Origin: Methylocystis heyeri
Lineage (GTDB): Bacteria > Pseudomonadota > Alphaproteobacteria > Rhizobiales > Beijerinckiaceae
DNA: 64,000 nucleotides
NCBI RefSeq assembly: GCF_004802635.2
Contig: NZ_CP046052.1
Coordinates: 930,001 to 994,000 of the forward strand
Reading direction: 5' to 3'
The position numbers were made by a program, and so were the translations under genes. The notes beneath the pieces are model-generated. The model did not search any database, was not told the origin of the DNA, and saw only the letters and a program-made list of their open reading frames with translations. Below, one piece after another: positions 1 to 64,000 of this stretch (its first letter is position 1; every line of letters begins with the position of its first letter).

Positions 1-2
1 TT

Positions 3-107
3 CTGCAGTCGATTTCGGTGGACGCGGGGGATGATCCGCTCTTTTGCGCCGTCCTGGCCGCCATCGGACTTCGACCCGTGGTTTCGTCGCGTGGACGCCG
101 GGGATAA
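3..107 (+). CDS. possible 3' end of an upstream gene (partial)
   Basis: An open frame enters from the left edge and stops with TAA at 105-107. The 34 visible residues end in a helix-like stretch reading DPLFCAVLAAIGLRPVV. This faintly resembles the C-terminus of small HigA-type antidote/XRE proteins, which often end in an 'ALGLRL'-like helix, but the match is by eye and the fragment is too short to identify. The other frames over 1-223 are closed or run into the tRNA gene. It could equally be non-coding. Confidence 0.3.
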   Translation: MQSISVDAGDDPLFCAVLAAIGLRPVVSSRGRRG

Positions 108-223
108 GCGCCGGCGTCGAGCCGCTGTATTTCGCGGGAAATCGACTTTTCAGAGTCGTCCGTTTCGCCGGGGCTCGTAACTTCTCACATTTCACGACAT
201 ACTGGGCCGATTCGCAAAGCCGC

Positions 224-300
224 GGCTCCGTAGCTCAGCTGGATAGAGCAACTGCCTTCGAAGCAGAAGGTCGCAGGTTCGAATCCTGCCGGGGTCGCCA
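224..300 (+). tRNA. tRNA-Arg (anticodon UCG)
   Basis: A complete cloverleaf can be folded. The acceptor strand GGCTCCG pairs with CGGGGTC using two G-U pairs, the D arm is GCTC/GAGC, the anticodon loop is CTTCGAA giving anticodon TCG, and the T arm is GCAGG-TTCGAAT-CCTGC. The discriminator G is followed by an encoded CCA ending at 300. One A-A mismatch sits at the base of the anticodon stem. A short T run follows directly at 301-304. UCG decodes arginine CGA-type codons. Confidence 0.95.
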
Positions 301-369
301 TTTTCTGGCAAAAGCAGGCGGAAATGCGGGATTTTGAATCCCGCGGATTTTCACGGATGGAATTGTGAC

Positions 370-1092
370 ATGACCGGGCGCGAGCCGACTTCGAGTCGAG
401 ACGATTATTTGGGCCGCGTGCGCGACGCCTTGGACGCCGGCGGCGTCGAAGCGATCATCGCCTTGCTGAACGAGAACGACAATCCGAAGCGGGCGGCGGC
501 CGTTTTCGGGGAGCTGCTCCAAAACCTCTATCAGACGCGCAAGGACGTCACGGGCATGATCCGCGTCGCGAATGCCGGCGTGGATTTCTGCCTCGCGCAA
601 GCCCGCCAGGCCGCGGACCCCGCCGATGCGCTTGATTTCAGGCAGACCGCCAAGGCCATCGCCTATAACGCCGGCGCCAATTGTTGGCCGGGATGGGGCG
701 ACGAAGGCGTCGAGATCGCGCCGGAGCATATCGAAGCGGGTATGGAGCTCGCGGAAGCGAACCGCGATCTGACGCGCGAGCTGCAACTCGGGCCGGAACC
801 GATGGCCAATGCGACCTGGCTGAACGGCGCGCTGAGGCTCGCAGCCGGCGAGCCGGTCGCGGCGCTCGCGGAATTTCGGGAGGCGCGGCGTCTGGCGGAT
901 GCCGCCGGCAAGACCGACCTTGCTTTGATGGCGGCCGGCTACGGCGCGCTCGCCCTGAAAGCCGCTCCAGCCACGGCGTCCGAGGGCGCAGAGCAGCTGG
1001 ACCTCGCCTTGGCGCGGCTTCGCGAAAGCGGCTCGCAGGAGGCGAGGTTTTTCGCCGATCAGATCGTCACGGCGAGCAAGATCCTTTCGTGA
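370..1092 (+). CDS. hypothetical alpha-helical protein, TPR-like
   Basis: This 240-residue protein begins at ATG 370, which has a GGATGG ribosome site about 9 bases upstream; a longer TTG start at 334 is possible but unlikely. It is built from amphipathic, Ala/Leu-rich helices without a signal peptide or membrane segment. The part around residues 125-215 resembles tetratricopeptide-type helical hairpins (for example 'GEPVAALAEFREARRLADAA'). No catalytic motif is visible. It is the first gene after tRNA-Arg and reads away from it. The function is unknown; a cytoplasmic scaffold role is only a guess. Confidence 0.7.
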   Translation: MTGREPTSSRDDYLGRVRDALDAGGVEAIIALLNENDNPKRAAAVFGELLQNLYQTRKDVTGMIRVANAGVDFCLAQARQAADPADALDFRQTAKAIAYNAGANCWPGWGDEGVEIAPEHIEAGMELAEANRDLTRELQLGPEPMANATWLNGALRLAAGEPVAALAEFREARRLADAAGKTDLALMAAGYGALALKAAPATASEGAEQLDLALARLRESGSQEARFFADQIVTASKILS

Positions 1093-1244
1093 AGCGCGCC
1101 GCCGGTCTCCGCCGCGCCGCCCGACGCTGGAGCCGGCGCAAAAGGGCGGTCTCGATTTGCCGATCGCCCATTCGGGGATAATCTCCGCCACAGATGTCGA
1201 ATCTCCAGTTTTTACATCGTCCCACTCGATTGTAGAGCGCGCCA

Positions 1245-2372
1245 ATGATGCATCATATTCGCCGCAGGGCGCTGGGGTTTGGGGTTCGCGCCGGGCTCGC
1301 CGATGTGCTCGCGCCGCGCGATCCGCTGGACGAAGAGACGCTTCAGGACATCGACGACCTGGCCCGGGGCCAAATGGAGGTCTGGACGCAGCAGAAGATC
1401 AGCCGCAGCTGGCTCCTGGAGAATTTCGAATATCTGCATCCTCATCCCTGTCTTTTCATCCTGGAAATCGAGGGAAAGAGCGTAACGGTCCAAAAGAAGC
1501 CGGATGTCGCGGTCCCGCCGGAAGAACGGCCGAATTATGAGAGGCTGCGCCGATCCTACGCTGAAAGAATCCATTGCTACCGCATCTTTCTCGAGCGCGC
1601 GCTCGAGCGCTCCGGCCTCGACCTTCATGTCACGCTCGCCCTGAATGCGGACGACATAGGTCTCGATTGCAGCCAGGCGCCTCTGTTCGCCTTCCAGAAA
1701 AGGGAGGGCAGCCTCAACCCGCTGCTTCCCGACGCCCATTTCCTCTATTCCAACTGGTATCGGAACTTTCGCGACACCCTTTCCTATGACGACAAACGGA
1801 TCGCCGGATGCTTTGCGGGGTCTTCGACGGGAGGCTCCGGCGGGTCCTATATGGTGGACGAAGAGGTCGTCAGAGAAGGCCGCAATCCGCGTCTGCGGGC
1901 CGCCGCTCATTTCGTGAAAGGCGACTTCGTGGATTTTCGCATCACCAGGGCCGTGCAATGCGCCAATCCGGAGGTCAAGGCCTGGATCGAGGCGCAGCCC
2001 TATTTCACCAAGCCGATCGGATATCGCCAGCAGTTCCGCAACAGGTTTCTGGTTTCGATGGACGGCAACGGGGCCGCCTGGTCGCGTTACGCGATCGGCT
2101 TGAAGAGCAATTCGGCGATCATAAAATACCAGTCGCCCTTCGTCCTGTATTATTTCCCCAAGATGACGGCGGGGCGCGAATATCTTTCGGTTTCGAGCGA
2201 GGCCGAGGTGGAGCGCATCGTCGAACTCGAACGCCGGCGTCCCGGCGCGCACCGCCATGTCGCAGATGGCGGGCGGCGGTTCTTCGCCCGCTATCTGCGG
2301 CAGGACCGCGTCATCGCCTATACGGCGGCGCTTTTGCGGCGATATTCGGAGTTTTACAACTCGCTTTCCTGA
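1245..2372 (+). CDS. glycosyltransferase family 90 (LpsA/CAP10-like)
   Basis: The 375-residue protein matches the GT90 family (bacterial LpsA; eukaryotic CAP10 and POGLUT relatives), which transfers sugars from nucleotide-sugar donors. It has a GSSTGG segment near residue 190. Around residues 272-290 it carries the family hallmark DGNGAAWSRYAIGLKSNS, followed by the LYYFPKM and GREYL segments and a helical C-terminus. There is no signal peptide, so it should act in the cytoplasm, probably on lipopolysaccharide core or capsule. The real acceptor is unknown and no other surface-polysaccharide genes are adjacent, so it appears to be an orphan transferase. The ATG-ATG start follows an AT-poor leader without a strong ribosome site. 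Confidence 0.85.
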   Translation: MMHHIRRRALGFGVRAGLADVLAPRDPLDEETLQDIDDLARGQMEVWTQQKISRSWLLENFEYLHPHPCLFILEIEGKSVTVQKKPDVAVPPEERPNYERLRRSYAERIHCYRIFLERALERSGLDLHVTLALNADDIGLDCSQAPLFAFQKREGSLNPLLPDAHFLYSNWYRNFRDTLSYDDKRIAGCFAGSSTGGSGGSYMVDEEVVREGRNPRLRAAAHFVKGDFVDFRITRAVQCANPEVKAWIEAQPYFTKPIGYRQQFRNRFLVSMDGNGAAWSRYAIGLKSNSAIIKYQSPFVLYYFPKMTAGREYLSVSSEAEVERIVELERRRPGAHRHVADGGRRFFARYLRQDRVIAYTAALLRRYSEFYNSLS

Positions 2373-2648
2373 GGCAGTTTCTGCGCGCGACGCGGCGCAC
2401 TGGACCTGGCCCCGGCCTTGCAGCTTGAAATAAAGGGGTTTTCCGAGGCTGGAGCGGGCGTTATGAGAATTTTGTGATAGTTGTCGCATAGGGGGAGACG
2501 CTCACGCTCTGCGAGCGAGGGGAGGCGGCTGGCGCTTCATGAAGTCGGGAGCTTTGAAAATCTGGCGAACGACGCGACGTCTCATCGTTGCGCGGCAGGG
2601 CGACGCGGATGGCGGCGCGCCTTCGTCTTTGGTCGTCGAGGCGTTTTC

Positions 2649-3119
2649 ATGAAATCTCCGAAGGCGCCGAGGCCCAAGAAAAAGGCAGCGATCGGAGAGG
2701 AGCCCCGCAGGCAATACGCCGCCCTGCCATGGCGCATCGGCGAGGGCGTGGAGATCCTGCTGGCGTCCTCACGCGAGTCGAGGCGCTGGATCATCCCCAA
2801 GGGCTGGCCGATGAGAGGCAAAAAGCCTCACGCCGCCGCCGCGCTGGAAGCGCTCCAGGAGGCGGGGCTGGTCGGGAAGATCGAGAAGATCAGGATCGGC
2901 GCTTTCCATTATCACAAGCGGCTGAAGAACGGCGCGGACATACTCTGCCAGGTCGACGTTTTTCCGATGCGCGTGCAGCGGCAGCGCAAGAGCTGGCCTG
3001 AAAAAGAGCAGCGGGTGACGCAATGGTTCACCTTTGCGGACGCCGCCGAGGAGGTTCGCGAGCCCGAGCTCAAGACGTTGATCCTCGACTTCGGCGAAAG
3101 GCAAACGGCGGCGAAGTGA
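2649..3119 (+). CDS. Nudix-type hydrolase with degenerate Nudix box
   Basis: This 156-residue protein starts at ATG 2649, just before a basic N-terminus rich in Lys and Pro. The fold signature is clear: PKGWP about a third of the way in, then a helix ending LEALQEAGL. In active Nudix enzymes this segment reads GX5EX7REUXEEXGU. Here the conserved Arg is Leu, one metal-binding Glu of the EExG pair is Gln, and the first Glu is Lys, while one Glu of the RE pair, one of the EE pair and the Gly remain. Catalysis may therefore be weak or altered. The relatives that share the GWP motif are diphosphoinositol-polyphosphate/Ap4A-type hydrolases. It converges on metC. Confidence 0.75.
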   Translation: MKSPKAPRPKKKAAIGEEPRRQYAALPWRIGEGVEILLASSRESRRWIIPKGWPMRGKKPHAAAALEALQEAGLVGKIEKIRIGAFHYHKRLKNGADILCQVDVFPMRVQRQRKSWPEKEQRVTQWFTFADAAEEVREPELKTLILDFGERQTAAK

Positions 3120-3205
3120 GCGCCGCGCGGCGCAGCGCTTCCACCCTTTATGCGGTTTCCCGCCGACCGGCGCGGAAGCGGCCGTGCCGGCGTAACCAGT
3201 CTCCC

Positions 3206-4405
3206 TTATCGGCCGGATGATGCGGCGTTCTTCATCGCCGCAAATCCCGCCTCGAGATCCGCCTGAAGGTCGGCCACGTCCTCGAGCCCGACCGAAAAAC
3301 GCAAGCCCGGCCCCTCGGCCTTCCATTCGGTTGCGGTGCGCGAGCGGCTGCAATCGAAGGGTATGACGAGGCTTTCATAGCCGCCCCAGGAATAGCCGAT
3401 TCCAAACAGCTCCAGCCTGTTCAGAAAGGCGGACACGGCTTCTTTCGGCGTCGGCTTCAGAATCACCGAGAACAGGCCGGCGGCGCCGCGAAAGTCGCGG
3501 TTCCACAAAGCGTGATCGGGATGCGAGGGCAGGGCGGGATGCAGCATCCGGGAGACTTCCTCGCGTTCTTCCAGCCATTTCGCGAGCGCGAGGCCCGCTC
3601 CCTGCTGCTCGCGCATGCGCAGCTCCATCGTGCGCAGGCCCCGCAGCGCGAGATAGGCGTCGTCGCCGCCCGGGCACATGGCGAAAGCGTCGTAGGTGGC
3701 GCGCAGCCTTTTGGCCCAGGCCTTGTTGGCGGAAACCAGCCCCATCAGCAGATCGGCGTGACCCGAAAGATATTTCGTCCCCGCCTCGACGCTGATATCC
3801 ACGCCATGCTCGTGAGCGGGAAAAAACAGCGGCGTCGCCCAGGTGTTGTCCAGTATGACGCAGACTCCGCGCTCCGCTGCGGCCTTGGCTATGGCGGGAA
3901 CGTCCTGGATCTCCATGCTGAGAGAGCCGGGCGACTCGGCGACGACGGCGCTGGTGTTCTGGCGTATGAGGCCTGAAATCCCGGCTCCGATGCGGGGATC
4001 GTAATATTCCGTCTCGACTCCGAAGCGCTTCAGGACGCCGTCGCAGAAGATGCGGGTCGGTTGATAGGCGGAATCGGCTGCCAGCACATGGTCGCCGGCC
4101 TTGGCGGCGGTCATCAGGGCGAGTGCAATCGCCGCGAGCCCCGAGGACGTCGCGACGCTCAGCTCGGCGCCGGCTATCTCGCTCCAGGCCTCTTCCAGAG
4201 CGCGCGTGGTCGGCGTGCCCTTGGTTCCGTAGGTATAGGGCTGATCCAGCGACTGAAACGCCTCCGCGCTTTCGAACAGGACGGTGGAGCCGCGATAGAC
4301 CGGCGTGTTGACGAACCCATATTGATCGGACGGCCGGCGGCCGGCGTGGACGAAGCGGGTGCGGCTATTGTTTTTCCGCCTTGTTTCCTTGGTAGTCTTG
4401 GTCAT
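3206..4405 (-). CDS. metC: cystathionine beta-lyase
   Basis: This PLP-dependent lyase of the Cys/Met metabolism family cleaves cystathionine to homocysteine, pyruvate and ammonia in methionine synthesis. The 399-residue protein has the N-terminal NTPVYRGSTVLF segment, the SSGLAAI phosphate-cradle region and the PLP lysine in EAGTKYLSGHADLLMG. The C-terminal SWGGYESL motif is typical of MetC. I chose ATG 4405 because an AGGGAGGAG ribosome site sits directly upstream; an earlier start 10 codons away lacks one. It diverges from the amino-acid binding protein at 4590, with a palindromic element in between. Cystathionine gamma-synthase is the main alternative within the family, but the sequence favours MetC. 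Confidence 0.9.
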   Translation of the reverse strand: MTKTTKETRRKNNSRTRFVHAGRRPSDQYGFVNTPVYRGSTVLFESAEAFQSLDQPYTYGTKGTPTTRALEEAWSEIAGAELSVATSSGLAAIALALMTAAKAGDHVLAADSAYQPTRIFCDGVLKRFGVETEYYDPRIGAGISGLIRQNTSAVVAESPGSLSMEIQDVPAIAKAAAERGVCVILDNTWATPLFFPAHEHGVDISVEAGTKYLSGHADLLMGLVSANKAWAKRLRATYDAFAMCPGGDDAYLALRGLRTMELRMREQQGAGLALAKWLEEREEVSRMLHPALPSHPDHALWNRDFRGAAGLFSVILKPTPKEAVSAFLNRLELFGIGYSWGGYESLVIPFDCSRSRTATEWKAEGPGLRFSVGLEDVADLQADLEAGFAAMKNAASSGR

Positions 4406-4436
4406 TGCTCCTCCCTGGGGCGTCGCGCGGGCCACA

Positions 4437-4549
4437 TTAGAGCGCTTATCCGCCGGACGTCATCGTCCGGTCGACAAGAATTCGCTCCAGATCGTCGGAT
4501 GAGCGCATTCTCAACGCAAAAGCATGCCAGCTTTTGCGCAAATGCGCTC
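4437..4549. repeat. tandem palindromic intergenic elements
   Basis: Two adjacent dyads fill the gap between metC and the binding-protein gene. In the first, CCGGACG (4453-4459) and CGTCCGG (4464-4470) form a perfect 7-bp stem. In the second, GCAAAAGC (4516-4523) pairs with GCTTTTGC (4530-4537), flanked by outer arms GAGCGCATT (4501-4509) and AATGCGCTC (4541-4549). The AGAGCG-type outer arms recur at 57403-57502. They look like members of a dispersed intergenic palindrome family common in Rhizobiales; either could also act as an RNA hairpin. Confidence 0.7.
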
Positions 4550-4589
4550 CAACCCACCGGCGCAGCGAGGCCGAGACACAAGGCGTTCG

Positions 4590-5708
4590 ATGACATTTCC
4601 GATTTCCCCTAGGCCGCTCTCCGGAAACATCCTCATTTCCCGCGCGCGGGGCCGGCTCCCGACCGCTCGGAGAATATGGAATGCGCTGTTTGCGACGGCG
4701 CTGGCGCTGGCCTGGGCGCTCCCGGCCTCCCCTTCGCTCGCCCAATCCGAGGATCATCCTTCCACGCTGCGCGAGATCAAGAAGCGCGGCTCGGTCGCCT
4801 GCGGATTGGCGGCGCCGGCCCCCGGTTTCGCCGAACAGAACGAGGCGGGCGCCTGGACCGGCTTCGACGTCGACTTTTGCCGGGCTCTGGCCGCGGCGAT
4901 TTTCGACGATCCCTCCAAGATCAAAATCACGCCGCTGTCGGCCAAGGAAAGGATCGGGGCGTTGCAGTCGGGCAGCGTCGATCTGCTCCTGCGCGGCGCC
5001 CCCTGGACGCAGGCGCGCGACGCCGGGCAGCAGGCGCTTTATGCGGCCATTTCCTTTTTCGGCGGGCAGGGGTTCCTCGCGCGGCGAAAAGCCGAAATAC
5101 AGAAGGCGCGCGACATGGCGGAACTCGCCGTCTGCGTACAGCAGGGAACCTCGCAGGAACTCGATGTCGCCGATTACTTCCAGCAGCGGGAGGTCGCTTT
5201 TCAGCCGAAGCCCTTCGCTTCGCTGGAGGAGGCCGCCAAAGCCTATGAAGCCGGGCAGTGCAACGTCATTTCGGCCGATGTCGCCGCCCTCTACGCCATC
5301 AGGGCGAAGCTCTCCCAGCCCGAAAGCCATGCGGTGCTGCCCGAACTCGTCGCCAAGGCTCCGGTCGGGCCGATCGTGCGGCAGGGCGACGACCAATGGT
5401 TCAACATTGTCCGATGGGCTCATTTCGCCATGCTCGACGCCGAAGAGCTCAATGTCTCCTCCGCCAATGCCGACGCCGAGCTGCAGTCCCGAAACCCGGA
5501 TGTGCGGCATATGCTCGGGGTAGACGGGGATTTCGGGGAGGGGCTAGGGCTCACCCCGGACTGGGCCTATCGGGTGATAAAGGCGGTAGGCAATTACGGC
5601 GAGGTTTTCGAGCGCAATCTCGGCCAGAAGTCGCCGCTCAACATGGAGCGCCGCCAGAACGCCCTTTGGTCGAACGGAGGGCTCATGTATGCGCCTCCGG
5701 TCAAGTAA
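4590..5708 (+). CDS. ABC transporter amino-acid-binding periplasmic protein (AapJ/BztA-like)
   Basis: The 372-residue protein is a family-3 solute-binding protein of the general L-amino-acid type. Its N-terminus is long and basic, then a hydrophobic stretch (about residues 30-50) ends in a PSLAQ cleavage site at residue 52, so it is exported by Sec. The mature part begins TLREIKKRGSVACG and contains WTGFDVDFCRALAAAIF, the canonical lobe-1 start. It ends in the AapJ-like segment with GLGLTPDWAYRVIKAVGNYGE. No permease or ATPase gene is adjacent, so it must share another transporter or act alone. Its position divergent from metC hints at sulfur-amino-acid uptake, which is inference only. Confidence 0.85.
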   Translation: MTFPISPRPLSGNILISRARGRLPTARRIWNALFATALALAWALPASPSLAQSEDHPSTLREIKKRGSVACGLAAPAPGFAEQNEAGAWTGFDVDFCRALAAAIFDDPSKIKITPLSAKERIGALQSGSVDLLLRGAPWTQARDAGQQALYAAISFFGGQGFLARRKAEIQKARDMAELAVCVQQGTSQELDVADYFQQREVAFQPKPFASLEEAAKAYEAGQCNVISADVAALYAIRAKLSQPESHAVLPELVAKAPVGPIVRQGDDQWFNIVRWAHFAMLDAEELNVSSANADAELQSRNPDVRHMLGVDGDFGEGLGLTPDWAYRVIKAVGNYGEVFERNLGQKSPLNMERRQNALWSNGGLMYAPPVK

Positions 5709-5751
5709 AGCGCCGCGCGCTCGCCTGCCGAACGCGGCGGGCGGAACGGCC

Positions 5752-6288
5752 TCACTCCGCGCGCATCCGGCTCCACCAGGTCTCCAGCGCGGCGAGGGAG
5801 GGCTCCACAAACTGGGAGAGGCGGCCCGCAAAGCCCTCCCACTCCGAGAGAAAATCGGGCGAAACCGAGACGATTACGGGAGTCCCGGAGAGCATGGCGA
5901 TGCGGAAGGCGTCGCTCAGGCCTCCCCGCGCCGCTTCCTGTTTGGCGAATTTCGAGAGCACGATCAGATCTGCGCCTTGGAGCGCGGCGCGCTCGACGCA
6001 GGCGCAGGCGAGGGCGAGTTCCCCGGTGTCGAGATTGCACGCGACCGAGCCGGGGCCGAGATCCTGTGATATGGGGAAAATCTGGCCGCTCGCGAGGTCG
6101 CGCAGGACAATGCGCTTTCGTCCCGTGTTCTGGTCGAGCACGCGCGTCTGCGCCACGCCCGCTACGGCGTGGCCCCGGCCCTTGAGTTCCTGGGCGAAAG
6201 CCTCCATCAGAGCCTGGACGGCTTGGCTTTGGTCGGCGCGGATCGCCGCGATCCGCGGCTTCTGGGCAGTTTGTTCATCAAGGGTCAT
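5752..6288 (-). CDS. DUF2478 family protein (putative nucleotide-binding)
   Basis: The 178-residue protein matches the DUF2478 family, P-loop-like proteins often seen near molybdate or nitrogenase genes. Visible signatures are an N-terminal beta strand (RIAAIRA) and the central segment ADLIVLSKFAKQEAARGG followed by LSDAF, equivalent to the 'D-x-hh-x-x-(F/K)G...E' stretch of the family. There is no signal peptide. It converges on the binding-protein gene (gap of 43 bases) and no molybdenum genes are nearby. The biochemical role of the family is not settled; nucleotide binding is inferred. Confidence 0.75.
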   Translation of the reverse strand: MTLDEQTAQKPRIAAIRADQSQAVQALMEAFAQELKGRGHAVAGVAQTRVLDQNTGRKRIVLRDLASGQIFPISQDLGPGSVACNLDTGELALACACVERAALQGADLIVLSKFAKQEAARGGLSDAFRIAMLSGTPVIVSVSPDFLSEWEGFAGRLSQFVEPSLAALETWWSRMRAE

Positions 6289-6490
6289 CAGGGACTCGCG
6301 AACTTTCGTCGAGGCTTATGATAGCGCGCGAGGAGGCAGGGGTTCCACTCCGCCCGCGAAGAGAAATAGGGTGGTTTGCTTCTGCGACAACGCAGCCTGA
6401 GCCCCCGCCGCCAGGAGCGACGCTCGGGTCTTGCATTACCGGCGCCGCCGCCCGATTTTCTATGTCGGCTCCAACCCACGATGGTACGCC

Positions 6491-7198
6491 GTGAATGATA
6501 GACCCGACAATCGTCCGCTCGCGAGAAGCGGCTCGGACGCCGCAATAGACGCCTTTCTGAACGAGGCGAAAGCCCTGACGCAGGCCTCGGCCGGGGGCCG
6601 GGGGCGTTTGATCTTCGCTCTCGACGCCACCATGAGCCGGCAGCCGACCTGGGACCTCGCGCAATCGATCCAGGGCGAGATGTTCTCCGCCACGGCGGAG
6701 CAGGGCGGGCTGGAAGTCCAGCTCGCCTATTACCGCGGCTTCATGGAATGCCGGGCGTCCAGCTTCGTTTCGGGCGGTCGGGGGCTCGCCGCGCTGATGT
6801 CGAGAATTTCCTGCCAGGGCGGCCGCACCCAGATAGGCAGGCTGCTTCGCCATGTACGCGACGAGAGCAGGGCGCGGCCGGTAGCCGCTTTCGTGTTCAT
6901 CGGCGACGCCATGGAGGAGAATGTCGACGACCTCGCCGGCGTGGCCGGCGAACTGGGCCTGCTCGGCGTGAAGGCCTTCATGTTCCAGGAAGGAGGAAAT
7001 CCCGCCGCGCGCTTGGCTTTTCGTGAAATCGCCCGCGTGACGGGCGGCGCTTACGCCGCATTCGACGCCAATGCGCCGCGTCGCCTGGCCGAGCTGTTGA
7101 AGGCGGCCGCGGCTTATGCGGCGGGGGGACGGCTGCAGCTGGAGAAAATGGCCGAAAGCGGCGAGGCGGCGGCGCGCCTGCTTTTGTCTCAGATGTAG
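6491..7198 (+). CDS. VWA-domain protein (J-protein neighbour)
   Basis: This 235-residue protein has a von Willebrand A-like fold: RGRLIFALDATMSRQPTWD is the first strand with a MIDAS-like D-x-T/S-x-S arrangement, and later AAFVFIGDAMEE is the central strand. I chose GTG 6491 because homologues I recall begin close to the 'DRPDNRPLA' segment; TTG 6431 is an alternative that has AGGAG upstream but at long spacing. The next gene encodes a membrane-anchored J-protein, and the two are typically paired in Rhizobiales, suggesting a shared chaperone or complex-assembly job. The precise function is unknown. Confidence 0.75.
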   Translation: MNDRPDNRPLARSGSDAAIDAFLNEAKALTQASAGGRGRLIFALDATMSRQPTWDLAQSIQGEMFSATAEQGGLEVQLAYYRGFMECRASSFVSGGRGLAALMSRISCQGGRTQIGRLLRHVRDESRARPVAAFVFIGDAMEENVDDLAGVAGELGLLGVKAFMFQEGGNPAARLAFREIARVTGGAYAAFDANAPRRLAELLKAAAAYAAGGRLQLEKMAESGEAAARLLLSQM

Positions 7199-7401
7199 GC
7201 CGCCCTTGCTCGGCGTCACAGAGTCGGCGCCGGCGGGATGCCCCCTCGGCTATCCCCGCGCTTTCCCCCCGGCGTGAAAAAATCGCGGGCGGCGGGAGGA
7301 ACGCGGTAATTAACTATGGAGCGCATCCGGATCGCGAGGCGCGCCGGCTTTCGCGATAATGCGCCCCGGGAGAGAGGTCACGACGACCGAAGGAACCGTT
7401 C

Positions 7402-8127
7402 ATGCCCGTCCTTATCGGCTTTCTGGTTGTTTTCTTGACGATCTATCTGCTGCAAAGCTTCACGCGAGCCTCGCCGGTGGCGCTCGCGCGGTTCATCAAG
7501 AGTTTCGGCGGCGTGCTGCTGCTGTTCCTCGGCGCGTTCCTGTTCCTCAGGGGCGCTCTGGGGATTGCGCTCGCCTGCTGGGGGCTCGGCGTCTGGATCA
7601 TGGGGCTCGGCGGCTTTTCCGCGAGCGGCTTCCGCTCCGCGGGAGCCGGCGGGGCCGGAGTATCGCGGGTCCGGTCCGCGATGATCGAAATGGAGCTCGA
7701 TCGCGCCACGGGGGCCATCCGCGGGGTCATTCTCGCCGGCCCCCAGGAGGGGAAGCGGCTCGACTCCCTGACCAGGCCGCAGCTCATCGAGCTTTACAAA
7801 ATATGTCTTACCGACGACCCCGAAGGCGCGCGGCTGCTAGAGGCGTATCTCGACCGCCGGTTTGCCGGATGGCGTGGCGCAGGACAGGGTCAGCAGAACG
7901 CGCGGAGCGGCGCTTCGGGCGGAGGAGGCGGCAGCCGCCGGGGCTCGATAACCGAGGATGAGGCGTATGAGATACTGGGCCTCAAGAAGGGCGCGCCTGC
8001 CAGCGAAATTGCACGGGCGCACCGCGATCTCATGAAGAAGCTGCATCCAGACCATGGAGGGACGACGGACCTCGCCGCCCGCGTCAATGAGGCGAAGGAC
8101 GTCCTTATGCGCCGCCACCACGGATAG
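7402..8127 (+). CDS. membrane-anchored DnaJ-domain protein (TIM14-like)
   Basis: The 241-residue protein starts with two hydrophobic segments (about residues 1-20 and 35-72), then a cytoplasmic region and a Gly/Ser-rich linker. A C-terminal J domain follows, with ITEDEAYEILGLKKGAPASE and the HPD tripeptide in KKLHPDHGG. J domains stimulate Hsp70 (DnaK) ATPase; with only the J domain and a membrane anchor this is a type III J-protein, similar in layout to mitochondrial Tim14/Pam18. It lies 203 bases downstream of the VWA gene in the same orientation. Its client is unknown. Confidence 0.85.
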   Translation: MPVLIGFLVVFLTIYLLQSFTRASPVALARFIKSFGGVLLLFLGAFLFLRGALGIALACWGLGVWIMGLGGFSASGFRSAGAGGAGVSRVRSAMIEMELDRATGAIRGVILAGPQEGKRLDSLTRPQLIELYKICLTDDPEGARLLEAYLDRRFAGWRGAGQGQQNARSGASGGGGGSRRGSITEDEAYEILGLKKGAPASEIARAHRDLMKKLHPDHGGTTDLAARVNEAKDVLMRRHHG

Positions 8128-8203
8128 AGCGCGGGCTTCGCGCTTCCTGCGGTAAAACCGCGCGCCGGCCGCGCGTTCCGAAACGAAGGCCATGGCGCAG
8201 CTC

Positions 8204-9934
8204 TCAGTTCTTCGTGGCGAAGCAGGAGAAGCCCGACCGTTTCAGCGCCTTGCAGGCGGCTTCGGCGGATTGTTCCTCGAGTCCCGCGAAGCGCGCGCGG
8301 TAAAGGGTTTCATGTCCCTTCTGCACCTTCTCGGTGAAACCCTTCGCGCCGGCCGGAAGCGCGTGGCCCTGGGTGCGCGCCCGGCTCAGCAGCTCGCTCG
8401 CCTTGCCCGCATCGTCGGTGGCGCCGAGCTGGATCATCCAGCCCGAATGCGAAGGACGCCCGGCGTCCCATTTTGCGACCTGAGAGGCCTCTGTGTGCTT
8501 CACCGAGGAAGGCGTCGTGGCGGCGGCCGCTTCGTGACGGCTGGTCTTGCTCCCTGAGGCGTGAGAGGTCGAGCCGTCTGCGACGACCGCGGCCGCCGCG
8601 CGGGCGCGCTCGGCGCTGCGCGATTTGCGATTGTCCTTGGTTTCCGCATGTTTCTGGACGCCGGAAACAAAGGCCGGCCGCGGCTTTTCTTCCTGCTGCA
8701 CGCCGGGAATGGCCGCCGGCGGTACGACGGGGGCCGCAAGCTGGGCGACCCTGGCTCCGCGCTGCCCGCGGGAGGGAGTCGCCGGTTCTTCTTCCTCGAC
8801 GGCGGATGCGACTTCTGCGCGAGCGGGCTCCGGCTGTGCGGCCGGCAGGGTTTCGGCGACCGCAGGGCGCAGCGCGGGGGCCGCTTCGGCGACCGTCTCG
8901 CGCTCGGCGGGAGCCTCTTCGTTGATGGCCCGGGCGGTGCGGACGGCCGAGCCCTCGTCGATGTGATCCTCGATCAGATTGGCCATCAGGCGGTCGCGCG
9001 CGCCGGCGGTTTTTCCGCCGAGCACCACTGCGACGATGTGATGGCGGTCGCGCCGGACGGAGGTCAGCAGATTGAAGCCGGAGGCCTGGGTATAGCCGGT
9101 CTTGATGCCGTCCATGCCCTCGATGCGGCCCAGCAGGTGGTTGTGATTGCGATGCACCGCGCCGTTGTAGGCGAAGGAATGGGTCGAGAAGTAGCGATAG
9201 TAGCGCGGAAACCGGTCCTGGATGGCGCGGCCGAGCACGGCGAGGTCGTGCGCGGTGGTGATCTGCTCGCTGTTGGGCAGGCCAGAGGCGTTGGCGAAAT
9301 GCGTGCCGTGCATGCCGAGGGCGTGAGCCTTGCCGGTCATCATCTGGGCGAAGGTCTCTTCGTCGCCCCCGATGTTTTCCGCGATGGCCACGGCGATGTC
9401 GTTGGCCGATTTGGTCACGACGGCCTTGATGGCGTTTTCGACGTCGATCGTCTCGCCGGGCGCGAGGCCGAGCTTCGAAGGCGCTTGGGCCGCCGCGTGG
9501 GAGGAGACCATCAAGGGGGAGTCGAGCCGCAGCCGACCCTTCTCCAGCTGCTCGAACAGCAGGTAGAGCGTCATGACCTTGGTGACCGAGGCGGGATGAC
9601 GCGGCTGGTTTTCGTTCAGCGCATAGATCGTGCGGCCGCTGTTGCCGTCGACCACGATCGCGGCGACTCCGGCAGGGGAAACCATCTCGCCGCCGCCCTG
9701 ATCCGCGGTCGCGTAGTGGCTCCGATGACGCCCGTGGCGCCTCAGCGACGCATGTCGCGCCCCATGCCGGAAATGGGCGTAATAGGTGACCACATGCCGG
9801 CTATGGGAGTGATGGTAATGGCGCCGAGCCTCCGCCGGCAAAGCGAAGACCACGGCGACTAGGACGCTGGCCAAAAGCGCAAGCCAGCCGGTTTTCCAGT
9901 CCCGAACACGCACGCTTGAACCTGACATTGCCAT
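8204..9934 (-). CDS. D-alanyl-D-alanine carboxypeptidase with His-rich segment and SPOR domain
   Basis: This 576-residue low-molecular-weight penicillin-binding protein trims the terminal D-Ala of peptidoglycan stem peptides in the periplasm. A signal peptide (residues 1-36) ends in PAEA. The catalytic motifs are SVTK at 116-119, SAN in TKSANDIAVA, and KTG in DGIKTGYTQ. The C-terminal 80 residues (GWMIQLGATDD onward) form a SPOR domain, which binds denuded septal glycan. Between signal and enzyme, residues 39-73 are unusually rich in His and Arg (about a dozen His), and a long Ala/Glu-rich linker precedes SPOR. The start is one of two ATGs three bases apart in frame, 9934 and 9928. Confidence 0.9.
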   Translation of the reverse strand: MAMSGSSVRVRDWKTGWLALLASVLVAVVFALPAEARRHYHHSHSRHVVTYYAHFRHGARHASLRRHGRHRSHYATADQGGGEMVSPAGVAAIVVDGNSGRTIYALNENQPRHPASVTKVMTLYLLFEQLEKGRLRLDSPLMVSSHAAAQAPSKLGLAPGETIDVENAIKAVVTKSANDIAVAIAENIGGDEETFAQMMTGKAHALGMHGTHFANASGLPNSEQITTAHDLAVLGRAIQDRFPRYYRYFSTHSFAYNGAVHRNHNHLLGRIEGMDGIKTGYTQASGFNLLTSVRRDRHHIVAVVLGGKTAGARDRLMANLIEDHIDEGSAVRTARAINEEAPAERETVAEAAPALRPAVAETLPAAQPEPARAEVASAVEEEEPATPSRGQRGARVAQLAAPVVPPAAIPGVQQEEKPRPAFVSGVQKHAETKDNRKSRSAERARAAAAVVADGSTSHASGSKTSRHEAAAATTPSSVKHTEASQVAKWDAGRPSHSGWMIQLGATDDAGKASELLSRARTQGHALPAGAKGFTEKVQKGHETLYRARFAGLEEQSAEAACKALKRSGFSCFATKN

Positions 9935-10099
9935 TGTTACTCGCCCACAAGTCTGCACAGCAACCTTGTCCGGAATTCGGCCGCAGCCGCGCCGGAGCGT
10001 TACCAAAACATCACAGTTAACCACGATAGGGGAACTCGGTTACTCAGGGGTTAAGCGAGTCCGGCGAAATGCAGTCCTTTTTGCGACGCAACATGAGAC

Positions 10100-10129
10100 T
10101 TGACAGTTTATGTTGCGGTGCGATATAAG
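10100..10129 (+). promoter_or_regulatory. probable housekeeping promoter of the phasin gene
   Basis: A perfect -35 box TTGACA (10100-10105) is followed after 17-18 bases by an ATATAA/TATAAG -10 box (10123-10129). Transcription would begin near 10136, giving an untranslated leader of roughly 80 bases before the phasin ATG at 10215. This is unusually close to consensus for an alphaproteobacterium, consistent with a strongly expressed granule protein. Confidence 0.7.
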
Positions 10130-10214
10130 CAGGGACGTTAACAGTGCGCGCCTCGCCGCCGCCAAAGGGTGGTGTTCAATCCCTGCGGCGCGCCGTAAAC
10201 CAAGGACGTTACCA

Positions 10215-10553
10215 ATGGTCGCCACTTTCGAAAGCGTGCAGCAGTTCGGCAAGGAGCAGTTGGAAGCCTTCACCACCGCGACCGACGCCATCACCAAGGG
10301 CTGGCAAGGCATCGCCACCGAGACGACCGACTACTCGAAGAAGTCTTTTGAAAAGACCCGCGAATTGGCCGAGAAGCTGATCGGCGTGAAGAAGATCGAC
10401 GAAGCCATCGCTCTTCAGTCCGAGTTCGCCAAGTCCTCCTATGAGGAATTCGTCGCCGAATCCACCAAGCTCGGCGAGCTTTATACTGCGCTTGCGAAGG
10501 AAGTCTTCAAGCCGATCGAGAGCGCGGCCAAGGTTTTCACGCCTTCCGCGTAA
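10215..10553 (+). CDS. phasin family protein
   Basis: This 112-residue protein belongs to the Phasin_2 family, small amphipathic helical proteins that coat polyhydroxybutyrate granules. Visible features are the N-terminal FESVQQFGKEQLEAFTTATD segment, the central YSKKSFEKTRELAEKLIGVK and the family-typical SEFAKSSYEEFVAESTKLGELY, with no signal peptide. The start ATG follows AAGGACG. It has its own strong promoter and is closed by a hairpin terminator, so it is probably monocistronic and abundant. Confidence 0.9.
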   Translation: MVATFESVQQFGKEQLEAFTTATDAITKGWQGIATETTDYSKKSFEKTRELAEKLIGVKKIDEAIALQSEFAKSSYEEFVAESTKLGELYTALAKEVFKPIESAAKVFTPSA

Positions 10554-10574
10554 GCGCCTGAAGCCTTGCGTCCT

Positions 10575-10611
10575 AAAGCCTGGCGTGGACCCATGGTCCT
10601 GCTGGGCTTTT
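10575..10611 (+). terminator. Rho-independent terminator of the phasin gene
   Basis: The arms AAAGCC (10575-10580) and GGCTTT (10605-10610), with inner arms GGACC (10587-10591) and GGTCC (10595-10599), form a two-part hairpin that runs into a short T tract. It sits about 20 bases after the phasin stop codon. Confidence 0.6.
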
Positions 10612-10792
10612 CGGCGTCCGATCCTCGCTGGAGCGTTGTTGGCGCGCAGGCCTTGCGCATTCCGCCTGCGCGCGCCCAAAGCCTCGACAGGCGCAAAGGC
10701 TCGGTATATTCCGGACTACCGCCAAAGCGCCGCGCGGGCGAAAAACAGAGCCTTGCCGCTGCGCCGCATGCGCCGGACTGGAGAAATGTGAA

Positions 10793-11512
10793 GTGTCGGA
10801 ATTTTTCCGCTCTCCGCTGTCTGCGGAAGCCCTGGAGCAGCTTTACTATCTTCATGACGGCGTGGGAATAATCGGTCCCATAACGGGTGCGAAGCTCAAG
10901 GAAATGATCGAGAGCGGGGCGGTCGCCAGAGGCTCGAACGTCAACCTCGTCGGCGCGCCGGGCTGGACGCCGCTCGATCAGACCGGGTTTATCGCATTCC
11001 TCAAAGGGGATGGTCCCGAGAACCGCGCCGCTCCCATCTCCAGCGTCCCGCTGTCGGGCGCGAGATCGAGCGCGCCGCGTTATGCGGGTTTCTGGATCAG
11101 GCTCGGCGCATATGCGATCGATTACGCCTTGACCGTGCTGCTGGTGGGCCTCGCGGGCGCGATTTTCGCCATCGTCTCGGTTTCGTTTTTCGGGGCCGAC
11201 AGAACCGAAGCCTTCCTCAACGAGAATTCCCTCGTCGTCGACCTCATCGGCACGGTTATCGCGCTCGGCTATTGTGGATATTTTTGCGGCGGTCCCTGGC
11301 AGGCGACGCCGGGAAAGCGGATCTGCGGCATTCATATCGTCAGGACCGACGGGAAGCGCCTCGACGCGCCCTTCGCGATCCTTCGCAATTTTGGCTATCT
11401 GGCGTCGAGCCTGCCGCTGTTCTTCGGCTTCCTGATGATCTTCTGGACCGATGAAAGCAAGGCGCTGCACGATATGATCCTCGGCACGCGGGTCGTCTAC
11501 GGAAAGCTGTGA
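10793..11512 (+). CDS. GYF_2 + RDD domain membrane protein
   Basis: The 239-residue protein combines an N-terminal GYF_2 domain (LYYLHDGVGIIGPITGAKL to GWTPL, residues 17-61), which in other proteins binds proline-rich peptides, with an RDD membrane domain. The RDD part begins APRYAGFWIRLGAYAIDY, has three predicted membrane segments and the conserved GKRICGIHIVRTDG loop, and ends LHDMILGTRVVY. The start is GTG 10793, soon after GGAGAAATG. The substrate or role of RDD proteins is mostly unknown; ion or solute exchange has been shown for some. It is followed by dnaE in the same direction. Confidence 0.85.
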   Translation: MSEFFRSPLSAEALEQLYYLHDGVGIIGPITGAKLKEMIESGAVARGSNVNLVGAPGWTPLDQTGFIAFLKGDGPENRAAPISSVPLSGARSSAPRYAGFWIRLGAYAIDYALTVLLVGLAGAIFAIVSVSFFGADRTEAFLNENSLVVDLIGTVIALGYCGYFCGGPWQATPGKRICGIHIVRTDGKRLDAPFAILRNFGYLASSLPLFFGFLMIFWTDESKALHDMILGTRVVYGKL

Positions 11513-11519
11513 TTCATCG

Positions 11520-11538
11520 CTTTCGCGACTCGCGAAAG
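11520..11538. other. perfect short hairpin ahead of dnaE
   Basis: CTTTCGCG (11520-11527) and CGCGAAAG (11531-11538) form a perfect 8-bp stem with a 3-base loop between the RDD gene and dnaE. No T run follows, so it is not an obvious terminator; it may be an RNA processing signal or a palindromic operator. Confidence 0.4.
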
Positions 11539-11565
11539 AGCGGGGCGCCGGTCTAGACTGGGGTC

Positions 11566-14500
11566 ATGCTGAACGCGGATCCCGGTTTCGTCCATCTTCA
11601 TGTTCATACGGCGTTTTCGCTGCGCGAAGGCGCCCTGACCATTGGTCAGCTGATCAAGCTCGCCGAGCATGACGCTCAGCCGGCCCTGAGCGTCGCCGAC
11701 ACCAATAATCTGTTCGCCGCGCTCGAATTTTCCGACAAGGCCTACAAGGCCGGGATTCAGAGCATCCCGGCGGCCCAGCTCACGGTCGATTTCGCGGACG
11801 GCCGAAGCCAGCTTCGCGAAGCGGGCCTCGGCCATATCGTCCTGCTCGCCCAGACCGAGGCGGGTTACAAGAACTTGATGAAGCTGTGCTCGCGCGCCTA
11901 TCTCGGCGCCGAGCCGGGCGATGCGCCCAGCGTTTCCATTGCAGACCTCGCCGAGTCTAGCGGCGACCTCATCGTCCTGACCGGCGGCGCGGAAGGGGCC
12001 CTGGACAGGCTGCTCGCGAAATCCCAGGGCGATATCGCCGCGCAGCGGCTGGAAGTTCTGGAGAAGCTCTTTCCTGACCGCCTTTATGTCGAGATCCAGC
12101 GCCACAACACCGCCGCCGAGCGGGAGGTCGAGGCGCAGCTGCTGGACTTCGCCTATCGGCGGGGACTTCCTCTGGTGGCGAGCAACGAGCCGTTCTTCGC
12201 CACGGCGGGAGACTTCGAGGCCCATGACGCGCTCCTGTGCATAGCAGAAGGAACGGTCACGAGCGTCGCAGAGCGGCGCCGGTTGACTCCGGCGCATTAT
12301 TTCAAGACCCGCGCCGAGATGCTGGAGCTGTTCGCCGATCTTCCCGAGGCGACGCAGAACAGCGTCGAGATCGCCCGCCGCTGCTCGTTCCGGCCCCGCG
12401 CGCGGGGACCGATCATGCCGCGTTTCATTCGCGAGGCCCCCGAGGGCGTCGACCTGTCTCTGGACGAGATCGAGGCGCGCGAGCTGCGCCGCCAGGCGGA
12501 GGAGGGGCTGGAGGCGCGTCTTGCGACGACCGGCCCGGCGCCTGGCCTCACCCGCGACGACTACGTCAAGCGCCTCGAGGTGGAGCTCGGCGTCATCGAG
12601 AAGATGCGCTTTCCGGGCTACTTCCTGATCGTCTCGGACTTCATCAAACACGCGAAGTCGAAGGACATTCCGGTGGGGCCGGGGCGCGGATCCGGCGCAG
12701 GATCCCTTGTGGCCTATGCACTTACGATCACCGATCTCGACCCCTTGCGGTTCAGTCTCTTCTTCGAGCGCTTTCTCAACCCCGAGCGCAACTCGATGCC
12801 CGACTTCGACGTCGATTTCTGCCAGAGCCGGCGGGGCGAGGTCATCGAATATGTGAGGAGCCGCTATGGGGCCGATCGGGTGGCCCAGATCATCACCTTC
12901 GGTTCCTTTCTGGCGCGGGGCGTGCTGCGAAGCGTCGGCCGCGTGCTGGAAATGCCGCTGGGGCAGGTGGACAAGCTCGCCAAGCTGGTGCCGCAGAATC
13001 CGGCCAAGCCGGTGACCCTCGCGGAGGCCCTGGCCAGCGAGCAGAAGCTTCGCGAAGCGGCCGACGAGGACGAGCGCGTGGCGCGTCTTTTCAAGGTCGC
13101 CGGGTCGCTGGAAGGGCTCTATTCGAACGCCTCCACCCATGCCGCCGGCATCGTGATCGCAGATCAACCATTACATGAGGTAATGCCGCTATATCGCGAT
13201 CCCAAATCAGAAATGCCGGTAACCCAGTTCAACATGAAGTGGGTCGAACCCGGCGGTTTGGTGAAGTTCGACTTCCTTGGATTGAAGACCCTCACGGTGC
13301 TTTCGACGGCCTCCGCTCTGGTGCGCCGGCGCGACCCCGGCTTCGATCTCGCGCGCGTGCCGCTGGACGACGCCGAGACCTATCAGATGCTGGGTCGCGG
13401 CGAGACTGTGGGCGTGTTCCAGCTCGAAAGCGCGGGCATGCGCAAGGCGCTGGTGGAGATGCACGCCGACCGTTTCGAGGACATCATCGCTCTGGTGGCG
13501 CTCTACCGTCCCGGCCCTATGGCGAACATCCCGACCTATTGCGCGGTCAAACTCGGCGACGAGGAGCCCGACTATCTCCACCCCCTGATCGAGCCGGTCC
13601 TGAAGGAGACCTTCGGGGTCATCATCTATCAGGAGCAGGTCATGCAGATCGCGCAGATCCTGTCCGGCTACTCGCTCGGCGAGGCCGACAATCTGCGCCG
13701 CGCCATGGGCAAGAAGATCAAGGCCGAGATGGACGCCCAGCGCGACCGCTTCGTGATCGGCGCCGTGGAGCGGGGGCTGGCGAAGGAAAAAGCCAACGAG
13801 ATTTTCGATCTTCTGGCCAAATTCGCAGACTACGGCTTCAACAAGAGCCACGCCGCGGCCTATGCGCTGATCGCCTATCAGACCGCCTGGTTCAAGGCCC
13901 ATTATGCAACCGAGTTCATCGCCGCTTCGATGACCTTCGATATGAGCAACACCGACAAGCTGGCCGAATTCCGCCAGGAGGCGCAGCGGCTGGGGATCAA
14001 TGTGGAGCCGCCGTCGGTTTCGCGGTCGGGAGCGGATTTCGACGTGGCGCCGGGCCCGGACGGCAAGCTCGCGATCCGATACGCCCTCGCGGCCATCAAG
14101 GGGGTCGGCGACGGGCAGGCGGCTTCGATCGTCGCCGCGCGGGGCGACCGGCCCTTTTCCTCCCTCGCGGATTTCGCATGCCGGATAAACCCGCGCGAGG
14201 TGAACAAGAAGGTTCTGGAAAATCTCGCCTGCTGCGGCGCCTTCGACCAGCTCGATCCGAACCGGGCCAAGGTCTTCGCCGGCATAGAGACCATCCTCGC
14301 CAGCGCCAACCGGCACGCCGACGAGCGCTCGCTGGGCCAGAACGCGCTGTTCGGCGCCGACGACAAGGAAGAACTCGCGCTTCCAAAAGCCGCGCCCTGG
14401 ACCGCCGCCGAGCTGCTGCGGCGGGAATTCGAGGCGGCCGGGTTCTTCCTTTCCGGCCACCCGCTCGACGCCTATCGCAGCGTCATGGGGCGGATGCGGC

Positions 14501-15027
14501 TGCAGCGCTGGAGCGAATTTTCGGCCTCGGTGAAGCGCGGCGCGTCCGCGGGCCGTCTCGCTGCGGTGGTGCTGGACCGCGCCGAACGCCGCACCAAATC
14601 GGGTTCGAAAATGGGCATTGTCCAGCTCTCGGACGAATCCGGGCAATATGAAGCCATATTGTTCCAGGAGGGCCTCACCCAATATCGCGACCTGCTGGAG
14701 AAAGGCGCCGCGGTGCTGCTGACGCTTTCCGCCAATGTCGAGGGCGACGACGTTCGCGCCCGGATCGTGGCGGCCGAGCCGCTCGCCGCCGCGGCGGCGC
14801 GGGAGCAGAAGGGCCTGCGCATATTCCTGCGCGACGCAGAGCCGCTGGACCGCATCAAGTCCGGGCTGTCGTCGGGCAGGGGGGCTGGCGAGGTCATGCT
14901 CGTCGTGATGCGAGAAGCCGCGGGGGAAGAAATCGAGATCAAGCTGCCCGGAGGTTATCCGGTCAATGCGGAAATCGCCGGCGCGCTGAAAACGATCCCC
15001 GGCGTCGTCGCCGTCGAGCATATTTGA
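11566..15027 (+). CDS. dnaE: DNA polymerase III alpha subunit
   Basis: This is the replicative polymerase catalytic subunit, 1153 residues, the normal DnaE1 length. In order it shows an N-terminal PHP domain (FVHLHVHTAFSLREG), the C-family polymerase core, the helix-hairpin-helix region and a C-terminal OB fold. Two catalytic aspartates are in PDFDVDFC near residue 412, and the active-site region PVGPGRGSGAGSLVAYAL precedes them. The PHP metal site is incomplete (ADTNNL where active PHP domains carry TDHGN), so proofreading there is probably lost and would rely on a separate epsilon subunit. The start follows a GGGG-type ribosome site. Confidence 0.95.
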   Translation: MLNADPGFVHLHVHTAFSLREGALTIGQLIKLAEHDAQPALSVADTNNLFAALEFSDKAYKAGIQSIPAAQLTVDFADGRSQLREAGLGHIVLLAQTEAGYKNLMKLCSRAYLGAEPGDAPSVSIADLAESSGDLIVLTGGAEGALDRLLAKSQGDIAAQRLEVLEKLFPDRLYVEIQRHNTAAEREVEAQLLDFAYRRGLPLVASNEPFFATAGDFEAHDALLCIAEGTVTSVAERRRLTPAHYFKTRAEMLELFADLPEATQNSVEIARRCSFRPRARGPIMPRFIREAPEGVDLSLDEIEARELRRQAEEGLEARLATTGPAPGLTRDDYVKRLEVELGVIEKMRFPGYFLIVSDFIKHAKSKDIPVGPGRGSGAGSLVAYALTITDLDPLRFSLFFERFLNPERNSMPDFDVDFCQSRRGEVIEYVRSRYGADRVAQIITFGSFLARGVLRSVGRVLEMPLGQVDKLAKLVPQNPAKPVTLAEALASEQKLREAADEDERVARLFKVAGSLEGLYSNASTHAAGIVIADQPLHEVMPLYRDPKSEMPVTQFNMKWVEPGGLVKFDFLGLKTLTVLSTASALVRRRDPGFDLARVPLDDAETYQMLGRGETVGVFQLESAGMRKALVEMHADRFEDIIALVALYRPGPMANIPTYCAVKLGDEEPDYLHPLIEPVLKETFGVIIYQEQVMQIAQILSGYSLGEADNLRRAMGKKIKAEMDAQRDRFVIGAVERGLAKEKANEIFDLLAKFADYGFNKSHAAAYALIAYQTAWFKAHYATEFIAASMTFDMSNTDKLAEFRQEAQRLGINVEPPSVSRSGADFDVAPGPDGKLAIRYALAAIKGVGDGQAASIVAARGDRPFSSLADFACRINPREVNKKVLENLACCGAFDQLDPNRAKVFAGIETILASANRHADERSLGQNALFGADDKEELALPKAAPWTAAELLRREFEAAGFFLSGHPLDAYRSVMGRMRLQRWSEFSASVKRGASAGRLAAVVLDRAERRTKSGSKMGIVQLSDESGQYEAILFQEGLTQYRDLLEKGAAVLLTLSANVEGDDVRARIVAAEPLAAAAAREQKGLRIFLRDAEPLDRIKSGLSSGRGAGEVMLVVMREAAGEEIEIKLPGGYPVNAEIAGALKTIPGVVAVEHI

Positions 15028-15374
15028 CGCTGTGAAGAAAAAGCCGTCTCCGCTTTCGCAGGACGCGGGATGCCGGGCTTTCGGCGCGGTCGTTCTCCGG
15101 CGCAGCCCGGGCGCGGGCGGCTGCGTTCGGCCGCCGGTAAGGTCTCGCCAACCATAAATCGTAACATTTTGAAAATACTCGTTTATATGAATTAACCATA
15201 AAAGCGGCCGGGGTGTGGTGTTTAAATCCGGGCGTTTTGTGGTTTCTTAACCATGAGGACGGGCGGACGCGCTTGGCCCACCCGGCCTGCCTGAACCGCG
15301 GGTCTGCATTGCTCCTCGCAAATTGTTCCGCGTGCGCTTAATATCGGTCGATCTTTCTTCCTGGACACGCTCCC
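15028..15374. other. intergenic region dnaE-lipA
   Basis: This 347-base gap has a GC-rich half followed by a markedly AT-rich block (about 15150-15205) containing stretches such as TTTATATGAATTAACC, which is a plausible promoter zone for lipA. I see no open frame with coding character, no tRNA and no clear terminator. Confidence 0.5.
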
Positions 15375-16373
15375 ATGCCTGTGCAGATCGATCTCCTGAA
15401 CGACGACCCGCGGCGGCGCGCGACCGAAAACGCCAGAGCGGAGAGGCATCCGGAAAAGGCGCATCGCCCCGATCAGCCCGTGGCCCGCAAGCCGGCCTGG
15501 ATAAGGGTTAGGGCCCCGGGTTCGGCCTTGTGGCGGGAAACCGGCGAATTGCTGAAAACGAGCGGCCTCGCCACTGTGTGCCAGGAGGCGGCCTGTCCCA
15601 ACATCGGCGAATGCTGGGAGAAAAAGCACGCCACATTCATGATCATGGGCGAGGTGTGCACGCGCGCCTGCGCCTTCTGCAATGTCGCCACCGGTCTGCC
15701 CGCGCCGCTCGATCCGACCGAACCGGAAAGAGTGGCCGAGGCGACCAGCGCTCTCGGCCTCCGCCATGTCGTCGTGACCTCCGTGGACCGCGACGATCTT
15801 CCCGACGGCGGCGCGGCGCATTTCGCACGCACGGTCGAGGCGATCCGCCGTCGGTGTCCTTCGACGACGATAGAAATCCTCACGCCCGACTTCCTGCGCA
15901 AGGACGGCGCGCTTGAAACCGTGGTCTCAGCCCCTCCCGACGTCTTCAACCACAATCTGGAGACCGTGCCCGGGCTCTATCCGACGGTTCGGCCCGGCGC
16001 GCGCTATTTCCATTCACTGCGGCTTCTGCAGCGGGCCAAGGAACTCAATCCCGATATCGTCACCAAGTCGGGGCTGATGGTCGGCCTCGGGGAAAAACGC
16101 AACGAGGTCTCCCAGGCGATGGACGATCTGCGCAGCGCGGAGGTCGATTTCCTCACCATCGGCCAGTATCTGCAGCCGACGCGCAAGCATCATCAGGTGG
16201 TCGAATTCGTCACGCCGGAGGCTTTCAAAGCCTATGAGGCCCTGGCCTATGCCAAGGGCTTCGAGATGGTGGCGGCTTCGCCGCTCACCCGCTCCTCGCA
16301 TCACGCCGGCTCCGATTTCGAGAGGTTGAGACGAAAGCGGATGGATTCGAAGTCGAGCCTGACACAGGCCTGA
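15375..16373 (+). CDS. lipA: lipoyl synthase
   Basis: This radical-SAM enzyme inserts two sulfurs into protein-bound octanoyl groups to make lipoate for pyruvate and 2-oxoglutarate dehydrogenases. The 332-residue protein has both clusters. The auxiliary cluster C-x4-C-x5-C lies in [14 protein letters not shown] and the radical-SAM C-x3-C-x2-C in CTRACAFCN. The C-terminal auxiliary-cluster serine motif is RSSHHAG (usually RSSYHA). In relatives, lipA is followed directly by a RatA/Coq10-like gene and cinA; here a two-component system lies between. Confidence 0.95.
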
Positions 16374-16706
16374 GTGAGTCTGCATCTCGGCGTGTACTGC
16401 GTCGTCGATGCAAGCATACATTCTGGCCTGTATAACGTTACGCGAAGATTGCACCGCGCTAATACGAGGCGAGACGACGGATGTAGTTTTATTCACTTGC
16501 GCCTATACTGGGCCGCATATTAGAAAAGTTGCGTTGAAGGCGGCTGCGGCTGGGCTCTCGGCCGGGCCGTGCGAACCTTTTCTGTCATCTTGAACAAGGG
16601 CCGCGAGCCGGGTTCGGGGAGGCGCGCCGCGCCGCTCCGGTTTTGGCCGAGGCCTACGGCGGCGGGCGCCTTTGCCTCGCGCGCCGGCAAGGCGGGCTTG
16701 AACATA
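16374..16706. other. intergenic region before the two-component system
   Basis: This 333-base stretch has no frame with coding character. Around 16480-16535 it is AT-richer and may hold the promoter of the response regulator at 16707. The region marks the left edge of the DNA that separates lipA from the ratA-like gene. Confidence 0.4.
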
Positions 16707-17390
16707 ATGCGCATTCTCGTTGTCGAAGACGAAGTGGAACTCGCGCGGCTCATCGCCGACCGGCTCGAGCGGAGCGGTTTCGAGGTCAAGCTGGCGCCGA
16801 CGCTCAGGGACGCCAGGGACGCGCTCGCAGCCGGGTCCTACTCTCTCGCCCTGCTCGACAGGCGGCTCCCGGACGGAGACAGCGTCTCGCTGATCCCCGA
16901 TTTACGCCGGTCTCACACCGGGGTGAGGGTCATCATGCTCACGGCCCTGGACACCGTGGCGGACAAGATCGCCGGCCTCGACAGCGGCGCCGACGATTAC
17001 CTGACCAAGCCGTTCGACATCAACGAGCTGCTGGCGCGGATCAGGGCCAACCTCAGGCGCAGCGGAGAAGGCTCCGCGGAGCCTCCCATCACGGTCGGCG
17101 CTCTGTCCTTCGATCTGCGCTCGCGCGAGGTCAATGTGCATGGGCGGCCCATGGTTCTGCATCGCCGCGAATTGGCCTTGCTCGACGCTCTCATCCGTCG
17201 GGACGGGCGCGCGACGCCTCGGGAAACCCTGCTGGAGGAAGTCTATGCCGGCGAGGAGGAGGGGTTTCAGTCCAATGCTCTGGACGCGCTGGTGTCGAGG
17301 CTGCGCAAGCATCTCAACGAGAATGAAGCGGGGGTGGTGATCCATCCCATCCGCGGAATCGGCTATATGCTCGCCAAAGCGCAGCCGTGA
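16707..17390 (+). CDS. OmpR-family response regulator
   Basis: This 227-residue regulator has a receiver domain (MRILVVEDE; phospho-acceptor Asp51 in LALLDRRLPDG; YLTKPFD lysine) and a C-terminal winged-helix DNA-binding domain ending ALDALVSRLRKHLNE and IRGIGYML. It is closest in pattern to the QseB/TctD branch. The ATG at 16707 begins exactly at the receiver, although an upstream in-frame extension is open. The stop codon overlaps the GTG of the sensor kinase by four bases, so the two are translationally coupled. The target genes are unknown. Confidence 0.9.
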   Translation: MRILVVEDEVELARLIADRLERSGFEVKLAPTLRDARDALAAGSYSLALLDRRLPDGDSVSLIPDLRRSHTGVRVIMLTALDTVADKIAGLDSGADDYLTKPFDINELLARIRANLRRSGEGSAEPPITVGALSFDLRSREVNVHGRPMVLHRRELALLDALIRRDGRATPRETLLEEVYAGEEEGFQSNALDALVSRLRKHLNENEAGVVIHPIRGIGYMLAKAQP

Positions 17391-18757
17391 AGAGCTTTTC
17401 TTTGACTTCCAGGCTGGTCGGCTATCTGCTGATCGGCCAGATCCTCGTATATGTCTTCGTCTGGATCATAAATATCCCGCTCACGCTGACCGGCCTGCGG
17501 GCAGATCTCGACATGAAGCTCGACGATCTCGGCGAGAACCGCATCCGCGCCCAGGTCGCTGAATCCTTGCGGCGCGACTCCCACGGCGTTCCCTTCATCA
17601 GGCCGACGCGCTCCCTCGCGCTTCATCTGCAGCAGAACCCGGCGCTCAGATTTGCGGTTTTCGACCTCTCCCAGGCCTCCGCCTTCGAGGGGTCGTCGCC
17701 GGACCTCGTGGCGCGCCTCAATTCGATGGGCGGGGTGAAGGCGCTCGCGATGAATTTCACGCTCGATGGAATGGGAGACCCGTCCCTTCGCGGCGCGCTG
17801 ACCAAGGAGGACACTTCCGTCGGCCGCGTTTTCATCGTGACCTACGGCTATCGGTTCCACGTCAGCGATTTTCTCTATTTTTTCCGCGACAATGCGCGCG
17901 ACAATTTCATTTACTTCCTGCCGGTCTTCGCCGCCGCGGCCCTGATCACGGCGGGCGCGGCGCGGCGCGGGCTGGAGCCCTTGCTGCGGGCGGCCGATTT
18001 CGCCGCGCGCATCGACATGAACTCCATCGACCAGCGCATTCCAGAGGAGAATATCCCGATGGAGGCGCTCCCGCTGGTCAAGGCGGTGAACGAAGCTCTG
18101 GAGCGGCTCGACGCCGGGGCTGCCCGCCAGCGTCGATTCGCCGCCAACGCCGCGCATGAAATGCGCACGCCGGTCGCCATTCTGCGCGCCCGCATCGACG
18201 CCCTTCCGGAAATCGATTGCATCGCGGAAGTCAGGCACGACGTGCGCCGGGTTCAGACCATCGTGGACCAGCTGCTGATCGCGGCCCGGCTCGGCGAGAA
18301 TGGCGCTCCCGCCGATGTTTCGACCGATGTCGTCGCGACCGCGAGGACGCTCGTCGCCGATTACGCGCCTCTGGTGATCGCGAGCCGCAAAGAGATCGAA
18401 TTCGTCGGCCCTTCGGGGCCCCTTCTGGTTCGGGGGGACCCCCGCGCCATAGAATGCGCCATGGCCAATCTTCTCGACAACGCCATCCGCGCCGAGCCCT
18501 CGGGCGGGGTCGTGCTGGTCCGGGTCGAGCCGGGGGTCTCGATCGAGGTCGTCGATCATGGCGCGGGCGTCCCCGCGGAACTGCGCGAGATGATCTTCGA
18601 ACCGTTCTGGCGGGGCGCCGAGACCGCGCCGGGGACGGGGCTCGGCCTCGCCATCGTCAGGGAAACCATGACCGCGCTCGGCGGCAACGTGACCGTCGAA
18701 GAAACCCCCGGCGGCGGCGCCACATTCAGGATAACCCTGCCGCCCCGCGCGGCTTGA
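17387..18757 (+). CDS. sensor histidine kinase partner of the upstream regulator
   Basis: The 456-residue kinase starts at GTG 17387, overlapping the regulator stop (GTGA). A first membrane helix at about residues 10-30, a periplasmic sensor of roughly 145 residues and a second helix (DNFIYFLPVFAAAALITAG) precede a HAMP-like linker. Then come the H box FAANAAHEMRTPVAILRARI, the N box NLLDNAIRAEP and the G boxes DHGAGVP and GTGLGLAIV. It should autophosphorylate on the H-box histidine and pass phosphate to Asp51 of the partner. The periplasmic sensor matches nothing I recognise, so the signal is unknown. Confidence 0.9.
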   Translation: MKSFSLTSRLVGYLLIGQILVYVFVWIINIPLTLTGLRADLDMKLDDLGENRIRAQVAESLRRDSHGVPFIRPTRSLALHLQQNPALRFAVFDLSQASAFEGSSPDLVARLNSMGGVKALAMNFTLDGMGDPSLRGALTKEDTSVGRVFIVTYGYRFHVSDFLYFFRDNARDNFIYFLPVFAAAALITAGAARRGLEPLLRAADFAARIDMNSIDQRIPEENIPMEALPLVKAVNEALERLDAGAARQRRFAANAAHEMRTPVAILRARIDALPEIDCIAEVRHDVRRVQTIVDQLLIAARLGENGAPADVSTDVVATARTLVADYAPLVIASRKEIEFVGPSGPLLVRGDPRAIECAMANLLDNAIRAEPSGGVVLVRVEPGVSIEVVDHGAGVPAELREMIFEPFWRGAETAPGTGLGLAIVRETMTALGGNVTVEETPGGGATFRITLPPRAA

Positions 18758-18820
18758 TCGCGCCTGCCGGGCCGCCCGCCTTCCCAACTCTGGCTCTGGC
18801 AGAGGAGGCGGAATTATTTT

Positions 18821-19315
18821 ATGGGAAGGCTCATGAAAAGCTTTCGCGATCGCCGCAGGGTAAGCCACGCAGCCGCCGACATGTTCGCCCTTGTCAGCGA
18901 CGTCGAATCCTATCCCAAATTCGTCCCGCTCTGCGAGGGCATTCGGGTGCGTCGCCGCAGCCAGGCGGGTGAGGGGGTCGAGGTCATCGTCGCGGAAATG
19001 CAGGTCGGTTTCAAGGCCATCTGCGAGCGCTACGCCAGCCGCGTGACCTGCAACCGGCCCAAGCTCGAAATCAGCGTCGAATATATCGACGGGCCGTTCA
19101 AGAAGCTCGACAATCGCTGGACCTTCCGGGACGAGCCTTCCGGTCCCAACGGCGAGCCGCGGTCGCTGGTGGAGTTTTACATCGCCTATGAATTCAAGAG
19201 CATGGCGCTCGGCATGCTGATGGGCGCGATGTTCGACAAGGCTTTTCACAAATATTCGGACGCTTTCGTGAAGCGCGCGGACCTCATATACGGACGGTCT
19301 CCAGCAGCATATTGA
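18821..19315 (+). CDS. RatA/Coq10-type START-fold protein
   Basis: The 164-residue protein is of the polyketide-cyclase/START family annotated either as RatA (ribosome association toxin) or Coq10 (ubiquinone-binding). Its signature is RRVSHAAADMFALVSDVESY followed by PKFVPLC, and a KLDNRWTFRDE strand later. In alphaproteobacteria it regularly sits next to lipA and cinA, and the Coq10-like role is the more likely one. The ATG 18821 start lies after AGAGGAGGCGG at a slightly long distance. Its 3' end overlaps the convergent cinA gene by 32 bases. Confidence 0.85.
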   Translation: MGRLMKSFRDRRRVSHAAADMFALVSDVESYPKFVPLCEGIRVRRRSQAGEGVEVIVAEMQVGFKAICERYASRVTCNRPKLEISVEYIDGPFKKLDNRWTFRDEPSGPNGEPRSLVEFYIAYEFKSMALGMLMGAMFDKAFHKYSDAFVKRADLIYGRSPAAY

Positions 19316-19778
19316 GCGCCTGTTTTACCGAGGCCGCTCTGATCTCATGGCGGGACAGAGCGCCGAAGCGCCGCTCGACATGAACGGTCTCCCGGCCGCG
19401 CCGCGCGCAGGCGAAATGGACCAGCCCGACCGGCTTTTGCGCCGTGCCGCCGCCGGGGCCGGCGACGCCGGTGATAGAGGCGGCGAGATCGGCGCGCGAA
19501 TGTTTGAGCGCGCCTTCGGCCATTTCTATCGCGGTCTGGGCGCTCACGGCGCCAAATTGCAGCAGCGTCCGCGCCGCCACGCCCAGCATTTCCTGCTTGG
19601 CCTTGTTGGAATAGGTGACGAAGCCGCGGTCGAAAATGTCGGAAGAGCCGGGAATGTCGGTTATCGCGGCCGCAACCAGGCCGCCGGTGCAGGATTCCGC
19701 CGTCGCTACGACCAGTTTCAGCTCGCGGCATTCGGCGAGCAGGGCGGCGGCGTCGTCGTGGGTTTCGGTTTCGGTCAT
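19284..19778 (-). CDS. CinA-family nicotinamide-nucleotide amidase
   Basis: This 164-residue protein is the stand-alone C-terminal CinA domain (PncC-type), which deamidates NMN in pyridine nucleotide recycling. Motifs are VVATAESCTGGLVAAAITD with the catalytic Ser, the YSNKAKQEMLGV segment and SITGVAGPGGGT. The N-terminal MoaB-like half of full CinA is absent, as is usual in this lineage. I chose ATG 19778 over an upstream GTG at 19796. It converges on and overlaps the ratA-like gene. Upstream of it the Rhs island begins. Confidence 0.9.
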   Translation of the reverse strand: MTETETHDDAAALLAECRELKLVVATAESCTGGLVAAAITDIPGSSDIFDRGFVTYSNKAKQEMLGVAARTLLQFGAVSAQTAIEMAEGALKHSRADLAASITGVAGPGGGTAQKPVGLVHFACARRGRETVHVERRFGALSRHEIRAASVKQALNMLLETVRI

Positions 19779-19811
19779 CGGGGCGGACTCTCGCACAGGC
19801 TGGGCGGGAGT

Positions 19812-20260
19812 CTAACCGATCTTTCGTTGTTTTGAGATGGGGGCGGGGGACGCGTGCGTTCCAGACCCAGGCGCCCTGGTCGAGATCATCAGCACCGGGC
19901 GGCTGAGACGGTCGGTGTGGACCATGTAAACCTGCGGGGTCGAGGTGTTGACCTGATCCACCACCGCGACGGGGAGGTCGTTCAGCCAGATATATTCGCG
20001 ATGCGTGACGCCGGCGCTGTCCAGCTCGGCGATGATGTGATTGTGGATGTCGTGGACGTAGAGCGTCGTCGTCGTGGTCGCGCCGCTGGTGACGGTTCGC
20101 GAGACCAGCCGGTTCAGCGCGTCATAGCCATAGCTGCCGCCATTGCTCGGCGCCCCGGCCCGCGAGGCTTTGGCCAGCCGCCCCTCGACGTCGTAGCTGT
20201 AGTTCATCGCGATATTGGAGCCCGCCGCGCTGCTGTCGCTGGCCACATCGCCGGCGGCGT
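19812..20260 (-). pseudogene. Rhs core remnant (vestigial tip module)
   Basis: Bases 19857-20260 are a near copy of the 3' Rhs core (it encodes NYSYDVEGRLAKASRAG and later YMVHTDRLSRPV). At the 3' side the frame shifts out of the expected TAGAWVWNAIYNPF segment and ends after about 20 unrelated residues. At the 5' side homology stops abruptly within the codons for AAGDVAS. No tip of its own and no companion gene are left between it and cinA. It is best read as the decayed oldest end of the array. Confidence 0.75.
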
Positions 20261-20384
20261 TAAAGGCTATTCTGGCGGCCCTAACTCACCGTAGCTCTCG
20301 AAAACTCCCAGCATCGAGAAAATATTTGCGTTCGCTCGCGTTCACATCAACGGCGCCGCCATCGAATTACTTAGCTGACAGAAT

Positions 20385-20771
20385 CTAGGCGCTGTCATCA
20401 ACACGATATATAGTAACAGCAAGCTCTGCGTTTATTGATGAAAGCACAGAAATGGTTTTATCTGATATTGAGAATACGTATTGCCCTTGTTTTATGCCAG
20501 AACTAATCCCAATATTGAAGCGCCTGATATCGCACGCATCCCATATTTTCCTAGCTTCATCCGAAAGTCCTGATACGACGTCAGTTAACTCGGCTATGGT
20601 TGCGGTGATATCTAGAGCGTTACCGTTGCTTTCAACGGATAAAAACCCGTTGTAGTTCTGTAAAACAATAGCCTTTTCGCGGAACTCGTTCTCCAGTTCG
20701 CGAAAATCGGCTTTGTAATACAGCTCTAAATCAACGTTCAGGAATCTAGTATCGCGGCTATCTGTGATCAT
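20385..20771 (-). CDS. candidate immunity protein for the next Rhs tip
   Basis: This 128-residue protein has no signal peptide or membrane segment. It begins with a beta strand (FLNVDLELYY) and ends with ELAVTIYRVDD, an alpha/beta layout seen in small cognate proteins next to Rhs tips. The ATG follows GAGG at normal spacing and lies only 15 bases after the stop of the cysteine-rich tip at 20787, so the two are cotranscribed. No named family is recognised. The immunity role is inferred from position only. The codons are AT-richer than the Rhs core. Confidence 0.65.
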   Translation of the reverse strand: MITDSRDTRFLNVDLELYYKADFRELENEFREKAIVLQNYNGFLSVESNGNALDITATIAELTDVVSGLSDEARKIWDACDIRRFNIGISSGIKQGQYVFSISDKTISVLSSINAELAVTIYRVDDSA

Positions 20772-20786
20772 GTCAGCCTCTATCCA

Positions 20787-21428
20787 TTAATCGGACGTAA
20801 AATGGCAATGACCTAAGCATCCGCGACACTCTTCCTTGGCATTTTCTCTCGCGTTTTTCTGACACGAGGCCCGATCATTTCCGATGCCTTTATAACGATC
20901 AGGGCAGGTTCCGAGTTCACGTAAAGTTTGGCAGCTTACGCCCCCCGGGCTGTAAATATCTCGGTGTGAACATGAGCAGCTTCCGGTTCGAGACGAAGAC
21001 AGATACAGCTCGTAGCCCACAAAACAAGCTTCGATCCCGGTTTGAACGATCGCGACGTCGCAAAGGGGATTGGCGAGTCCACCGATAACGCACACTCCCA
21101 CCTCTTGGGTGCCGCGCGGATCGACTTTCGCCAGCGGATTCCCGCCGACATAGCCATAGACGCTCGGCCCGTCGCTCATCAGCGCGGTCAGCCCCAGCGG
21201 ATCCGGCTGGATATACCTCCCGAGGCTCGGATCATAATGCCGATGCCAATTGTAGGCGAGGCCGGTTTCGAGCTGGAACCACTGCCCCGGAAAGCGGATG
21301 TCCATCACCGCGGGGCTGGACCAAATATAGCTCACCGCGCCGAAGGGATTGTAGATCGCGTTCCAGACCCAGGCGCCCGCGGTCGAGATCATCAGCACCG
21401 GGCGGCCGAGATGGTCGGTGTGGACCAT
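20787..21428 (-). CDS. orphan Rhs C-terminal module, Cys-rich tip
   Basis: This partial Rhs gene starts inside the conserved core (MVHTDHLGRPVLMIS) and has about 310 bases of core homology (roughly 21110-21431). It lacks a proper start and signal peptide, so it is probably silent unless recombined into the full-length gene. After QPDP the sequence diverges into DGPSVYGYVGGNPLAKVDP and a tip of about 105 residues with around a dozen cysteines, ending ECRGCLGHCHF. The pattern suggests disulfides or metal binding in an exported toxin, but no catalytic motif is recognised. Its companion gene at 20385 follows. Confidence 0.7.
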   Translation of the reverse strand: MVHTDHLGRPVLMISTAGAWVWNAIYNPFGAVSYIWSSPAVMDIRFPGQWFQLETGLAYNWHRHYDPSLGRYIQPDPLGLTALMSDGPSVYGYVGGNPLAKVDPRGTQEVGVCVIGGLANPLCDVAIVQTGIEACFVGYELYLSSSRTGSCSCSHRDIYSPGGVSCQTLRELGTCPDRYKGIGNDRASCQKNARENAKEECRGCLGHCHFTSD

Positions 21429-21435
21429 GTAAATC

Positions 21436-21636
21436 TTAGGCGCCAGTCTCCGCGTGAGCTTTAAGCTTAGGAATTATGTCGTAGTTGAGGTCGGCTATAA
21501 TTTTAGCTGCAAACTCCCCTATGACTTGCCTTACAAATCTATCTTCGCTAACGGAGCCAAGATACATTGGGTATTCTAGGTTTTTTTCAAAGAGCTCAAG
21601 AGCCGAAATGAGCTGCTGCATTTCATCTTTAGACAT
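21436..21636 (-). CDS. small candidate immunity protein
   Basis: I place the start at ATG 21636, which has a GAGGG ribosome site, giving 66 residues; an ATG at 21672 would add 12. The product is a soluble, mostly helical acidic protein (ISALELFEKNLEYPMY, then FVRQVIGEFAAKIIADL). It sits immediately after the tip at 21679 and its 3' end abuts the next core copy at 21431, so core, tip and this gene form one module. The family is unknown and the immunity role is inferred from position. Confidence 0.55.
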   Translation of the reverse strand: MSKDEMQQLISALELFEKNLEYPMYLGSVSEDRFVRQVIGEFAAKIIADLNYDIIPKLKAHAETGA

Positions 21637-21678
21637 TCTGCCCTCACTATTGCCAAACGGTGCCTTGCCCATCAATCA

Positions 21679-23358
21679 TTAAAAATCGTGACAGTCATGT
21701 GCCTGCATACACTCTCTAATACATTTGCGCAAATCTCCAGGACCTCTGATTAACCCTTCCACGAACATATCGCTGCATCCTTGGCGGCAGCCCCGTAGAA
21801 CGGCGTCGCAATTCACGCACTTGCTTATATTGGATGAATTTTTGATGGAGAAGCCGCCGCCACCCACCGCTAATCCACTCGGATCTTTCTTCGCCAGCGG
21901 GTTTTGCGCGCCATAGCCGTAAATGCTCGGGCCGTCAGGATAGTTCGACCGTAGCGGCGAAGTGTCTGCTGTCGCTGGCGCGACAGAGGAAAGGAGCGGC
22001 GCTCCAGCAAGTCGAATGTTTTCATCGGCGGACAGGGCGCCTGGCACCAACAGCAACGGGCTGACACCCGCGATCGTCGGGCCGGTCTTCTCATCCACTC
22101 GCAGCGGATCCGGCTGAATATACCTCCCCAAGCTCGCATCATAATGCCGATGCCAATTGTAGGCGAGGCCGGTTTCGAGCTGGAACCACTGCCCCGGAAA
22201 GCGGATGTCCATCACCGCGGGGCTGGACCAGATATAGCTCACCGCGCCGAAGGGATTGTAGATCGCGTTCCAGACCCAGGCGCCCGCGGTCGAGATCATC
22301 AGCACCGGGCGGCCGAGATGGTCGGTGTGGACCATGTAAACCTGCGGGGTCGCGGTGTTGACCTGATCCACCACCGCCACCGGCAGGTCGTTCAGCCAGA
22401 TATATTCACGATGCGTGACGCCGGCGCTGTCCAGCTCGGCGATGATGTGGTTGTGGGTGTCGTGGACGTAGAGCGTCGTCGTCGTGGTCGCGCCGCTGGT
22501 GACGGTTCGCGAGACCAGCCGGTTCAGCGCGTCATAGCCATAGCTGCCGCCATTGCTCGGCGCCCCGGCCCGAGAGGCTTTGGCCAGCCGCCCCTCGACG
22601 TCGTAGCTGTAGTTCATCGCGATATTGGAGCCCGCCGCGCTGCTGTCGCTGGCCACATCGCCGGCGGCGTCATAGCCGAGGCTGCGCGTGCTGCTCCCTG
22701 TGGCCACCGACTGCAGCCGGTTGGAGCCGAGCGGATAGAGATAGCTCGACAGGACGCCGTTGCCGGTCTCGGTGAGGCGGTTGCCGACGCCGTCGTAGGT
22801 CCAGGAATATTGGCCGTAATAGCCGCTCGCCGAAGCCAGCCGCCGCGTCGGCGTATAGGTGAAGCTCTGCGACTGCGCGCCATAGGTGAAGGGCGGACTC
22901 GTGCCGGGATTGTTGTTGTCGACGATCGAATCCACCATGTCGCCGGTCCAGGACAGGTTGAGATCGACGCTGCCGCTGGGGCTCGCCGACCATCCGGTCT
23001 GCACCCGCTTCACGCGATAGCTGCTGTCGAGCGTGAAATTGGTGGTCTGGCCGTTGTTGAAGCTCATCGAGGCCAGCGGCCCATAGGGGTTCCACTGCGC
23101 CAGCCACAGGATGGCCTGATCCTGCGCGGCGGAGTTCTGCCTTGTCGTGATCGAGCTGATCCTGCCGATGGCGTCGCGTCCAAAGTTGACGGTCCGCCCG
23201 GAGGGATAAGTCATGGAGACGATATTGCCCGCGGCGTCGTAGCTGTAATAGACGGCCACGGAAGGAGCGGGATTGGTGGTGCGATAATCGACCACCACGC
23301 GCCCCTGCGCGTCATATTGCAGCCAGTCGTTGCCGGTTTCGCTGTAGATGGCCGGCAA
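21679..23358 (-). CDS. orphan Rhs module with long core, Cys-rich tip
   Basis: This 559-residue frame is the largest partial copy: about 1.25 kb (22105-23350) is nearly identical to 28453-29700 of the full-length Rhs gene. It contains many YD-type repeats (YSYDAAGNIVSMTYPSG) and the core end AYNWHRHYDASLGRYIQPDP. After QPDP come about 50 novel residues, then DGPSIYGYGAQNPLAKKDPSGL and a tip with eight cysteines (CVNCDAVLRGCRQGC, then CIRECMQAHDC). There is no signal peptide and the frame opens mid-core, so expression as such is doubtful. It is followed by the small gene at 21436. Confidence 0.75.
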   Translation of the reverse strand: MPAIYSETGNDWLQYDAQGRVVVDYRTTNPAPSVAVYYSYDAAGNIVSMTYPSGRTVNFGRDAIGRISSITTRQNSAAQDQAILWLAQWNPYGPLASMSFNNGQTTNFTLDSSYRVKRVQTGWSASPSGSVDLNLSWTGDMVDSIVDNNNPGTSPPFTYGAQSQSFTYTPTRRLASASGYYGQYSWTYDGVGNRLTETGNGVLSSYLYPLGSNRLQSVATGSSTRSLGYDAAGDVASDSSAAGSNIAMNYSYDVEGRLAKASRAGAPSNGGSYGYDALNRLVSRTVTSGATTTTTLYVHDTHNHIIAELDSAGVTHREYIWLNDLPVAVVDQVNTATPQVYMVHTDHLGRPVLMISTAGAWVWNAIYNPFGAVSYIWSSPAVMDIRFPGQWFQLETGLAYNWHRHYDASLGRYIQPDPLRVDEKTGPTIAGVSPLLLVPGALSADENIRLAGAPLLSSVAPATADTSPLRSNYPDGPSIYGYGAQNPLAKKDPSGLAVGGGGFSIKNSSNISKCVNCDAVLRGCRQGCSDMFVEGLIRGPGDLRKCIRECMQAHDCHDF

Positions 23359-23537
23359 TCCAATTAGGTCTCGTCATGGCGCTGCCGGATCGGCTATGCC
23401 CTGCCCGAGGGACCAAACCAATTTTCTTTCCCCACTGCCAAACTATAGTCTCTCCGCTGATCGTGCCAAGGGCAAACAGGAAGTGATGAAGAAAACCTGA
23501 TAACATTATTTTTAGGTACACTACAGCTATCTCACCT

Positions 23538-24011
23538 TTACTGAAGATCACGAAATATCACACTGAATTTTGGAAAATTCTTGACGCGAGACACTTTATA
23601 AAACTCATCGTCGCTCATTGGGCCGTTTACCAACTTTGAAAAATCTACCCCACCCTTACTGTTGTCTCGAGCGCGTAAAATGTACGCTTTTTCAAAATAA
23701 TAGTAGTTAGTTACAAGCCTATTCCCCATGTTTGCGCTGCTTGAATTTATTACATCGACATATGGGTGCTGCATTACTATGAAAACATCTTCGTTTTCGC
23801 CAATAGCAAACACAGTAGGCCCAACAAGCAGCTTAGACTCTTCGTTGTCAGACCCAATAATTAGTTGCATCTGCTCTCTAGAGTCAACATATACAAGAGA
23901 GAAATCCCCATCCGTCCAAGCAACATCACTCATACATCTGTACAATATGATACTACAGAAAGCCAGCATCAAAACTAATGCTGATGCATAATTTATAACA
24001 AGCCGTATCAT
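23538..24011 (-). CDS. candidate immunity protein with N-terminal membrane anchor
   Basis: ATG 24011 overlaps the stop codon of the preceding tip as ATGA, which strongly favours this start over the ORF's upstream ATG at 24041. The 157-residue product has an N-terminal membrane segment (about residues 4-22, VINYASALVLMLAFCSIIL), then an outward domain with DGDFSLVYVDSREQMQLIIG and VFAIGENEDVFIVMQHP. This beta-rich pattern resembles DUF3997-type small lipoproteins, a weak assignment. A membrane-anchored protector would fit a tip acting in the periplasm or membrane. The gene is clearly AT-rich relative to its surroundings. Confidence 0.65.
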   Translation of the reverse strand: MIRLVINYASALVLMLAFCSIILYRCMSDVAWTDGDFSLVYVDSREQMQLIIGSDNEESKLLVGPTVFAIGENEDVFIVMQHPYVDVINSSSANMGNRLVTNYYYFEKAYILRARDNSKGGVDFSKLVNGPMSDDEFYKVSRVKNFPKFSVIFRDLQ

Positions 24012-24580
24012 TGACATCCACATTGTTTTAGCTCGGACCACTCAAAATCCTGAATAATAGTCCTGAACGGCCCCCAAGTAAGAGGGGAGTTAGGAAACAA
24101 ATGCGTCCAAGAGCGAATACCGGATTCATTATGAATTCTGAATGTTATCAAGCCATTGCTATTGTCCGTTATGGTCGCACCGGCCCAACCGCCGACCTCG
24201 GCCGCAGTACTTCCCCAGTCGGCGGTTTTTGGGTTAATCAAAGTGTCCCAAAAAGCTGTCCGAGAATAATAAGCTTCCTGCCTCCAGCGCTCTGGACAAT
24301 GCATTTTGTTGTATGCAATTCGCATTTTAGCTGCCCCGGGCGATTGCATCATTTCTTGGGTTTCTAGGTCATTCTGTCCGTAACGACGCACCCTCTGTCC
24401 GAGACCCGTAACCCAATCTAAGAAGTACAAAATGTTACTCTTGTAAGTTAGGCCTTCCGGATCCTCGTGCGCCAGCGGGTTCCCGCCGACATAGCCATAG
24501 GCGCTCGGGCCGTCGCTGAGCAGCGTCCCGAGCCCCAGCGGATCCGGCTGCACATACCTCCCCAGCGACGCATCGTAATG
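24008..24580 (-). pseudogene. Rhs tip module truncated by IS3 element
   Basis: Only about 110 bases of Rhs core survive (LGRYVQPDP region) before the IS3 element at 24581. The tip begins DGPSAYGYVGGNPLAHEDPEGL and runs about 160 residues. It includes SRTAFWDTLINPKTADWGST, then GWAGATITDNSNGLITFRI, and ends in a CGCQ tail. I have seen this type of tip (TDNGNGT..., W-x-P-R-x-I) at the ends of other Rhs proteins, without assigned activity. The upstream core is missing and does not resume beyond the IS, so the module has lost its recombination arm. Its companion gene at 23538 is intact. Confidence 0.7.
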
Positions 24581-24608
24581 AGCTGCTGCCGGTTTGGTGG
24601 ACAGCTGG

Positions 24609-25475
24609 TTAAGCTAATGCGACCTTCCGCTCGAACTCAACCGGGCTGAGATAGCCGATGGTCGAGTGACGGCGGACGGTGTTGTAGAAGCGCTCGATAT
24701 AATCAAACACATCTGCCCTGGCCTCGTCGCGCGTCCGGTAGATTTTCCTGGCGACGCGCTCGGTTTTCATCGACGAGAAGAACGACTCCATCGCCGCATT
24801 GTCCCAGACGTTGCCGGATCGGCTCATCGAACAGGTGACGCCGTTGTCGGCCATCAGGCGCTGGAAGTGGTCGCTGGTGTATTGGCTGCCCTGGTCGGAG
24901 TGGTGCAGCAAGGCGTCTGGCCTGCCGCGTCGCCAGATCGCCATGATCAGGGCGTCCGCCACCAATTGCGCGGTCATCTCGGCCTTCATGGACCAGCCGA
25001 CAACACGCCGCGAGAACAAGTCGATGACAGCGGCGACATACAGCCAGCCCTCTGCCGTCCAGATGTAGGTGAAGTCGGCGATCCACCTCTGGTTCGGCCG
25101 CTCGGCGACGAACTGGCGGTCCAGAACATTCGGCGCCACGGCGTCGGCGAGCCGCTGACCGCCGTCTTTGGGCAAGCCACGCCGGCGAGGCCGCGCCCGC
25201 AAGGCGTTTTCCTGCATCAAGCGCTCGATCTTATGCAGTCCGCAGCAAAAGCCGTCAGCCAGAACATCCCGCCAGACCCGGCGTGCGCCATAGGTTCTGG
25301 CGCTGGCGACAAAGCTCGCCCGGATGGAGGCCGTCATCTCCTCATCAAGCTTGTCGCGAGCGCTCGGTCCGCGCTTGAGCCAGGCGTGAAAACCCGACCG
25401 GGAGACATCCAGCGCTTTGCAGAGCCACGCCACCGGCCAGATCGAACGGTGCTTTGCGATAAAAGCGAACCTCAT
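24609..25475 (-). CDS. IS3-family transposase OrfB
   Basis: This 288-residue catalytic half has the retroviral-type integrase core. The DDE residues are in RWIADFTYIWT, HHSDQGSQYTS and NAAMESFFSSMKTE, and the C-terminus reads RRHSTIGYLSPVEFER, typical of the IS3 group. Its ATG overlaps the orfA stop (ATGA). A run of six A followed by G on the minus strand (25511-25505) inside orfA is the expected -1 frameshift site for making the OrfAB fusion transposase. The frame is intact. Confidence 0.9.
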   Translation of the reverse strand: MRFAFIAKHRSIWPVAWLCKALDVSRSGFHAWLKRGPSARDKLDEEMTASIRASFVASARTYGARRVWRDVLADGFCCGLHKIERLMQENALRARPRRRGLPKDGGQRLADAVAPNVLDRQFVAERPNQRWIADFTYIWTAEGWLYVAAVIDLFSRRVVGWSMKAEMTAQLVADALIMAIWRRGRPDALLHHSDQGSQYTSDHFQRLMADNGVTCSMSRSGNVWDNAAMESFFSSMKTERVARKIYRTRDEARADVFDYIERFYNTVRRHSTIGYLSPVEFERKVALA

Positions 25476-25762
25476 TTCGCTTCCCTCGCAAAGAAGGCCG
25501 CGGCCTTTTTTAGGATGTCGCGCTCCGCCCGCAGCTTGGTGACTTCGCGCCGCAGGCGCTCGATTTCAAGCTGCTCGGGCTTCATCTGCCCCTGACCAGG
25601 AAAGGCGGCGGCCGGATCAGCCGCCAATTCCTTCACCCAACGCCGCAGCATGTTCTCGTGCAGTTCCAGATCCCGCGCCGCCTGCGCAACGCTTACGCCG
25701 CGCTCGCGCACCAAACGGACCGCTTCGACCTTGAACTCCCGGCTGAACTGACGCCGTTCCAT
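25472..25762 (-). CDS. IS3-family transposase OrfA
   Basis: The 96-residue protein has an N-terminal helix-turn-helix (EFKVEAVRLVRERGVSVAQA, then ARDLELHENMLRRWV) that binds the element ends. A leucine-zipper-like coiled coil follows (LEIERLRREVTKLRAERDILKK). It carries the A6G slippery stretch near its 3' end, where ribosomes would shift into orfB. Length and layout are standard for IS3-group OrfA. Confidence 0.9.
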   Translation of the reverse strand: MERRQFSREFKVEAVRLVRERGVSVAQAARDLELHENMLRRWVKELAADPAAAFPGQGQMKPEQLEIERLRREVTKLRAERDILKKAAAFFAREAK

Positions 25763-25991
25763 GCTCCACCTCCGGTTCCGTAAAACACCTTATCTCGGTG
25801 TCCACCAAACCGGCAGCAGCTCAATCCGCAACATTCAGGCTCAGGCAGCATGACCGCCCCACACTTCCTCATGGTCTCCTGGACAGCTCCCCGCGGATTT
25901 TGAGTGGATCTCTGCCGGGGTTTGCTGAACGCGGGGCGTCCCGATTTTGTCGCGGCGGCGGGAGGGCGTTATATGCGCGTCAACATGATTG

Positions 25992-26594
25992 CTATGCCAA
26001 TATCCTGATGGGAAAATTAGGAGACCTCCATCCGAAAGTCAAAGCAATGCCTAACAATTCAAACAGTAACTTGAGCAACATCAAGAAACCGCAGATGGCC
26101 GCTTGCCATCCCAGCGCCCCACTGAGATAAATCCCGGCAAGATCACGCTTGGCAAAAAGATGGCCTCGTTGGGCCGCAACCTCGAGCAATCGTTTTGCTT
26201 CAATAAAATCCCGCTTCGTTGACAGACCTTCTTTGTACATCATAGCGAGCCTGTAAATTGCAGGCGTGTAATTAGTTGCCGCCCCTCTTGAAAATGCGTC
26301 AAAAGCTGCCTTGTAATCCTTTTCCTGAAAAGCAATCCGCCCAAGCCTGTACGACGCCTGGATCCATCCAGCGTCTTCGGCGCGCGCGAGCCAAAATTGC
26401 GCTTGAGAAATTCCGCTCTTTGAATTTTCTTCCAAATAAGCGTCGGCGAGATACCATATGCTCGCTATTGAACCTCGCTCCGCTAAATCCTTTAGGATTG
26501 CTATCGCTCCAGCTCTGTCTCCTTCCAATCGTGAGTAAGCCTTGCGCAATGCCTCGATGTCGGGCTCTCGCTCCCAATCGATGTCCGGGTACAT
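25992..26594 (-). CDS. Sel1-repeat protein, candidate immunity protein
   Basis: The 200-residue protein is a run of Sel1-like (TPR-related) helical pairs from about residue 30 to 160, for example ASYRLGRIAFQEKDYKAAFD and AIYRLAMMYKEGLSTKRDF. It then ends in a hydrophobic segment (AAICGFLMLLKLLFELLGIA) that could be a membrane anchor. Its AGGAGA ribosome site spans the stop codon of the Rhs tip at 26604, so translation is coupled. Sel1-type proteins are known as cognates of some exported effectors. The immunity role is inferred from the coupling and from the equivalent position in the other modules. Confidence 0.65.
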   Translation of the reverse strand: MYPDIDWEREPDIEALRKAYSRLEGDRAGAIAILKDLAERGSIASIWYLADAYLEENSKSGISQAQFWLARAEDAGWIQASYRLGRIAFQEKDYKAAFDAFSRGAATNYTPAIYRLAMMYKEGLSTKRDFIEAKRLLEVAAQRGHLFAKRDLAGIYLSGALGWQAAICGFLMLLKLLFELLGIALTFGWRSPNFPIRILA

Positions 26595-26603
26595 CGGGCT
26601 CTC

Positions 26604-27521
26604 CTATGGACAGTTCTTTCGCGAGATGGACGGCGGCGGCGGTGGCGGAGCCTTAGGTGGTTCTGGGAACTCCTTCCAGCAGATCAGCGTGTAGCACACT
26701 CGCCAGAATTTGCGCCAATCCCAAAGACCCTCAGGGTCCTCGTATACTAGCGGATTTTGTTCAGCGTAACCGAAGCGAGCCGGCCCGTCCGGAAATAACG
26801 CTCTTTCCGTGTGTCCAGCGGGGTTAATCAGCGGGGCTTGGAGCTGGAATAGCTCGATAACACTCAGATTATCGAAGGGCGCTGCAATAGTAGCAGCGTC
26901 TCGCTTCCACGCAGCGAAAGTATCTGTTGGAATGCCGGCAACGGTCACACGCTCCTTGTCCTTTATCAGCGGATCCGGCTGCAGATACCTACCGAGGCTG
27001 GCGTCGTAGTGCCGATGCCAGTTGTAGGCGAGGCCGGTTTCGAGCTGGAACCACTGCCCCGGAAAGCGGATGTCCATCACCGCGGGGCTGGACCAGATAT
27101 AGCTCACCGCGCCGAAGGGATTGTAGATCGCGTTCCAGACCCAGGCGCCCGCGGTCGAGATCATCAGCACCGGGCGGCCGAGATGGTCGGTGTGGACCAT
27201 GTAAATCTGCGGGGTCGCGGTGTTGACCTGATCCACCACCGCGACGGGGAGGTCGTTCAGCCAGATATATTCGCGATGCGTGACGCCGGCAGTGTCCAGC
27301 TCTGCGATGATGTGGTTGTGGGTGTCGTGGACATAGAGCGTCGTCGTCGTGGTCGCGCCGCTGGTGACGGTTCGCGAGACCAGCCGGTTCAGCGCGTCAT
27401 AGCCATAGCTGCCGCCATTGCTCGGCGCCCCGGCCCGAGAGGCTTTGGCCAGCCGCCCCTCGACGTCGTAGCTGTAGTTCATCGCGATATTGGAGCCCGC
27501 CGCGCTGCTGTCGCTGGCCAC
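26604..27521 (-). CDS. orphan Rhs module with short Pro-rich tip
   Basis: The frame opens at a GTG within the core and core homology extends to 27564, where it abuts the stop codon of the next companion gene. It encodes NYSYDVEGRLAK through AYNWHRHYDASLGRYLQPDP, identical in most positions to the full-length gene. Beyond QPDP lie about 60 novel residues, then DGPARFGYAEQNPLVYEDPEGL and a tip of only about 40 residues with two Cys, a proline run (PPKAPPPPPPS) and SRKNCP at the end. The tip may be a remnant or a very small toxin. The Sel1 gene follows at once. Confidence 0.7.
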   Translation of the reverse strand: MASDSSAAGSNIAMNYSYDVEGRLAKASRAGAPSNGGSYGYDALNRLVSRTVTSGATTTTTLYVHDTHNHIIAELDTAGVTHREYIWLNDLPVAVVDQVNTATPQIYMVHTDHLGRPVLMISTAGAWVWNAIYNPFGAVSYIWSSPAVMDIRFPGQWFQLETGLAYNWHRHYDASLGRYLQPDPLIKDKERVTVAGIPTDTFAAWKRDAATIAAPFDNLSVIELFQLQAPLINPAGHTERALFPDGPARFGYAEQNPLVYEDPEGLWDWRKFWRVCYTLICWKEFPEPPKAPPPPPPSISRKNCP

Positions 27522-27563
27522 ATCGCCGGCGGCGTCATAGCCGAGGCTGCGCGTGCTGCTCCC

Positions 27564-28028
27564 TTATCCCTCTTCCTTTCGGCCCCGCGCCTCGCGCCGT
27601 CGGGTCAGCTCGTCCTCGATTTTCTGAACCTCCGCGTCGACCATTCCGCGCAGCCGTTGGTAAACGTCCAGTCCATAGACCCAAGGAATGTACTTCGGAA
27701 AAATTACATAAGCAGCATCCGGATATTCCTCAGTCGTCACGAACGGTTCAGTCTGTTTTTCAAAAAAGACCCTGAACCGCGTCAGCGCCTCGATTATCGC
27801 TTGGAACGGAGAGGTTCCATAGTTGCGCCTACGTTCAGCTTTCTCGTTTACGGCAATCTCGCTCAGGCAATACCAGTCGCCGGTCTCACTATCGGGAACG
27901 GGCGCCGCCAACCGCACGGTTATCCGCTTACCTGTTTCCTCTCCAACGAACGCCATCTCGCACATTGGGGCGAAGATTTCATCGACCATGCCAGTCTCCC
28001 GATCAGTGGTCACCGTATTGGTTTTCAC
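27564..28028 (-). CDS. candidate immunity protein of the full-length Rhs (DUF6968-like)
   Basis: This 154-residue soluble protein starts at GTG 28028, overlapping the Rhs coding end by 26 bases in another frame, which implies coupled translation. Features include MCEMAFVGEETGKRITVRLA, GDWYCLSEIAV and YGTSPFQAIIEALTRFRVFF. This resembles DUF6968-type small proteins that sit beside toxins, a match from memory. The C-terminus is a charged helix. Its stop codon touches the next copy of the Rhs core, so the pair tip plus this gene behaves as one exchangeable cassette. Confidence 0.7.
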   Translation of the reverse strand: MKTNTVTTDRETGMVDEIFAPMCEMAFVGEETGKRITVRLAAPVPDSETGDWYCLSEIAVNEKAERRRNYGTSPFQAIIEALTRFRVFFEKQTEPFVTTEEYPDAAYVIFPKYIPWVYGLDVYQRLRGMVDAEVQKIEDELTRRREARGRKEEG

Positions 28029-31000
28029 ACCAGTTCCGCTTTTCCTGAACCGAGTTAAAAGTATGACTTAAACAGGCCATGTGTGCTTGTTGCCCCCCAA
28101 CAACATTGTTTCGCTCTTTCTTTGATATTGTGTCACAAAAAGCAACCCAATCATCTTCCCCGCCTTCCGCGGCCCTCAAACATTTTTGATAACGATCATC
28201 CCGCGTTTCACGTTTCCGACTGCAGAATTGATTGGACACCCAATCCAGGACACCCCAACTCACGCCCGCTCCGGCTAGGCCGCCTGCGGCTGCGCCGATA
28301 ATCGTTCCGGCGCCTGGCAAAATCGCAGTGCCGATGTCGGCGCCAATTTCTCCACCGATCAGGATAGGCGAGGGGTTGCGGCCATCGGGATCCCCATATG
28401 CCAGCGGATTCCCGCCGACATAGCCGTAAAGACTCCGCCCGCCGGCATACCCGATCGGATCGGGCTGCAGATACCTCCCGAGGCTCGCATCATAGTGCCG
28501 ATGCCAATTATAGGCGAGGCCGGTTTCGAGCTGGAACCACTGCCCCGGAAAGCGGATGTCCATCACCGCGGGGCTGGACCAGATATAGCTCACCGCGCCG
28601 AAGGGATTGTAGATCGCGTTCCAGACCCAGGCGCCCGCGGTCGAGATCATCAGCACCGGGCGGCCGAGATGGTCGGTGTGGACCATGTAAACCTGCGGGG
28701 TCGAGGTGTTGACCTGATCCACCACCGCCACCGGCAGGTCGTTCAGCCAGATATATTCGCGATGTGTGACGCCGGCGCTGTCCAGCTCGGCGATGATGTG
28801 GTTGTGGGTGTCGTGGACGTAGAGCGTCGTCGTCGTGGTCGCGCCGCTGGTGACGGTTCGCGAGACCAGCCGGTTCAGCGCGTCATAGCCATAGCTGCCG
28901 CCATTGCTCGGCGCCCCGGCCCGAGAGGCTTTGGCCAGCCGCCCCTCGACGTCGTAGCTGTAGTTCATCGCGATATTGGAGCCCGCCGCGCTGCTGTCGC
29001 TGGCCACATCGCCGGCGGCGTCATAGCCGAGGCTGCGCGTGCTGCTCCCTGTGGCCACCGACTGCAGCCGGTTGGAGCCGAGCGGATAGAGATAGCTCGA
29101 CAGGACGCCGTTGCCGGTCTCGGTGAGGCGGTTGCCGACGCCGTCGTAGGTCCAGGAATATTGGCCGTAATAGCCGCTCGCCGAAGCCAGCCGCCGCGTC
29201 GGCGTATAGGTGAAGCTCTGCGACTGCGCGCCATAGGTGAAGGGCGGACTCGTGCCGGGATTGTTGTTGTCGACGATCGAATCCACCATGTCGCCGGTCC
29301 AGGACAGGTTGAGATCGACGCTGCCGCTGGGGCTCGCCGACCATCCGGTCTGCACCCGCTTCACGCGATAGCTGCTGTCGAGCGTGAAATTGGTGGTCTG
29401 GCCGTTGTTGAAGCTCATCGAGGCCAGCGGCCCATAGGGGTTCCACTGCGCCAGCCACAGGATGGCCTGATCCTGCGCGGCGGAGTTCTGCCTTGTCGTG
29501 ATCGAGCTGATCCTGCCGATGGCGTCGCGTCCAAAGTTGACGGTCCGCCCGGAGGGATAAGTCATGGAGACGATATTGCCCGCGGCGTCGTAGCTGTAAT
29601 AGACGGCCACTGAGGGAGCGGGACTGGTGGTGCGATAATCGACCGTCACCCTGCCTTGGGCGTCATAGACCAGCCAGTCATTGCCGGTTTCGCTGTAGAG
29701 GCCGACCAGCCGGCCCGCGCCCTTGTTGCCGTCGCCGGTGTAATCCCAGGCGAAGCCCTGCCCATATTGCGAGGCCGGATAGCCGTTGTAGCTCTTGTAG
29801 CTGATACGGCCCGCGGCGTCGTAGGAATAATTGGTCACGATCCCGCGCGGATCGGTCCTCTGCGTTACACGGCCGCCCGCGTCGCGCACATAGGTCGTGG
29901 CGCCGCGGTCGGGCGAGACCTCCTGGATCACCTCGCCGAAGCCGTTGCGGACATAGCTGGTCACATTGGCGCGCGGATCCTGATAGCCGGTGATGTTGTC
30001 CTGGCCGTCGCGCGCGAGATTGACCGTCGCGCCGCTCTCGTCGACCTCCTTGTTCAGGCGGTTGAGCGCGTCGAACCCATAGGAGAACACATTCGAGCGC
30101 GGGTCCGCGACCGAGACGAGGTTGTCGGTTCGATCATAGGCGAAACCATAGGCCTGCGATTGCGCTCCGATAGACTTGATGACCCGCCCGAGTTCGTCGA
30201 AAACCCTGGTCTCGGCAAAGCCGGCGCCGACGCCTCCCGATACGCTGGTCGAAGTTGTGTCGCCATTGGCGTTGCGGGCGTAGCTGATGGTTTCTCCGGC
30301 CGAATTCGCGACGCTCATCAGCCGGCGGGCGCCGTCATAGGAATAGGTCTCGTAAGCGCCGTTGGGCAGGGTGATCTTTGTGACGTCTCCCACCGCGTCA
30401 TAGGCGATCGTGGTGATCGCGGGAGTTCCCGCGGCGTCGGCCGTCAGACTTGTCAGCCATCCATGGGTCTGCTCGTAAGCGAGATTGACCACGACGCCAT
30501 TGGGGTCGGTCAGCGACGTGGGCTGGCGAAGCGAATTCCATGAGGTGACGGTCGTGACGTTCCCGACCGGATCGGTGACCGACTGCAGGCCGCCATTGGC
30601 GTTGTAGGCGTAAGCGGTCACCGCGCCCGCGGGATCGGTGACCGAGGTCAATTGCCCGGTGGAGTTATAGACATAGCTCCAGGTTCTGGTCTGCCCGCTG
30701 GTGGAATAGGGAACGCTTTGCGTCGTGGTGTCGAGTTGCTGGATCTGCGTGACAAGCCCGCCGGCGTTGTAGGTAGCCGAGATCGTCTGCCCTGGAACCG
30801 CGATCTGCGTCGGCAGGTTCAAAGTTGCATGCCAGGCGACATTGGTCGTGACGGCTTGCGAGGTCCCATAACCACGCGTGATCGAAGTCGGGCGGTTTTT
30901 CGCGTCGCGCACATAGGCGATGACGCGACCTTCCTCGTCTGTCTCCGAAGCGACGAAATAATTGGAGTCATAGGTCCAGCCGCGCGTCGTGCCGACGCAA

Positions 31001-32589
31001 TTCGTGCTTGGTTCGCCGACCACCGACGTCAAGGTCGAGAGGTAGGAATTGCTCGGATGGGTCCAGTGATATTCCGCCACCTTGCCGAGCGGATTGGTGA
31101 CGTAGCGCACCAAATCATTGGGCAGCGTGGTCGAGGGCTGGTTATAGGCGATGGAATAATTATCCAGGCCGCCGGCATGCTGGGTCGAGGTCGCGCGCCC
31201 CAGTCCGTCATAGGCGAAGGTTCCGTATCTGACGCCGCGAGCGTCGGTCACTCCGGTCAGGAAAGTCGGAAACAGTGCGTTTTCATATTGGTAGGTGGTG
31301 TAATCCAGCACACTGCCGCCAGCGATGAGCTGCTTTTGCACGAGGCGGCCGACGTTCATGACCGAAGCGCCCGACTGCAGCGGCGGATCGTAGGTATAAA
31401 CAAGCGATGTGCCGTTGGAAGGGGTGATGCTAGCGATGCTTACCGGCACGGGGTTCGTATTGCCGACGCTCGTGTCCGGATATTGGAAATAGTTCCAGGC
31501 GACGGCAAGCGACATTCCATAGCTATCTGTTATGCTTTGGAGCGCGCCATATTGATCGTAAGAGAAGTTCCAGACATATTGACCTTCGCTCATCGAAATC
31601 GGACGAGCAATCAGGTAAAGCGGCGCTCCGTTGCTGTCACTGGAATTGATTTGCCGAAAGGTCTGAAAGGTCCAGACCCTGTTCTCGTCGGCGTCGATCA
31701 GCCGCCATTGCGTCGGGGTGTATGTTATCTGTGTCCAATCGCTGGGGGGCGTTCCAACAAATTGGAGACTGTAGCGCGTCTGGATCGTGCCCGATGGAAC
31801 AAAGCTGTTGCCGCTTTGAGCAAAATCGAGAGCAAGCCCATTCGGCAGATATAGAGTTACGCCCGTCTTCAGGTAAATATATTGCGCGAATGACGTATCG
31901 CTCGCGAGATGAATTTCAGACAGGAAGTTGAACCGCCAGCCGCCCACTGAGCCTCGAACTTCGCCTTTGCGCGCGATCACCGCAGACGGCGCACGGCTGC
32001 GATAAAACCGACTGACGTAAAGTCGTCCCTTGTCGCCGGCGGTCTCGAAATCGGTTTCCTCTTCGAGCTTGGCGCCGTCGAAGATGGCGATGGGATTGCC
32101 GGCGTTGGGGGAGTTGAGCGGGGGGTTGGGCGCCGAACCTATTCCAGGTCCTGAGGTGGATTTGGAAGACGAGCAGCCAGGAGGCAGAGGCGGGGTGATC
32201 TGCTCGTTTGGGGAACAGTTTCCGCCGACCGCGGTATAGCCGGCTGAACAGGTTAGCCATACGATGGTTGGCCCGATCGTGCCGCAACTGTTGATGCCGC
32301 CATTGCAGCGATCATAGAACTTGGTCCAGTCGCATTGGTAGGTATTGGGGTTGCTGGTGGGCACCGCGGCGACAAAAACGCTCTTGGCGGTGGCGTTGTA
32401 GGCCTGCCACTGATGTTGACAGGCGTCCGCGGGCGTTGCCCCATAATATCCCGGTTGTTGGTTCATGACGGTGAACCAACCCTGGCTTCCCTGCGGAAAA
32501 GATTGCGCCTCGGCGTCCCTTTGCGCCACGCCGAAGAGAATGGCCACCATGCACAACGCACGGACGGCGAAATGAGCAACCCGGTTCAT
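28003..32589 (-). CDS. full-length secreted Rhs/YD-repeat protein (polymorphic toxin candidate)
   Basis: The 1528-residue protein has a Sec signal peptide (residues 1-28, cleavage near AEAQ) and a Cys-containing N-terminal region of about 125 residues. A DUF6531-like start follows (GNPIAIFDGAKLEEETDF, then FYRSRAP), and then about 1,000 residues of YD/RHS repeats that in relatives form a hollow shell around the toxin. The core ends RYLQPDP. The variable tip of about 130 residues has a Gly-rich hydrophobic stretch (GAGTIIGAAAGGLAGAG) and then six Cys before NQYGDH. Start ATG 32589 has GGAG upstream. No VgrG, PAAR or type VI genes are present, so Sec-dependent surface display or release is the likely route. 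Confidence 0.85.
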   Translation of the reverse strand: MNRVAHFAVRALCMVAILFGVAQRDAEAQSFPQGSQGWFTVMNQQPGYYGATPADACQHQWQAYNATAKSVFVAAVPTSNPNTYQCDWTKFYDRCNGGINSCGTIGPTIVWLTCSAGYTAVGGNCSPNEQITPPLPPGCSSSKSTSGPGIGSAPNPPLNSPNAGNPIAIFDGAKLEEETDFETAGDKGRLYVSRFYRSRAPSAVIARKGEVRGSVGGWRFNFLSEIHLASDTSFAQYIYLKTGVTLYLPNGLALDFAQSGNSFVPSGTIQTRYSLQFVGTPPSDWTQITYTPTQWRLIDADENRVWTFQTFRQINSSDSNGAPLYLIARPISMSEGQYVWNFSYDQYGALQSITDSYGMSLAVAWNYFQYPDTSVGNTNPVPVSIASITPSNGTSLVYTYDPPLQSGASVMNVGRLVQKQLIAGGSVLDYTTYQYENALFPTFLTGVTDARGVRYGTFAYDGLGRATSTQHAGGLDNYSIAYNQPSTTLPNDLVRYVTNPLGKVAEYHWTHPSNSYLSTLTSVVGEPSTNCVGTTRGWTYDSNYFVASETDEEGRVIAYVRDAKNRPTSITRGYGTSQAVTTNVAWHATLNLPTQIAVPGQTISATYNAGGLVTQIQQLDTTTQSVPYSTSGQTRTWSYVYNSTGQLTSVTDPAGAVTAYAYNANGGLQSVTDPVGNVTTVTSWNSLRQPTSLTDPNGVVVNLAYEQTHGWLTSLTADAAGTPAITTIAYDAVGDVTKITLPNGAYETYSYDGARRLMSVANSAGETISYARNANGDTTSTSVSGGVGAGFAETRVFDELGRVIKSIGAQSQAYGFAYDRTDNLVSVADPRSNVFSYGFDALNRLNKEVDESGATVNLARDGQDNITGYQDPRANVTSYVRNGFGEVIQEVSPDRGATTYVRDAGGRVTQRTDPRGIVTNYSYDAAGRISYKSYNGYPASQYGQGFAWDYTGDGNKGAGRLVGLYSETGNDWLVYDAQGRVTVDYRTTSPAPSVAVYYSYDAAGNIVSMTYPSGRTVNFGRDAIGRISSITTRQNSAAQDQAILWLAQWNPYGPLASMSFNNGQTTNFTLDSSYRVKRVQTGWSASPSGSVDLNLSWTGDMVDSIVDNNNPGTSPPFTYGAQSQSFTYTPTRRLASASGYYGQYSWTYDGVGNRLTETGNGVLSSYLYPLGSNRLQSVATGSSTRSLGYDAAGDVASDSSAAGSNIAMNYSYDVEGRLAKASRAGAPSNGGSYGYDALNRLVSRTVTSGATTTTTLYVHDTHNHIIAELDSAGVTHREYIWLNDLPVAVVDQVNTSTPQVYMVHTDHLGRPVLMISTAGAWVWNAIYNPFGAVSYIWSSPAVMDIRFPGQWFQLETGLAYNWHRHYDASLGRYLQPDPIGYAGGRSLYGYVGGNPLAYGDPDGRNPSPILIGGEIGADIGTAILPGAGTIIGAAAGGLAGAGVSWGVLDWVSNQFCSRKRETRDDRYQKCLRAAEGGEDDWVAFCDTISKKERNNVVGGQQAHMACLSHTFNSVQEKRNWCENQYGDH
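28453..29700 (-). repeat. Rhs core segment duplicated along the island
   Basis: This 1.25-kb part of the full-length gene is the template for all partial copies. The copies, with approximate limits, are 22105-23350, 26970-27564, 21110-21431, 19857-20260 and a 110-base stub at 24470-24580. Copies end abruptly at different upstream points but all diverge downstream right after the codons for QPDP. Near-identity at nucleotide level implies recent duplication or ongoing gene conversion. Confidence 0.85.
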
Positions 32590-32839
32590 TTGAAACTCCG
32601 CCTGAAACTATTTGTTAACCAAAACAAACCGCCCCGGCGTCGACGAGTCAAATTTCAACACGGGCGGGGAGAAGGCCTTTTCCATCAAAGCTTGAACAAG
32701 AAATTATTGTGAGACCATTTCGATTTGGATCGCGAAGCGACGGGTAGTCGACACTGCGCTGCAGCTATCGCGCGAGACTGATCGGGCTGCTTATCCACAA
32801 GTATTTTTATGGGGGAAGCCGTTTAAGGGGCAGGGCGCT

Positions 32840-34036
32840 CTACCCCGGCAGTCTCACCGTCGCAATGGCGAGCGCCGCCATGCCTTCCTGGCGGCCGGTG
32901 AAGCCGAGCTTCTCTGAGGTCGTCGCCTTGATGGCCACGCGGTCGATATCGAGATCCATGATGGCGGCGAGGCTGGCGCGGATCGCGTCGCGATGCGGGC
33001 CGATTTTCGGCAGCTCGCAAACGATGGTGGCGTCGATATGGGCGATCATGCCGCCGCGCTCGCGCACGCGCTCGCAGGCGCGTTTCAGAAAGATCGAGGA
33101 GGCGGCGCCTTTCCACTGCGGATCGGAAGGCGGAAAATGCGAGCCGATGTCGCCGTCGGCTATGGCGCCGAAAATGGCGTCGGTGATGGCGTGCATCAGC
33201 ACGTCGGCGTCGGAATGTCCGGCGAGCCCATGGCTGTGGGGAATAGCGACGCCGCCGAGCCAGACTTTTTCGCCCTCGGCGAAGGCGTGAACGTCATAAC
33301 CCTGGCCGGTGCGCACATCGGGCAGGGCGTTCAGCAACAGGGCCGTGGCGCGCAAGAAATCCTCCCGGGTCGTCAGCTTGAAATTGGCGGGGTCGCCTTC
33401 AAAGATATGGACGGCATGGCCGGCGTGCTCGGCTATCATGGCGTCGTCGGTGAATTCCAGCGCCTTCGACGCCGCCGTCCGGTGGGCCTGCAGGATCAGA
33501 TCGAAGGCGAAGGACTGGGGCGTCTGCACGGCGCGCAGGCGCGCGCGCTCCGGCGTCGCCGTCACCTTTCCTGCGGCGTCCACCTCCTTGACCGTATCGG
33601 CGAGAGCGACGCCCGGCGCCGCCGCCCCGTGATCCAGCGCGGCGTCGATCGCCCTGGCGATCAGAGCCGCATCGGCGAAGGGGCGGGCGGCGTCGTGGAT
33701 CAGCACGACTTTGGGCGGCTTCTCCAGCGACGCCAGCGCCTCGAGGCCGTTGCGCACGCTGTCCTGCCGCGAGGCGCCGCCGGTCGAAGGCGCCAGCAGC
33801 CGCTCGCGCGCGTCCGCCGGGAGTTCCTGCGCCGCGGCGTCGTAAAGTTCGCGGTCGTCGGCGTGGATCACGGTCGCCAGCACCGCCTGCGGCGCGGCGG
33901 CGTGCAGCGCCTTCAGCGTATGGGCGAGCACGCTGCGGCCGAGGAGCGGGCGATATTGTTTGGGGAGGCCTTCGCCGGCGCGCGAGCCGCGTCCGCCGGC
34001 GACGACGAGAAAGGCGATTGAAGAGGTCGCGGTCAT
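32840..34036 (-). CDS. ispDF: bifunctional IspD/IspF
   Basis: This fused enzyme covers two steps of the MEP isoprenoid pathway. The N-terminal IspD cytidylyltransferase (residues 1 to about 235; VVAGGRGSRAGEGLPKQYRP nucleotide loop) makes CDP-methylerythritol. The C-terminal IspF domain (RTGQGYDVHAF with metal ligands Asp and His, then GLAGHSDADVLMHAITDAIF) cyclises its phosphorylated form. Total 398 residues, the usual length of the alphaproteobacterial fusion. Relatives keep it beside cinA and dusB-ntrB; here it is flanked by the Rhs island on one side and the secreted-paralog array on the other. Confidence 0.95.
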   Translation of the reverse strand: MTATSSIAFLVVAGGRGSRAGEGLPKQYRPLLGRSVLAHTLKALHAAAPQAVLATVIHADDRELYDAAAQELPADARERLLAPSTGGASRQDSVRNGLEALASLEKPPKVVLIHDAARPFADAALIARAIDAALDHGAAAPGVALADTVKEVDAAGKVTATPERARLRAVQTPQSFAFDLILQAHRTAASKALEFTDDAMIAEHAGHAVHIFEGDPANFKLTTREDFLRATALLLNALPDVRTGQGYDVHAFAEGEKVWLGGVAIPHSHGLAGHSDADVLMHAITDAIFGAIADGDIGSHFPPSDPQWKGAASSIFLKRACERVRERGGMIAHIDATIVCELPKIGPHRDAIRASLAAIMDLDIDRVAIKATTSEKLGFTGRQEGMAALAIATVRLPG

Positions 34037-34213
34037 GCCGCTGCTGTGAAGTTTTTTCCTTGCGCCGTCAATGCTGCATCAGAGGCGCAACCCCGTTCGT
34101 CAGCGACGCCTTGGGCAATGCCGAAATGACAATTCATCTCATATTTTCTCCAGGGGCGCTTGAAAACGCCTGAAGATCAGCTTCGCGCCAAGCTCAAGCG
34201 CAAGCCCGCCGCG

Positions 34214-34774
34214 TCAATGCGTGCGGGTCGCGAGGGAGAGGTTCAGCGGGTCCGCGGCCAAAAAGGACAGGGGAGGCGGGCCGTTCAGGACATAGCCGGC
34301 GTAGCCGAAGATCGGAGCGGCGTAATAGCCTGGATTGCCGGCGATCGAAACCGAGCCCATCAGGCACCAGTAATGACCGGGCGCGGCGGGCTTGAGGGTG
34401 ATGCCGCTCGGAAATGTGGTTTGAAAGGTCTGGCCGGGCTGGGCCTCGAAAAGACCAATGACCGAATAGCCTTCGGAATTGCCGCAGTCGGCCGCGGAGC
34501 TCTGGTTGAAATAGACGTAAATCGCCGCCGTGGCCTCGTTCCTCTGGGTGAAATGATTGGCGAAGGTCAGATAGTTCAGCACGGCGGTCGAGCCGCTGGG
34601 GCCGAGCAGCTGCAGCCGGTTGGCGACGCTGACCGCGACCGCGCCGAAAAAGCTGTTCGGAGGCGAATTGATGATGCCCGGCGCCGGGTTGACCCCCTGG
34701 GCCGCGGCTTGGGAAAGCGGGAGAGCGACCAGCGCAGCCGGAATGCAGGCGAATAAATGCGAGCGGAGTTTCAT
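34214..34774 (-). CDS. secreted protein, paralog 1 of 6 (most diverged)
   Basis: This 186-residue protein starts at ATG 34774 behind GGAGG. The signal peptide is MKLRSHLFACIPAALVALPL and cleavage is near QAAAQ. The mature part shares the array pattern: PPNSFFGAV, a LLGPSGSTAVLNYLTF strand, ADCGNSEG, PGQTFQTTFPSGITLKP, GHYWCLMGS and SIAGNPGYY. Only two cysteines remain after processing. It is the most diverged member and lies nearest ispDF. No known family is recognised; a small beta-rich periplasmic or extracellular protein is likely. Confidence 0.7.
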   Translation of the reverse strand: MKLRSHLFACIPAALVALPLSQAAAQGVNPAPGIINSPPNSFFGAVAVSVANRLQLLGPSGSTAVLNYLTFANHFTQRNEATAAIYVYFNQSSAADCGNSEGYSVIGLFEAQPGQTFQTTFPSGITLKPAAPGHYWCLMGSVSIAGNPGYYAAPIFGYAGYVLNGPPPLSFLAADPLNLSLATRTH

Positions 34775-34991
34775 CGAAACCTCCAACCGTTTGCGGTGGC
34801 TCCTCTCGAATATGCTGGCTGGCGAGGCCATCGGCAAGTTGGGGGGGGCTGATGAAAACTGCGGCATTTTCGCCTTTGCGATAGAGATCTGTGACTCCCT
34901 TTGGTCCTTCGAGGAGGCGTCGCTCGATCCCGCCAGCTTGTCGACAGAAGAGAAAGCCCTTCATGCCGAGAGGCGGCGATGCAGGCGTCAG

Positions 34992-35579
34992 TCAGGGCTG
35001 ATGCCCTATCAGAGGAACAGCACCGGGCATGGCGGCTTGCACCCCGGCCGAGGCCGTGTTCGCGAGCGAGCCGCTGATCAGATTGGCGGTATAGCCGAAC
35101 ACCGGGAGACGATAGCTACTCGGGTCACCCTGGATCGATATGCTCCCCATCAAACACCAATACTGGCCGGGGTCTCGAGGTTTCACTGTAAATCCGCCTG
35201 GAATCTCGCTTTGGAAAGTCTGGCCTGGCTTGGCGTCAAAACGTCCGATTAGAGTCAGGCCTGCGCGTCCGCCACAACTCTGGGTGGCGCCATAAATGAT
35301 GTAGAGCGTCAAGGTGGCGGTCGCGCCGTTGGTTTGGTCGGACGGATTCTCCCACGAAAATGTGGTCAGAACTATCGTGGACGAGCTGGGTCCGATCAGT
35401 GACTGACCATTGCCCGCAGCCAGTTCCATTGCGTAGGAGAAACTGTTCGGCGGCGGCGCGGAAGGCAGGTAGACGAGGCCGGGGCCGGCCGTTTGGGCGG
35501 CGGCGCCTGGAATGACGAAACCCGACGTCGTCGAAATTGCATAGGCGCAGGCCAGAAGACAAGCGCGACGATGTTTCAT
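34992..35579 (-). CDS. secreted protein, paralog 2 of 6
   Basis: This 195-residue protein starts at ATG 35579 (MKHRRACLL) with GGAGATTG upstream. The signal peptide ends PGAAAQ. The mature region has PPPNSFSYAMELAAGN, SLIGPSSSTIVLTTFSW, QSCGGRAG, PGQTFQSEIPGGFTVKP, GQYWCLMGSISIQG and GYTANLISG, ending PLIGHQP. Paralogs 2, 3 and 4 are nearly identical over long stretches at the nucleotide level, so they duplicated recently. The function is unknown. Confidence 0.75.
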   Translation of the reverse strand: MKHRRACLLACAYAISTTSGFVIPGAAAQTAGPGLVYLPSAPPPNSFSYAMELAAGNGQSLIGPSSSTIVLTTFSWENPSDQTNGATATLTLYIIYGATQSCGGRAGLTLIGRFDAKPGQTFQSEIPGGFTVKPRDPGQYWCLMGSISIQGDPSSYRLPVFGYTANLISGSLANTASAGVQAAMPGAVPLIGHQP

Positions 35580-35685
35580 ATCAATCTCCAAAAAACCAGA
35601 AATTCATAGCGGCGAAATCGGGTTTCGGCGTCTCGTTGCAGGCTGCGCCTTGCTCGCCTTAACGGCGACCGCTCGGCTACCAATC

Positions 35686-36267
35686 CTAATGCCCGATCGG
35701 TTGCACGGCGCCGGGCATGGCGGCTTGCACGCCGGCCGAGGCCGTGTTCGGAGTCGTGCCGCTGATGAGATTGGCGGTATAGCCGAACATTGGTTGAAGA
35801 TAGCTACTCGGGTTACCCTGGATCGATATGCTCCCCATCAAACACCAATACTGGCCGGGGTCTCGAGGTTTCACTGTAAATCCGCCTGGAATCGCGCTTT
35901 GGAAAGTCTGGCCCGGCTTGGCGTCAAAACGTCCGATTGGGGCGATTCCTGCGCGTCCGTAACAATTCTGGGCGGCGCCGTAAATGATGTAGAGCGTCAA
36001 GGTGGCGGTTGCGCCGTTGGTTTGGTCGGGCGGATTGTACCACGAAAATGTGGTCAGCACTATTGTGGAGGAGCTGGGTCCGATCAGTGACTGACCATTG
36101 CCCGGAGTTAGATCCATTGCGTTGGAGAAACTGTTCGGCGGCGGCGCGGCGGGCGGGTAGACGACGCCGGGGGCCGCGGTTTGGGCGGCGGCGCCTGGAA
36201 TGACGAAACCCGACGTCGCTAGAAGCGAGAAGGCGCTGGCGAGCAGGCGCGTGCGGCGGTGTTTCAT
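35686..36267 (-). CDS. secreted protein, paralog 3 of 6
   Basis: This 193-residue copy begins MKHRRTRLLASAFSLL, with a signal peptide ending PGAAAQ. It keeps every block of the family, including NAMDLTPGN, SLIGPSSSTIVLTTFSW, NPPDQTNGATATLTLYIIYG, the Cys in QNCYGRAG, GQYWCLMGSISIQG and MFGYTANLISG. It is separated from its neighbours by about 107-110 bases, too little for a strong independent terminator to be evident. It may be cotranscribed with paralog 2. Confidence 0.75.
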   Translation of the reverse strand: MKHRRTRLLASAFSLLATSGFVIPGAAAQTAAPGVVYPPAAPPPNSFSNAMDLTPGNGQSLIGPSSSTIVLTTFSWYNPPDQTNGATATLTLYIIYGAAQNCYGRAGIAPIGRFDAKPGQTFQSAIPGGFTVKPRDPGQYWCLMGSISIQGNPSSYLQPMFGYTANLISGTTPNTASAGVQAAMPGAVQPIGH

Positions 36268-36376
36268 TTCAACTCTCCCAAAAATACCAAAAATCTATTG
36301 CGCGGAGGAGACGGTCGCCGGCTCGTGCGCGATACATACGCAAAGGAAGCAGCGGCCGCCTCTCGTTCGGCTTATG

Positions 36377-36955
36377 CTAATGCGCGACCGGGCGAGCGGC
36401 GTTGGGCACGATGGCCTGCACCCCGGCCGAGGCCGTGTTCGGAGCCGTGCCGCTTATGAGATTGGCGGTATAGCCGAACATTGGTTGAAGATAGCTACTC
36501 GGGTTACCCTGGATCGATATGCTCCCCATCAAACACCAATACTGGCCGGGGGCTTGAGGTTTCAGTGTAAATCCGCCTGGAATCGCGCTTTGGAAAGTCT
36601 GGCTTGGCTTGGCGCCAAAACGTCCGATTGGGGCGAAGCCTGCGAGTCCGCCACAACTCTGAGTATCGCTGTAAATGATGAAGAGCGTCAAGGTGGCGGT
36701 CGCGCCGTTGGTTTGGTCGGACGGATTCTGCCACGAAAATGTGGTCAGAACTATCGTGGAGGAGCTGGGTCCGATCAGTGACTGAAAATTGCCCGCGGCC
36801 AGATCCATTGCGTTGGAGAAACTGTTCGGCGCCGCGGCGGGCGGGTAGACGAGGCCGGGGCCGGCCGTTTGGGCGGCGGCGCCGGATAGGCCGAAACCCG
36901 ACATCGCCGAAATTGCATAGGCGCAGGCCAGAAGACAGACGCGGCGATGTTTCAT
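36377..36955 (-). CDS. secreted protein, paralog 4 of 6
   Basis: The start is ATG 36955 (MKHRRVCLL), giving 192 residues; the open frame continues upstream but without a ribosome site. The signal peptide ends SGAAAQ. Family blocks are all present (PNSFSNAMDLAAGN, SLIGPSSSTIVLTTFSW, QSCGGLAG, GQYWCLMG, GYTANLISG) and the protein ends NAARPVAH. The 224-base gap to paralog 5 contains a palindromic repeat of the type also seen at 57403. Confidence 0.75.
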   Translation of the reverse strand: MKHRRVCLLACAYAISAMSGFGLSGAAAQTAGPGLVYPPAAAPNSFSNAMDLAAGNFQSLIGPSSSTIVLTTFSWQNPSDQTNGATATLTLFIIYSDTQSCGGLAGFAPIGRFGAKPSQTFQSAIPGGFTLKPQAPGQYWCLMGSISIQGNPSSYLQPMFGYTANLISGTAPNTASAGVQAIVPNAARPVAH

Positions 36956-37050
36956 TTGAAAGCCCCCAAATATGGCAAAAACTATGGCGGCGAGGTTAGT
37001 GTTTGGCCGCGCTGCCGGCAAGCCCGGCATTTCCGGTTTCAGGACTTAGC

Positions 37051-37150
37051 GCGGGTTCGCGCGAAGCGGATGCCGGTTCGCGTGAAGAAAATGCGATCAG
37101 ACAAGGAAACTGGAGTCTTGCCGGTTCAATCCAAACGGGAAAGACTCCAG
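37051..37150. repeat. two-hairpin palindromic intergenic repeat
   Basis: The left part reads GCGAAGCGGATGCCGGTTCG and continues into GTGAAGAAAATGCG, the same layout as the reverse complement of 57459-57502. After a short linker, CTGGAGTCTT (37110-37119) pairs perfectly with AAGACTCCAG (37141-37150). It lies between paralogs 4 and 5 of the secreted array and belongs to the dispersed Rhizobiales-type element family. Confidence 0.7.
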
Positions 37151-37178
37151 CCGACCGGGCCATCGCCGTCCTTCGGCT

Positions 37179-37754
37179 TCATGGCTGATGCGCTATCGGA
37201 GGAACAGCGCCGGGCAGCGCTTGCACGCCGGCGGTGGCCGTGTGCGGTACCGCGCCGCTGATGAGATTGGCGGTATAGCCGAACGTAGGAACGTAATAGC
37301 TGCTTGGGTTGCCCTGGATCGCTAGGTACCCTACCAAACACCAGTACTGGCCGGGGGCTGGCGGCTTCAACGTAACTCCGCCGGCAACGGCGCTCTGGTA
37401 GGTCTGACCCGGCTTTGACTCGAAGCGTCCAAGCCAGGTGCTTCCAGCGCTTGTGCTGCAATCGTTGGCGGTGCTGTAGTTGACATAAAGCAGCAAGCCC
37501 GCCGACGCGCCATTGTCGTACCAATTATCGAATGAGAAAGAAGTCAGCACCACGGTGGAGGAACTGGGCCCGATCAGCGTCAGCGCGTTGCCCGCAGTAA
37601 TATAAAGCGTGTTGAAAAAGCTGTTCGGCGCCGTGGCGGGCGGGTAGACGAGGCCTGGGCCCGCGGTCTGGGCCGAAGCGCCGGGAAGGCCAAACCCTGA
37701 GGCGGCCAGAAGCGAGAATGCGCAGGCACGCAGACGCGCGCGGCGATGTTTCAT
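37179..37754 (-). CDS. secreted protein, paralog 5 of 6
   Basis: This 191-residue protein begins MKHRRARLRACAFSLL, with a signal peptide ending PGASAQ. It is more diverged: PNSFFNTLYITAGNALTLIG, FDNWYDNGASAGLLLYVNY, NDCSTSAGS, PGQTYQSAVAGGVTLKP, GQYWCLVGYLAIQG, YVPTFGYTANLISG. The two-cysteine arrangement is kept, arguing for a conserved disulfide. The gap to paralog 6 is 82 bases. The function is unknown. Confidence 0.75.
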   Translation of the reverse strand: MKHRRARLRACAFSLLAASGFGLPGASAQTAGPGLVYPPATAPNSFFNTLYITAGNALTLIGPSSSTVVLTSFSFDNWYDNGASAGLLLYVNYSTANDCSTSAGSTWLGRFESKPGQTYQSAVAGGVTLKPPAPGQYWCLVGYLAIQGNPSSYYVPTFGYTANLISGAVPHTATAGVQALPGAVPPIAHQP

Positions 37755-37836
37755 ATCAGCTCTCCTGAAAATAAGATTTCATAGCGGTGAAATCAGCCTT
37801 CGGCTTCTCGTCGCAGGCTGCGCGCGATCGCTCGGC

Positions 37837-38418
37837 TTATGGCAGATGCCCGATCGGGGGCACGGCGCCGGACACGGCTTGCACGCCGGCCGAAACCGTG
37901 CTGGGGACTGTGCCGCTGATGAGATTTGCGGTGTAGGCGATCATCGTCAAGTAATAGGAGGTCGGGTTGCCCTGGATCGACACATCGCCCATCAGGCACC
38001 AATACTGGCCGGGCGCTGGAGGCTTAAGGGTAAATCCGCCTGGATATGTGCTTTGGAAACTCTGGCCGGCTTTGGTTTCGAACCATCCCAACGCTGAGCC
38101 GCCGGCGTTTCCGCTGCAATCCTTGGTGGTGCTGTAGCGGACATAAAGGCTCAGCAGAGCCCCGGCGCCGTTGGTTTGATCGTAGTAATTCGCGAATGTG
38201 GCGGTGGTCAGCGCCACAGTCGAGGAATTGGCCCCGATGAACGTCAGTCCGCCGCCCGCCATTGCATAATAGCCGTTGCCGAAGCTGTTCGGCGCCGTGG
38301 CGGGCGGATAGCCGAGGCCGGGGCTCGCGGTCTGGGCTGCAGCGCCGGAAAGGCCGAGCCCCGATGCCGCCAGAAGCGAGAAGGCGCACGCCAGCAGACG
38401 CGCGCGGCGATTTTTCAT
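37837..38418 (-). CDS. secreted protein, paralog 6 of 6 (first of the array)
   Basis: The start is ATG 38418 (MKNRRARLLACAF) after GGGAG, giving 193 residues with a signal peptide ending SGAAAQ. Blocks are PNSFGNGYYAMAGGGLTFIG, NYYDQTNGAGALLSLYV, KDCSGNAGG, SFQSTYPGGFTLKP, GQYWCLMGDVSIQG and YTANLISGT. It is the promoter-proximal member and is divergent from dusB with 130 bases between. A promoter in that gap could drive several copies. The function is unknown. Confidence 0.75.
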   Translation of the reverse strand: MKNRRARLLACAFSLLAASGLGLSGAAAQTASPGLGYPPATAPNSFGNGYYAMAGGGLTFIGANSSTVALTTATFANYYDQTNGAGALLSLYVRYSTTKDCSGNAGGSALGWFETKAGQSFQSTYPGGFTLKPPAPGQYWCLMGDVSIQGNPTSYYLTMIAYTANLISGTVPSTVSAGVQAVSGAVPPIGHLP

Positions 38419-38510
38419 TTCAACTCTCCCAAAAACACCCAAAATCTATTGCCGGACATTAGTCTTGGGCTGCGCCGTCGGCAATGCGGCAATTTCGTTG
38501 CGCGTTAATA

Positions 38511-38539
38511 TTGCAACTGCGAAAGGCATTGCTTATGAT
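38511..38539 (+). promoter_or_regulatory. probable promoter of dusB-ntrB, near-leaderless
   Basis: TTGCAA (38511-38516) and TATGAT (38534-38539) are separated by exactly 17 bases. The dusB ATG at 38549 begins only 10 bases after the -10 box, so the transcript would have almost no leader, which matches the absence of a ribosome site there. It is seen by eye only. Confidence 0.6.
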
Positions 38540-38548
38540 ATAAGCACG

Positions 38549-39571
38549 ATGAATTATGCCAAATCCTTAGGCGAGAATGACGCGGCGATCCGCGTCGGAG
38601 GCCTTGCGCTGCATGGCCGCGCCTTTCTCGCGCCGATGGCGGGCGTGACCGACTCGGCAATGCGCTGCATCGCCGAGCGCTTCGGCGCCGCCGCTACGGT
38701 CAGCGAGATGATAACCGCCGCCGGCGTCGCGCGCGACGACAAGGAGACGCGGCTGCGCCTTTCAGGCGAGGGCTCCCGCCTGCGTATCGTGCAGATCGCG
38801 GCGCGAGACCCCGAGGGGATCGCCCTCGCGGCTCGAAAGGCCGCCGACAGCGGCGCACAGTGGATCGACATCAATATGGGCTGTCCCTGCAAAAGGGTGA
38901 CCGGCGGTCTCGCCGGTTCGGCTCTGATGCGAGATCTGGACCATGCCTCGCGGCTGATCGCCGCCGCAGTCGCGGCGGTGAAGGCCCCGGTGAGCGTGAA
39001 GATGCGGCTGGGCTGGGACGATTCCTCCCGCAACGCCCCCGAACTCGCGCTGAGAGCGCAGGCGGAAGGGGCGGCGCTGGTGACGGTTCACGGCCGCACC
39101 CGGCAGCAGTTCTACAAGGGCCAGGCCGATTGGGAGGCGATCTCCGCCGTCAAGCGGGCGGTCGGCATACCGGTCGTCGCCAATGGCGATTGCGACAGCC
39201 CGGGAGCGGCCAAGGAAATGCTTCGCCTTTCCGGAGCCGACGCGGTGATGGTCGGGCGCGCCGCGGTGGGCCGGCCCTGGCTGATCGGCGACATTTCCCA
39301 TTATCTTGCTACGGGCCGGCTGCGTCCGCAGCCTTCGCTCAGGCAGCGGGGCGAGCTCGCGCTCGAACATCTCGACAGCCTGCTGGGCGCGATGGGGAAG
39401 GTCGCCGGCCTCCGCCACGCCCGCAAGCATCTTTCCGCCTATGCCGAGCACGCCGGCCTTTCCGCCGGGTCGGATCTGCGCAGGGCCGTTCTCACCTCCG
39501 AGGAGCCGCAGGAAGCGCGGCGTCTCATCCATCAGCTTTTCGAAAATCCCGAATGCGAGGCAGCCGCATGA
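38549..39571 (+). CDS. dusB: tRNA-dihydrouridine synthase (DusB/NifR3 type)
   Basis: This FMN enzyme reduces uridines in tRNA D-loops. The 340-residue protein starts [20 protein letters not shown], carries the catalytic Cys in [19 protein letters not shown], has the VKMRLGWDD and [12 protein letters not shown] segments, and VVANGDCDS and [13 protein letters not shown] phosphate-binding loops. I chose ATG 38549 because a promoter ends just before it. Its stop overlaps the ntrB start as ATGA. The nifR3-ntrB-ntrC order is a classic alphaproteobacterial arrangement. Confidence 0.95.
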
Positions 39572-40698
39572 CACAGCCGGGCCACGTCAAAATCTTTCCT
39601 CGCATCAAGACGCCCTTGCCGGTGCTGGGCTCGGACGACAACCGTTCCTGCATCCTGGAGACCCTGCCGCAGGCGATCCTCGCCGTCGACCGCAACGGAG
39701 AGATCGCGGACGCCAACGCCGCGGCGGAGGCTTTCTTCGAAATCGGCAAATCATTGCTCGTCGGCCAGAAGCTCAAACGGCTGCTGCCTTTCGGCTCGGC
39801 GCTTCTGGCGCTGATCGATCAGGTGCGGGAGCGCGCCGGGCCCATCAATGAATATAAGGTCGACCTCGGCCGGCCGGGGCCGGGCGGCGATCGCCGCGTG
39901 GATGTGCATTGCGCTCCGCTGGCCAATACCGACGGCGGCGTCCTGATTGTGCTGCAAGAACGTACAATTGCCGATAAAATAGACAGACAACTGACGCATC
40001 GGGGCGCCGCGCGCTCGGTTTCCGGGCTGGCGTCCATGCTCGCGCATGAAATCAAGAACCCTCTGTCCGGAATTCGCGGCGCCGCACAATTGCTGGAAGC
40101 CGGGCTGGGCGACGAGGATCGCGCTTTGACGCGGCTGATCTGCGAGGAAACCGACCGCATCGTCCGCCTGGTGGACCGGATGGAGGTCTTTTCCGATCAA
40201 CGGCCGTTGAAGCGCGAGAAAATCAATATTCACACGGTGCTGGACCATGTGCGGCAGGTCGCGCGCAGCGGCTTCGCCCGTCATATTCGCTTCGTCGAAA
40301 CCTACGATCCTTCGCTTCCGCCGGTCGCCGGCAACAGGGACCAGCTGATCCAGGTTTTCCTGAACCTCGTCAAAAACGCCGCTGAAGCGATCGGCGACGC
40401 CGTCGACGGCGAGATAGAGCTGTCGACCGCTTTTCGCCCCGGCGTCAGCCTGAGGCCGCACGGCTCGGACCGTCCCATCGGCCTCCCGCTCGAATTCAGG
40501 GTTCGCGACAACGGCCCCGGCGTGCCCGAGGACATCGCGAGCCATTTGTTCGAACCCTTTGTCACAACCAAGTCTTCTGGAACTGGCCTCGGACTTGCAC
40601 TTGTGGCGAAGATCGTAAATGACCACGGCGGCGTCATCGAATGCGAATCCCACCCGAGAAGAACTACCTTTCGAATATTGATGCCCACCTATCGTTAG
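39568..40698 (+). CDS. ntrB: nitrogen regulation sensor kinase NtrB
   Basis: This 376-residue cytoplasmic kinase/phosphatase controls NtrC according to PII signals of nitrogen status. It has an N-terminal PAS domain ([20 protein letters not shown]), the H box [20 protein letters not shown], the N box [22 protein letters not shown] and [18 protein letters not shown]. No membrane segment is present, as expected for NtrB. Its ATG overlaps the dusB stop by four bases and ntrC follows 103 bases downstream. Confidence 0.95.
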
Positions 40699-40801
40699 AA
40701 TCCGAGCGTTCCGAGGTCCCGAATATCGCAGTCGCTTTCGGAACATCGGCGCAAACCGTTCTGGAAAGGCGGATGAGCTTTAAGGGTTGGAGACGACGCC
40801 C

Positions 40802-42301
<1,500 letters not shown>

Positions 42302-42382
42302 GTGGATTTCGTCGAGAGCGCGGCGCCGCTGCGGCCCAAGACCTGTGATTGCGGGCCTTGGGCGGCCGGCTTATACAGGCTT

Positions 42383-44656
42383 ATGCTCAGTTCCGGAGAA
42401 CAGGCCGGCGCCGCGCCGCGCAAGAGACGATCTTTCAGGCCCTGGCTCGGTCCGATCGTCGTCGTCGTCGCCGTCGCCTGCGCGCTGGCGACATTCCTCG
42501 TCATGGCCGAGTTCGGCCCCCTGACGCCCAACGGCGATACGCTTTTCGCCCTTTACATCGTCGACGGCGCGGCGCTGGTCATCCTCGCCGCCATGGTGTT
42601 CGGCCAGTCCTGGACCCTCTTCAAGGCCTGGCGGGCCGGAGAAGCGGCCGCCCGGCTGCATGTGCGCACGGTGGGCTTTTTTTCCGTCGTCGCGCTGGCG
42701 CCGGCGCTGATTTTGGCGGTGGTCGGCTCGGTGAGCCTGGATCGCGCGCTGAACCCGGCGATCATGGCCAATCTGAAGGGTTTCGTCCACAACACCGCGG
42801 AAGCTGCGAGGGTTTTTCGAGAGACCCAATGCGGCGCGCTGTTGCAGGAGGCGCAGCTCACCGCCTCCGATCTCGACGACGCGAGCGGTCTTTTCATCGT
42901 CGACCGCGTCAGGTTTCACCAATATTTCGCCAAACGGGCGAGGTTTCTGGGGTTTTCGGCGGCGGCGCTGGTGAAGCCGACGGGAGAAATCCTGGACCGG
43001 GTGAATATCGCCGGCGCCGCCTCCTCAATCATCATCGCGCCGCCGCAGACCGAATTCGACAACGCCCGACGCGGCGAGCGGCTGTGCCTGCTGATCGACG
43101 ACGACAAGACCTTCGTCGCGATCCGATCCCTGAACTCCTTTCCGGACACCTTCCTTTACGTCACGCGGGCGATCGATCCCTTCGCGGTGGAGTTTCCGCA
43201 ACAGGCGGAAATTCTCATCAATAATTATGACGCCTTCGAAGCTTTCGGAGCCCGGGTCAAGCGCGCCTTCGTGACGATGTATGCGCTGCTGACGACGATG
43301 ATGCTGCTCGCGTCGGTCTGGGTCGGGTTGGATTTCGCCAACCGTCTGGTCGCGCCGATCCGCACGCTGATCGCGGCGACCGATCAGGTTTCCGCGGGCA
43401 ATCTGAACGTGCAGGTCGACGTCGACCGCTCTCACGGCGAAATGGCGCGCCTCGGCGACGTCTTCAACAAGATGACCACCGAGCTGAATCTCCAGCAGAG
43501 CAGGCTCCTCGAGGCCAACCGCATCAACGACGAGCGTCGTGAATTCACCGAGGCCGTGCTCGCGGGCGTTCCGGCCGCGGTTCTGGGCGTCGGCTCGGAT
43601 GGGGCGATAAACGTCGTCAACCGTTCTGCCGAAGAACTGTTGCGGCGGGACGGAAAGAGGGCCGGGGGCGTCGTCGGCGCGCGCGCCCAGGAGGCGATGC
43701 CGGAGATAATCCCGCTTCTGAAGGACGCTTCGGAAGTGTTTCCTCGGGCGATTCAGAGCCAGCTGACGATCAAACGCGGAGTCAGCGAGCGGACCTATAA
43801 CATTCGCGTAACCTCGGCGCGAGGCGTGGAGCGCGAGCTCAACTTCGTCGTCACGCTGGACGACATCACCGATCTCGTGGCGGCGCAGCGCAGTTCCGCC
43901 TGGGCCGACGTCGCGCGGCGCATCGCCCATGAGATCAAGAATCCGCTGACCCCGATCCAGCTTTCGGCCGAACGGCTGAAACGAAAATACGGCAAGCTGA
44001 TCGTCCAGGATCGCGATATTTTCGATCAATGCACCGACACCATCGTGCGTCAGGTCGACGACATCAAACGCATGGTCGACGAATTCTCCTCCTTCGCCCG
44101 GATGCCCAAAGCGCGGCTCGTTTCCGACGATCTTTGCGAATGCGTCCGGCAGATCGCCTTTCTCATGCGGGTCGGCAACGCCGACATCGAGATCGTCGAA
44201 GATATGCCGAAAGCGGGCTTCAAGGCGCTGTTCGATCGGCGGCTGCTGTCGCAGGCGCTACAGAATATCGTGAAGAACGCGATCGAGGGCATAGCCGCCT
44301 GGAACGAAATGCAGCAAAGTGAGGGCGGCCAGATCGAAAAGGGAGTGGTGCGCATTTCACTGCGCCAGCACGAAGGCATGGCGCAGCTCGATGTAATCGA
44401 CAACGGCAAAGGTTTTCCTTCGGTCAACCGGCAACGCCTTTTGGAGCCTTATATGACGACGCGGGCGGAGGGCACCGGCCTCGGCCTGCCGATTGTCGCC
44501 AAAATCATAGAGGATCATGGAGGGCGGCTGGAGCTGCTGGACGCGCCGGAGGGCAGGGGCGCCTGCGTGCGGTTGATGATTCCCGCCACGGACAAGCAGG
44601 CGGCCCCGGCCGCCGCCGAGGCGATGGCGGCCGAGAGCGAAAAGAGCGGGGTGTAA
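42383..44656 (+). CDS. ntrY: membrane sensor kinase NtrY
   Basis: This 757-residue transmembrane kinase is the partner of NtrX. It has two N-terminal membrane helices (LGPIVVVVAVACALATFLV; a second around residue 50), a third near 105-125, a periplasmic region, and a fourth helix (ALLTTMMLLASVWVGLDF) leading into HAMP. Then come PAS, the H box [20 protein letters not shown] and the ATPase boxes DNGKGFP and GTGLGLPIVAKIIEDHGG. ATG 42383 starts just before the basic segment; GTG 42302 directly after ntrC is an alternative. Reported roles include nitrogen metabolism and envelope or redox sensing. Confidence 0.92.
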   Translation: MLSSGEQAGAAPRKRRSFRPWLGPIVVVVAVACALATFLVMAEFGPLTPNGDTLFALYIVDGAALVILAAMVFGQSWTLFKAWRAGEAAARLHVRTVGFFSVVALAPALILAVVGSVSLDRALNPAIMANLKGFVHNTAEAARVFRETQCGALLQEAQLTASDLDDASGLFIVDRVRFHQYFAKRARFLGFSAAALVKPTGEILDRVNIAGAASSIIIAPPQTEFDNARRGERLCLLIDDDKTFVAIRSLNSFPDTFLYVTRAIDPFAVEFPQQAEILINNYDAFEAFGARVKRAFVTMYALLTTMMLLASVWVGLDFANRLVAPIRTLIAATDQVSAGNLNVQVDVDRSHGEMARLGDVFNKMTTELNLQQSRLLEANRINDERREFTEAVLAGVPAAVLGVGSDGAINVVNRSAEELLRRDGKRAGGVVGARAQEAMPEIIPLLKDASEVFPRAIQSQLTIKRGVSERTYNIRVTSARGVERELNFVVTLDDITDLVAAQRSSAWADVARRIAHEIKNPLTPIQLSAERLKRKYGKLIVQDRDIFDQCTDTIVRQVDDIKRMVDEFSSFARMPKARLVSDDLCECVRQIAFLMRVGNADIEIVEDMPKAGFKALFDRRLLSQALQNIVKNAIEGIAAWNEMQQSEGGQIEKGVVRISLRQHEGMAQLDVIDNGKGFPSVNRQRLLEPYMTTRAEGTGLGLPIVAKIIEDHGGRLELLDAPEGRGACVRLMIPATDKQAAPAAAEAMAAESEKSGV

Positions 44657-46020
44657 TGGCGAGCGACATTCTCATCGTCGATGACGAAGAAGACATCCGG
44701 GAGCTGGTGGCCGGCATCTTGAGCGACGAGGGTCACGGGACCCGAATCGCGAAGGACGCCGACGAGGCCCTCGCAGCCATAGCCGCTCGCCGACCGCATC
44801 TGGTTTTTCTCGATATCTGGCTGCAGGGCTCGCGGCTCGACGGACTGCAGGTTCTGGAGGCGATCCAGAAACAGCACTCGAGCCTGCCGGTGGTCATGAT
44901 TTCCGGCCATGGCAACATCGAGACCGCGGTCACCGCCATCCGCATGGGCGCCTATGATTTTATCGAAAAGCCTTTCAAGGCGGACCGGCTGGTGCTCGTC
45001 GCGGAGCGCGCGCTGGAGGCGTTTCAGCTTCGCAGGGAGCTTTCGGCCCTGCGCCAGCGCGCCGGCGCTCAGGACCGGATCATCGGCAGCTCGCTGTCCG
45101 CGCATCAATTGCAGCAGATGATCGCCAAGGTGGCGCCGGTCAATTCGCGCGTCCTGATCACCGGCTCGCCCGGAGTCGGCAAGGAGCTTACGGCGCGCTG
45201 CATTCACGAATCCTCCGCGCGCGCGGGAGCGCCTTTCGTGGTGATCAACGCCGCGACCATCACGCCCGAAACCATGGAAATGGAGCTTTTCGGGCTCGAG
45301 GGCGCCAATGGCGTACAGAAGATCGGGGCGCTGGAGGAGGCGCACGGCGGCACGCTGTTTCTCGACGAAATCGCGGACATGCCGAGGGATACGCAGGCCA
45401 AGTTCCTGCGCCTGCTGGTCGATCAGAGCTTCCAGCGCGTGGGAGGAACGCAGCGCGTGGAAGTCGATGTCCGCATCATTTCCTCCTCGGCGCGCGACCT
45501 CGGCTTCGCGGTCGAGGAGGGGACGCTGCGCGAGGATCTGTTCCACCGTCTCGCCGTCGTGCCGCTTCGCGTTCCCTCTCTGGCCGAGAGGCGCGAGGAC
45601 ATCCCCGAGCTGATCCAGTATTTCATGGAGAGCATGTCGGCGGCCTCGGGCATGCCCCGCCGCAGAATCAGCGAAGACGCTCTGGCAGTGCTGCAATTGC
45701 ACGACTGGCCCGGCAACATCCGCCAGCTCCGCAACAATGTGGAAAGGCTGATGATTCTGACGTCGGGCGACCCGACCGCGGAGATCACCGCGGAAATGCT
45801 GCCGCCGGACGTGGGCGAGCTGGTGCCGTCGACTCCGGCCGGCGTGCGCGGCGAAAAGCTGATGAGCCTGCCCCTGCGCGAGGCCCGGGAAGTTTTCGAG
45901 CGGGAATATCTGATCGCCCAGCTCAATCGTTTTTCCGGCAATATTTCGCGAACCGCGGAGTTCATCGGAATGGAGCGCTCCGCTCTGCACAGGAAGCTGA
46001 AATCCCTGTCCATAGAATGA
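44656..46020 (+). CDS. ntrX: response regulator NtrX (no GAFTGA loop)
   Basis: This 454-residue regulator is coupled to ntrY by a one-base TAATG overlap. The receiver Asp53 is in LVFLDIWLQG, followed by an AAA+ domain with Walker A TGSPGVGKELTAR and Walker [12 protein letters not shown], and a Fis-type helix-turn-helix (ISRTAEFIGMERSALHRKL). Where NtrC has GAFTGA, this protein has a shortened EGANGVQKIGALEEA. It should therefore not activate sigma-54 polymerase in the usual way and may act as a repressor or sigma-70 regulator, as known for other alphaproteobacterial NtrX. Confidence 0.93.
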   Translation: MASDILIVDDEEDIRELVAGILSDEGHGTRIAKDADEALAAIAARRPHLVFLDIWLQGSRLDGLQVLEAIQKQHSSLPVVMISGHGNIETAVTAIRMGAYDFIEKPFKADRLVLVAERALEAFQLRRELSALRQRAGAQDRIIGSSLSAHQLQQMIAKVAPVNSRVLITGSPGVGKELTARCIHESSARAGAPFVVINAATITPETMEMELFGLEGANGVQKIGALEEAHGGTLFLDEIADMPRDTQAKFLRLLVDQSFQRVGGTQRVEVDVRIISSSARDLGFAVEEGTLREDLFHRLAVVPLRVPSLAERREDIPELIQYFMESMSAASGMPRRRISEDALAVLQLHDWPGNIRQLRNNVERLMILTSGDPTAEITAEMLPPDVGELVPSTPAGVRGEKLMSLPLREAREVFEREYLIAQLNRFSGNISRTAEFIGMERSALHRKLKSLSIE

Positions 46021-46094
46021 TCGCGCCGGCTCGATGAGGTGAAGCGCATTCGGCTTGTGTACTGCGGCTTTCGCGTGGTTTTCGGCGCCCCGGC

Positions 46095-46472
46095 TCAGTC
46101 GGGCCGCTTCAAGACCCAAAGGCCGATCGGCGCAAGGATGAACTCCATCGCCGCATAGAGAAGCAGCAGCGGCGCGGGCCGTCCGTCCGCGGCGAAGCTG
46201 ATGAGGCGCCCGGAGGCGAGGCCCGCACAGAAGATGACCGTCGACAGCACGGCGGCGTCGCGATAGCGGTCATGGAACGCCGCATAGAGCCAGAACAGGC
46301 CGAAGGCCAGATAAAGGCCCATCACGGCCCGCAGGATATGCGCGAGGCTGACGTCGAGATCCGGAACATCGAGAAAAGTCCTGGCGAACCAATGCGGCGA
46401 AAGGCCGTAGAGCGTTGCGATGATCGCAACGGCTGCAAAGGCGAACGCCAGATAGAGTTTTTTGATTTGCAT
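46095..46472 (-). CDS. DUF4345 membrane protein
   Basis: This 125-residue protein has four hydrophobic segments, starting LYLAFAFAAVAIIATLYGLS. It matches DUF4345 small membrane proteins in LRAVMGLYLAFGLFWLYAAF and the SGRLISFAADGRPAP loop. ATG 46472 has GGAAAG upstream. It converges on ntrX and is divergent from the sulfatase remnant. The role of the family is unknown. Confidence 0.8.
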   Translation of the reverse strand: MQIKKLYLAFAFAAVAIIATLYGLSPHWFARTFLDVPDLDVSLAHILRAVMGLYLAFGLFWLYAAFHDRYRDAAVLSTVIFCAGLASGRLISFAADGRPAPLLLLYAAMEFILAPIGLWVLKRPD

Positions 46473-46597
46473 GGCGCTTTCCAATTTCGAGGCTCCGCCG
46501 CGGCCCTTGAGCCCCAAAGGGTCGAGACCGCGGCCGAGCTAGCCCTGCTATTTGTCGCCGGCTCCCCCGCGTTCAATTCGGCAAACGGGGGCGTCGG

Positions 46598-46744
46598 ATG
46601 TATTGGAGGCAGTTCCGCCGGCTGACGCTTTGCTTGGGCGCAGCGCTCATGATGGCGCATTCCGCCCAGGCCGCTCCGTCGCAGAGCAGGAAGCCGAACA
46701 TTCCCGTCATCTGGGGCGACGACATCGGCCAATTCAACGTCAGA
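46598..46744 (+). pseudogene. arylsulfatase N-terminal remnant
   Basis: The first about 49 codons encode a signal peptide (LTLCLGAALMMAHSAQAA) and the opening strand of arylsulfatases, KPNIPVIWGDDIGQFNV, which carries the first metal-binding Asp pair. The match to the family stops at about 46741, where the sequence passes into a LysR fragment in a different frame. The remaining several hundred codons, including the formylglycine site, are missing, so the gene is dead. Confidence 0.7.
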
Positions 46745-46968
46745 GCCTGGCGCGGGATGTCGTTCTCGCCAGCGATGGCCTTTCGGTTTCCCTGCCGGCG
46801 CTACTCGAAAACGAGCTGAAAAGGCGCCATTGCGTGATTTTGCCGATCGACCCGCCGTGGATTCGATTGAATTATGGTTTCGTCTGGAAGCGGGGCCGCA
46901 CCCATTCACCTGCGGCCGAGGCCCTGATGGGACATATTCTGGCGGTCGAAGAGGAGACGCCGGCCTGA
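46741..46968 (+). pseudogene. LysR-type regulator C-terminal remnant
   Basis: The frame reads SLARDVVLASDGLSVSLPAL, then VILPIDPPWIRLNYGFVWKR and SPAAEALMGHILAVEEE before TGA at 46966-46968. That is the end of a LysR effector-binding domain (the 'YGF-W-x-RGRT-SPAA' tail). The DNA-binding domain and most of the protein are absent, replaced by the sulfatase start. A single deletion joining two co-oriented genes explains both fragments. Confidence 0.65.
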
Positions 46969-47140
46969 GGCGCATCCCCGCGATCGACACGGTTTTTTGA
47001 GAGATAGAATTTGCGGATTCCAAACAGCCTTTAGAAATTAGATCCCTTTATGGAGGAAATATGGCGACTCGCCCTTGGCGCTGAGCTCAAGCGCATTGTA
47101 GGATCGCCTTTGTCTAGAGTGTTTTTCTATGGAGAGTCGA

Positions 47141-47443
47141 ATGAAAAGGCTGCTCATTGGCCTGAGCTTCTTTGCGGGGGCCATCGCGCCATCGCTGAGC
47201 CAAGCGCAGGTCATGATCGAGATGAATGAAGTCACCTGCGATCAATTCCTGAAAATGCCGCCCGATCAGGAGGCTAAATTCGCCGCCTGGATGAGCGGCT
47301 ACTACAACCAGAAAACGAACTCGACCGTCGTCGATCTCGACGGTCTCGTCAAGAACATCGAAAACGTCAAGACCTGGTGCGCGTCGAACCCCAAGGATTC
47401 CGTCATGGCGGGACTGCAGCGCGCAGTCGACAAGATGAAATAA
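47141..47443 (+). CDS. HdeB-like periplasmic acid-stress protein (1)
   Basis: This 100-residue protein starts at ATG 47141, preceded by GGAGAG (the upstream ATG overlaps that ribosome site). The signal peptide ends in SLSQAQ. The HdeA/HdeB pattern is present: VTCDQFLKMPPDQEAKFAAW with the first Cys, a GYYNQKTNSTVVDLDGL strand-turn and the second Cys in VKTWCASNP, which form the family disulfide. These proteins bind unfolded periplasmic proteins at low pH. It is followed 15 bases later by a paralog. Confidence 0.85.
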   Translation: MKRLLIGLSFFAGAIAPSLSQAQVMIEMNEVTCDQFLKMPPDQEAKFAAWMSGYYNQKTNSTVVDLDGLVKNIENVKTWCASNPKDSVMAGLQRAVDKMK

Positions 47444-47458
47444 GGATCGAGGGGAAAA

Positions 47459-47755
47459 ATGCGCAAGATTATCGCTATCGCCATCGTCGCGACCGCTTTT
47501 TCGGCCCTGCCTACCCAGGCGCAGGTTTCCGTAGATATGTCGCTGATCTCCTGTAAGCAGTTCCTGGACGCCCCGCCCGACAGGCAGGCGCTCATCGCGA
47601 ACTGGATGCGCGGCTATTTTTCGGCCACCAAGAATTTCACCACCATCGACATGCGCTATGAGAAGAGGAACACCGAAAAGGTCCTCGGCTTCTGCAAGCG
47701 CGGCAAGAACAAGAACGAAACGCTTTTCAAGGCTATCGAAAAGCTCGCCAAATAG
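47459..47755 (+). CDS. HdeB-like periplasmic acid-stress protein (2)
   Basis: This 98-residue paralog of the preceding gene has a GAGGGG ribosome site. The signal peptide ends in TQAQ. It keeps ISCKQFLDAPPDRQALIANW, GYFSATKNFTTID and the second Cys in VLGFCKRG. The basic C-terminus (KRGKNKNETLFKAIEKLAK) differs from its partner, and the pair may act as a two-member chaperone set as HdeA and HdeB do in enteric bacteria. A strong hairpin after the stop closes the operon. Confidence 0.85.
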   Translation: MRKIIAIAIVATAFSALPTQAQVSVDMSLISCKQFLDAPPDRQALIANWMRGYFSATKNFTTIDMRYEKRNTEKVLGFCKRGKNKNETLFKAIEKLAK

Positions 47756-47779
47756 GCGGTTCGTTTTGCGGTCGATTCC

Positions 47780-47825
47780 GCGCGCGAGAGGGACTTTGCG
47801 TGCCTCTCGCGCGCACACGCGTCGT
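47780..47825 (+). terminator. terminator-like hairpin after the hdeB pair
   Basis: GCGCGCGAGAGG (47780-47791) pairs perfectly over 12 bases with CCTCTCGCGCGC (47803-47814). A short TTTT lies ten bases later. It separates the hdeB-like pair from hfq. Confidence 0.6.
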
Positions 47826-47964
47826 TTTGCCCGCAAGGAAAGATTTAAGACCTTCTTGCGCCTCGCCAGCGCTCGCGCTCTAATGCTAAATTATCGCCTG
47901 GAATCGAGACAACGAACTCGAGACGACGCCGTTGGCGCGTTCAACAACAAGAACAGGATAGCCG

Positions 47965-48225
47965 ATGTCGGAGCGCGCGCAGAACCTGCAAGACACTTTT
48001 CTGAATTTTGTTAGGAAAAACAAAGTTCCCCTCACGATTTTCCTCGTCAACGGGGTCAAGCTTCAAGGAATTGTCACCTGGTTCGACAACTTCTGCCTCC
48101 TGCTTCGGCGGGACGGTCACTCGCAGCTCGTCTACAAACACGCCATCTCCACCATAATGCCGGCGCACCCGATCCATATGTTCGAACCCGGCGAAGACGG
48201 CGAAGGCGCGGCGGAGAAGCGTTGA
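47965..48225 (+). CDS. hfq: RNA chaperone Hfq
   Basis: This 86-residue Sm-like hexameric chaperone pairs small RNAs with mRNAs. The Sm1 motif ([39 protein letters not shown]) and the Sm2 motif [10 protein letters not shown] are intact. The C-terminal tail is short and acidic. AGGA lies upstream of the ATG. As in most proteobacteria it is followed by hflX, and the nearby ntr cluster is also the usual alphaproteobacterial neighbour. Confidence 0.97.
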
Positions 48226-48328
48226 GCCTTCACGATTGCGCATGCCAGCCTTATGTTAAGTGCTTCCGGCGCGGGGCCCAAGAATCGCCCGCAGATGCGC
48301 CGGCTGCAACGGAAAGGCTGGGGAAGGG

Positions 48329-49684
48329 GTGAACGAAGTAAAATCAGCGGGCTTGATGCTCCCCACGGAAGGCGAGGGGAGCAAGACGCGGGCGCTCGTC
48401 ATAGGACCCTATCCCACGCGGCCGCCCAAGGAAGCCTCCGTTCGTGATCCCAAGGCCCGGCTGGCCGAGGCCGCGGGTCTCGCCCTCGCCATCGATCTCG
48501 ACATCCGCGGGGAGATCCTCGTCAGCCTCAATGAGGTGCGCCCGGCCACCTTCATCGGCAAGGGCAAGGTCGAGGAAATCGCCGAACTGGTCAAATCCGC
48601 CGAGATCGACCTCGTCACGATGGATTGTCCGCTGTCACCGGTCCAGCAACGCAATCTGGAGAAGGCCTGGGACACCAAGGTCATCGACCGGACCGGACTG
48701 ATTCTCGAGATCTTCGGACGGCGCGCCCGCACCAAGGAAGGCGCGCTGCAGGTGGAGCTCGCTCACCTCGAATACCAAAAGTCCCGCCTCGTGCGCAGCT
48801 GGACCCATCTCGAGCGCCAGCGCGGCGGCTTCGGCTTTCTCGGCGGCCCGGGCGAAACCCAGATCGAGACCGACCGCCGCCTGATCGAGGAGCGCATGCG
48901 GCGCATCGAGCACGATCTCGACAAGGTCAAGCGCACCCGAGGATTGCATCGCAAGGTCCGGCGGGACGTTCCCTATCCGGTCGTCGCCCTGGTCGGCTAC
49001 ACCAACGCCGGCAAATCGACCCTCTTCAACCGCCTGACCAACGCCGGGGTGTTCGCCGAAAATCTGCTGTTTGCGACGCTGGACCCCACGTTGCGCCAGA
49101 TCAAGCTGCCGCACGGGGCCAAGGCGCTGCTCTCGGACACGGTGGGGTTCATCTCGGACCTGCCCACAATGCTGATTTCCGCTTTTCGCGCCACGCTGGA
49201 GGAAGTCACCCAGGCGGAGGTGATCCTGCATGTTCGCGACATCTCCCATGAGGATTGGGAGGCCCAGGGCAGGGATGTGGAGGCGATACTGGAAGAGCTC
49301 GGCCTCACCGGCGAGAACCGCAAGCCGACGATCGAGGTCTGGAACAAGATCGACGCCGTCGATCCGGCGCGTCTGGAAAGCCTGCGCCTGTCGGCGCGGC
49401 GCGAGCCGGGCGCGGAACGCCCGGCGTTGGTTTCAGCCCTGACCGGAGAGGGGCTGGAAGCCCTGCTGGAGCGGGTGGAAAATCTGCTGGCCGGCGGCCG
49501 CGTGACCCTCGCCTTGACGCTAAACCGGGCCGATGGCGAGGGCTTGGCCTGGACCTACGCCCATGCCGAGGTGCTGAGCCGGGAGCCGACGCCGGAAGGG
49601 GATTTGAAGCTGCTGGTTCGTGTGGCGCCCGAGCGCTACGGCGAACTCGCCCGGCGCTTTCCCGCCGCGACCGTCGCCGTGTGA
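48329..49684 (+). CDS. hflX: ribosome-associated GTPase HflX
   Basis: HflX splits or rescues stalled 70S ribosomes under stress. The 451-residue protein has the N-terminal HflX domain ([20 protein letters not shown]), the coiled linker with [20 protein letters not shown], and the GTPase motifs [12 protein letters not shown] (G1), DTVGFI (G3) and NKID (G4). GTG 48329 is my choice; ATG 48356 would be 9 residues shorter and neither has a clear ribosome site. It lies 103 bases after hfq. Confidence 0.93.
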
Positions 49685-49693
49685 AGGCCCGAG

Positions 49694-49718
49694 GGATTCA
49701 GGCGGAACGCCTGAATCC
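49694..49718. terminator. perfect hairpin between convergent hflX and cytochrome b561
   Basis: GGATTCAGGC (49694-49703) and GCCTGAATCC (49709-49718) form a perfect 10-bp stem with a 5-base loop, in the 50-base gap between two convergent genes. It lacks a T run, so it is probably a weak bidirectional terminator or mRNA-stabilising stem. A third GGATTCAG lies at about 49731. Confidence 0.45.
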
Positions 49719-49734
49719 GGTGGGCGGCGTGGAT

Positions 49735-50289
49735 TCAGCCGACCCATTTGGGCAGCATTCGCTTCAGCGTATCGTCCTTGAGCCGGAAATGATGGCCGAG
49801 AGCCGCGCCGGCGTGCAGGACGGCGAGCAATATCAGCCCGTTCGCGAGCCACTCGTGAACTTCCATCAATTTGTGCCCGAACTCCTTGTCCTTGACCCAT
49901 GGGGAGGGGATCGCCCCCAATCCGAAAAGCGGCAAGGGCTTGCCATGCGCAAAAACCGTGAGCACGCCCACGATGGGGATGGCGAGAAGCAACAGGTAAA
50001 GCAGCGACTGGGTCAGGGCGGAGACGCGGTCGGCCCAGACGCTGGCCGAATGCGCCTCCTTGGCGGGCGGCGGCGAAACGAAGCGCCACAGCACCCGCAG
50101 CAGCAGCAGGATCAAAACGACCTGGCCCGCCGTAATATGCGCCAGGCCTGCGAGGCTGCGGGGCTCTCCCGCGGGGAATTTGCCGTGCAATTGGCCCAGA
50201 AGCCAGGCGAGGCCGATCAGCAGGGCTGAGAGCCAATGAAACAATTGCGCCGGGGCGCTGTATCTTTCCGATGTCTGTGATGCGGTCAT
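49735..50289 (-). CDS. cytochrome b561-type membrane protein
   Basis: The 184-residue protein has four hydrophobic helices and histidines placed for two haems: LFHWLSALLIG, LAHITAGQVVL and MEVHEWLANG with VLHAGAALGHH. Such diheme proteins pass electrons from quinol, including as superoxide:quinone oxidoreductases (CybB). ATG 50289 has a strong AAGGAGG site, and it lies 12 bases after mazG in the same direction, so they are probably cotranscribed. The electron partner is unknown. Confidence 0.85.
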   Translation of the reverse strand: MTASQTSERYSAPAQLFHWLSALLIGLAWLLGQLHGKFPAGEPRSLAGLAHITAGQVVLILLLLRVLWRFVSPPPAKEAHSASVWADRVSALTQSLLYLLLLAIPIVGVLTVFAHGKPLPLFGLGAIPSPWVKDKEFGHKLMEVHEWLANGLILLAVLHAGAALGHHFRLKDDTLKRMLPKWVG

Positions 50290-50301
50290 GGTTTGGCCTC
50301 C

Positions 50302-51159
50302 TTATTTCGACGGCGAATGTTTTTGTTTTTCAAATCGCTTGGCCTCGACCCACAGCGCTTCCATTTCGTCGAGCGTCGCTTCCCCGGGCGTTCGGCCGGC
50401 GCCGGCGAGGCTCGTCTCGATGTGGCGAAATCTCCGCTCGAACTTGGCGTTGGCGCCGCGCAAGGCCTGTTCGGGGTCGACATTCGCGTGCCGGGCGAGA
50501 TTTACGACGACGAAGAGCAGATCGCCGATCTCCTCTCCGAGCGCCGCTGACGGCTCCGAACCGGGTTGCGCCGGAAGCTCCGCTTCGACCTCAGCGGTCT
50601 CTTCGCGCAGCTTTTCCAGCACGAGCCGGGCGTCGGCCCAATCGAACCCGACCTTGGCCGCTTTTTGCTGCAACTTTATGGCGCGGGTCAGCGCAGGGAG
50701 CGGGAGAGGGACGCCGGCCAGGGTTGCGCTTTCGGCGAGGGCGCTCTCGTCCCGGGCCGCTCTCCGCTCGGCGCGCCGGGCTTTCTCTATTTCTTTGATC
50801 TCGCTCCACTTGGCCGCCACTCCCTCGGAAGTGAGGGCCTCTCCTGTCGCGAAGACGTGAGGATGCCGGCGCACCAGCTTTTCGCAAATCGCGTCGGCCA
50901 CGTCCTTGAAATCGAACAGGCCGGCCTCCTGGGCCATGCGGGCGTGAAAGGCCACCTGAAGCAGCAGGTCGCCCAATTCATCCTTGAGATCTTCCATGTC
51001 GCCGCGCTCGATCGCGTCGACCACTTCATAGGCTTCCTCGATCGTGTAGGGCGCTATGGAGGAGAAGTCCTGCTCCAGATCCCAGGGGCAGCCGGTTCCC
51101 GGCGTGCGAAGGGCGGCCATGATTTCTATCAGGCGGCTTGTGCTCATGGAGGCGTCCAT
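50302..51159 (-). CDS. mazG: nucleoside triphosphate pyrophosphohydrolase MazG
   Basis: This house-cleaning enzyme hydrolyses NTPs to NMP and PPi. The 285-residue protein has two MazG helical domains. The first starts PGTGCPWDLEQDFSSIAPY with metal ligands in EEAYEVVDAIE and KDELGDLLLQVAFHA; the second has EEIGDLLFVVVNLARH. The loop between domains contains RRHPHVFATGEA. ATG 51159 or ATG 51147 could start it. Cytochrome b561 follows in the same operon. Confidence 0.93.
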   Translation of the reverse strand: MDASMSTSRLIEIMAALRTPGTGCPWDLEQDFSSIAPYTIEEAYEVVDAIERGDMEDLKDELGDLLLQVAFHARMAQEAGLFDFKDVADAICEKLVRRHPHVFATGEALTSEGVAAKWSEIKEIEKARRAERRAARDESALAESATLAGVPLPLPALTRAIKLQQKAAKVGFDWADARLVLEKLREETAEVEAELPAQPGSEPSAALGEEIGDLLFVVVNLARHANVDPEQALRGANAKFERRFRHIETSLAGAGRTPGEATLDEMEALWVEAKRFEKQKHSPSK

Positions 51160-51180
51160 TGCCGGCGGCGCAGCGTCACA

Positions 51181-51217
51181 TAAAAAACGCCGCGAAACCT
51201 CGAAGGCGTCGCGGCGT
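51181..51217 (-). terminator. Rho-independent terminator of the cold-shock gene
   Basis: Read on the minus strand, the stem CGCCGCGA/TCGCGGCG (51216-51209 with 51195-51188) runs directly into a run of six T (51187-51182). It lies 22 bases after the cold-shock stop codon, with mazG starting just beyond. Confidence 0.8.
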
Positions 51218-51238
51218 CGGATGTCGCGCTGGCGCGGA

Positions 51239-51961
<723 letters not shown>

Positions 51962-52417
51962 GTCTACCTGCTCGTCTCCGCCAAAAACGGCAAGACCGCT
52001 ATGCCATATGCAATACGCCCAAGCGTAAACCTTTCGGCTCGCGGCGGCGGCCGAAACGGTTTGATGGGGATGTGCCAGTTGGATGTCATATAGTCCCGCG
52101 CCCCTATACCTGTATCAGAATCCCGGGCCTGTTGGCCAGCGATTTTCTCGCGAAATATGGCTATTCGCGTTAAAATCGCTCATGCGGCCGGGAGCGCGCG
52201 GTGCGCGAATAGCGCCCAAGGCTCAGGAGGTTAGCCTCTCCGGTCATGTTTTCAAGGGCCTATGCGCTCGGCGGGCCGGCTGGGGGAAGCGGCGTTTCCG
52301 GCGCGCAGGCGTCCCAAAAAGGCCGCCAAGCTCCGGGCAAATGCAAAGCTTTTCTTTCAAACTCTCGGATACTGTCAGGGCGGTAAGCGTGAGAGTTTCG
52401 AGCGTAGGAGTGCAGCG
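51962..52417. other. intergenic region before anmK
   Basis: This 456-base stretch between the divergent cold-shock and anmK genes would hold both promoters and, possibly, a cold-shock leader RNA. Open frames through it lack coding character and would only extend anmK at its 5' end. I see no tRNA fold or named riboswitch. Confidence 0.4.
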
Positions 52418-53527
52418 TTGCCCATTTATCGCGCCATTGGCCTCATGTCCGGGACGTCGATGGACGGCGTGGACGCCGCCCTCATCGAAACGGACGGCGA
52501 AACGAGCATCGCCTTCGGCCCGACGGCCGCCTTCCCATATTCCGATTCCGATCGCGCCCTGTTGCGCGGAGCGCTCGCCGAGGCCGCGATCCTCGACGAC
52601 CGCGACGCGCGTCCAGGCGTTCTCGCCGTCGCCGAGCGGATGGTGACCGAAAGGCATGCGGAGGCGGTCGAGGCCCTCATCCGTGAACATGCGATCGACC
52701 CGGCGAGCGTCGACATTGTGGGCTTTCACGGCCAGACCGTGCTGCACCGCCCAAAGCAGCGTTTGACCATCCAGATCGGCGACGGACGGGCTCTGGCCTC
52801 CCGTCTCGGCGTCGACGTCGTTTACGATTTCCGCGCCGCCGACATCGCCGCGGGCGGGGAGGGAGCGCCCATCGTGCCGGTTTTTCATCGCGCCCTGGTT
52901 GTGGCGGGAGGGCTGCGCGGCGAGGTCGCTCTGCTGAACATCGGGGGCGTCGCCAACGTCAGCTATATCTCCGACGGGGCCGAGCCGATCGCCTGCGACA
53001 CCGGCCCCGGCAACGCCCTCATCGACGATCTGATGCTCCAGCGCACCGGGGCGCCGATCGACCGCCACGGCCATACGGCCGCGCGGGGCCGCGTGAACGA
53101 GGCTGCGCTGCTCCGACTTCTAGCTCATCCATTTTTTGAGGAGTCTCCGCCAAAGTCTTTAGACAGAAACACTTTTTCACTTGATATAATACGTAATCTC
53201 TCAACTGAGGACGCCGCCGCCACACTGACCGCTTTCACGGCCGCGTCCGTGTTGAGGCTCTTTCCGCATCTGCCCAAAGAACCCCAGCTCCTGATCGTCT
53301 GCGGCGGCGGAGCGCGGAATCCGATCCTGGTCCGGGAGCTGGTCATGCGCCTGCCGTGCAAGGTGACGACCGCCGAGGTGGTCGGCTGGTCGTCCGATTT
53401 CCTGGAGGCTCAGGCCTTCGGCTTTCTCGCTGCGCGTGTGCTGGAGGGAAAGCCTTTGACTTTTCCCACTACGACAGGCGTATCCGAGCCGACCCCAGGC
53501 GGAGTCCTGGCCAGGGCGAATGGTTAA
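52418..53527 (+). CDS. anmK: anhydro-N-acetylmuramic acid kinase
   Basis: This enzyme phosphorylates and opens 1,6-anhydroMurNAc in cell-wall recycling. The 369-residue protein has the ATP-binding signature GLMSGTSMDGVDAALIE, the GFHGQTVLHRP segment, LLNIGGVANVSY, and CDTGPGNALIDD, with a C-terminal CGGGARNP loop. The start is TTG 52418, supported by AGGAG (52406-52410) at ideal distance and by the family's normal N-terminus (PIYRAIGLMSGT); the open frame extends 52 codons upstream without such support. Confidence 0.9.
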   Translation: MPIYRAIGLMSGTSMDGVDAALIETDGETSIAFGPTAAFPYSDSDRALLRGALAEAAILDDRDARPGVLAVAERMVTERHAEAVEALIREHAIDPASVDIVGFHGQTVLHRPKQRLTIQIGDGRALASRLGVDVVYDFRAADIAAGGEGAPIVPVFHRALVVAGGLRGEVALLNIGGVANVSYISDGAEPIACDTGPGNALIDDLMLQRTGAPIDRHGHTAARGRVNEAALLRLLAHPFFEESPPKSLDRNTFSLDIIRNLSTEDAAATLTAFTAASVLRLFPHLPKEPQLLIVCGGGARNPILVRELVMRLPCKVTTAEVVGWSSDFLEAQAFGFLAARVLEGKPLTFPTTTGVSEPTPGGVLARANG

Positions 53528-53588
53528 TTTTGGGCGCGGTAGAGAAGGCATTCAAGGCGTGCAGAGGATGCGGACGAAGGAAAGCGCG

Positions 53589-54221
53589 ATGAAAAAAGAC
53601 GGGAGTGATGCTGCATCGCAGCAAGGGGTTTCGATCTCGAAAAGGGGGCTCATCGTCGGCGTTGCCGCTGGGGCCGCTCTCGGGGCGGGAGCGATGCTCG
53701 CGGCCCAGATCTGGGTGCGCAAGGACATGGCTGCGCGCCTGTTCAATCCGTTTCAGCTGGGGGATTTCGAACTCGCCGGCGTACCCGGGCTGAAGAGGGC
53801 GGACGGTTCGGCGATGCCCGGATTTTCGAGCGCCGACCTCGCCGGGCGCCGGTCGATACTCAATTTCTGGGCGAGCTGGTGTCCGCCCTGCCGCGAGGAA
53901 CACGCTCTTCTGGTCGATCTCGCGGCGCGCGACATCGCGCCGATCTTCGGCGCCAATGTCAAGGACGAGCCGGAACATGCGCGGGAGTTCCTCTCCCGGC
54001 GCGGCAATCCCTATCGCGCCGTGGGCGCCGACAGCCACGCCTATCTGCAGCGGGCCCTGGGGGCGCGCGGCGTGCCGGCCACCTATGTGATCGCGCCCGG
54101 ACCCGTGGTCGAACTCTCGATCCTCGGCCCTCTGGATCGTGAGGCGATCGAGGAGCGGATCGTCCCCGCTTTGAAGTCCGCCGCATCGAGGGACACGGAG
54201 GCGCACTCGCGCAAGGGCTGA
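53589..54221 (+). CDS. TlpA-like thiol-disulfide protein
   Basis: The 210-residue protein is anchored by a membrane helix at about residues 20-38 (GLIVGVAAGAALGAGAMLAA) with a periplasmic thioredoxin fold. The active site is WASWCPPC and the cis-Pro is in RGVPATYVI. The DsbE/CcmG branch that reduces apocytochrome c is the best guess, although no ccm genes are near. ATG 53589 has GAAGGAAAG upstream. Its stop overlaps the next start as TGATG. Confidence 0.85.
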   Translation: MKKDGSDAASQQGVSISKRGLIVGVAAGAALGAGAMLAAQIWVRKDMAARLFNPFQLGDFELAGVPGLKRADGSAMPGFSSADLAGRRSILNFWASWCPPCREEHALLVDLAARDIAPIFGANVKDEPEHAREFLSRRGNPYRAVGADSHAYLQRALGARGVPATYVIAPGPVVELSILGPLDREAIEERIVPALKSAASRDTEAHSRKG

Positions 54222-54463
54222 TGGGCCTTTGCGGCGTCAATGCCCCGTTTTGCCCATCCGTTCTCAGCCTAGGATGCGGCGTGACCGCATACGACGAGGA
54301 GGACGCCCGACATATCTTCGGGAGCGAAGTGGCCCCGGTCTTCGGTAACAGGGAGATATGCGAAATCATCGAAGAAATCGACGTCGCCACCCTCGACGAG
54401 GCTCATGTAAGGCCGAACACGGGAGTGGTTTCGACCAGAGGGGTGTGGTTCCCGCTTTTATGA
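54221..54463 (+). CDS. small conserved-looking hypothetical protein
   Basis: The 80-residue protein is coupled to the thioredoxin gene by a one-base TGATG overlap. It contains SLGCGVTAYDEEDARHIFG, then ICEIIEEIDVATLDEAHVRPN, and ends GVWFPLL. I have the impression of similar small proteins ('GCGVTA-DE-DA...HVRPN-G...G-W-P') in other proteobacteria, but I cannot name a family. It has no signal peptide. The function is unknown; coupling suggests a link to the thiol protein. Confidence 0.55.
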   Translation: MGLCGVNAPFCPSVLSLGCGVTAYDEEDARHIFGSEVAPVFGNREICEIIEEIDVATLDEAHVRPNTGVVSTRGVWFPLL

Positions 54464-54545
54464 TTTTGTTGAAATACGCTGAAGCGCCGCCCACGTAGCG
54501 GCTAGCAAATGCATACATTTCTCCCGGGAGCGAGGGGCTCCGGAT

Positions 54546-54566
54546 CCCTCCCCCTCAAGGGGAGGG
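54546..54566. repeat. GC-rich palindrome between convergent genes
   Basis: CCCTCCCC (54546-54553) and GGGGAGGG (54559-54566) make a perfect 8-bp stem with a 5-base loop. This 'CTCCCC-CTCAA-GGGGAG' unit is a common intergenic palindrome in Rhizobiales genomes and may end transcripts from both sides. Confidence 0.55.
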
Positions 54567-54589
54567 TGAGCCATAGGGCCGGTTTCCCT

Positions 54590-55264
54590 TTAATCGCTGC
54601 GCGCGGGGATCGAAATCCGGGGCGGGTTGCCAAGCCTTTTATCGAGATAGGCGTCGACTTCCGCGATCAGGGGATCGATCCTGTCTTCGAAAAAGTGATT
54701 GGCGCCTTTGACGACCGCATGTTCGATCGAGATGCCTTTTTGCGTCTTGAGCTTTTCGATGACGCTGGTGACTTCCTTCAGAGGAGCCACACGGTCGAGG
54801 TCGCCGTGGATGAACAGGCCCGAGGAGGGGCAGGGGGCGAGAAAGGAATAATCGAAGCGGTTCGCGGGCGGGGCTACCGATACGAAGCCTTCGATTTCAG
54901 GCCGGCGCATCAGCAGCTGCATGCCGATCCACGACCCGAACGAAACGCCGGCGATCCAGCAGGCGCGCGCCTCCGGGTTGACCGCCTGGGCCCAATCGAG
55001 CGCGGCCGCGGCGTCGGAGAGCTCGCCGGCGCCATGGTCGAAGGCGCCCTGGCTGCGGCCGACGCCCCGGAAGTTGAATCGCAAAACCGAAAAGCCACGC
55101 TCCGCGAAAGCGTAATAGAGGTGGTAGACGATCTGATTGTTCATCGTCCCGCCGAACTGCGGGTGCGGGTGCAGCACGATGGCGATAGGCGCACCGCGCG
55201 TCGCGGACTGGTGGAAGCGGCCTTCAAGCCTCCCTGCCGGTCCGGTGAAGATGACTTCGGGCAT
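54590..55264 (-). CDS. alpha/beta hydrolase
   Basis: This 224-residue protein has the alpha/beta-hydrolase fold. The oxyanion HPHPQFGGTMNNQIV segment, the nucleophile Ser in IAGVSFGSWIG, an acid Asp in GDLDRVAPL and the catalytic His in GANHFFEDR are all present. There is no signal peptide or lid insertion. It belongs to the small cytosolic group with the HPHP motif, whose substrates are mostly unknown esters or thioesters. Confidence 0.85.
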   Translation of the reverse strand: MPEVIFTGPAGRLEGRFHQSATRGAPIAIVLHPHPQFGGTMNNQIVYHLYYAFAERGFSVLRFNFRGVGRSQGAFDHGAGELSDAAAALDWAQAVNPEARACWIAGVSFGSWIGMQLLMRRPEIEGFVSVAPPANRFDYSFLAPCPSSGLFIHGDLDRVAPLKEVTSVIEKLKTQKGISIEHAVVKGANHFFEDRIDPLIAEVDAYLDKRLGNPPRISIPARSD

Positions 55265-55502
55265 CAGGTTCCCCTCGAGGAATGCCGGCCCACGTCCGGC
55301 TATTCCCTAAAACTTTGATTTTCTCGCGACTTATGGAGAAACCGCGTCGCGCGTTAATGAAAATTTTCGCGCGCTTACGCTTCTAGCATGAGGCGTAGCT
55401 GAAAAAGCAAGCATTTTCGACGTGGAAAAGGCCGGCGGACGTCAGACCGTCGGCGCGTCCCTGAAATTCCTCAAGTTCCGCGCAACCGGCGGCTGCTTGC
55501 CC

Positions 55503-56228
55503 TCAACCTTCGCGGGTCGGCAAAGCGGCCACTTTCTTGTTCATCTCCACGGCGACGTCCGCTTCGGGATTGATTTTTCCCAGAATCCCGACGGCGCCCG
55601 ACAGGTTCCTGATGATGATCTCATGAACATGTTCCAGCCACGCTTCCGTATTGCTGGCGCCTTCCTCGGCTCGGGCCGCGCGTTCCTCGGCGTGAGCGAC
55701 GCGCTCTTCCGCCCTCAGGGCTCTGGTTCCGGCTTTCTTGAGTTCCTCCTCGGCCCGCGCGAGCAGCTCCTCGCATCTCAGCGCGCGCGTTTCGGTCTCG
55801 CGGAGCGCTTCTTCCGTCCTGTCTGCGCGCTCGTCCGCGCGGGCGACCCGGTCTTCGGCTCGGGCCGCGCGCTGCTCGGCGGCGTTCAGCTTGAATTGAA
55901 GCTCGCGCAGGAGCTGTTCCGTTTCCCGGGCGCGATCCTCCATATCCGCCGTCCGGCCTTCCGCGGAGGCAAGCTCGCCGCGCAATTGGCGGATGGTGGA
56001 AAGGGCCCAGGATTCGATGTCCCTGGCGCGCTTGTCCATCAGTTCCACGGCTCCGGCGGCCTTTGCTATCAGCTCGAGCGCGGCGGGCAGGTCGGGGCGG
56101 GCGGCGGGCGGTGCATCCGTGCGGTTCTTCGCGAGGCCGACAGAGAGCTTTCGTTGCAGTTCCTGCAGATTGATCAGGTCGGCCGTCTTCTGGTCGTCGC
56201 GCACGACTTCAAGCTTGTTCGCCAACAT
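55503..56228 (-). CDS. long coiled-coil protein
   Basis: The 241-residue protein is dominated by an uninterrupted coiled coil (about residues 75-200) built of near-perfect heptads such as RAARAEDRVARADERADRTE. Before it lies an Asp/Pro-rich stretch and after it a short globular tail. There is no signal peptide or membrane segment. It resembles nothing I can name; the internal repeats suggest growth by duplication of a unit of about 14 residues. It may be a structural or polar scaffold protein. Confidence 0.7.
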   Translation of the reverse strand: MLANKLEVVRDDQKTADLINLQELQRKLSVGLAKNRTDAPPAARPDLPAALELIAKAAGAVELMDKRARDIESWALSTIRQLRGELASAEGRTADMEDRARETEQLLRELQFKLNAAEQRAARAEDRVARADERADRTEEALRETETRALRCEELLARAEEELKKAGTRALRAEERVAHAEERAARAEEGASNTEAWLEHVHEIIIRNLSGAVGILGKINPEADVAVEMNKKVAALPTREG

Positions 56229-56425
56229 CTCACTCTCCCGTACAAACCCGGAGCGCCGCCATCCTAACTTTGCCGTTCGAAATCTGGCCAGTTGTGGAAA
56301 ACCGAAATCGCGGGCGACACGCGGGAGCGAGCGGTAAACGAATTTCGTTGCGCTTATGAACGGGCCTCAATAAGCTATAAAAATAGTCTACTTTGGCGAC
56401 GATCGCCACCCAGCAGGTGACCCCG

Positions 56426-57397
56426 ATGCGTTTGTTCCACTCCCGCGCGACAATGGCAGCCGCTTTTATCCTTTCGACAATCCCAGCCGCCGGAGCGAAA
56501 GACGCATGGTCTGGATGTCGCAGCGCGGACCCGGAGACGCGGATTTCCGGCTGTTCGCAGGTGATCGAAAGAATCGCCAAGGAATCCAAGCACAATAAGG
56601 TCGCAGCTTACGCCAATCGCGCCAGCGCCTATCAATTGAAAGGGAAGCTGGACGAGGCCATCGCCGATTACGGCAAGGCTCTCGAGGTCGATCCAGGCTC
56701 GGCGGCGATCCTCTCCGGGCGCGGCGCGGCCTATCGGGCGAAGGGCGATCTCGAAAACGCCCTCAAGGATTATAGTGCGGCGATCGCAGCCCACGCCAAG
56801 GACGAGGCCGCCTATTTCGGGCGCGGCGGGGTGTTTTACGCCAAGGCGGAATATGACCGCGCCATCGCCGATTACGACGAGGCGCTGAAGCTCTCGCCCA
56901 AGGACGCCAAGATTCTCGCGGCGCGGGCTCTCGCATGGCGGCAGAAAGGCGATCCAGAAAAGGAATTGTCCGATCTCAACGAGGCGGTCAGGCTGGACAA
57001 GCGTTCGACGGCCGCCCTCGCAGCCCGAGGCGCCTACTACCAATCGAAGAAAGACTACGCCCACGCCGAAACCGATCTCGCCGAGGTCGCGAAGCTGGAG
57101 CCGAAATCGTCTCAGGCGCAGAACAATCTCGGTCTTTCGCTGCACGGCGCCGGGGACTACGACAAGGCCATTGCGGCCTACGACGCGGCGATCAAGCTCG
57201 ATCCAAACAATGCGGCGGCCTTTCTCAACCGCGCCAACGCCTGGCGTGGAAAGCATGATCTCGAGCGCGCGAAGCAGGACTATGAAGCGGCTCTGAAGCT
57301 CAAGCCGGACCTCGCTTCGGCCCGAAAGGGGGCGGAAGACGTCGAGAAGCTGCTGGCGAAGAAAGCCGCGGCGGGCGCAGCCCCCTCGGCGCAGTAG
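56426..57397 (+). CDS. secreted TPR-repeat protein
   Basis: This 323-residue protein has a signal peptide (MRLFHSRATMAAAFILSTIP, cleavage near AAGA), then two Cys in the first helix pair. Seven or so tetratricopeptide repeats follow, for example AYANRASAYQLKGKLDEAIA and AQNNLGLSLHGAGDYDKAIA. The periplasm is the likely site, where TPRs scaffold protein complexes. The ATG follows AGCAGGTG. The partners are unknown. It is followed by a palindromic repeat and an IS. Confidence 0.8.
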   Translation: MRLFHSRATMAAAFILSTIPAAGAKDAWSGCRSADPETRISGCSQVIERIAKESKHNKVAAYANRASAYQLKGKLDEAIADYGKALEVDPGSAAILSGRGAAYRAKGDLENALKDYSAAIAAHAKDEAAYFGRGGVFYAKAEYDRAIADYDEALKLSPKDAKILAARALAWRQKGDPEKELSDLNEAVRLDKRSTAALAARGAYYQSKKDYAHAETDLAEVAKLEPKSSQAQNNLGLSLHGAGDYDKAIAAYDAAIKLDPNNAAAFLNRANAWRGKHDLERAKQDYEAALKLKPDLASARKGAEDVEKLLAKKAAAGAAPSAQ

Positions 57398-57402
57398 CGC
57401 GC

Positions 57403-57502
57403 TAGAGCGCATTCATGTTTCATGGAAACACGAATACGCTCTAAGCTTTTGTTTTGACGCGTTTCCCACGCCGAACCGGCGTCCACTTCGGCTGGAAACG
57501 CT
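57403..57502. repeat. two-hairpin palindromic intergenic repeat (interrupted by IS)
   Basis: The first hairpin has outer arms TAGAGCG (57403-57409) and CGCTCTA (57437-57443) with inner TGTTTC/GGAAACA. After a TTTTGTTTTGAC linker, GCGTTTCC and GGAAACGC enclose GCCGAA/TTCGGC (57459-57500). It is the same unit, in opposite orientation, as 37051-37150. The copy continues as 58342-58388 on the other side of the IS. Confidence 0.75.
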
Positions 57503-57506
57503 CTAG

Positions 57507-58337
57507 GGCCTGTTGAGAATCAGGATTCCCATTTTGGTGGAAGGATGATTCAAGCTCCGAAAGGAGTTTGCAATGCCCCGATTCTGTCTGACGGACGGCC
57601 AATGGTCGAAGCTGGAGCCCTTTTGTCTTGGCAAGCCCTCCGATCCCGGCCGGACCGGGAGCGATGGGCGATTGTTTTTAGAGGCGATCTTGTGGATTGC
57701 GCGCACGGGCAGCCCCTGGCGCGATCTGCCTCCCGCCTTCGGCAAGTGGAACACCGTGTTCAAACGCTTTCGCGATTGGGTGAAGGCCGATGTGTTCAAG
57801 CGGATGTTTGACGCCGTGTCGGACGATCCAGACATGGAATACGCCATGATCGACGCCACCATCGTCAAGGTCCACCGCCATGGACAGGGCGCAAAAGGGG
57901 GACTCAGGGCCAGGCCATAGGCAAATCCAAAGGCGGCTGGACCACCAAAATCCTCGCGCTCACCGACGCGCTCGGCAATTTGGTCCGCTTCGTTCTGCTG
58001 CCGGGGCAACGCTTCGACACGGTCGGCGTCGCGCCTTTGATCGAGGGCGTCGAATTTGGCGCGCTGCTCGCCGACAAGGCCTTCGACAGCGACTGGATCG
58101 TCGCCGAACTGAACGAGCGCGGCGCGCAAATCGTCATCTCCCAACATCCAAGACGAAACGCGCCTCTCGCCATCGACATCGAGCTTTACAAAGCCCGTCA
58201 CCTCATCGAAAACTTCTTCGGCAAACTCAAGGAGTTCAAGCGGATCGCCCTGCGCGCCGACAAAACCGATCAAAGCTTCACAGCCATGATCCGCCTCGCC
58301 GCCGCGCTCATCAATTCGCGATGAATCTCAACAAGCC
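57507..58337. mobile_element. IS5-family insertion sequence (IS427-like)
   Basis: This 831-bp element has ends GGCCTGTTGAGA (57507) and TCAACAAGCC (58337), imperfect inverted repeats. It is flanked by a perfect 4-bp target duplication, CTAG, at 57503-57506 and 58338-58341, the usual IS5-type target. It carries a transposase split by a frameshift. The site is the junction between two palindromic elements, so no gene was broken. Confidence 0.85.
57573..58324 (+). CDS. IS5-family transposase, two frames
   Basis: The first frame (57573-57920) encodes the N-terminal part MPRFCLTDGQWSKLEPF through AMIDATIVKVHRHGQGAKGG with the first catalytic Asp. The second (in frame by about 57903, ending 58324) encodes GWTTKILALTDALGN, LADKAFDSD with the second Asp, and LIENFFGKLKEFKRI with the Glu. 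A slippery AAAAGGGGG (57893-57901) lies at the junction, so a -1 shift joins them into a complete DDE enzyme of about 250 residues. This is normal for this IS group, not decay. Confidence 0.85.
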
Positions 58338-58341
58338 CTAG

Positions 58342-58388
58342 AGCATTTTCAAGTCGGGTGGAAACACCCGACGACCCGGAAAATGCAT
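58342..58388. repeat. palindromic element, right half of IS target
   Basis: GCATTTTC (58343-58350) pairs with GAAAATGC (58379-58386), and inside it GTCGGGTG (58353-58360) pairs with CACCCGAC (58365-58372). It directly continues the repeat left of the IS5 element once the CTAG duplication is removed. Confidence 0.75.
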
Positions 58389-58540
58389 CAATCAGGAACC
58401 TCGAGCGCCGATTTTGATTCCGTCGAAACCGAAGGCGCTTCAGCCGATTGCGTGTCGCGGTGGCGATCATTCGGTAGGGCCGGCCGGGCCGGCCCCGCCT
58501 GCAACTGCATGAATGGGACAGCGCGGGTGCGGCGCTCGGC

Positions 58541-60232
58541 TCATTCCACCAGAAACTGCCGCATCATGCCCATGTCTTCATGTTCCAGTATGTGGCAGTG
58601 GAACATGAAGCGGCCCTTGAAGTCGCCGAAAGGCTTCAGGATTCTAAGCTTTTCGCCGGGGAACACGAGAACCGTGTCCTTGAGGCCGCTATCCACGAAG
58701 CCTTCGCGCAGCGAGGCATAGGCCTCGTCGTCGCCCTCGAAACTCCGGCTGACGATCTGGAACTGCTGGCCGTGGAGATGAATGGGGTGGGGCATGGAGA
58801 ACATCATCCCGCACCCGCCGCCCATCATTCCGCCCATGCCTCCGCCGCCGCCCATTCCCATTCCGCCCATTCCCATGCCGCGCATGCCGCCCATGCCGCA
58901 GTTCCCCATCGTTCCCATTCCGCCCATCGCCCCAGCGCCGTGGTCGTGGAAAATGTCGATGAGTTGCAGGCTGTCCACGGGGAAGCGCTCGCCCGGCTGG
59001 ATGTCGTCGCCGTAGGCCCGGCCATTGAGCAACATGTTCATGGGCGCTTCGGAAATCTTGATCGCCGCCGGATTGTCGGCATTGGCGGCCTCCTCGAGGC
59101 GCCGGCGGGGGAGGAGCTTCGCCAGCGACTTCGGCAAGACCGCGCCGACGTCCGCGGCGCGCGCGACGTTGAAAACCGCGATCGGGTAATCGCCTCCGGG
59201 CGCAAGGCCTTGCTCCATCATGGCGCCGCCCATCATTCTTTCGGCCATGCGGGGCAGCGCGCCGTAGAACCTGGCGCTGCGCAGGGTCAGCGTGGAGCCG
59301 ATCGGGCGGCCCGAGAAATCCGCCCATATGTCGAGCCGCTCCCCCGGCGCCAGCATGACATAGGGCCTGGTTTCGGGCGCCTCCAGGAGGCCGCCGTCGA
59401 CGCCGAGCACGGTGACGGGCGCGCCGTCGTCCCAGGCCAGCTTATAAACGCGGGCGTTGGAGGCGTTCAGCACGCGGAGCCGATAGGCGCGGCTCGCAAC
59501 GTCGAAGCGCGCATCGGCTCGACCGTTGACCAGAATGCGCCGGCCATAAAAGCCGAACATGCTCATATGCATGCCGCCGCCGTAAATCAGCTGATTGGCG
59601 TCGTCGAGGGTGCGGTCCTGTATGACGAGCGGGAGTTCGAATTCCCCCGAGGGAAGTCCGAGGGCGCGTTCTTCCTCGTCGTCGACGATGATCGCGCCGG
59701 CCAGTCCGCGGTAAACCTGCGTCGCGGTCGCCTCATGCGGATGCGGATGGTAGAGGTTCATGCCCGCCCGATTGAGCATTTCGAATTCGTAGACATAGGT
59801 CTCGCCCGGATCGAAGGCGTAATCCGGATGGCCGTCCATCGCTTCGGGAACATGCAGGCCGTGCCAATGGGTGATGTGCCGTTCAGGCAATTCGTTGCGC
59901 AGGCGAATGCGAATCTTCTGGCCTCGCGAGAAGCGCAGGACTGGGCCGAGATAGCTGTTCGCGAGCGGCGTCAGCGTGTTTTCCGGCCCGGTGAGCAAGG
60001 TGGCGTCGTAGCGCCAGACCTTTGTCTCCGGTCCCGGCAGGATCGGCGCGGAGCCGGGCCTGGCTACGAGTTCCAGATCGACGTCGGGACGAAAACTCTC
60101 CGAGGCCTGCCGGGGCGGAATTTTCTTCATGGCCATATCGGCGCGGCCGACGCCGGGGACGGCGAGCGACGCGCAGACTCCGGCAGCGCCCGAAAGCAGC
60201 TCCCGGCGGGAGAAGAAGGTTGTTTTCGGCAT
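58541..60232 (-). CDS. Tat-exported multicopper oxidase with Met/Gly-rich insert
   Basis: This 563-residue oxidase is similar to CueO/CopA-type enzymes that oxidise cuprous copper in the periplasm. A twin-arginine signal (FFSRRELLSGAAG) begins it. The copper sites are intact: THWHGLHVPE, LYHPHPHEATATQ, MPHPIHLHGQQFQ and MFHCHILEHEDMGMM. Between about residues 425 and 475 is a Met/Gly-rich insert built of GMGGM-type units with two Cys, likely a copper-binding loop. A 9-bp inverted repeat lies 28 bases upstream of the start, and bcp precedes it on the same strand. Confidence 0.92.
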   Translation of the reverse strand: MPKTTFFSRRELLSGAAGVCASLAVPGVGRADMAMKKIPPRQASESFRPDVDLELVARPGSAPILPGPETKVWRYDATLLTGPENTLTPLANSYLGPVLRFSRGQKIRIRLRNELPERHITHWHGLHVPEAMDGHPDYAFDPGETYVYEFEMLNRAGMNLYHPHPHEATATQVYRGLAGAIIVDDEEERALGLPSGEFELPLVIQDRTLDDANQLIYGGGMHMSMFGFYGRRILVNGRADARFDVASRAYRLRVLNASNARVYKLAWDDGAPVTVLGVDGGLLEAPETRPYVMLAPGERLDIWADFSGRPIGSTLTLRSARFYGALPRMAERMMGGAMMEQGLAPGGDYPIAVFNVARAADVGAVLPKSLAKLLPRRRLEEAANADNPAAIKISEAPMNMLLNGRAYGDDIQPGERFPVDSLQLIDIFHDHGAGAMGGMGTMGNCGMGGMRGMGMGGMGMGGGGGMGGMMGGGCGMMFSMPHPIHLHGQQFQIVSRSFEGDDEAYASLREGFVDSGLKDTVLVFPGEKLRILKPFGDFKGRFMFHCHILEHEDMGMMRQFLVE

Positions 60233-60259
60233 TTTTCATCCCCTGGCGCGACTCGAAAG

Positions 60260-60285
60260 CGTAGCCCTCCAGAGCGAGGGCTACG
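60260..60285 (-). promoter_or_regulatory. inverted repeat upstream of multicopper oxidase
   Basis: CGTAGCCCT (60260-60268) and AGGGCTACG (60277-60285) form a perfect 9-bp dyad with an 8-base spacer, ending 28 bases before the oxidase start codon at 60232. It could be a regulator operator, an mRNA leader hairpin or the bcp terminator; the absence of a T run on the minus strand argues against the last. Confidence 0.5.
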
Positions 60286-60400
60286 TCTTATTTGGCGATT
60301 CGGCGTCGGCGGCGAAACTGCGGCAGATTGGTCCAGGCGCTCGCATTCGTCCGCACGAACGGGATCGTTCGGACGACAAGAGTCGGGTTGGTGCGTGCGT

Positions 60401-60883
60401 CTAAAGCGCCTTCGCCGCCGCGAGGACCGCTTCGGCGTGGCCGGGCACTTTCACCTTCCGCCAGATTTTGGCGATCTTCCCGTCGGGGCCGATGAGGAAA
60501 GTCGTGCGCTCGACCCCCATGTATTTGCGCCCGTACATGCTTTTCTCGACCCACACCCCATAGGCCGCGAGCGCCTCCTTGGCCTCGTCGGCGGCGAGGG
60601 GGATCGAGAGTTCGTATTTCTCGCGGAATTTGTCGTGTTTCTTGGGCGAATCGGGGGACATGCCCAGGATCGCGGTTCCGGCCTCGGCGAATTCTTTTTG
60701 CAGGGCGTTGAATTCGATAGCCTCCTTGGTGCAGCCGGAGGTATCGTCCTTGGGGTAGAAATAGAGCGCGAGCTTTCTGCCGCGGAAGTCTGCGAGAGAC
60801 ACGCTCTCGCCCCCGGCGCCGGGAAGTGTGAAAATCGGCGCGGCGCCGCCTTCTTCGAGAGCGACTGTCGCTGCAGTGGTCAT
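60401..60883 (-). CDS. bcp: peroxiredoxin Bcp, 1-Cys form
   Basis: This 160-residue thiol peroxidase reduces hydroperoxides. The active site is YFYPKDDTSGCTKEAIEF with the peroxidatic Cys; the resolving Cys usually found five residues later is Ile, so it works as a 1-Cys enzyme or uses an external thiol. The rest (VIGPDGKIAKIWRKVKVPGH-like C-terminus) is standard. It is divergent from the AsmA-like gene and 168 bases ahead of the multicopper oxidase. Confidence 0.92.
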   Translation of the reverse strand: MTTAATVALEEGGAAPIFTLPGAGGESVSLADFRGRKLALYFYPKDDTSGCTKEAIEFNALQKEFAEAGTAILGMSPDSPKKHDKFREKYELSIPLAADEAKEALAAYGVWVEKSMYGRKYMGVERTTFLIGPDGKIAKIWRKVKVPGHAEAVLAAAKAL

Positions 60884-61078
60884 CGCGCTTTCCCTTCCAA
60901 AGGAGAAATCCTATCCTTGAGCAGTTTGCAAAGCGGCCCGTTTTAGGCAAGCGCCAAAGCTAGGCGGTTACAGCCCATTTTTTCAGCGTGAGACGAAATG
61001 GCGCCATCCTTTTGGGTTAGCGGCCATGGGCTCGGGATCTTCCGCGGAGCGCGGGAAGCGATCAAGTAGCGGGGACGA

Positions 61079-64000
61079 TTGATAAACGAGCGGCAGGCCG
61101 GGCAAGAAGGCGAGGCGGATCGAGACTTCGGCGCAACGGAGTTCAGGTTGCGAAGACCGCGCCTGTCGGCGGGCGCACGTCGGTTCGTGCGCGGCGCGGG
61201 CGGGATCGGAATCGGGATATTGCTGATTCTGAGCATGGCGGCAGGCGTTTTCCTGACCGCCCTTTCGCGCGGACCCATCGGATTCGACTGGCTGGCGCCG
61301 ACAATCGTGCGTTCGCTGGACGAGCTTTACGCCGGCCGCTACGCCTTCGGGCTGAAGGGCGTCGCCGTAGCCAACACGGATCACGGTCCGACGCTGACCA
61401 TCCAGGGGCTCACGGTCAAATGCCAGGACCGCCTCATCGTGGCCGCGCCCCGCGCCGAAATATCGGTCGATCTCTCCTCGCTGCTGTCCGGCCGGATCAA
61501 GCCGCACCGACTGGAGATGCTCGACCTCGAATTGCGCCTGTCCGTCCTGCCGGATGGCCGGGTGACCATCTCCGCCGGCGCGCCGCCTCAGGAATTGCCG
61601 GCGCATGCCCCCCAGGTCCCGGCGCCCGGCGACGATGCTGCGAAGCCGGACCCGGATATTCCGGTCGAGGGCTCCAAACTGCTGGGCCGCGCCGGCGCCG
61701 CGCTCAGGATTCTCAGCGATCTCTCGACCAATCCCGACAGCGCGATAGGCGCGATCGACCGGGTGGGAATCTCGCACGGACGGCTCGTCATCGACGACCG
61801 CACGGTCGACCGGGTCATCAGCTACGACGATCTTGCGCTCAGCCTGGATAAAAGCCCCGGCGGCATGAAGTTCACCCTCGGGGCGAACGCCGGCGGCCGG
61901 CGCTGGTCGATTTCGGCCTCGGCGCATGGGCTGCCCGGCTCACGCCGCGATTTCGACGCGCAGGCCCAGAGTTTCACCCTCGACGACATCGCGCTGCTCG
62001 GGGGCTTGCGCAAGCTGCCCTTCGATACGGATTCGCGCTTCTCCGCGAAGCTGCATTACGTTCTCGGCGCCGGAGGCCGGGTGTTGGAGGCCGGCGGCGC
62101 CTTGCGCCTCGGCAAGGGATTCTTTCGGCTGGAGGAGCCCGATTTCGAGCCTGTCATGATAACCGAGCTCTCGGGCGCCGCGCATTGGGACGCGGCGAAC
62201 CGCCAGTTCGTCGTTTCTCCCGTGATCGTAAAGACGGCGGTTCTGGATCTCGCCATCGAGGGCGCGGTGGCTCCGCCGCCTCCGGACATCGGGGCAGGGC
62301 AGGAAAATCCGGCTTCCGATCTCTGGAAGGCCTCGTTTCGCCTCGCCAAGCCGACCGTGCTGGCGCCCGAGCGGCCAGGACAGCAGCCGCTTCATATAGA
62401 CCGGTCCGAGATGAGGCTGCAGCTTTCGCTCGCCCGGCAGAAGTTCGAGCTCACCCGCTTCGAACTCGGCTCTCCGGAGGCCAACGTGACCGGCTCGGCG
62501 GTGATCGATTGGGTCTCCAGCCCGCATGTCGCTTATGGGATCAATCTGGAGAACACCCAGATCGGCGCCTTGACCCGGCTCGCGCCGACCCACGCCGCCG
62601 CGCCGGTCAGATATTGGCTCACCGAACATGCGCCGGCCGGAATCATCAGGCGAGGGGAGTTCAAGGCGGATTTCACCCAGTCCGACATGGTGGCGATGCG
62701 CTACGAAAATCCGCCGACCGACGCGGCGATTCACGGCGAAGCCGAAGTCGTGAACGTCTCCCTCGTCGATCTCATTCCCGGATTGCCGCCGGTCACAGTC
62801 CTTGCGGCGCATCTGCACCAGACCGGAAGGACATTCAGCCTGGACGGGGCGAGCGGCTATCTGGACACGCATCACGAGCATCGCATCAATCTGAGCGAAG
62901 GGCGCCTGGCGATCGCGGACAACTCCGTGAAGCCGTCTCCGTCGACGCTCGACCTTCGTCTTGCGGGCGGCGTCGAGGCCGCGGCCGAAATCGTGTCCAT
63001 TCCGAGTCTTGCGCCTCTGGTGCGTCTTCCCCTCGAGCCGTCGCAGCTCAAGGGACAGATCGAGGGCCGCCTGCACGCCGATCTCGAAATCGGCGACAAT
63101 GCGCGGGCCGACCGCACGGTCGTGGCGGTGGAAGCCAATGCGTTCAATCTATCGATCGAGCGCTTTTTCGGCGCGGAACGGCTCGAGGGCGCGGCGCTCA
63201 ACATCGTCGACGATCCGGCTTCGGGTCTGAAGGTCACGGGCGGCGGGCGGCTGTATGGGGGGTCGGCCACCATAGACCTGAAGCGCGCGCCGGGAGAAGG
63301 AGCGCCGACCCAGGCGCAGCTTTCCCTCGTCCTGGACGACGCTGCGCGCGCCAAGGCGGGCTTCGCGCTTCCGGGGGTCTCGGGCCCGGTGGTGGCGCTG
63401 GTGAAGACGAACCTGCCTTTCAACGAGGCCGAAACCCCCGTTGAACTCGACCTTTCGCGCGCGTCCCTGGACAATATCCTGCCCGGCGTCGCCAAACCGG
63501 CGGGCAAACCGGCGAAGGCGCAATTCACCTTCTCGAAACGGCCGGAAGGCGTGACGCTCGAGCGCTTTACATTCGAAACCGGCCCCACCCAGATCGCCGG
63601 CGTGGTCGATCTTTCCAAGGAAGGGGCGTTTCGCTCGGCGAAGTTCTCGCAGTTCCGCCTTTCGCCCGGGGACGAGGCGCGGGTCGAAGTCCAGCGCGCT
63701 GGGGAAGGTCTGAAGCTCTCCGTGCGTGGAACCAATCTCGATGCGCGTGCCGTGCTGCGCGGCCTCACCTCGACAGTCAGCGAGAAGCCGTCGCAGGGCG
63801 GCGGCAAGGCGGCGGCCATTTCCTTCGACGATCTCGATCTCGACCTGAAGTCGCCGATCGTCTCCGGATTCGGCAAGCAGATACTGTCGAACGTCGACCT
63901 CAAATGGGAGCGCAAGGGGGGACGCGTCCGGCAATTTGCGCTCTCGGGCAATTTCGGGCGCGAGCCACTTTCGGTCGCGTTGAGCCGGGGCGACGCGGCG
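61079..64000 (+). CDS. AsmA-like/DUF3971 envelope protein (3' end beyond window)
   Basis: A frame of at least 970 codons runs off the right edge. It opens at TTG 61079, or TTG 61148; no ATG fits. A basic N-terminus and one membrane helix (IGIGILLILSMAAGVFLTAL) are followed by a long periplasmic beta-rich region with typical AsmA/DUF3971 blocks, such as YAFGLKGVAVANTDHGPTL, LEMLDLELRLSVLPDG and VSIPSLAPLVRLPLEPSQLK. AsmA-type proteins (YhdP, TamB kin) act in lipid traffic to the outer membrane. The reading frame stays open to base 64000. Confidence 0.85.
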   Translation, partial: MINERQAGQEGEADRDFGATEFRLRRPRLSAGARRFVRGAGGIGIGILLILSMAAGVFLTALSRGPIGFDWLAPTIVRSLDELYAGRYAFGLKGVAVANTDHGPTLTIQGLTVKCQDRLIVAAPRAEISVDLSSLLSGRIKPHRLEMLDLELRLSVLPDGRVTISAGAPPQELPAHAPQVPAPGDDAAKPDPDIPVEGSKLLGRAGAALRILSDLSTNPDSAIGAIDRVGISHGRLVIDDRTVDRVISYDDLALSLDKSPGGMKFTLGANAGGRRWSISASAHGLPGSRRDFDAQAQSFTLDDIALLGGLRKLPFDTDSRFSAKLHYVLGAGGRVLEAGGALRLGKGFFRLEEPDFEPVMITELSGAAHWDAANRQFVVSPVIVKTAVLDLAIEGAVAPPPPDIGAGQENPASDLWKASFRLAKPTVLAPERPGQQPLHIDRSEMRLQLSLARQKFELTRFELGSPEANVTGSAVIDWVSSPHVAYGINLENTQIGALTRLAPTHAAAPVRYWLTEHAPAGIIRRGEFKADFTQSDMVAMRYENPPTDAAIHGEAEVVNVSLVDLIPGLPPVTVLAAHLHQTGRTFSLDGASGYLDTHHEHRINLSEGRLAIADNSVKPSPSTLDLRLAGGVEAAAEIVSIPSLAPLVRLPLEPSQLKGQIEGRLHADLEIGDNARADRTVVAVEANAFNLSIERFFGAERLEGAALNIVDDPASGLKVTGGGRLYGGSATIDLKRAPGEGAPTQAQLSLVLDDAARAKAGFALPGVSGPVVALVKTNLPFNEAETPVELDLSRASLDNILPGVAKPAGKPAKAQFTFSKRPEGVTLERFTFETGPTQIAGVVDLSKEGAFRSAKFSQFRLSPGDEARVEVQRAGEGLKLSVRGTNLDARAVLRGLTSTVSEKPSQGGGKAAAISFDDLDLDLKSPIVSGFGKQILSNVDLKWERKGGRVRQFALSGNFGREPLSVALSRGDAA

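Follow-up and report, generated by a model that had tools for sequence, protein, structure and literature searches.

A putative Sec-exported Rhs polymorphic-toxin locus with an array of displaced tips in Methylocystis heyeri

The chromosome of Methylocystis heyeri carries an Rhs island comprising one full-length gene, four 3' fragments that end in tips of their own and one remnant without a tip, all on the minus strand between ispDF and cinA (Table 1). We analysed this island within a stretch of 64,000 nucleotides (NZ_CP046052.1, positions 930,001 to 994,000; hereafter the window, whose numbering is used throughout), and it is very probably a Sec-exported Rhs-type polymorphic-toxin locus in which displaced tips are archived. 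Its one complete gene would encode an Rhs cage that is exported with the tip now in use, and the small gene overlapping it would encode the immunity protein for that tip. Each downstream fragment, consisting of a core piece, a tip and an immunity gene, would represent an earlier or alternative 3' end, displaced when a new tip entered through the core by homologous recombination. Without export signals the fragments would be silent as toxins, while immunity may still come from their small genes. The presumed exchange partner is a full-length copy with another tip, borne on a plasmid of the same genome.

The full-length gene and its 3' fragments

The full-length protein contains DUF6531, 12 RHS-repeat stretches, RHS and Rhs_assc_core (PF05593, 2e-56; PF03527; PF20148; TIGR03696, 1.4e-20), the repeats and the Rhs-associated core preceding a variable C-terminus. 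From these domains, and from the unrelated tips on the same core, the predicted protein fits the Rhs/YD-repeat polymorphic toxin family. Its N-terminus looks to be of the Sec type, with typical n, h and c regions by eye, and many relatives look alike by eye. PAAR was absent from the Pfam families at E values up to 1. TEN_YD-shell (PF25023.1 in our Pfam scan) was unlisted for the full protein, and two fragments scored 12–13 bits against a cut-off of 50; the precomputed Pfam list for the same window proteins names this family as PF25023.2.

Blastn against the full gene matched core segments of 595 bp in copy 2 (97.1% identity), 1250 bp in copy 4 (98.0%), 239 bp in copy 5 (96.7%) and 406 bp in the remnant (97.3%), but only 42 bp (81%) in copy 3, which adjoins an IS3-family element occupying the expected place of its core. 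Divergence between the copies begins at the QPDP codons, as it does between the chromosomal gene and the plasmid gene described below. Behind each of the five tips, main and orphan alike, a same-strand ORF overlaps the tip or lies at most 18 bp away, and G+C content is 51–56% in the tips, 39–56% in the small genes and 61–66% in the cores. The ORFs and core identities thus confirm what the earlier note had described, namely a complete secreted-type Rhs gene followed by five partial 3' copies, four with different tips after QPDP and a small gene each, and the fifth a remnant; its reading of a displaced-tip array gains support from the position of these core fragments, tips and small genes 3' of the full gene.

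Table 1. Features of the Rhs island and its flanks (window coordinates)
Feature	Position	Strand	Basis or remark
ispDF (presumed)	32840..34036	(-)	upstream flank of the island
Full-length Sec-type Rhs gene, 1528 aa	28003..32589	(-)	core to QPDP ends 28456
Mature N-terminal Cys-containing domain, 7 Cys	32092..32508	(-)	precedes DUF6531
Difference-free tract vs plasmid copy, about 3.0 kb	28513..31524	(-)	divergence at both ends
Tip 1 (main), 5 Cys	28003..28455	(-)	C-terminus after QPDP
Putative immunity 1, 154 aa, DUF6968 (PF22302)	27564..28028	(-)	ORF, Pfam
Core fragment, copy 2	26970..27564	(-)	sequence match to full gene
Tip 2, 3 Cys	26604..26969	(-)	40 aa past linker: hydrophobic Trp/Cys stretch, then proline run
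Putative immunity 2, 200 aa, Sel1 repeat, hydrophobic C-terminus (by eye)	25992..26594	(-)	ORF, Pfam
IS3-family insertion element	24579..25823	(-)	25-bp inverted repeats; transposase domains
Tip 3	24008..24538	(-)	core cut to about 42 bp next to IS
Putative immunity 3, 167 aa, one N-terminal hydrophobic segment (by eye)	23538..24041	(-)	ORF
Core fragment, copy 4	22105..23354	(-)	sequence match to full gene
Tip 4, twin-CX3C family, 7 Cys	21679..22104	(-)	family comparison
Putative immunity 4, 79 aa	21436..21675	(-)	ORF; family membership by position
Core fragment, copy 5	21198..21436	(-)	blastn vs full gene
Tip 5, 11 Cys	20787..21197	(-)	C-terminus after QPDP
Putative immunity 5, 128 aa	20385..20771	(-)	ORF
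Core remnant without tip	19856..20260	(-)	sequence match to full gene
cinA-like gene (presumed)	19284..19796	(-)	downstream flank of the island

The flanking genes are those we take to be ispDF and a cinA-like gene, named from sequence knowledge rather than by family assignment. In a relative without the island (G014), the protein matches to these two genes are 14 bp apart, the ispDF match ending at 190523 and the cinA match, which has one internal stop, starting at 190537. The same layout was found in related genomes, with at least two copies on 18 of 54 locus-strands (several of these chosen for having several matches); the arrays of relatives include a full gene with seven copies (G100) and a full gene with four (G725). 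Given the long repeats of 97–98% identity and the recurrence of the layout in related genomes, the arrangement is not due to chance.

An improbable alternative is that the fragments are decayed debris, pseudogenes left over from the tandem duplication of a single Rhs gene, which no longer serve as a reservoir or in immunity. Tandem duplication alone does not produce unrelated tips on near-identical cores, and the reading frames of the four orphan tips and of the five small genes are all open, although the tipless remnant, the almost coreless copy 3 next to its IS element, the decayed look of cassettes in G100 and the fact that no leader was seen by eye on any fragment are as expected from decay. 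The association between tips and small genes that is maintained across genomes (see below) also argues for an archive of displaced tips rather than debris.

A second full-length gene on a plasmid

A repABC-type plasmid of the same genome (C3, with RepB and RP-C replication genes) carries a second full-length Rhs gene, of 1565 aa, with another tip and small gene. The chromosomal and plasmid genes showed zero differences from approximately 31524 to 28513, about 3.0 kb, and this tract lay between 58 differences in the sequence 5' of it (counted from 32800 on) and five in the last ~60 nt of the core, a pattern with a probability of about 1e-19 under a uniform rate. The absence of differences over about 3.0 kb between divergent ends points to recent recombination between the two replicons, and we read the tract as the trace of such an exchange. 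This plasmid within the same genome, with its second full-length gene, its other tip and the recombination tract, is new here, as are the cross-genome pairing of tips with small genes, the twin-CX3C family and the odd cysteine numbers described below; the plasmid gene and the tract lay outside the view of the earlier note, which was made from the window. The earlier proposal that tips could be swapped through near-identical cores gains support for three of the four orphans (copies 2, 4 and 5) but not for copy 3, which would be a poor substrate for homologous switching, since almost no core is left in it (~42 bp).

We also considered whether the plasmid gene belongs to an intact Tn3 transposon. 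Two Tn3-type transposases flank it, but none of the 10 inverted-repeat pairs of at least 24 nt (70–81% complementary) around the plasmid gene was recognised by eye as transposon ends, so transposition as a unit is not claimed. Plasmid-borne relatives were found in Methylocystis parvus OBBP (53%, covering 90% of the protein), Methylosinus trichosporium OB3b (52.5%, covering 89%) and M. iwaonis (47%, covering 76%). In G007, which fits M. parvus OBBP, a chromosomal orphan and the full-length gene of the plasmid (apparently NZ_CP092969.1) carry one tip/immunity type (tip 1.8e-61, immunity 2.2e-46); the two cassettes are just 69% identical over 786 bp and therefore document no recent swap.

Tips, small genes and cysteine numbers

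Neither Pfam nor NCBIfam, nor PDB sequences in the case of tips 1, 3, 5 and the tip-4 family (tip 2 was outside the PDB comparison), yielded a recognisable catalytic domain in the window tips. This agrees with the earlier observation that the tips have no known catalytic motif, and the Cys-rich character then ascribed to several of them is borne out. A word-based search of 5.8 billion proteins, which misses distant relatives and covered tips 1, 4 and 5, returned only self-matches for tips 1 and 4 and one relative for tip 5. We judged the near-chance likeness between tip 1 and con-ikot-ikot, a cone-snail peptide (E 0.0094), and the match of the copy-4 immunity profile to a designed repeat protein (designed helix; best E 3.8e-7) to be effects of composition or cysteine pattern. 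With the full gene and six small proteins as PADLOC input, the only match was a single weak one of immunity 5 to a methyltransferase model (E 0.0041), which was not taken as meaningful. Immunity 2 resembles the Sel1-type neighbour of another locus (L058; 2.9e-9), the tips of this pair not being listed as alike; Sel1 repeats are widespread, which weakens this likeness.

Similar tips tend to share similar small genes across genomes. Among 97 cassettes, adjacent small proteins were similar in 9 of 40 cross-genome pairs with similar tips, against a shuffle mean of 0.22 and with none of 10000 shuffles as high; the nine matched pairs include no window cassette. The pairing of each tip with its own small gene, as put forward in the earlier note, is thus supported by position and by this association. 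Orphan tip types also occur on full-length genes elsewhere, as does the tip-4 family on L048 (1478-aa frame), and a twin-CX3C tip also ends a phage portal protein that adjoins a small gene of the copy-4 type. In leave-one-out comparisons, six of the eight tip-4 family members were recovered at E < 0.001 (L031, 0.022; L054, 6.1). For the copy-4-type immunity profile, 8 of 10 were significant (2e-5 or better). The left-out profile failed on the G064 member (E 4.6) and on immunity 4 of the window (E = 20), which was dropped as a proven family member, so both are assigned to the family by position. A significantly related small gene lies beside 8 of 10 tip-4 family matches, six by leave-one-out and two (L079, L121) from outside the profile. 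The earlier note had also named, as evidence against its reading, neighbour genes that occur independently of the tips; this was found in part, the copy-4-type immunity gene having relatives with no tip beside them at 7 of 11 testable loci, and tipless small genes are usual for orphan immunity genes.

These data also bear on the possibility, slightly less probable again than decay, that the tips are adhesins, ligands or anti-eukaryotic factors and the small genes their chaperones. The tips are small, Cys-rich and without recognised enzymes, and tip 1 weakly recalls a cone-snail peptide. However, swappable tips with their own small genes, together with lone small genes, form the pattern of polymorphic antibacterial toxins, and the portal protein shows that a phage also bears a twin-CX3C tip beside a copy-4-type small gene.

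Of 113 tips of this Rhs clade, 97 had an odd number of Cys residues. Among the small proteins beside tips this was so in 41 of 91, and among tips from other Rhs types of the order in 4 of 25. Five of these last controls (L124–L128) came from very long ORFs (2558–2612 aa), one of them Tc-type by Pfam, and without them the count is 3/20. The rule was noticed in a first set (80/91 odd) and tested on a second set of further tips, of which 17/22 were odd (p 0.008), or 16/21 when a duplicate is removed (L101 and L105 are one tip in overlapping loci). The five exceptions of the second set were three tips counted without Cys and two, with 4 and 2 Cys, on distant cores; distant cores also yielded odd tips. 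Tips shorter than 15 aa were excluded beforehand from both sets, and the second set also left out ORFs running off a contig end and any tip lying within an earlier one. The copy 3 tip (3 Cys by eye), whose core is too short, does not enter the counts. We kept the counts as run, despite the trimming of L089 (one of the three tips counted without Cys; over-trimmed, with 1 Cys when read from the core end, as L138 at the same place) and G007chrA.0 (7 Cys uncut, not 6). Trimming does not explain the rule, since uncut first-set tips were still 80/91 odd; nor does relatedness (57 odd-majority against 6 even-majority clusters, with 2 ties) or chance given the composition (56/113 expected).

A redox latch is one possible, if rather doubtful, basis for this rule. 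The last Cys of the N-terminal domain, one conserved Cys of the cage and one lone Cys between the tip linker and the toxin would be involved, two of them pairing and the third free, and thiol-disulfide exchange could keep the tip bound to the cage during export and release it in the target. Each incoming tip would have to bring exactly one extra Cys, hence the odd counts. The twin-CX3C tip of the phage portal protein is without the lone Cys.

Delivery and relation to known systems

The absence of type VI genes noted earlier holds locally, no T6SS genes being seen beside the island, but not for the genome, which has a T6SS cluster 2.9 Mb away (TssC, ImpA_N, Hcp, gp25, TssF, TssG). PAAR-Rhs effectors of T6SS share the RHS cage and variable tip with the window gene, which differs in having no PAAR and no adjoining T6SS genes seen. 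Despite that cluster, it is very unlikely that the N-terminal hydrophobic segment is no Sec signal and that the tips are cytoplasmic toxins loaded on the T6SS, since the protein is without a PAAR domain, 14 of the 20 genomes that have the Rhs gene yielded no TssC, so that the clade is not tied to T6SS, and the Cys-rich N-terminal domain and tips fit an oxidising compartment. Delivery by Sec to the periplasm and cell surface is likely.

To the earlier note, which counted displaced-tip arrays as known, this set of tips and a Sec signal without type VI genes looked undescribed; the layout has precedents. The displaced-tip (orphan toxin/immunity) array is of a kind described for Rhs since 2009–2014, C-terminal displacement and orphan CT/I modules being already found in PMC2935791, PMC3150448 and PMC3967940, and PMC3482391 lists RHS-repeat polymorphic toxins that are exported through Sec. 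In the sections of Jackson et al. 2009 (PMC2935791) compared here, Enterobacteriaceae have, as in the window, a full rhs gene and behind it a series of core fragments that vary in length and end in dissimilar tips, whose G+C content is below that of the core; variability was attributed to insertion of new tips, a donor within the genome itself found little support, and an episomal reservoir was proposed. The island differs from the arrays in those sections in its plasmid full-length copy with another tip and recombination tract, its Sec-type N-terminus and its tips diverging directly after QPDP. According to the parts consulted of Poole et al. 2011 (PMC3150448) and Koskiniemi et al. 2014 (PMC3967940), Dickeya and Salmonella have orphan tip and immunity pairs (rhs-CT/rhsI), mostly without initiation or export signals, and orphans become joined to the main gene when the two recombine across some hundreds of near-identical bases (522 bp at 95% in Salmonella). 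The island resembles these modules in its orphan pairs and near-identical core for recombination; these systems are enterobacterial, with experimental evidence for toxicity and immunity (and, in Salmonella, for switching), which in the island are predicted from sequence.

The Sec-dependent RHS toxins of Zhang et al. 2012 (PMC3482391) resemble the island, in the passages compared, in their signal peptide (in the island's gene, one by eye), RHS repeats, variable toxin, immunity gene and solo cassettes; the odd-cysteine rule and the N-terminal and cage cysteine pattern of the window clade were not met in those passages. Bacterial teneurin-like proteins, as presented in the available text of PMC13018210, combine an exported YD-shell, a polymorphic C-terminal toxin and an immunity gene, with no known delivery machine, and the predicted make-up of the island's gene is similar. 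The Gram-negative ones are predicted there to carry SPII, whereas the window gene is Sec-type by eye, and the window has an orphan array, the word "orphan" being absent from the main text of that paper as available.

The plasmid and chromosome of one methanotroph thus hold the same Rhs gene with different tips and a common 3-kb tract without differences, which opens the question of the tip donor to testing in a methanotroph genus. As a strong and simple regularity, the odd-cysteine rule is relevant to the retention and release of Rhs-like toxins that do not depend on the T6SS, a question that the accessible part of PMC13018210 states as unresolved for teneurin-like proteins.

Anatomy, insertion site and spread of the array

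All parts of the Rhs array lie on the minus strand of the window (C1:930001-994000, on the chromosome of a 4.73 Mb genome in three contigs), and the elements described in the earlier note, a full Rhs gene, partial copies, tips with small genes and a remnant, were all confirmed. The main tip starts past QPDP, the last core codon ending at 28456, and the leader of the full-length gene is of the Sec type, as judged by eye. The cores are 96.7-98.0% identical to the main gene, with copy 3 alone lower (81%). Every tip is directly followed by its own small gene, one encoding a DUF6968 protein and one a Sel1-repeat protein; the remaining three small proteins had no family match above the cut-off. The G+C content is 61-66% in the cores, 51-56% in the tips and 39-56% in the small genes, and this drop from core to tip parallels the enterobacterial Rhs case (PMC2935791). 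The note's interpretation was right as to the kind of array, but this kind is already known rather than undescribed. The two open-licence papers found to name Rhs together with Methylocystis deal with different subjects, to judge by their titles and the openings of their abstracts.

Components of the Rhs array and adjoining element (window coordinates)
Feature	Coordinates	Strand	Core length	Position or content
Full-length Rhs gene	28003-32589	-		N-terminal domain with cysteines, DUF6531, RHS repeats, Rhs-associated core
Copy 2		-	595 bp	Downstream of the full gene
Copy 3		-	about 42 bp	Adjoins IS3-family element
IS3-family element	24579-25823	-		Beside copy 3
Copy 4		-	1250 bp	Downstream of copy 3
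Copy 5		-	239 bp	Downstream of copy 4
Core remnant		-	406 bp	Last in the array, after copy 5

The 13 kb array separates two genes that, from a reading of their proteins, we take to be ispDF and cinA. In G014, whose ispDF is the most similar among the relatives (86%), the two matches are 14 bp apart and the cinA frame contains one stop; in a second relative (G007), their spacing is 4.4 kb and the Rhs matches are located elsewhere. The island is therefore most simply explained as an insertion between ispDF and cinA. Upstream of ispDF, three adjacent, mutually related small proteins look exported by eye (34214-36267, minus strand).

A search with the last 202 aa of the core, our own genome being counted at each level, gave matches in 5 of 39 genomes within the genus, in 20 of 397 within the family at E 1e-20, in 15 of 397 within the order at 1e-30 and in 6 of 385 within the class at 1e-20. 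At least two copies were present in 18 of 54 locus-strands (97 tip-bearing copies in all), a proportion that is not a prevalence, since some loci were picked for multiple matches. The same genome contains a second core-fragment array with tip and neighbour (L015, C1:3660499-3664807), including a copy-4-type immunity gene without a twin-CX3C tip (L015:6473-6679), and more distant core fragments at C1:2889572-2890081, 4298609-4298782 and 4300388-4300495. It also encodes a 1614-aa YD-repeat protein (L010:1255-6099, C1 about 65 kb; TEN_YD-shell above the cut-off), possibly teneurin-like, and a 2610-aa SpvB/TcdB-type protein (L073:392-8224, C1 about 3.62 Mb; Tc B/C-like) according to Pfam.

Pairing of tips and putative immunity genes

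The pairing analysis covered 86 of the 97 cassettes, each with a tip of at least 15 aa and an adjacent small ORF. Among 40 cross-genome pairs with similar tips (E 1e-3), the small proteins were also alike in nine (0.22 expected; 0 of 10000 shuffles as high), all nine lying outside the window. Tip 2 has 40 aa past the linker, comprising a hydrophobic stretch followed by a proline run, and would act on membranes, because it is too short to be an enzyme and its neighbour has a hydrophobic end. A short tip resembling tip 2 is present in G100 (1.4e-7), and two other loci (L058, L047) have short tips built like it, with no listed similarity, adjoined by Sel1-type proteins. The weak match of tip 1 (28006-28380, minus strand) to the cone-snail peptide con-ikot-ikot (E 0.0094) is probably a coincidence of cysteine pattern.

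Tip 4 was recognised by a family profile built without it (E 4e-6). Its pattern, CX3C-Xn-CX3C, was present in 8 of 97 tips, these eight being mutually related, versus 0.85 in shuffles. The tip profile gave 10 non-redundant matches among 22101 ORFs, each with an immunity-profile match downstream, eight of them independent of their own sequence and two, those of the window and G064, not (E 20 and 4.6 with the sequence left out). The converse does not hold: the immunity profile had 32 matches, spread over 28 of the family's 397 genomes; 12 were inspected, and upstream sequence sufficed in 11, with an intact tip in three, a remnant in one and no tip within the upstream stretch inspected in seven. 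One of the three intact tips, of the twin-CX3C pattern, ends a non-Rhs protein with a phage-portal domain (L120:3-1460; PF04860, 5.2e-18), followed by a copy-4-type immunity gene (E 1.9e-14); the tip profile did not list it in the search of the 22101 ORFs. L120 joins a tip of similar pattern to a phage-like carrier.

Delivery and cysteine parity

No PAAR domain was found in the window Rhs protein, and its N-terminus suggests export by Sec. The genome has T6SS genes (L071, C1 about 3.81 Mb: ImpA_N, TssC, Hcp, gp25-like, TssF and TssG). This Rhs clade appears not to depend on T6SS, because TssC was not found in 14 of 20 carriers, which we chose from the core-match genomes and some of which are incomplete drafts.

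Cysteine makes up 4.0% of the tips and 1.6% of the adjacent small proteins. The cysteine count was odd in 80 of 91 tips of a first set and in 17 of 22 further tips (16 of 21, as two are one tip), giving 97 of 113 as run, or 97 of 108 among tips with at least one cysteine. Odd counts were found in 41 of 91 small proteins and in 4 of 25 tips of other Rhs types of the order (Fisher tests, 6.7e-10 and 2.7e-11, respectively). Among full-length genes the tip was odd in 20 of 21, the exception (G102) looking frame-shifted by eye. Leaving out G102, G725 and G341, we aligned 18 full-length proteins: 16 of them have a conserved cage cysteine (residue 531 in the 1528-aa protein of the window), and all 16 have an odd number of cysteines in the N-terminal domain; in both proteins lacking the cage cysteine that number is even. 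Adding N-terminal domain and cage gives an even sum in 16 of 18; the exceptions are L048 and G100, whose extra cysteine adjoins an ambiguous residue. With this sum even and the tip odd, the tip would therefore normally leave one cysteine of the chain unpaired. The minimum seen in twin-CX3C tips is four paired cysteines and one ahead of them (L054, L079); the portal-protein version has just four in its last 70 residues. The extra cysteine might, very tentatively, belong to the Rhs carrier and not to the toxin. Among 15 papers considered, out of 160 matches in the open-licence literature and with subscription journals outside the scope, none pairs Rhs with an odd number of cysteines.

The plasmid copy and the exchange tract

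The 30.6 kb plasmid C3, which encodes RepB and RP-C proteins, carries a 1565-aa full-length Rhs gene flanked by two Tn3-type transposases, with a tip and a small gene different from the chromosomal ones. Base-by-base alignment of the two genes revealed zero differences from about 31524 to 28513, versus 58 in the 5' part (from 32800 on) and 5 within the last 60 nt of the core; under a uniform rate, the chance of such a gap is about 1e-19. The difference-free stretch is a recombination or conversion tract between the replicons, stopping shortly ahead of the tip boundary. Over the final 150 nt, the plasmid gene shows 2 differences from copy 2, its closer match there, and 5 from the main gene.

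Pfam and NCBIfam gave no toxin family match for the C3 tip. An HHW...VPDWIKNQPWN block in it (plasmid locus L009, about 9150-9240), common to a Bradyrhizobium locus (L050, 3.9e-41), looks by eye like a His-based nuclease.

Relatives of the Rhs gene are also present on plasmids of other methanotrophs, at 53% over 90% of the protein in Methylocystis parvus OBBP, at 52.5% over 89% in Methylosinus trichosporium OB3b and at 47% over 76% in M. iwaonis. In G007, a chromosomal orphan and a plasmid gene have matching tip and immunity types; the DNA identity of the two cassettes is 69% over 786 bp, and the exchange there is therefore old. The added interest of the array lies in a plasmid partner with a visible exchange tract, together with the odd-cysteine rule.
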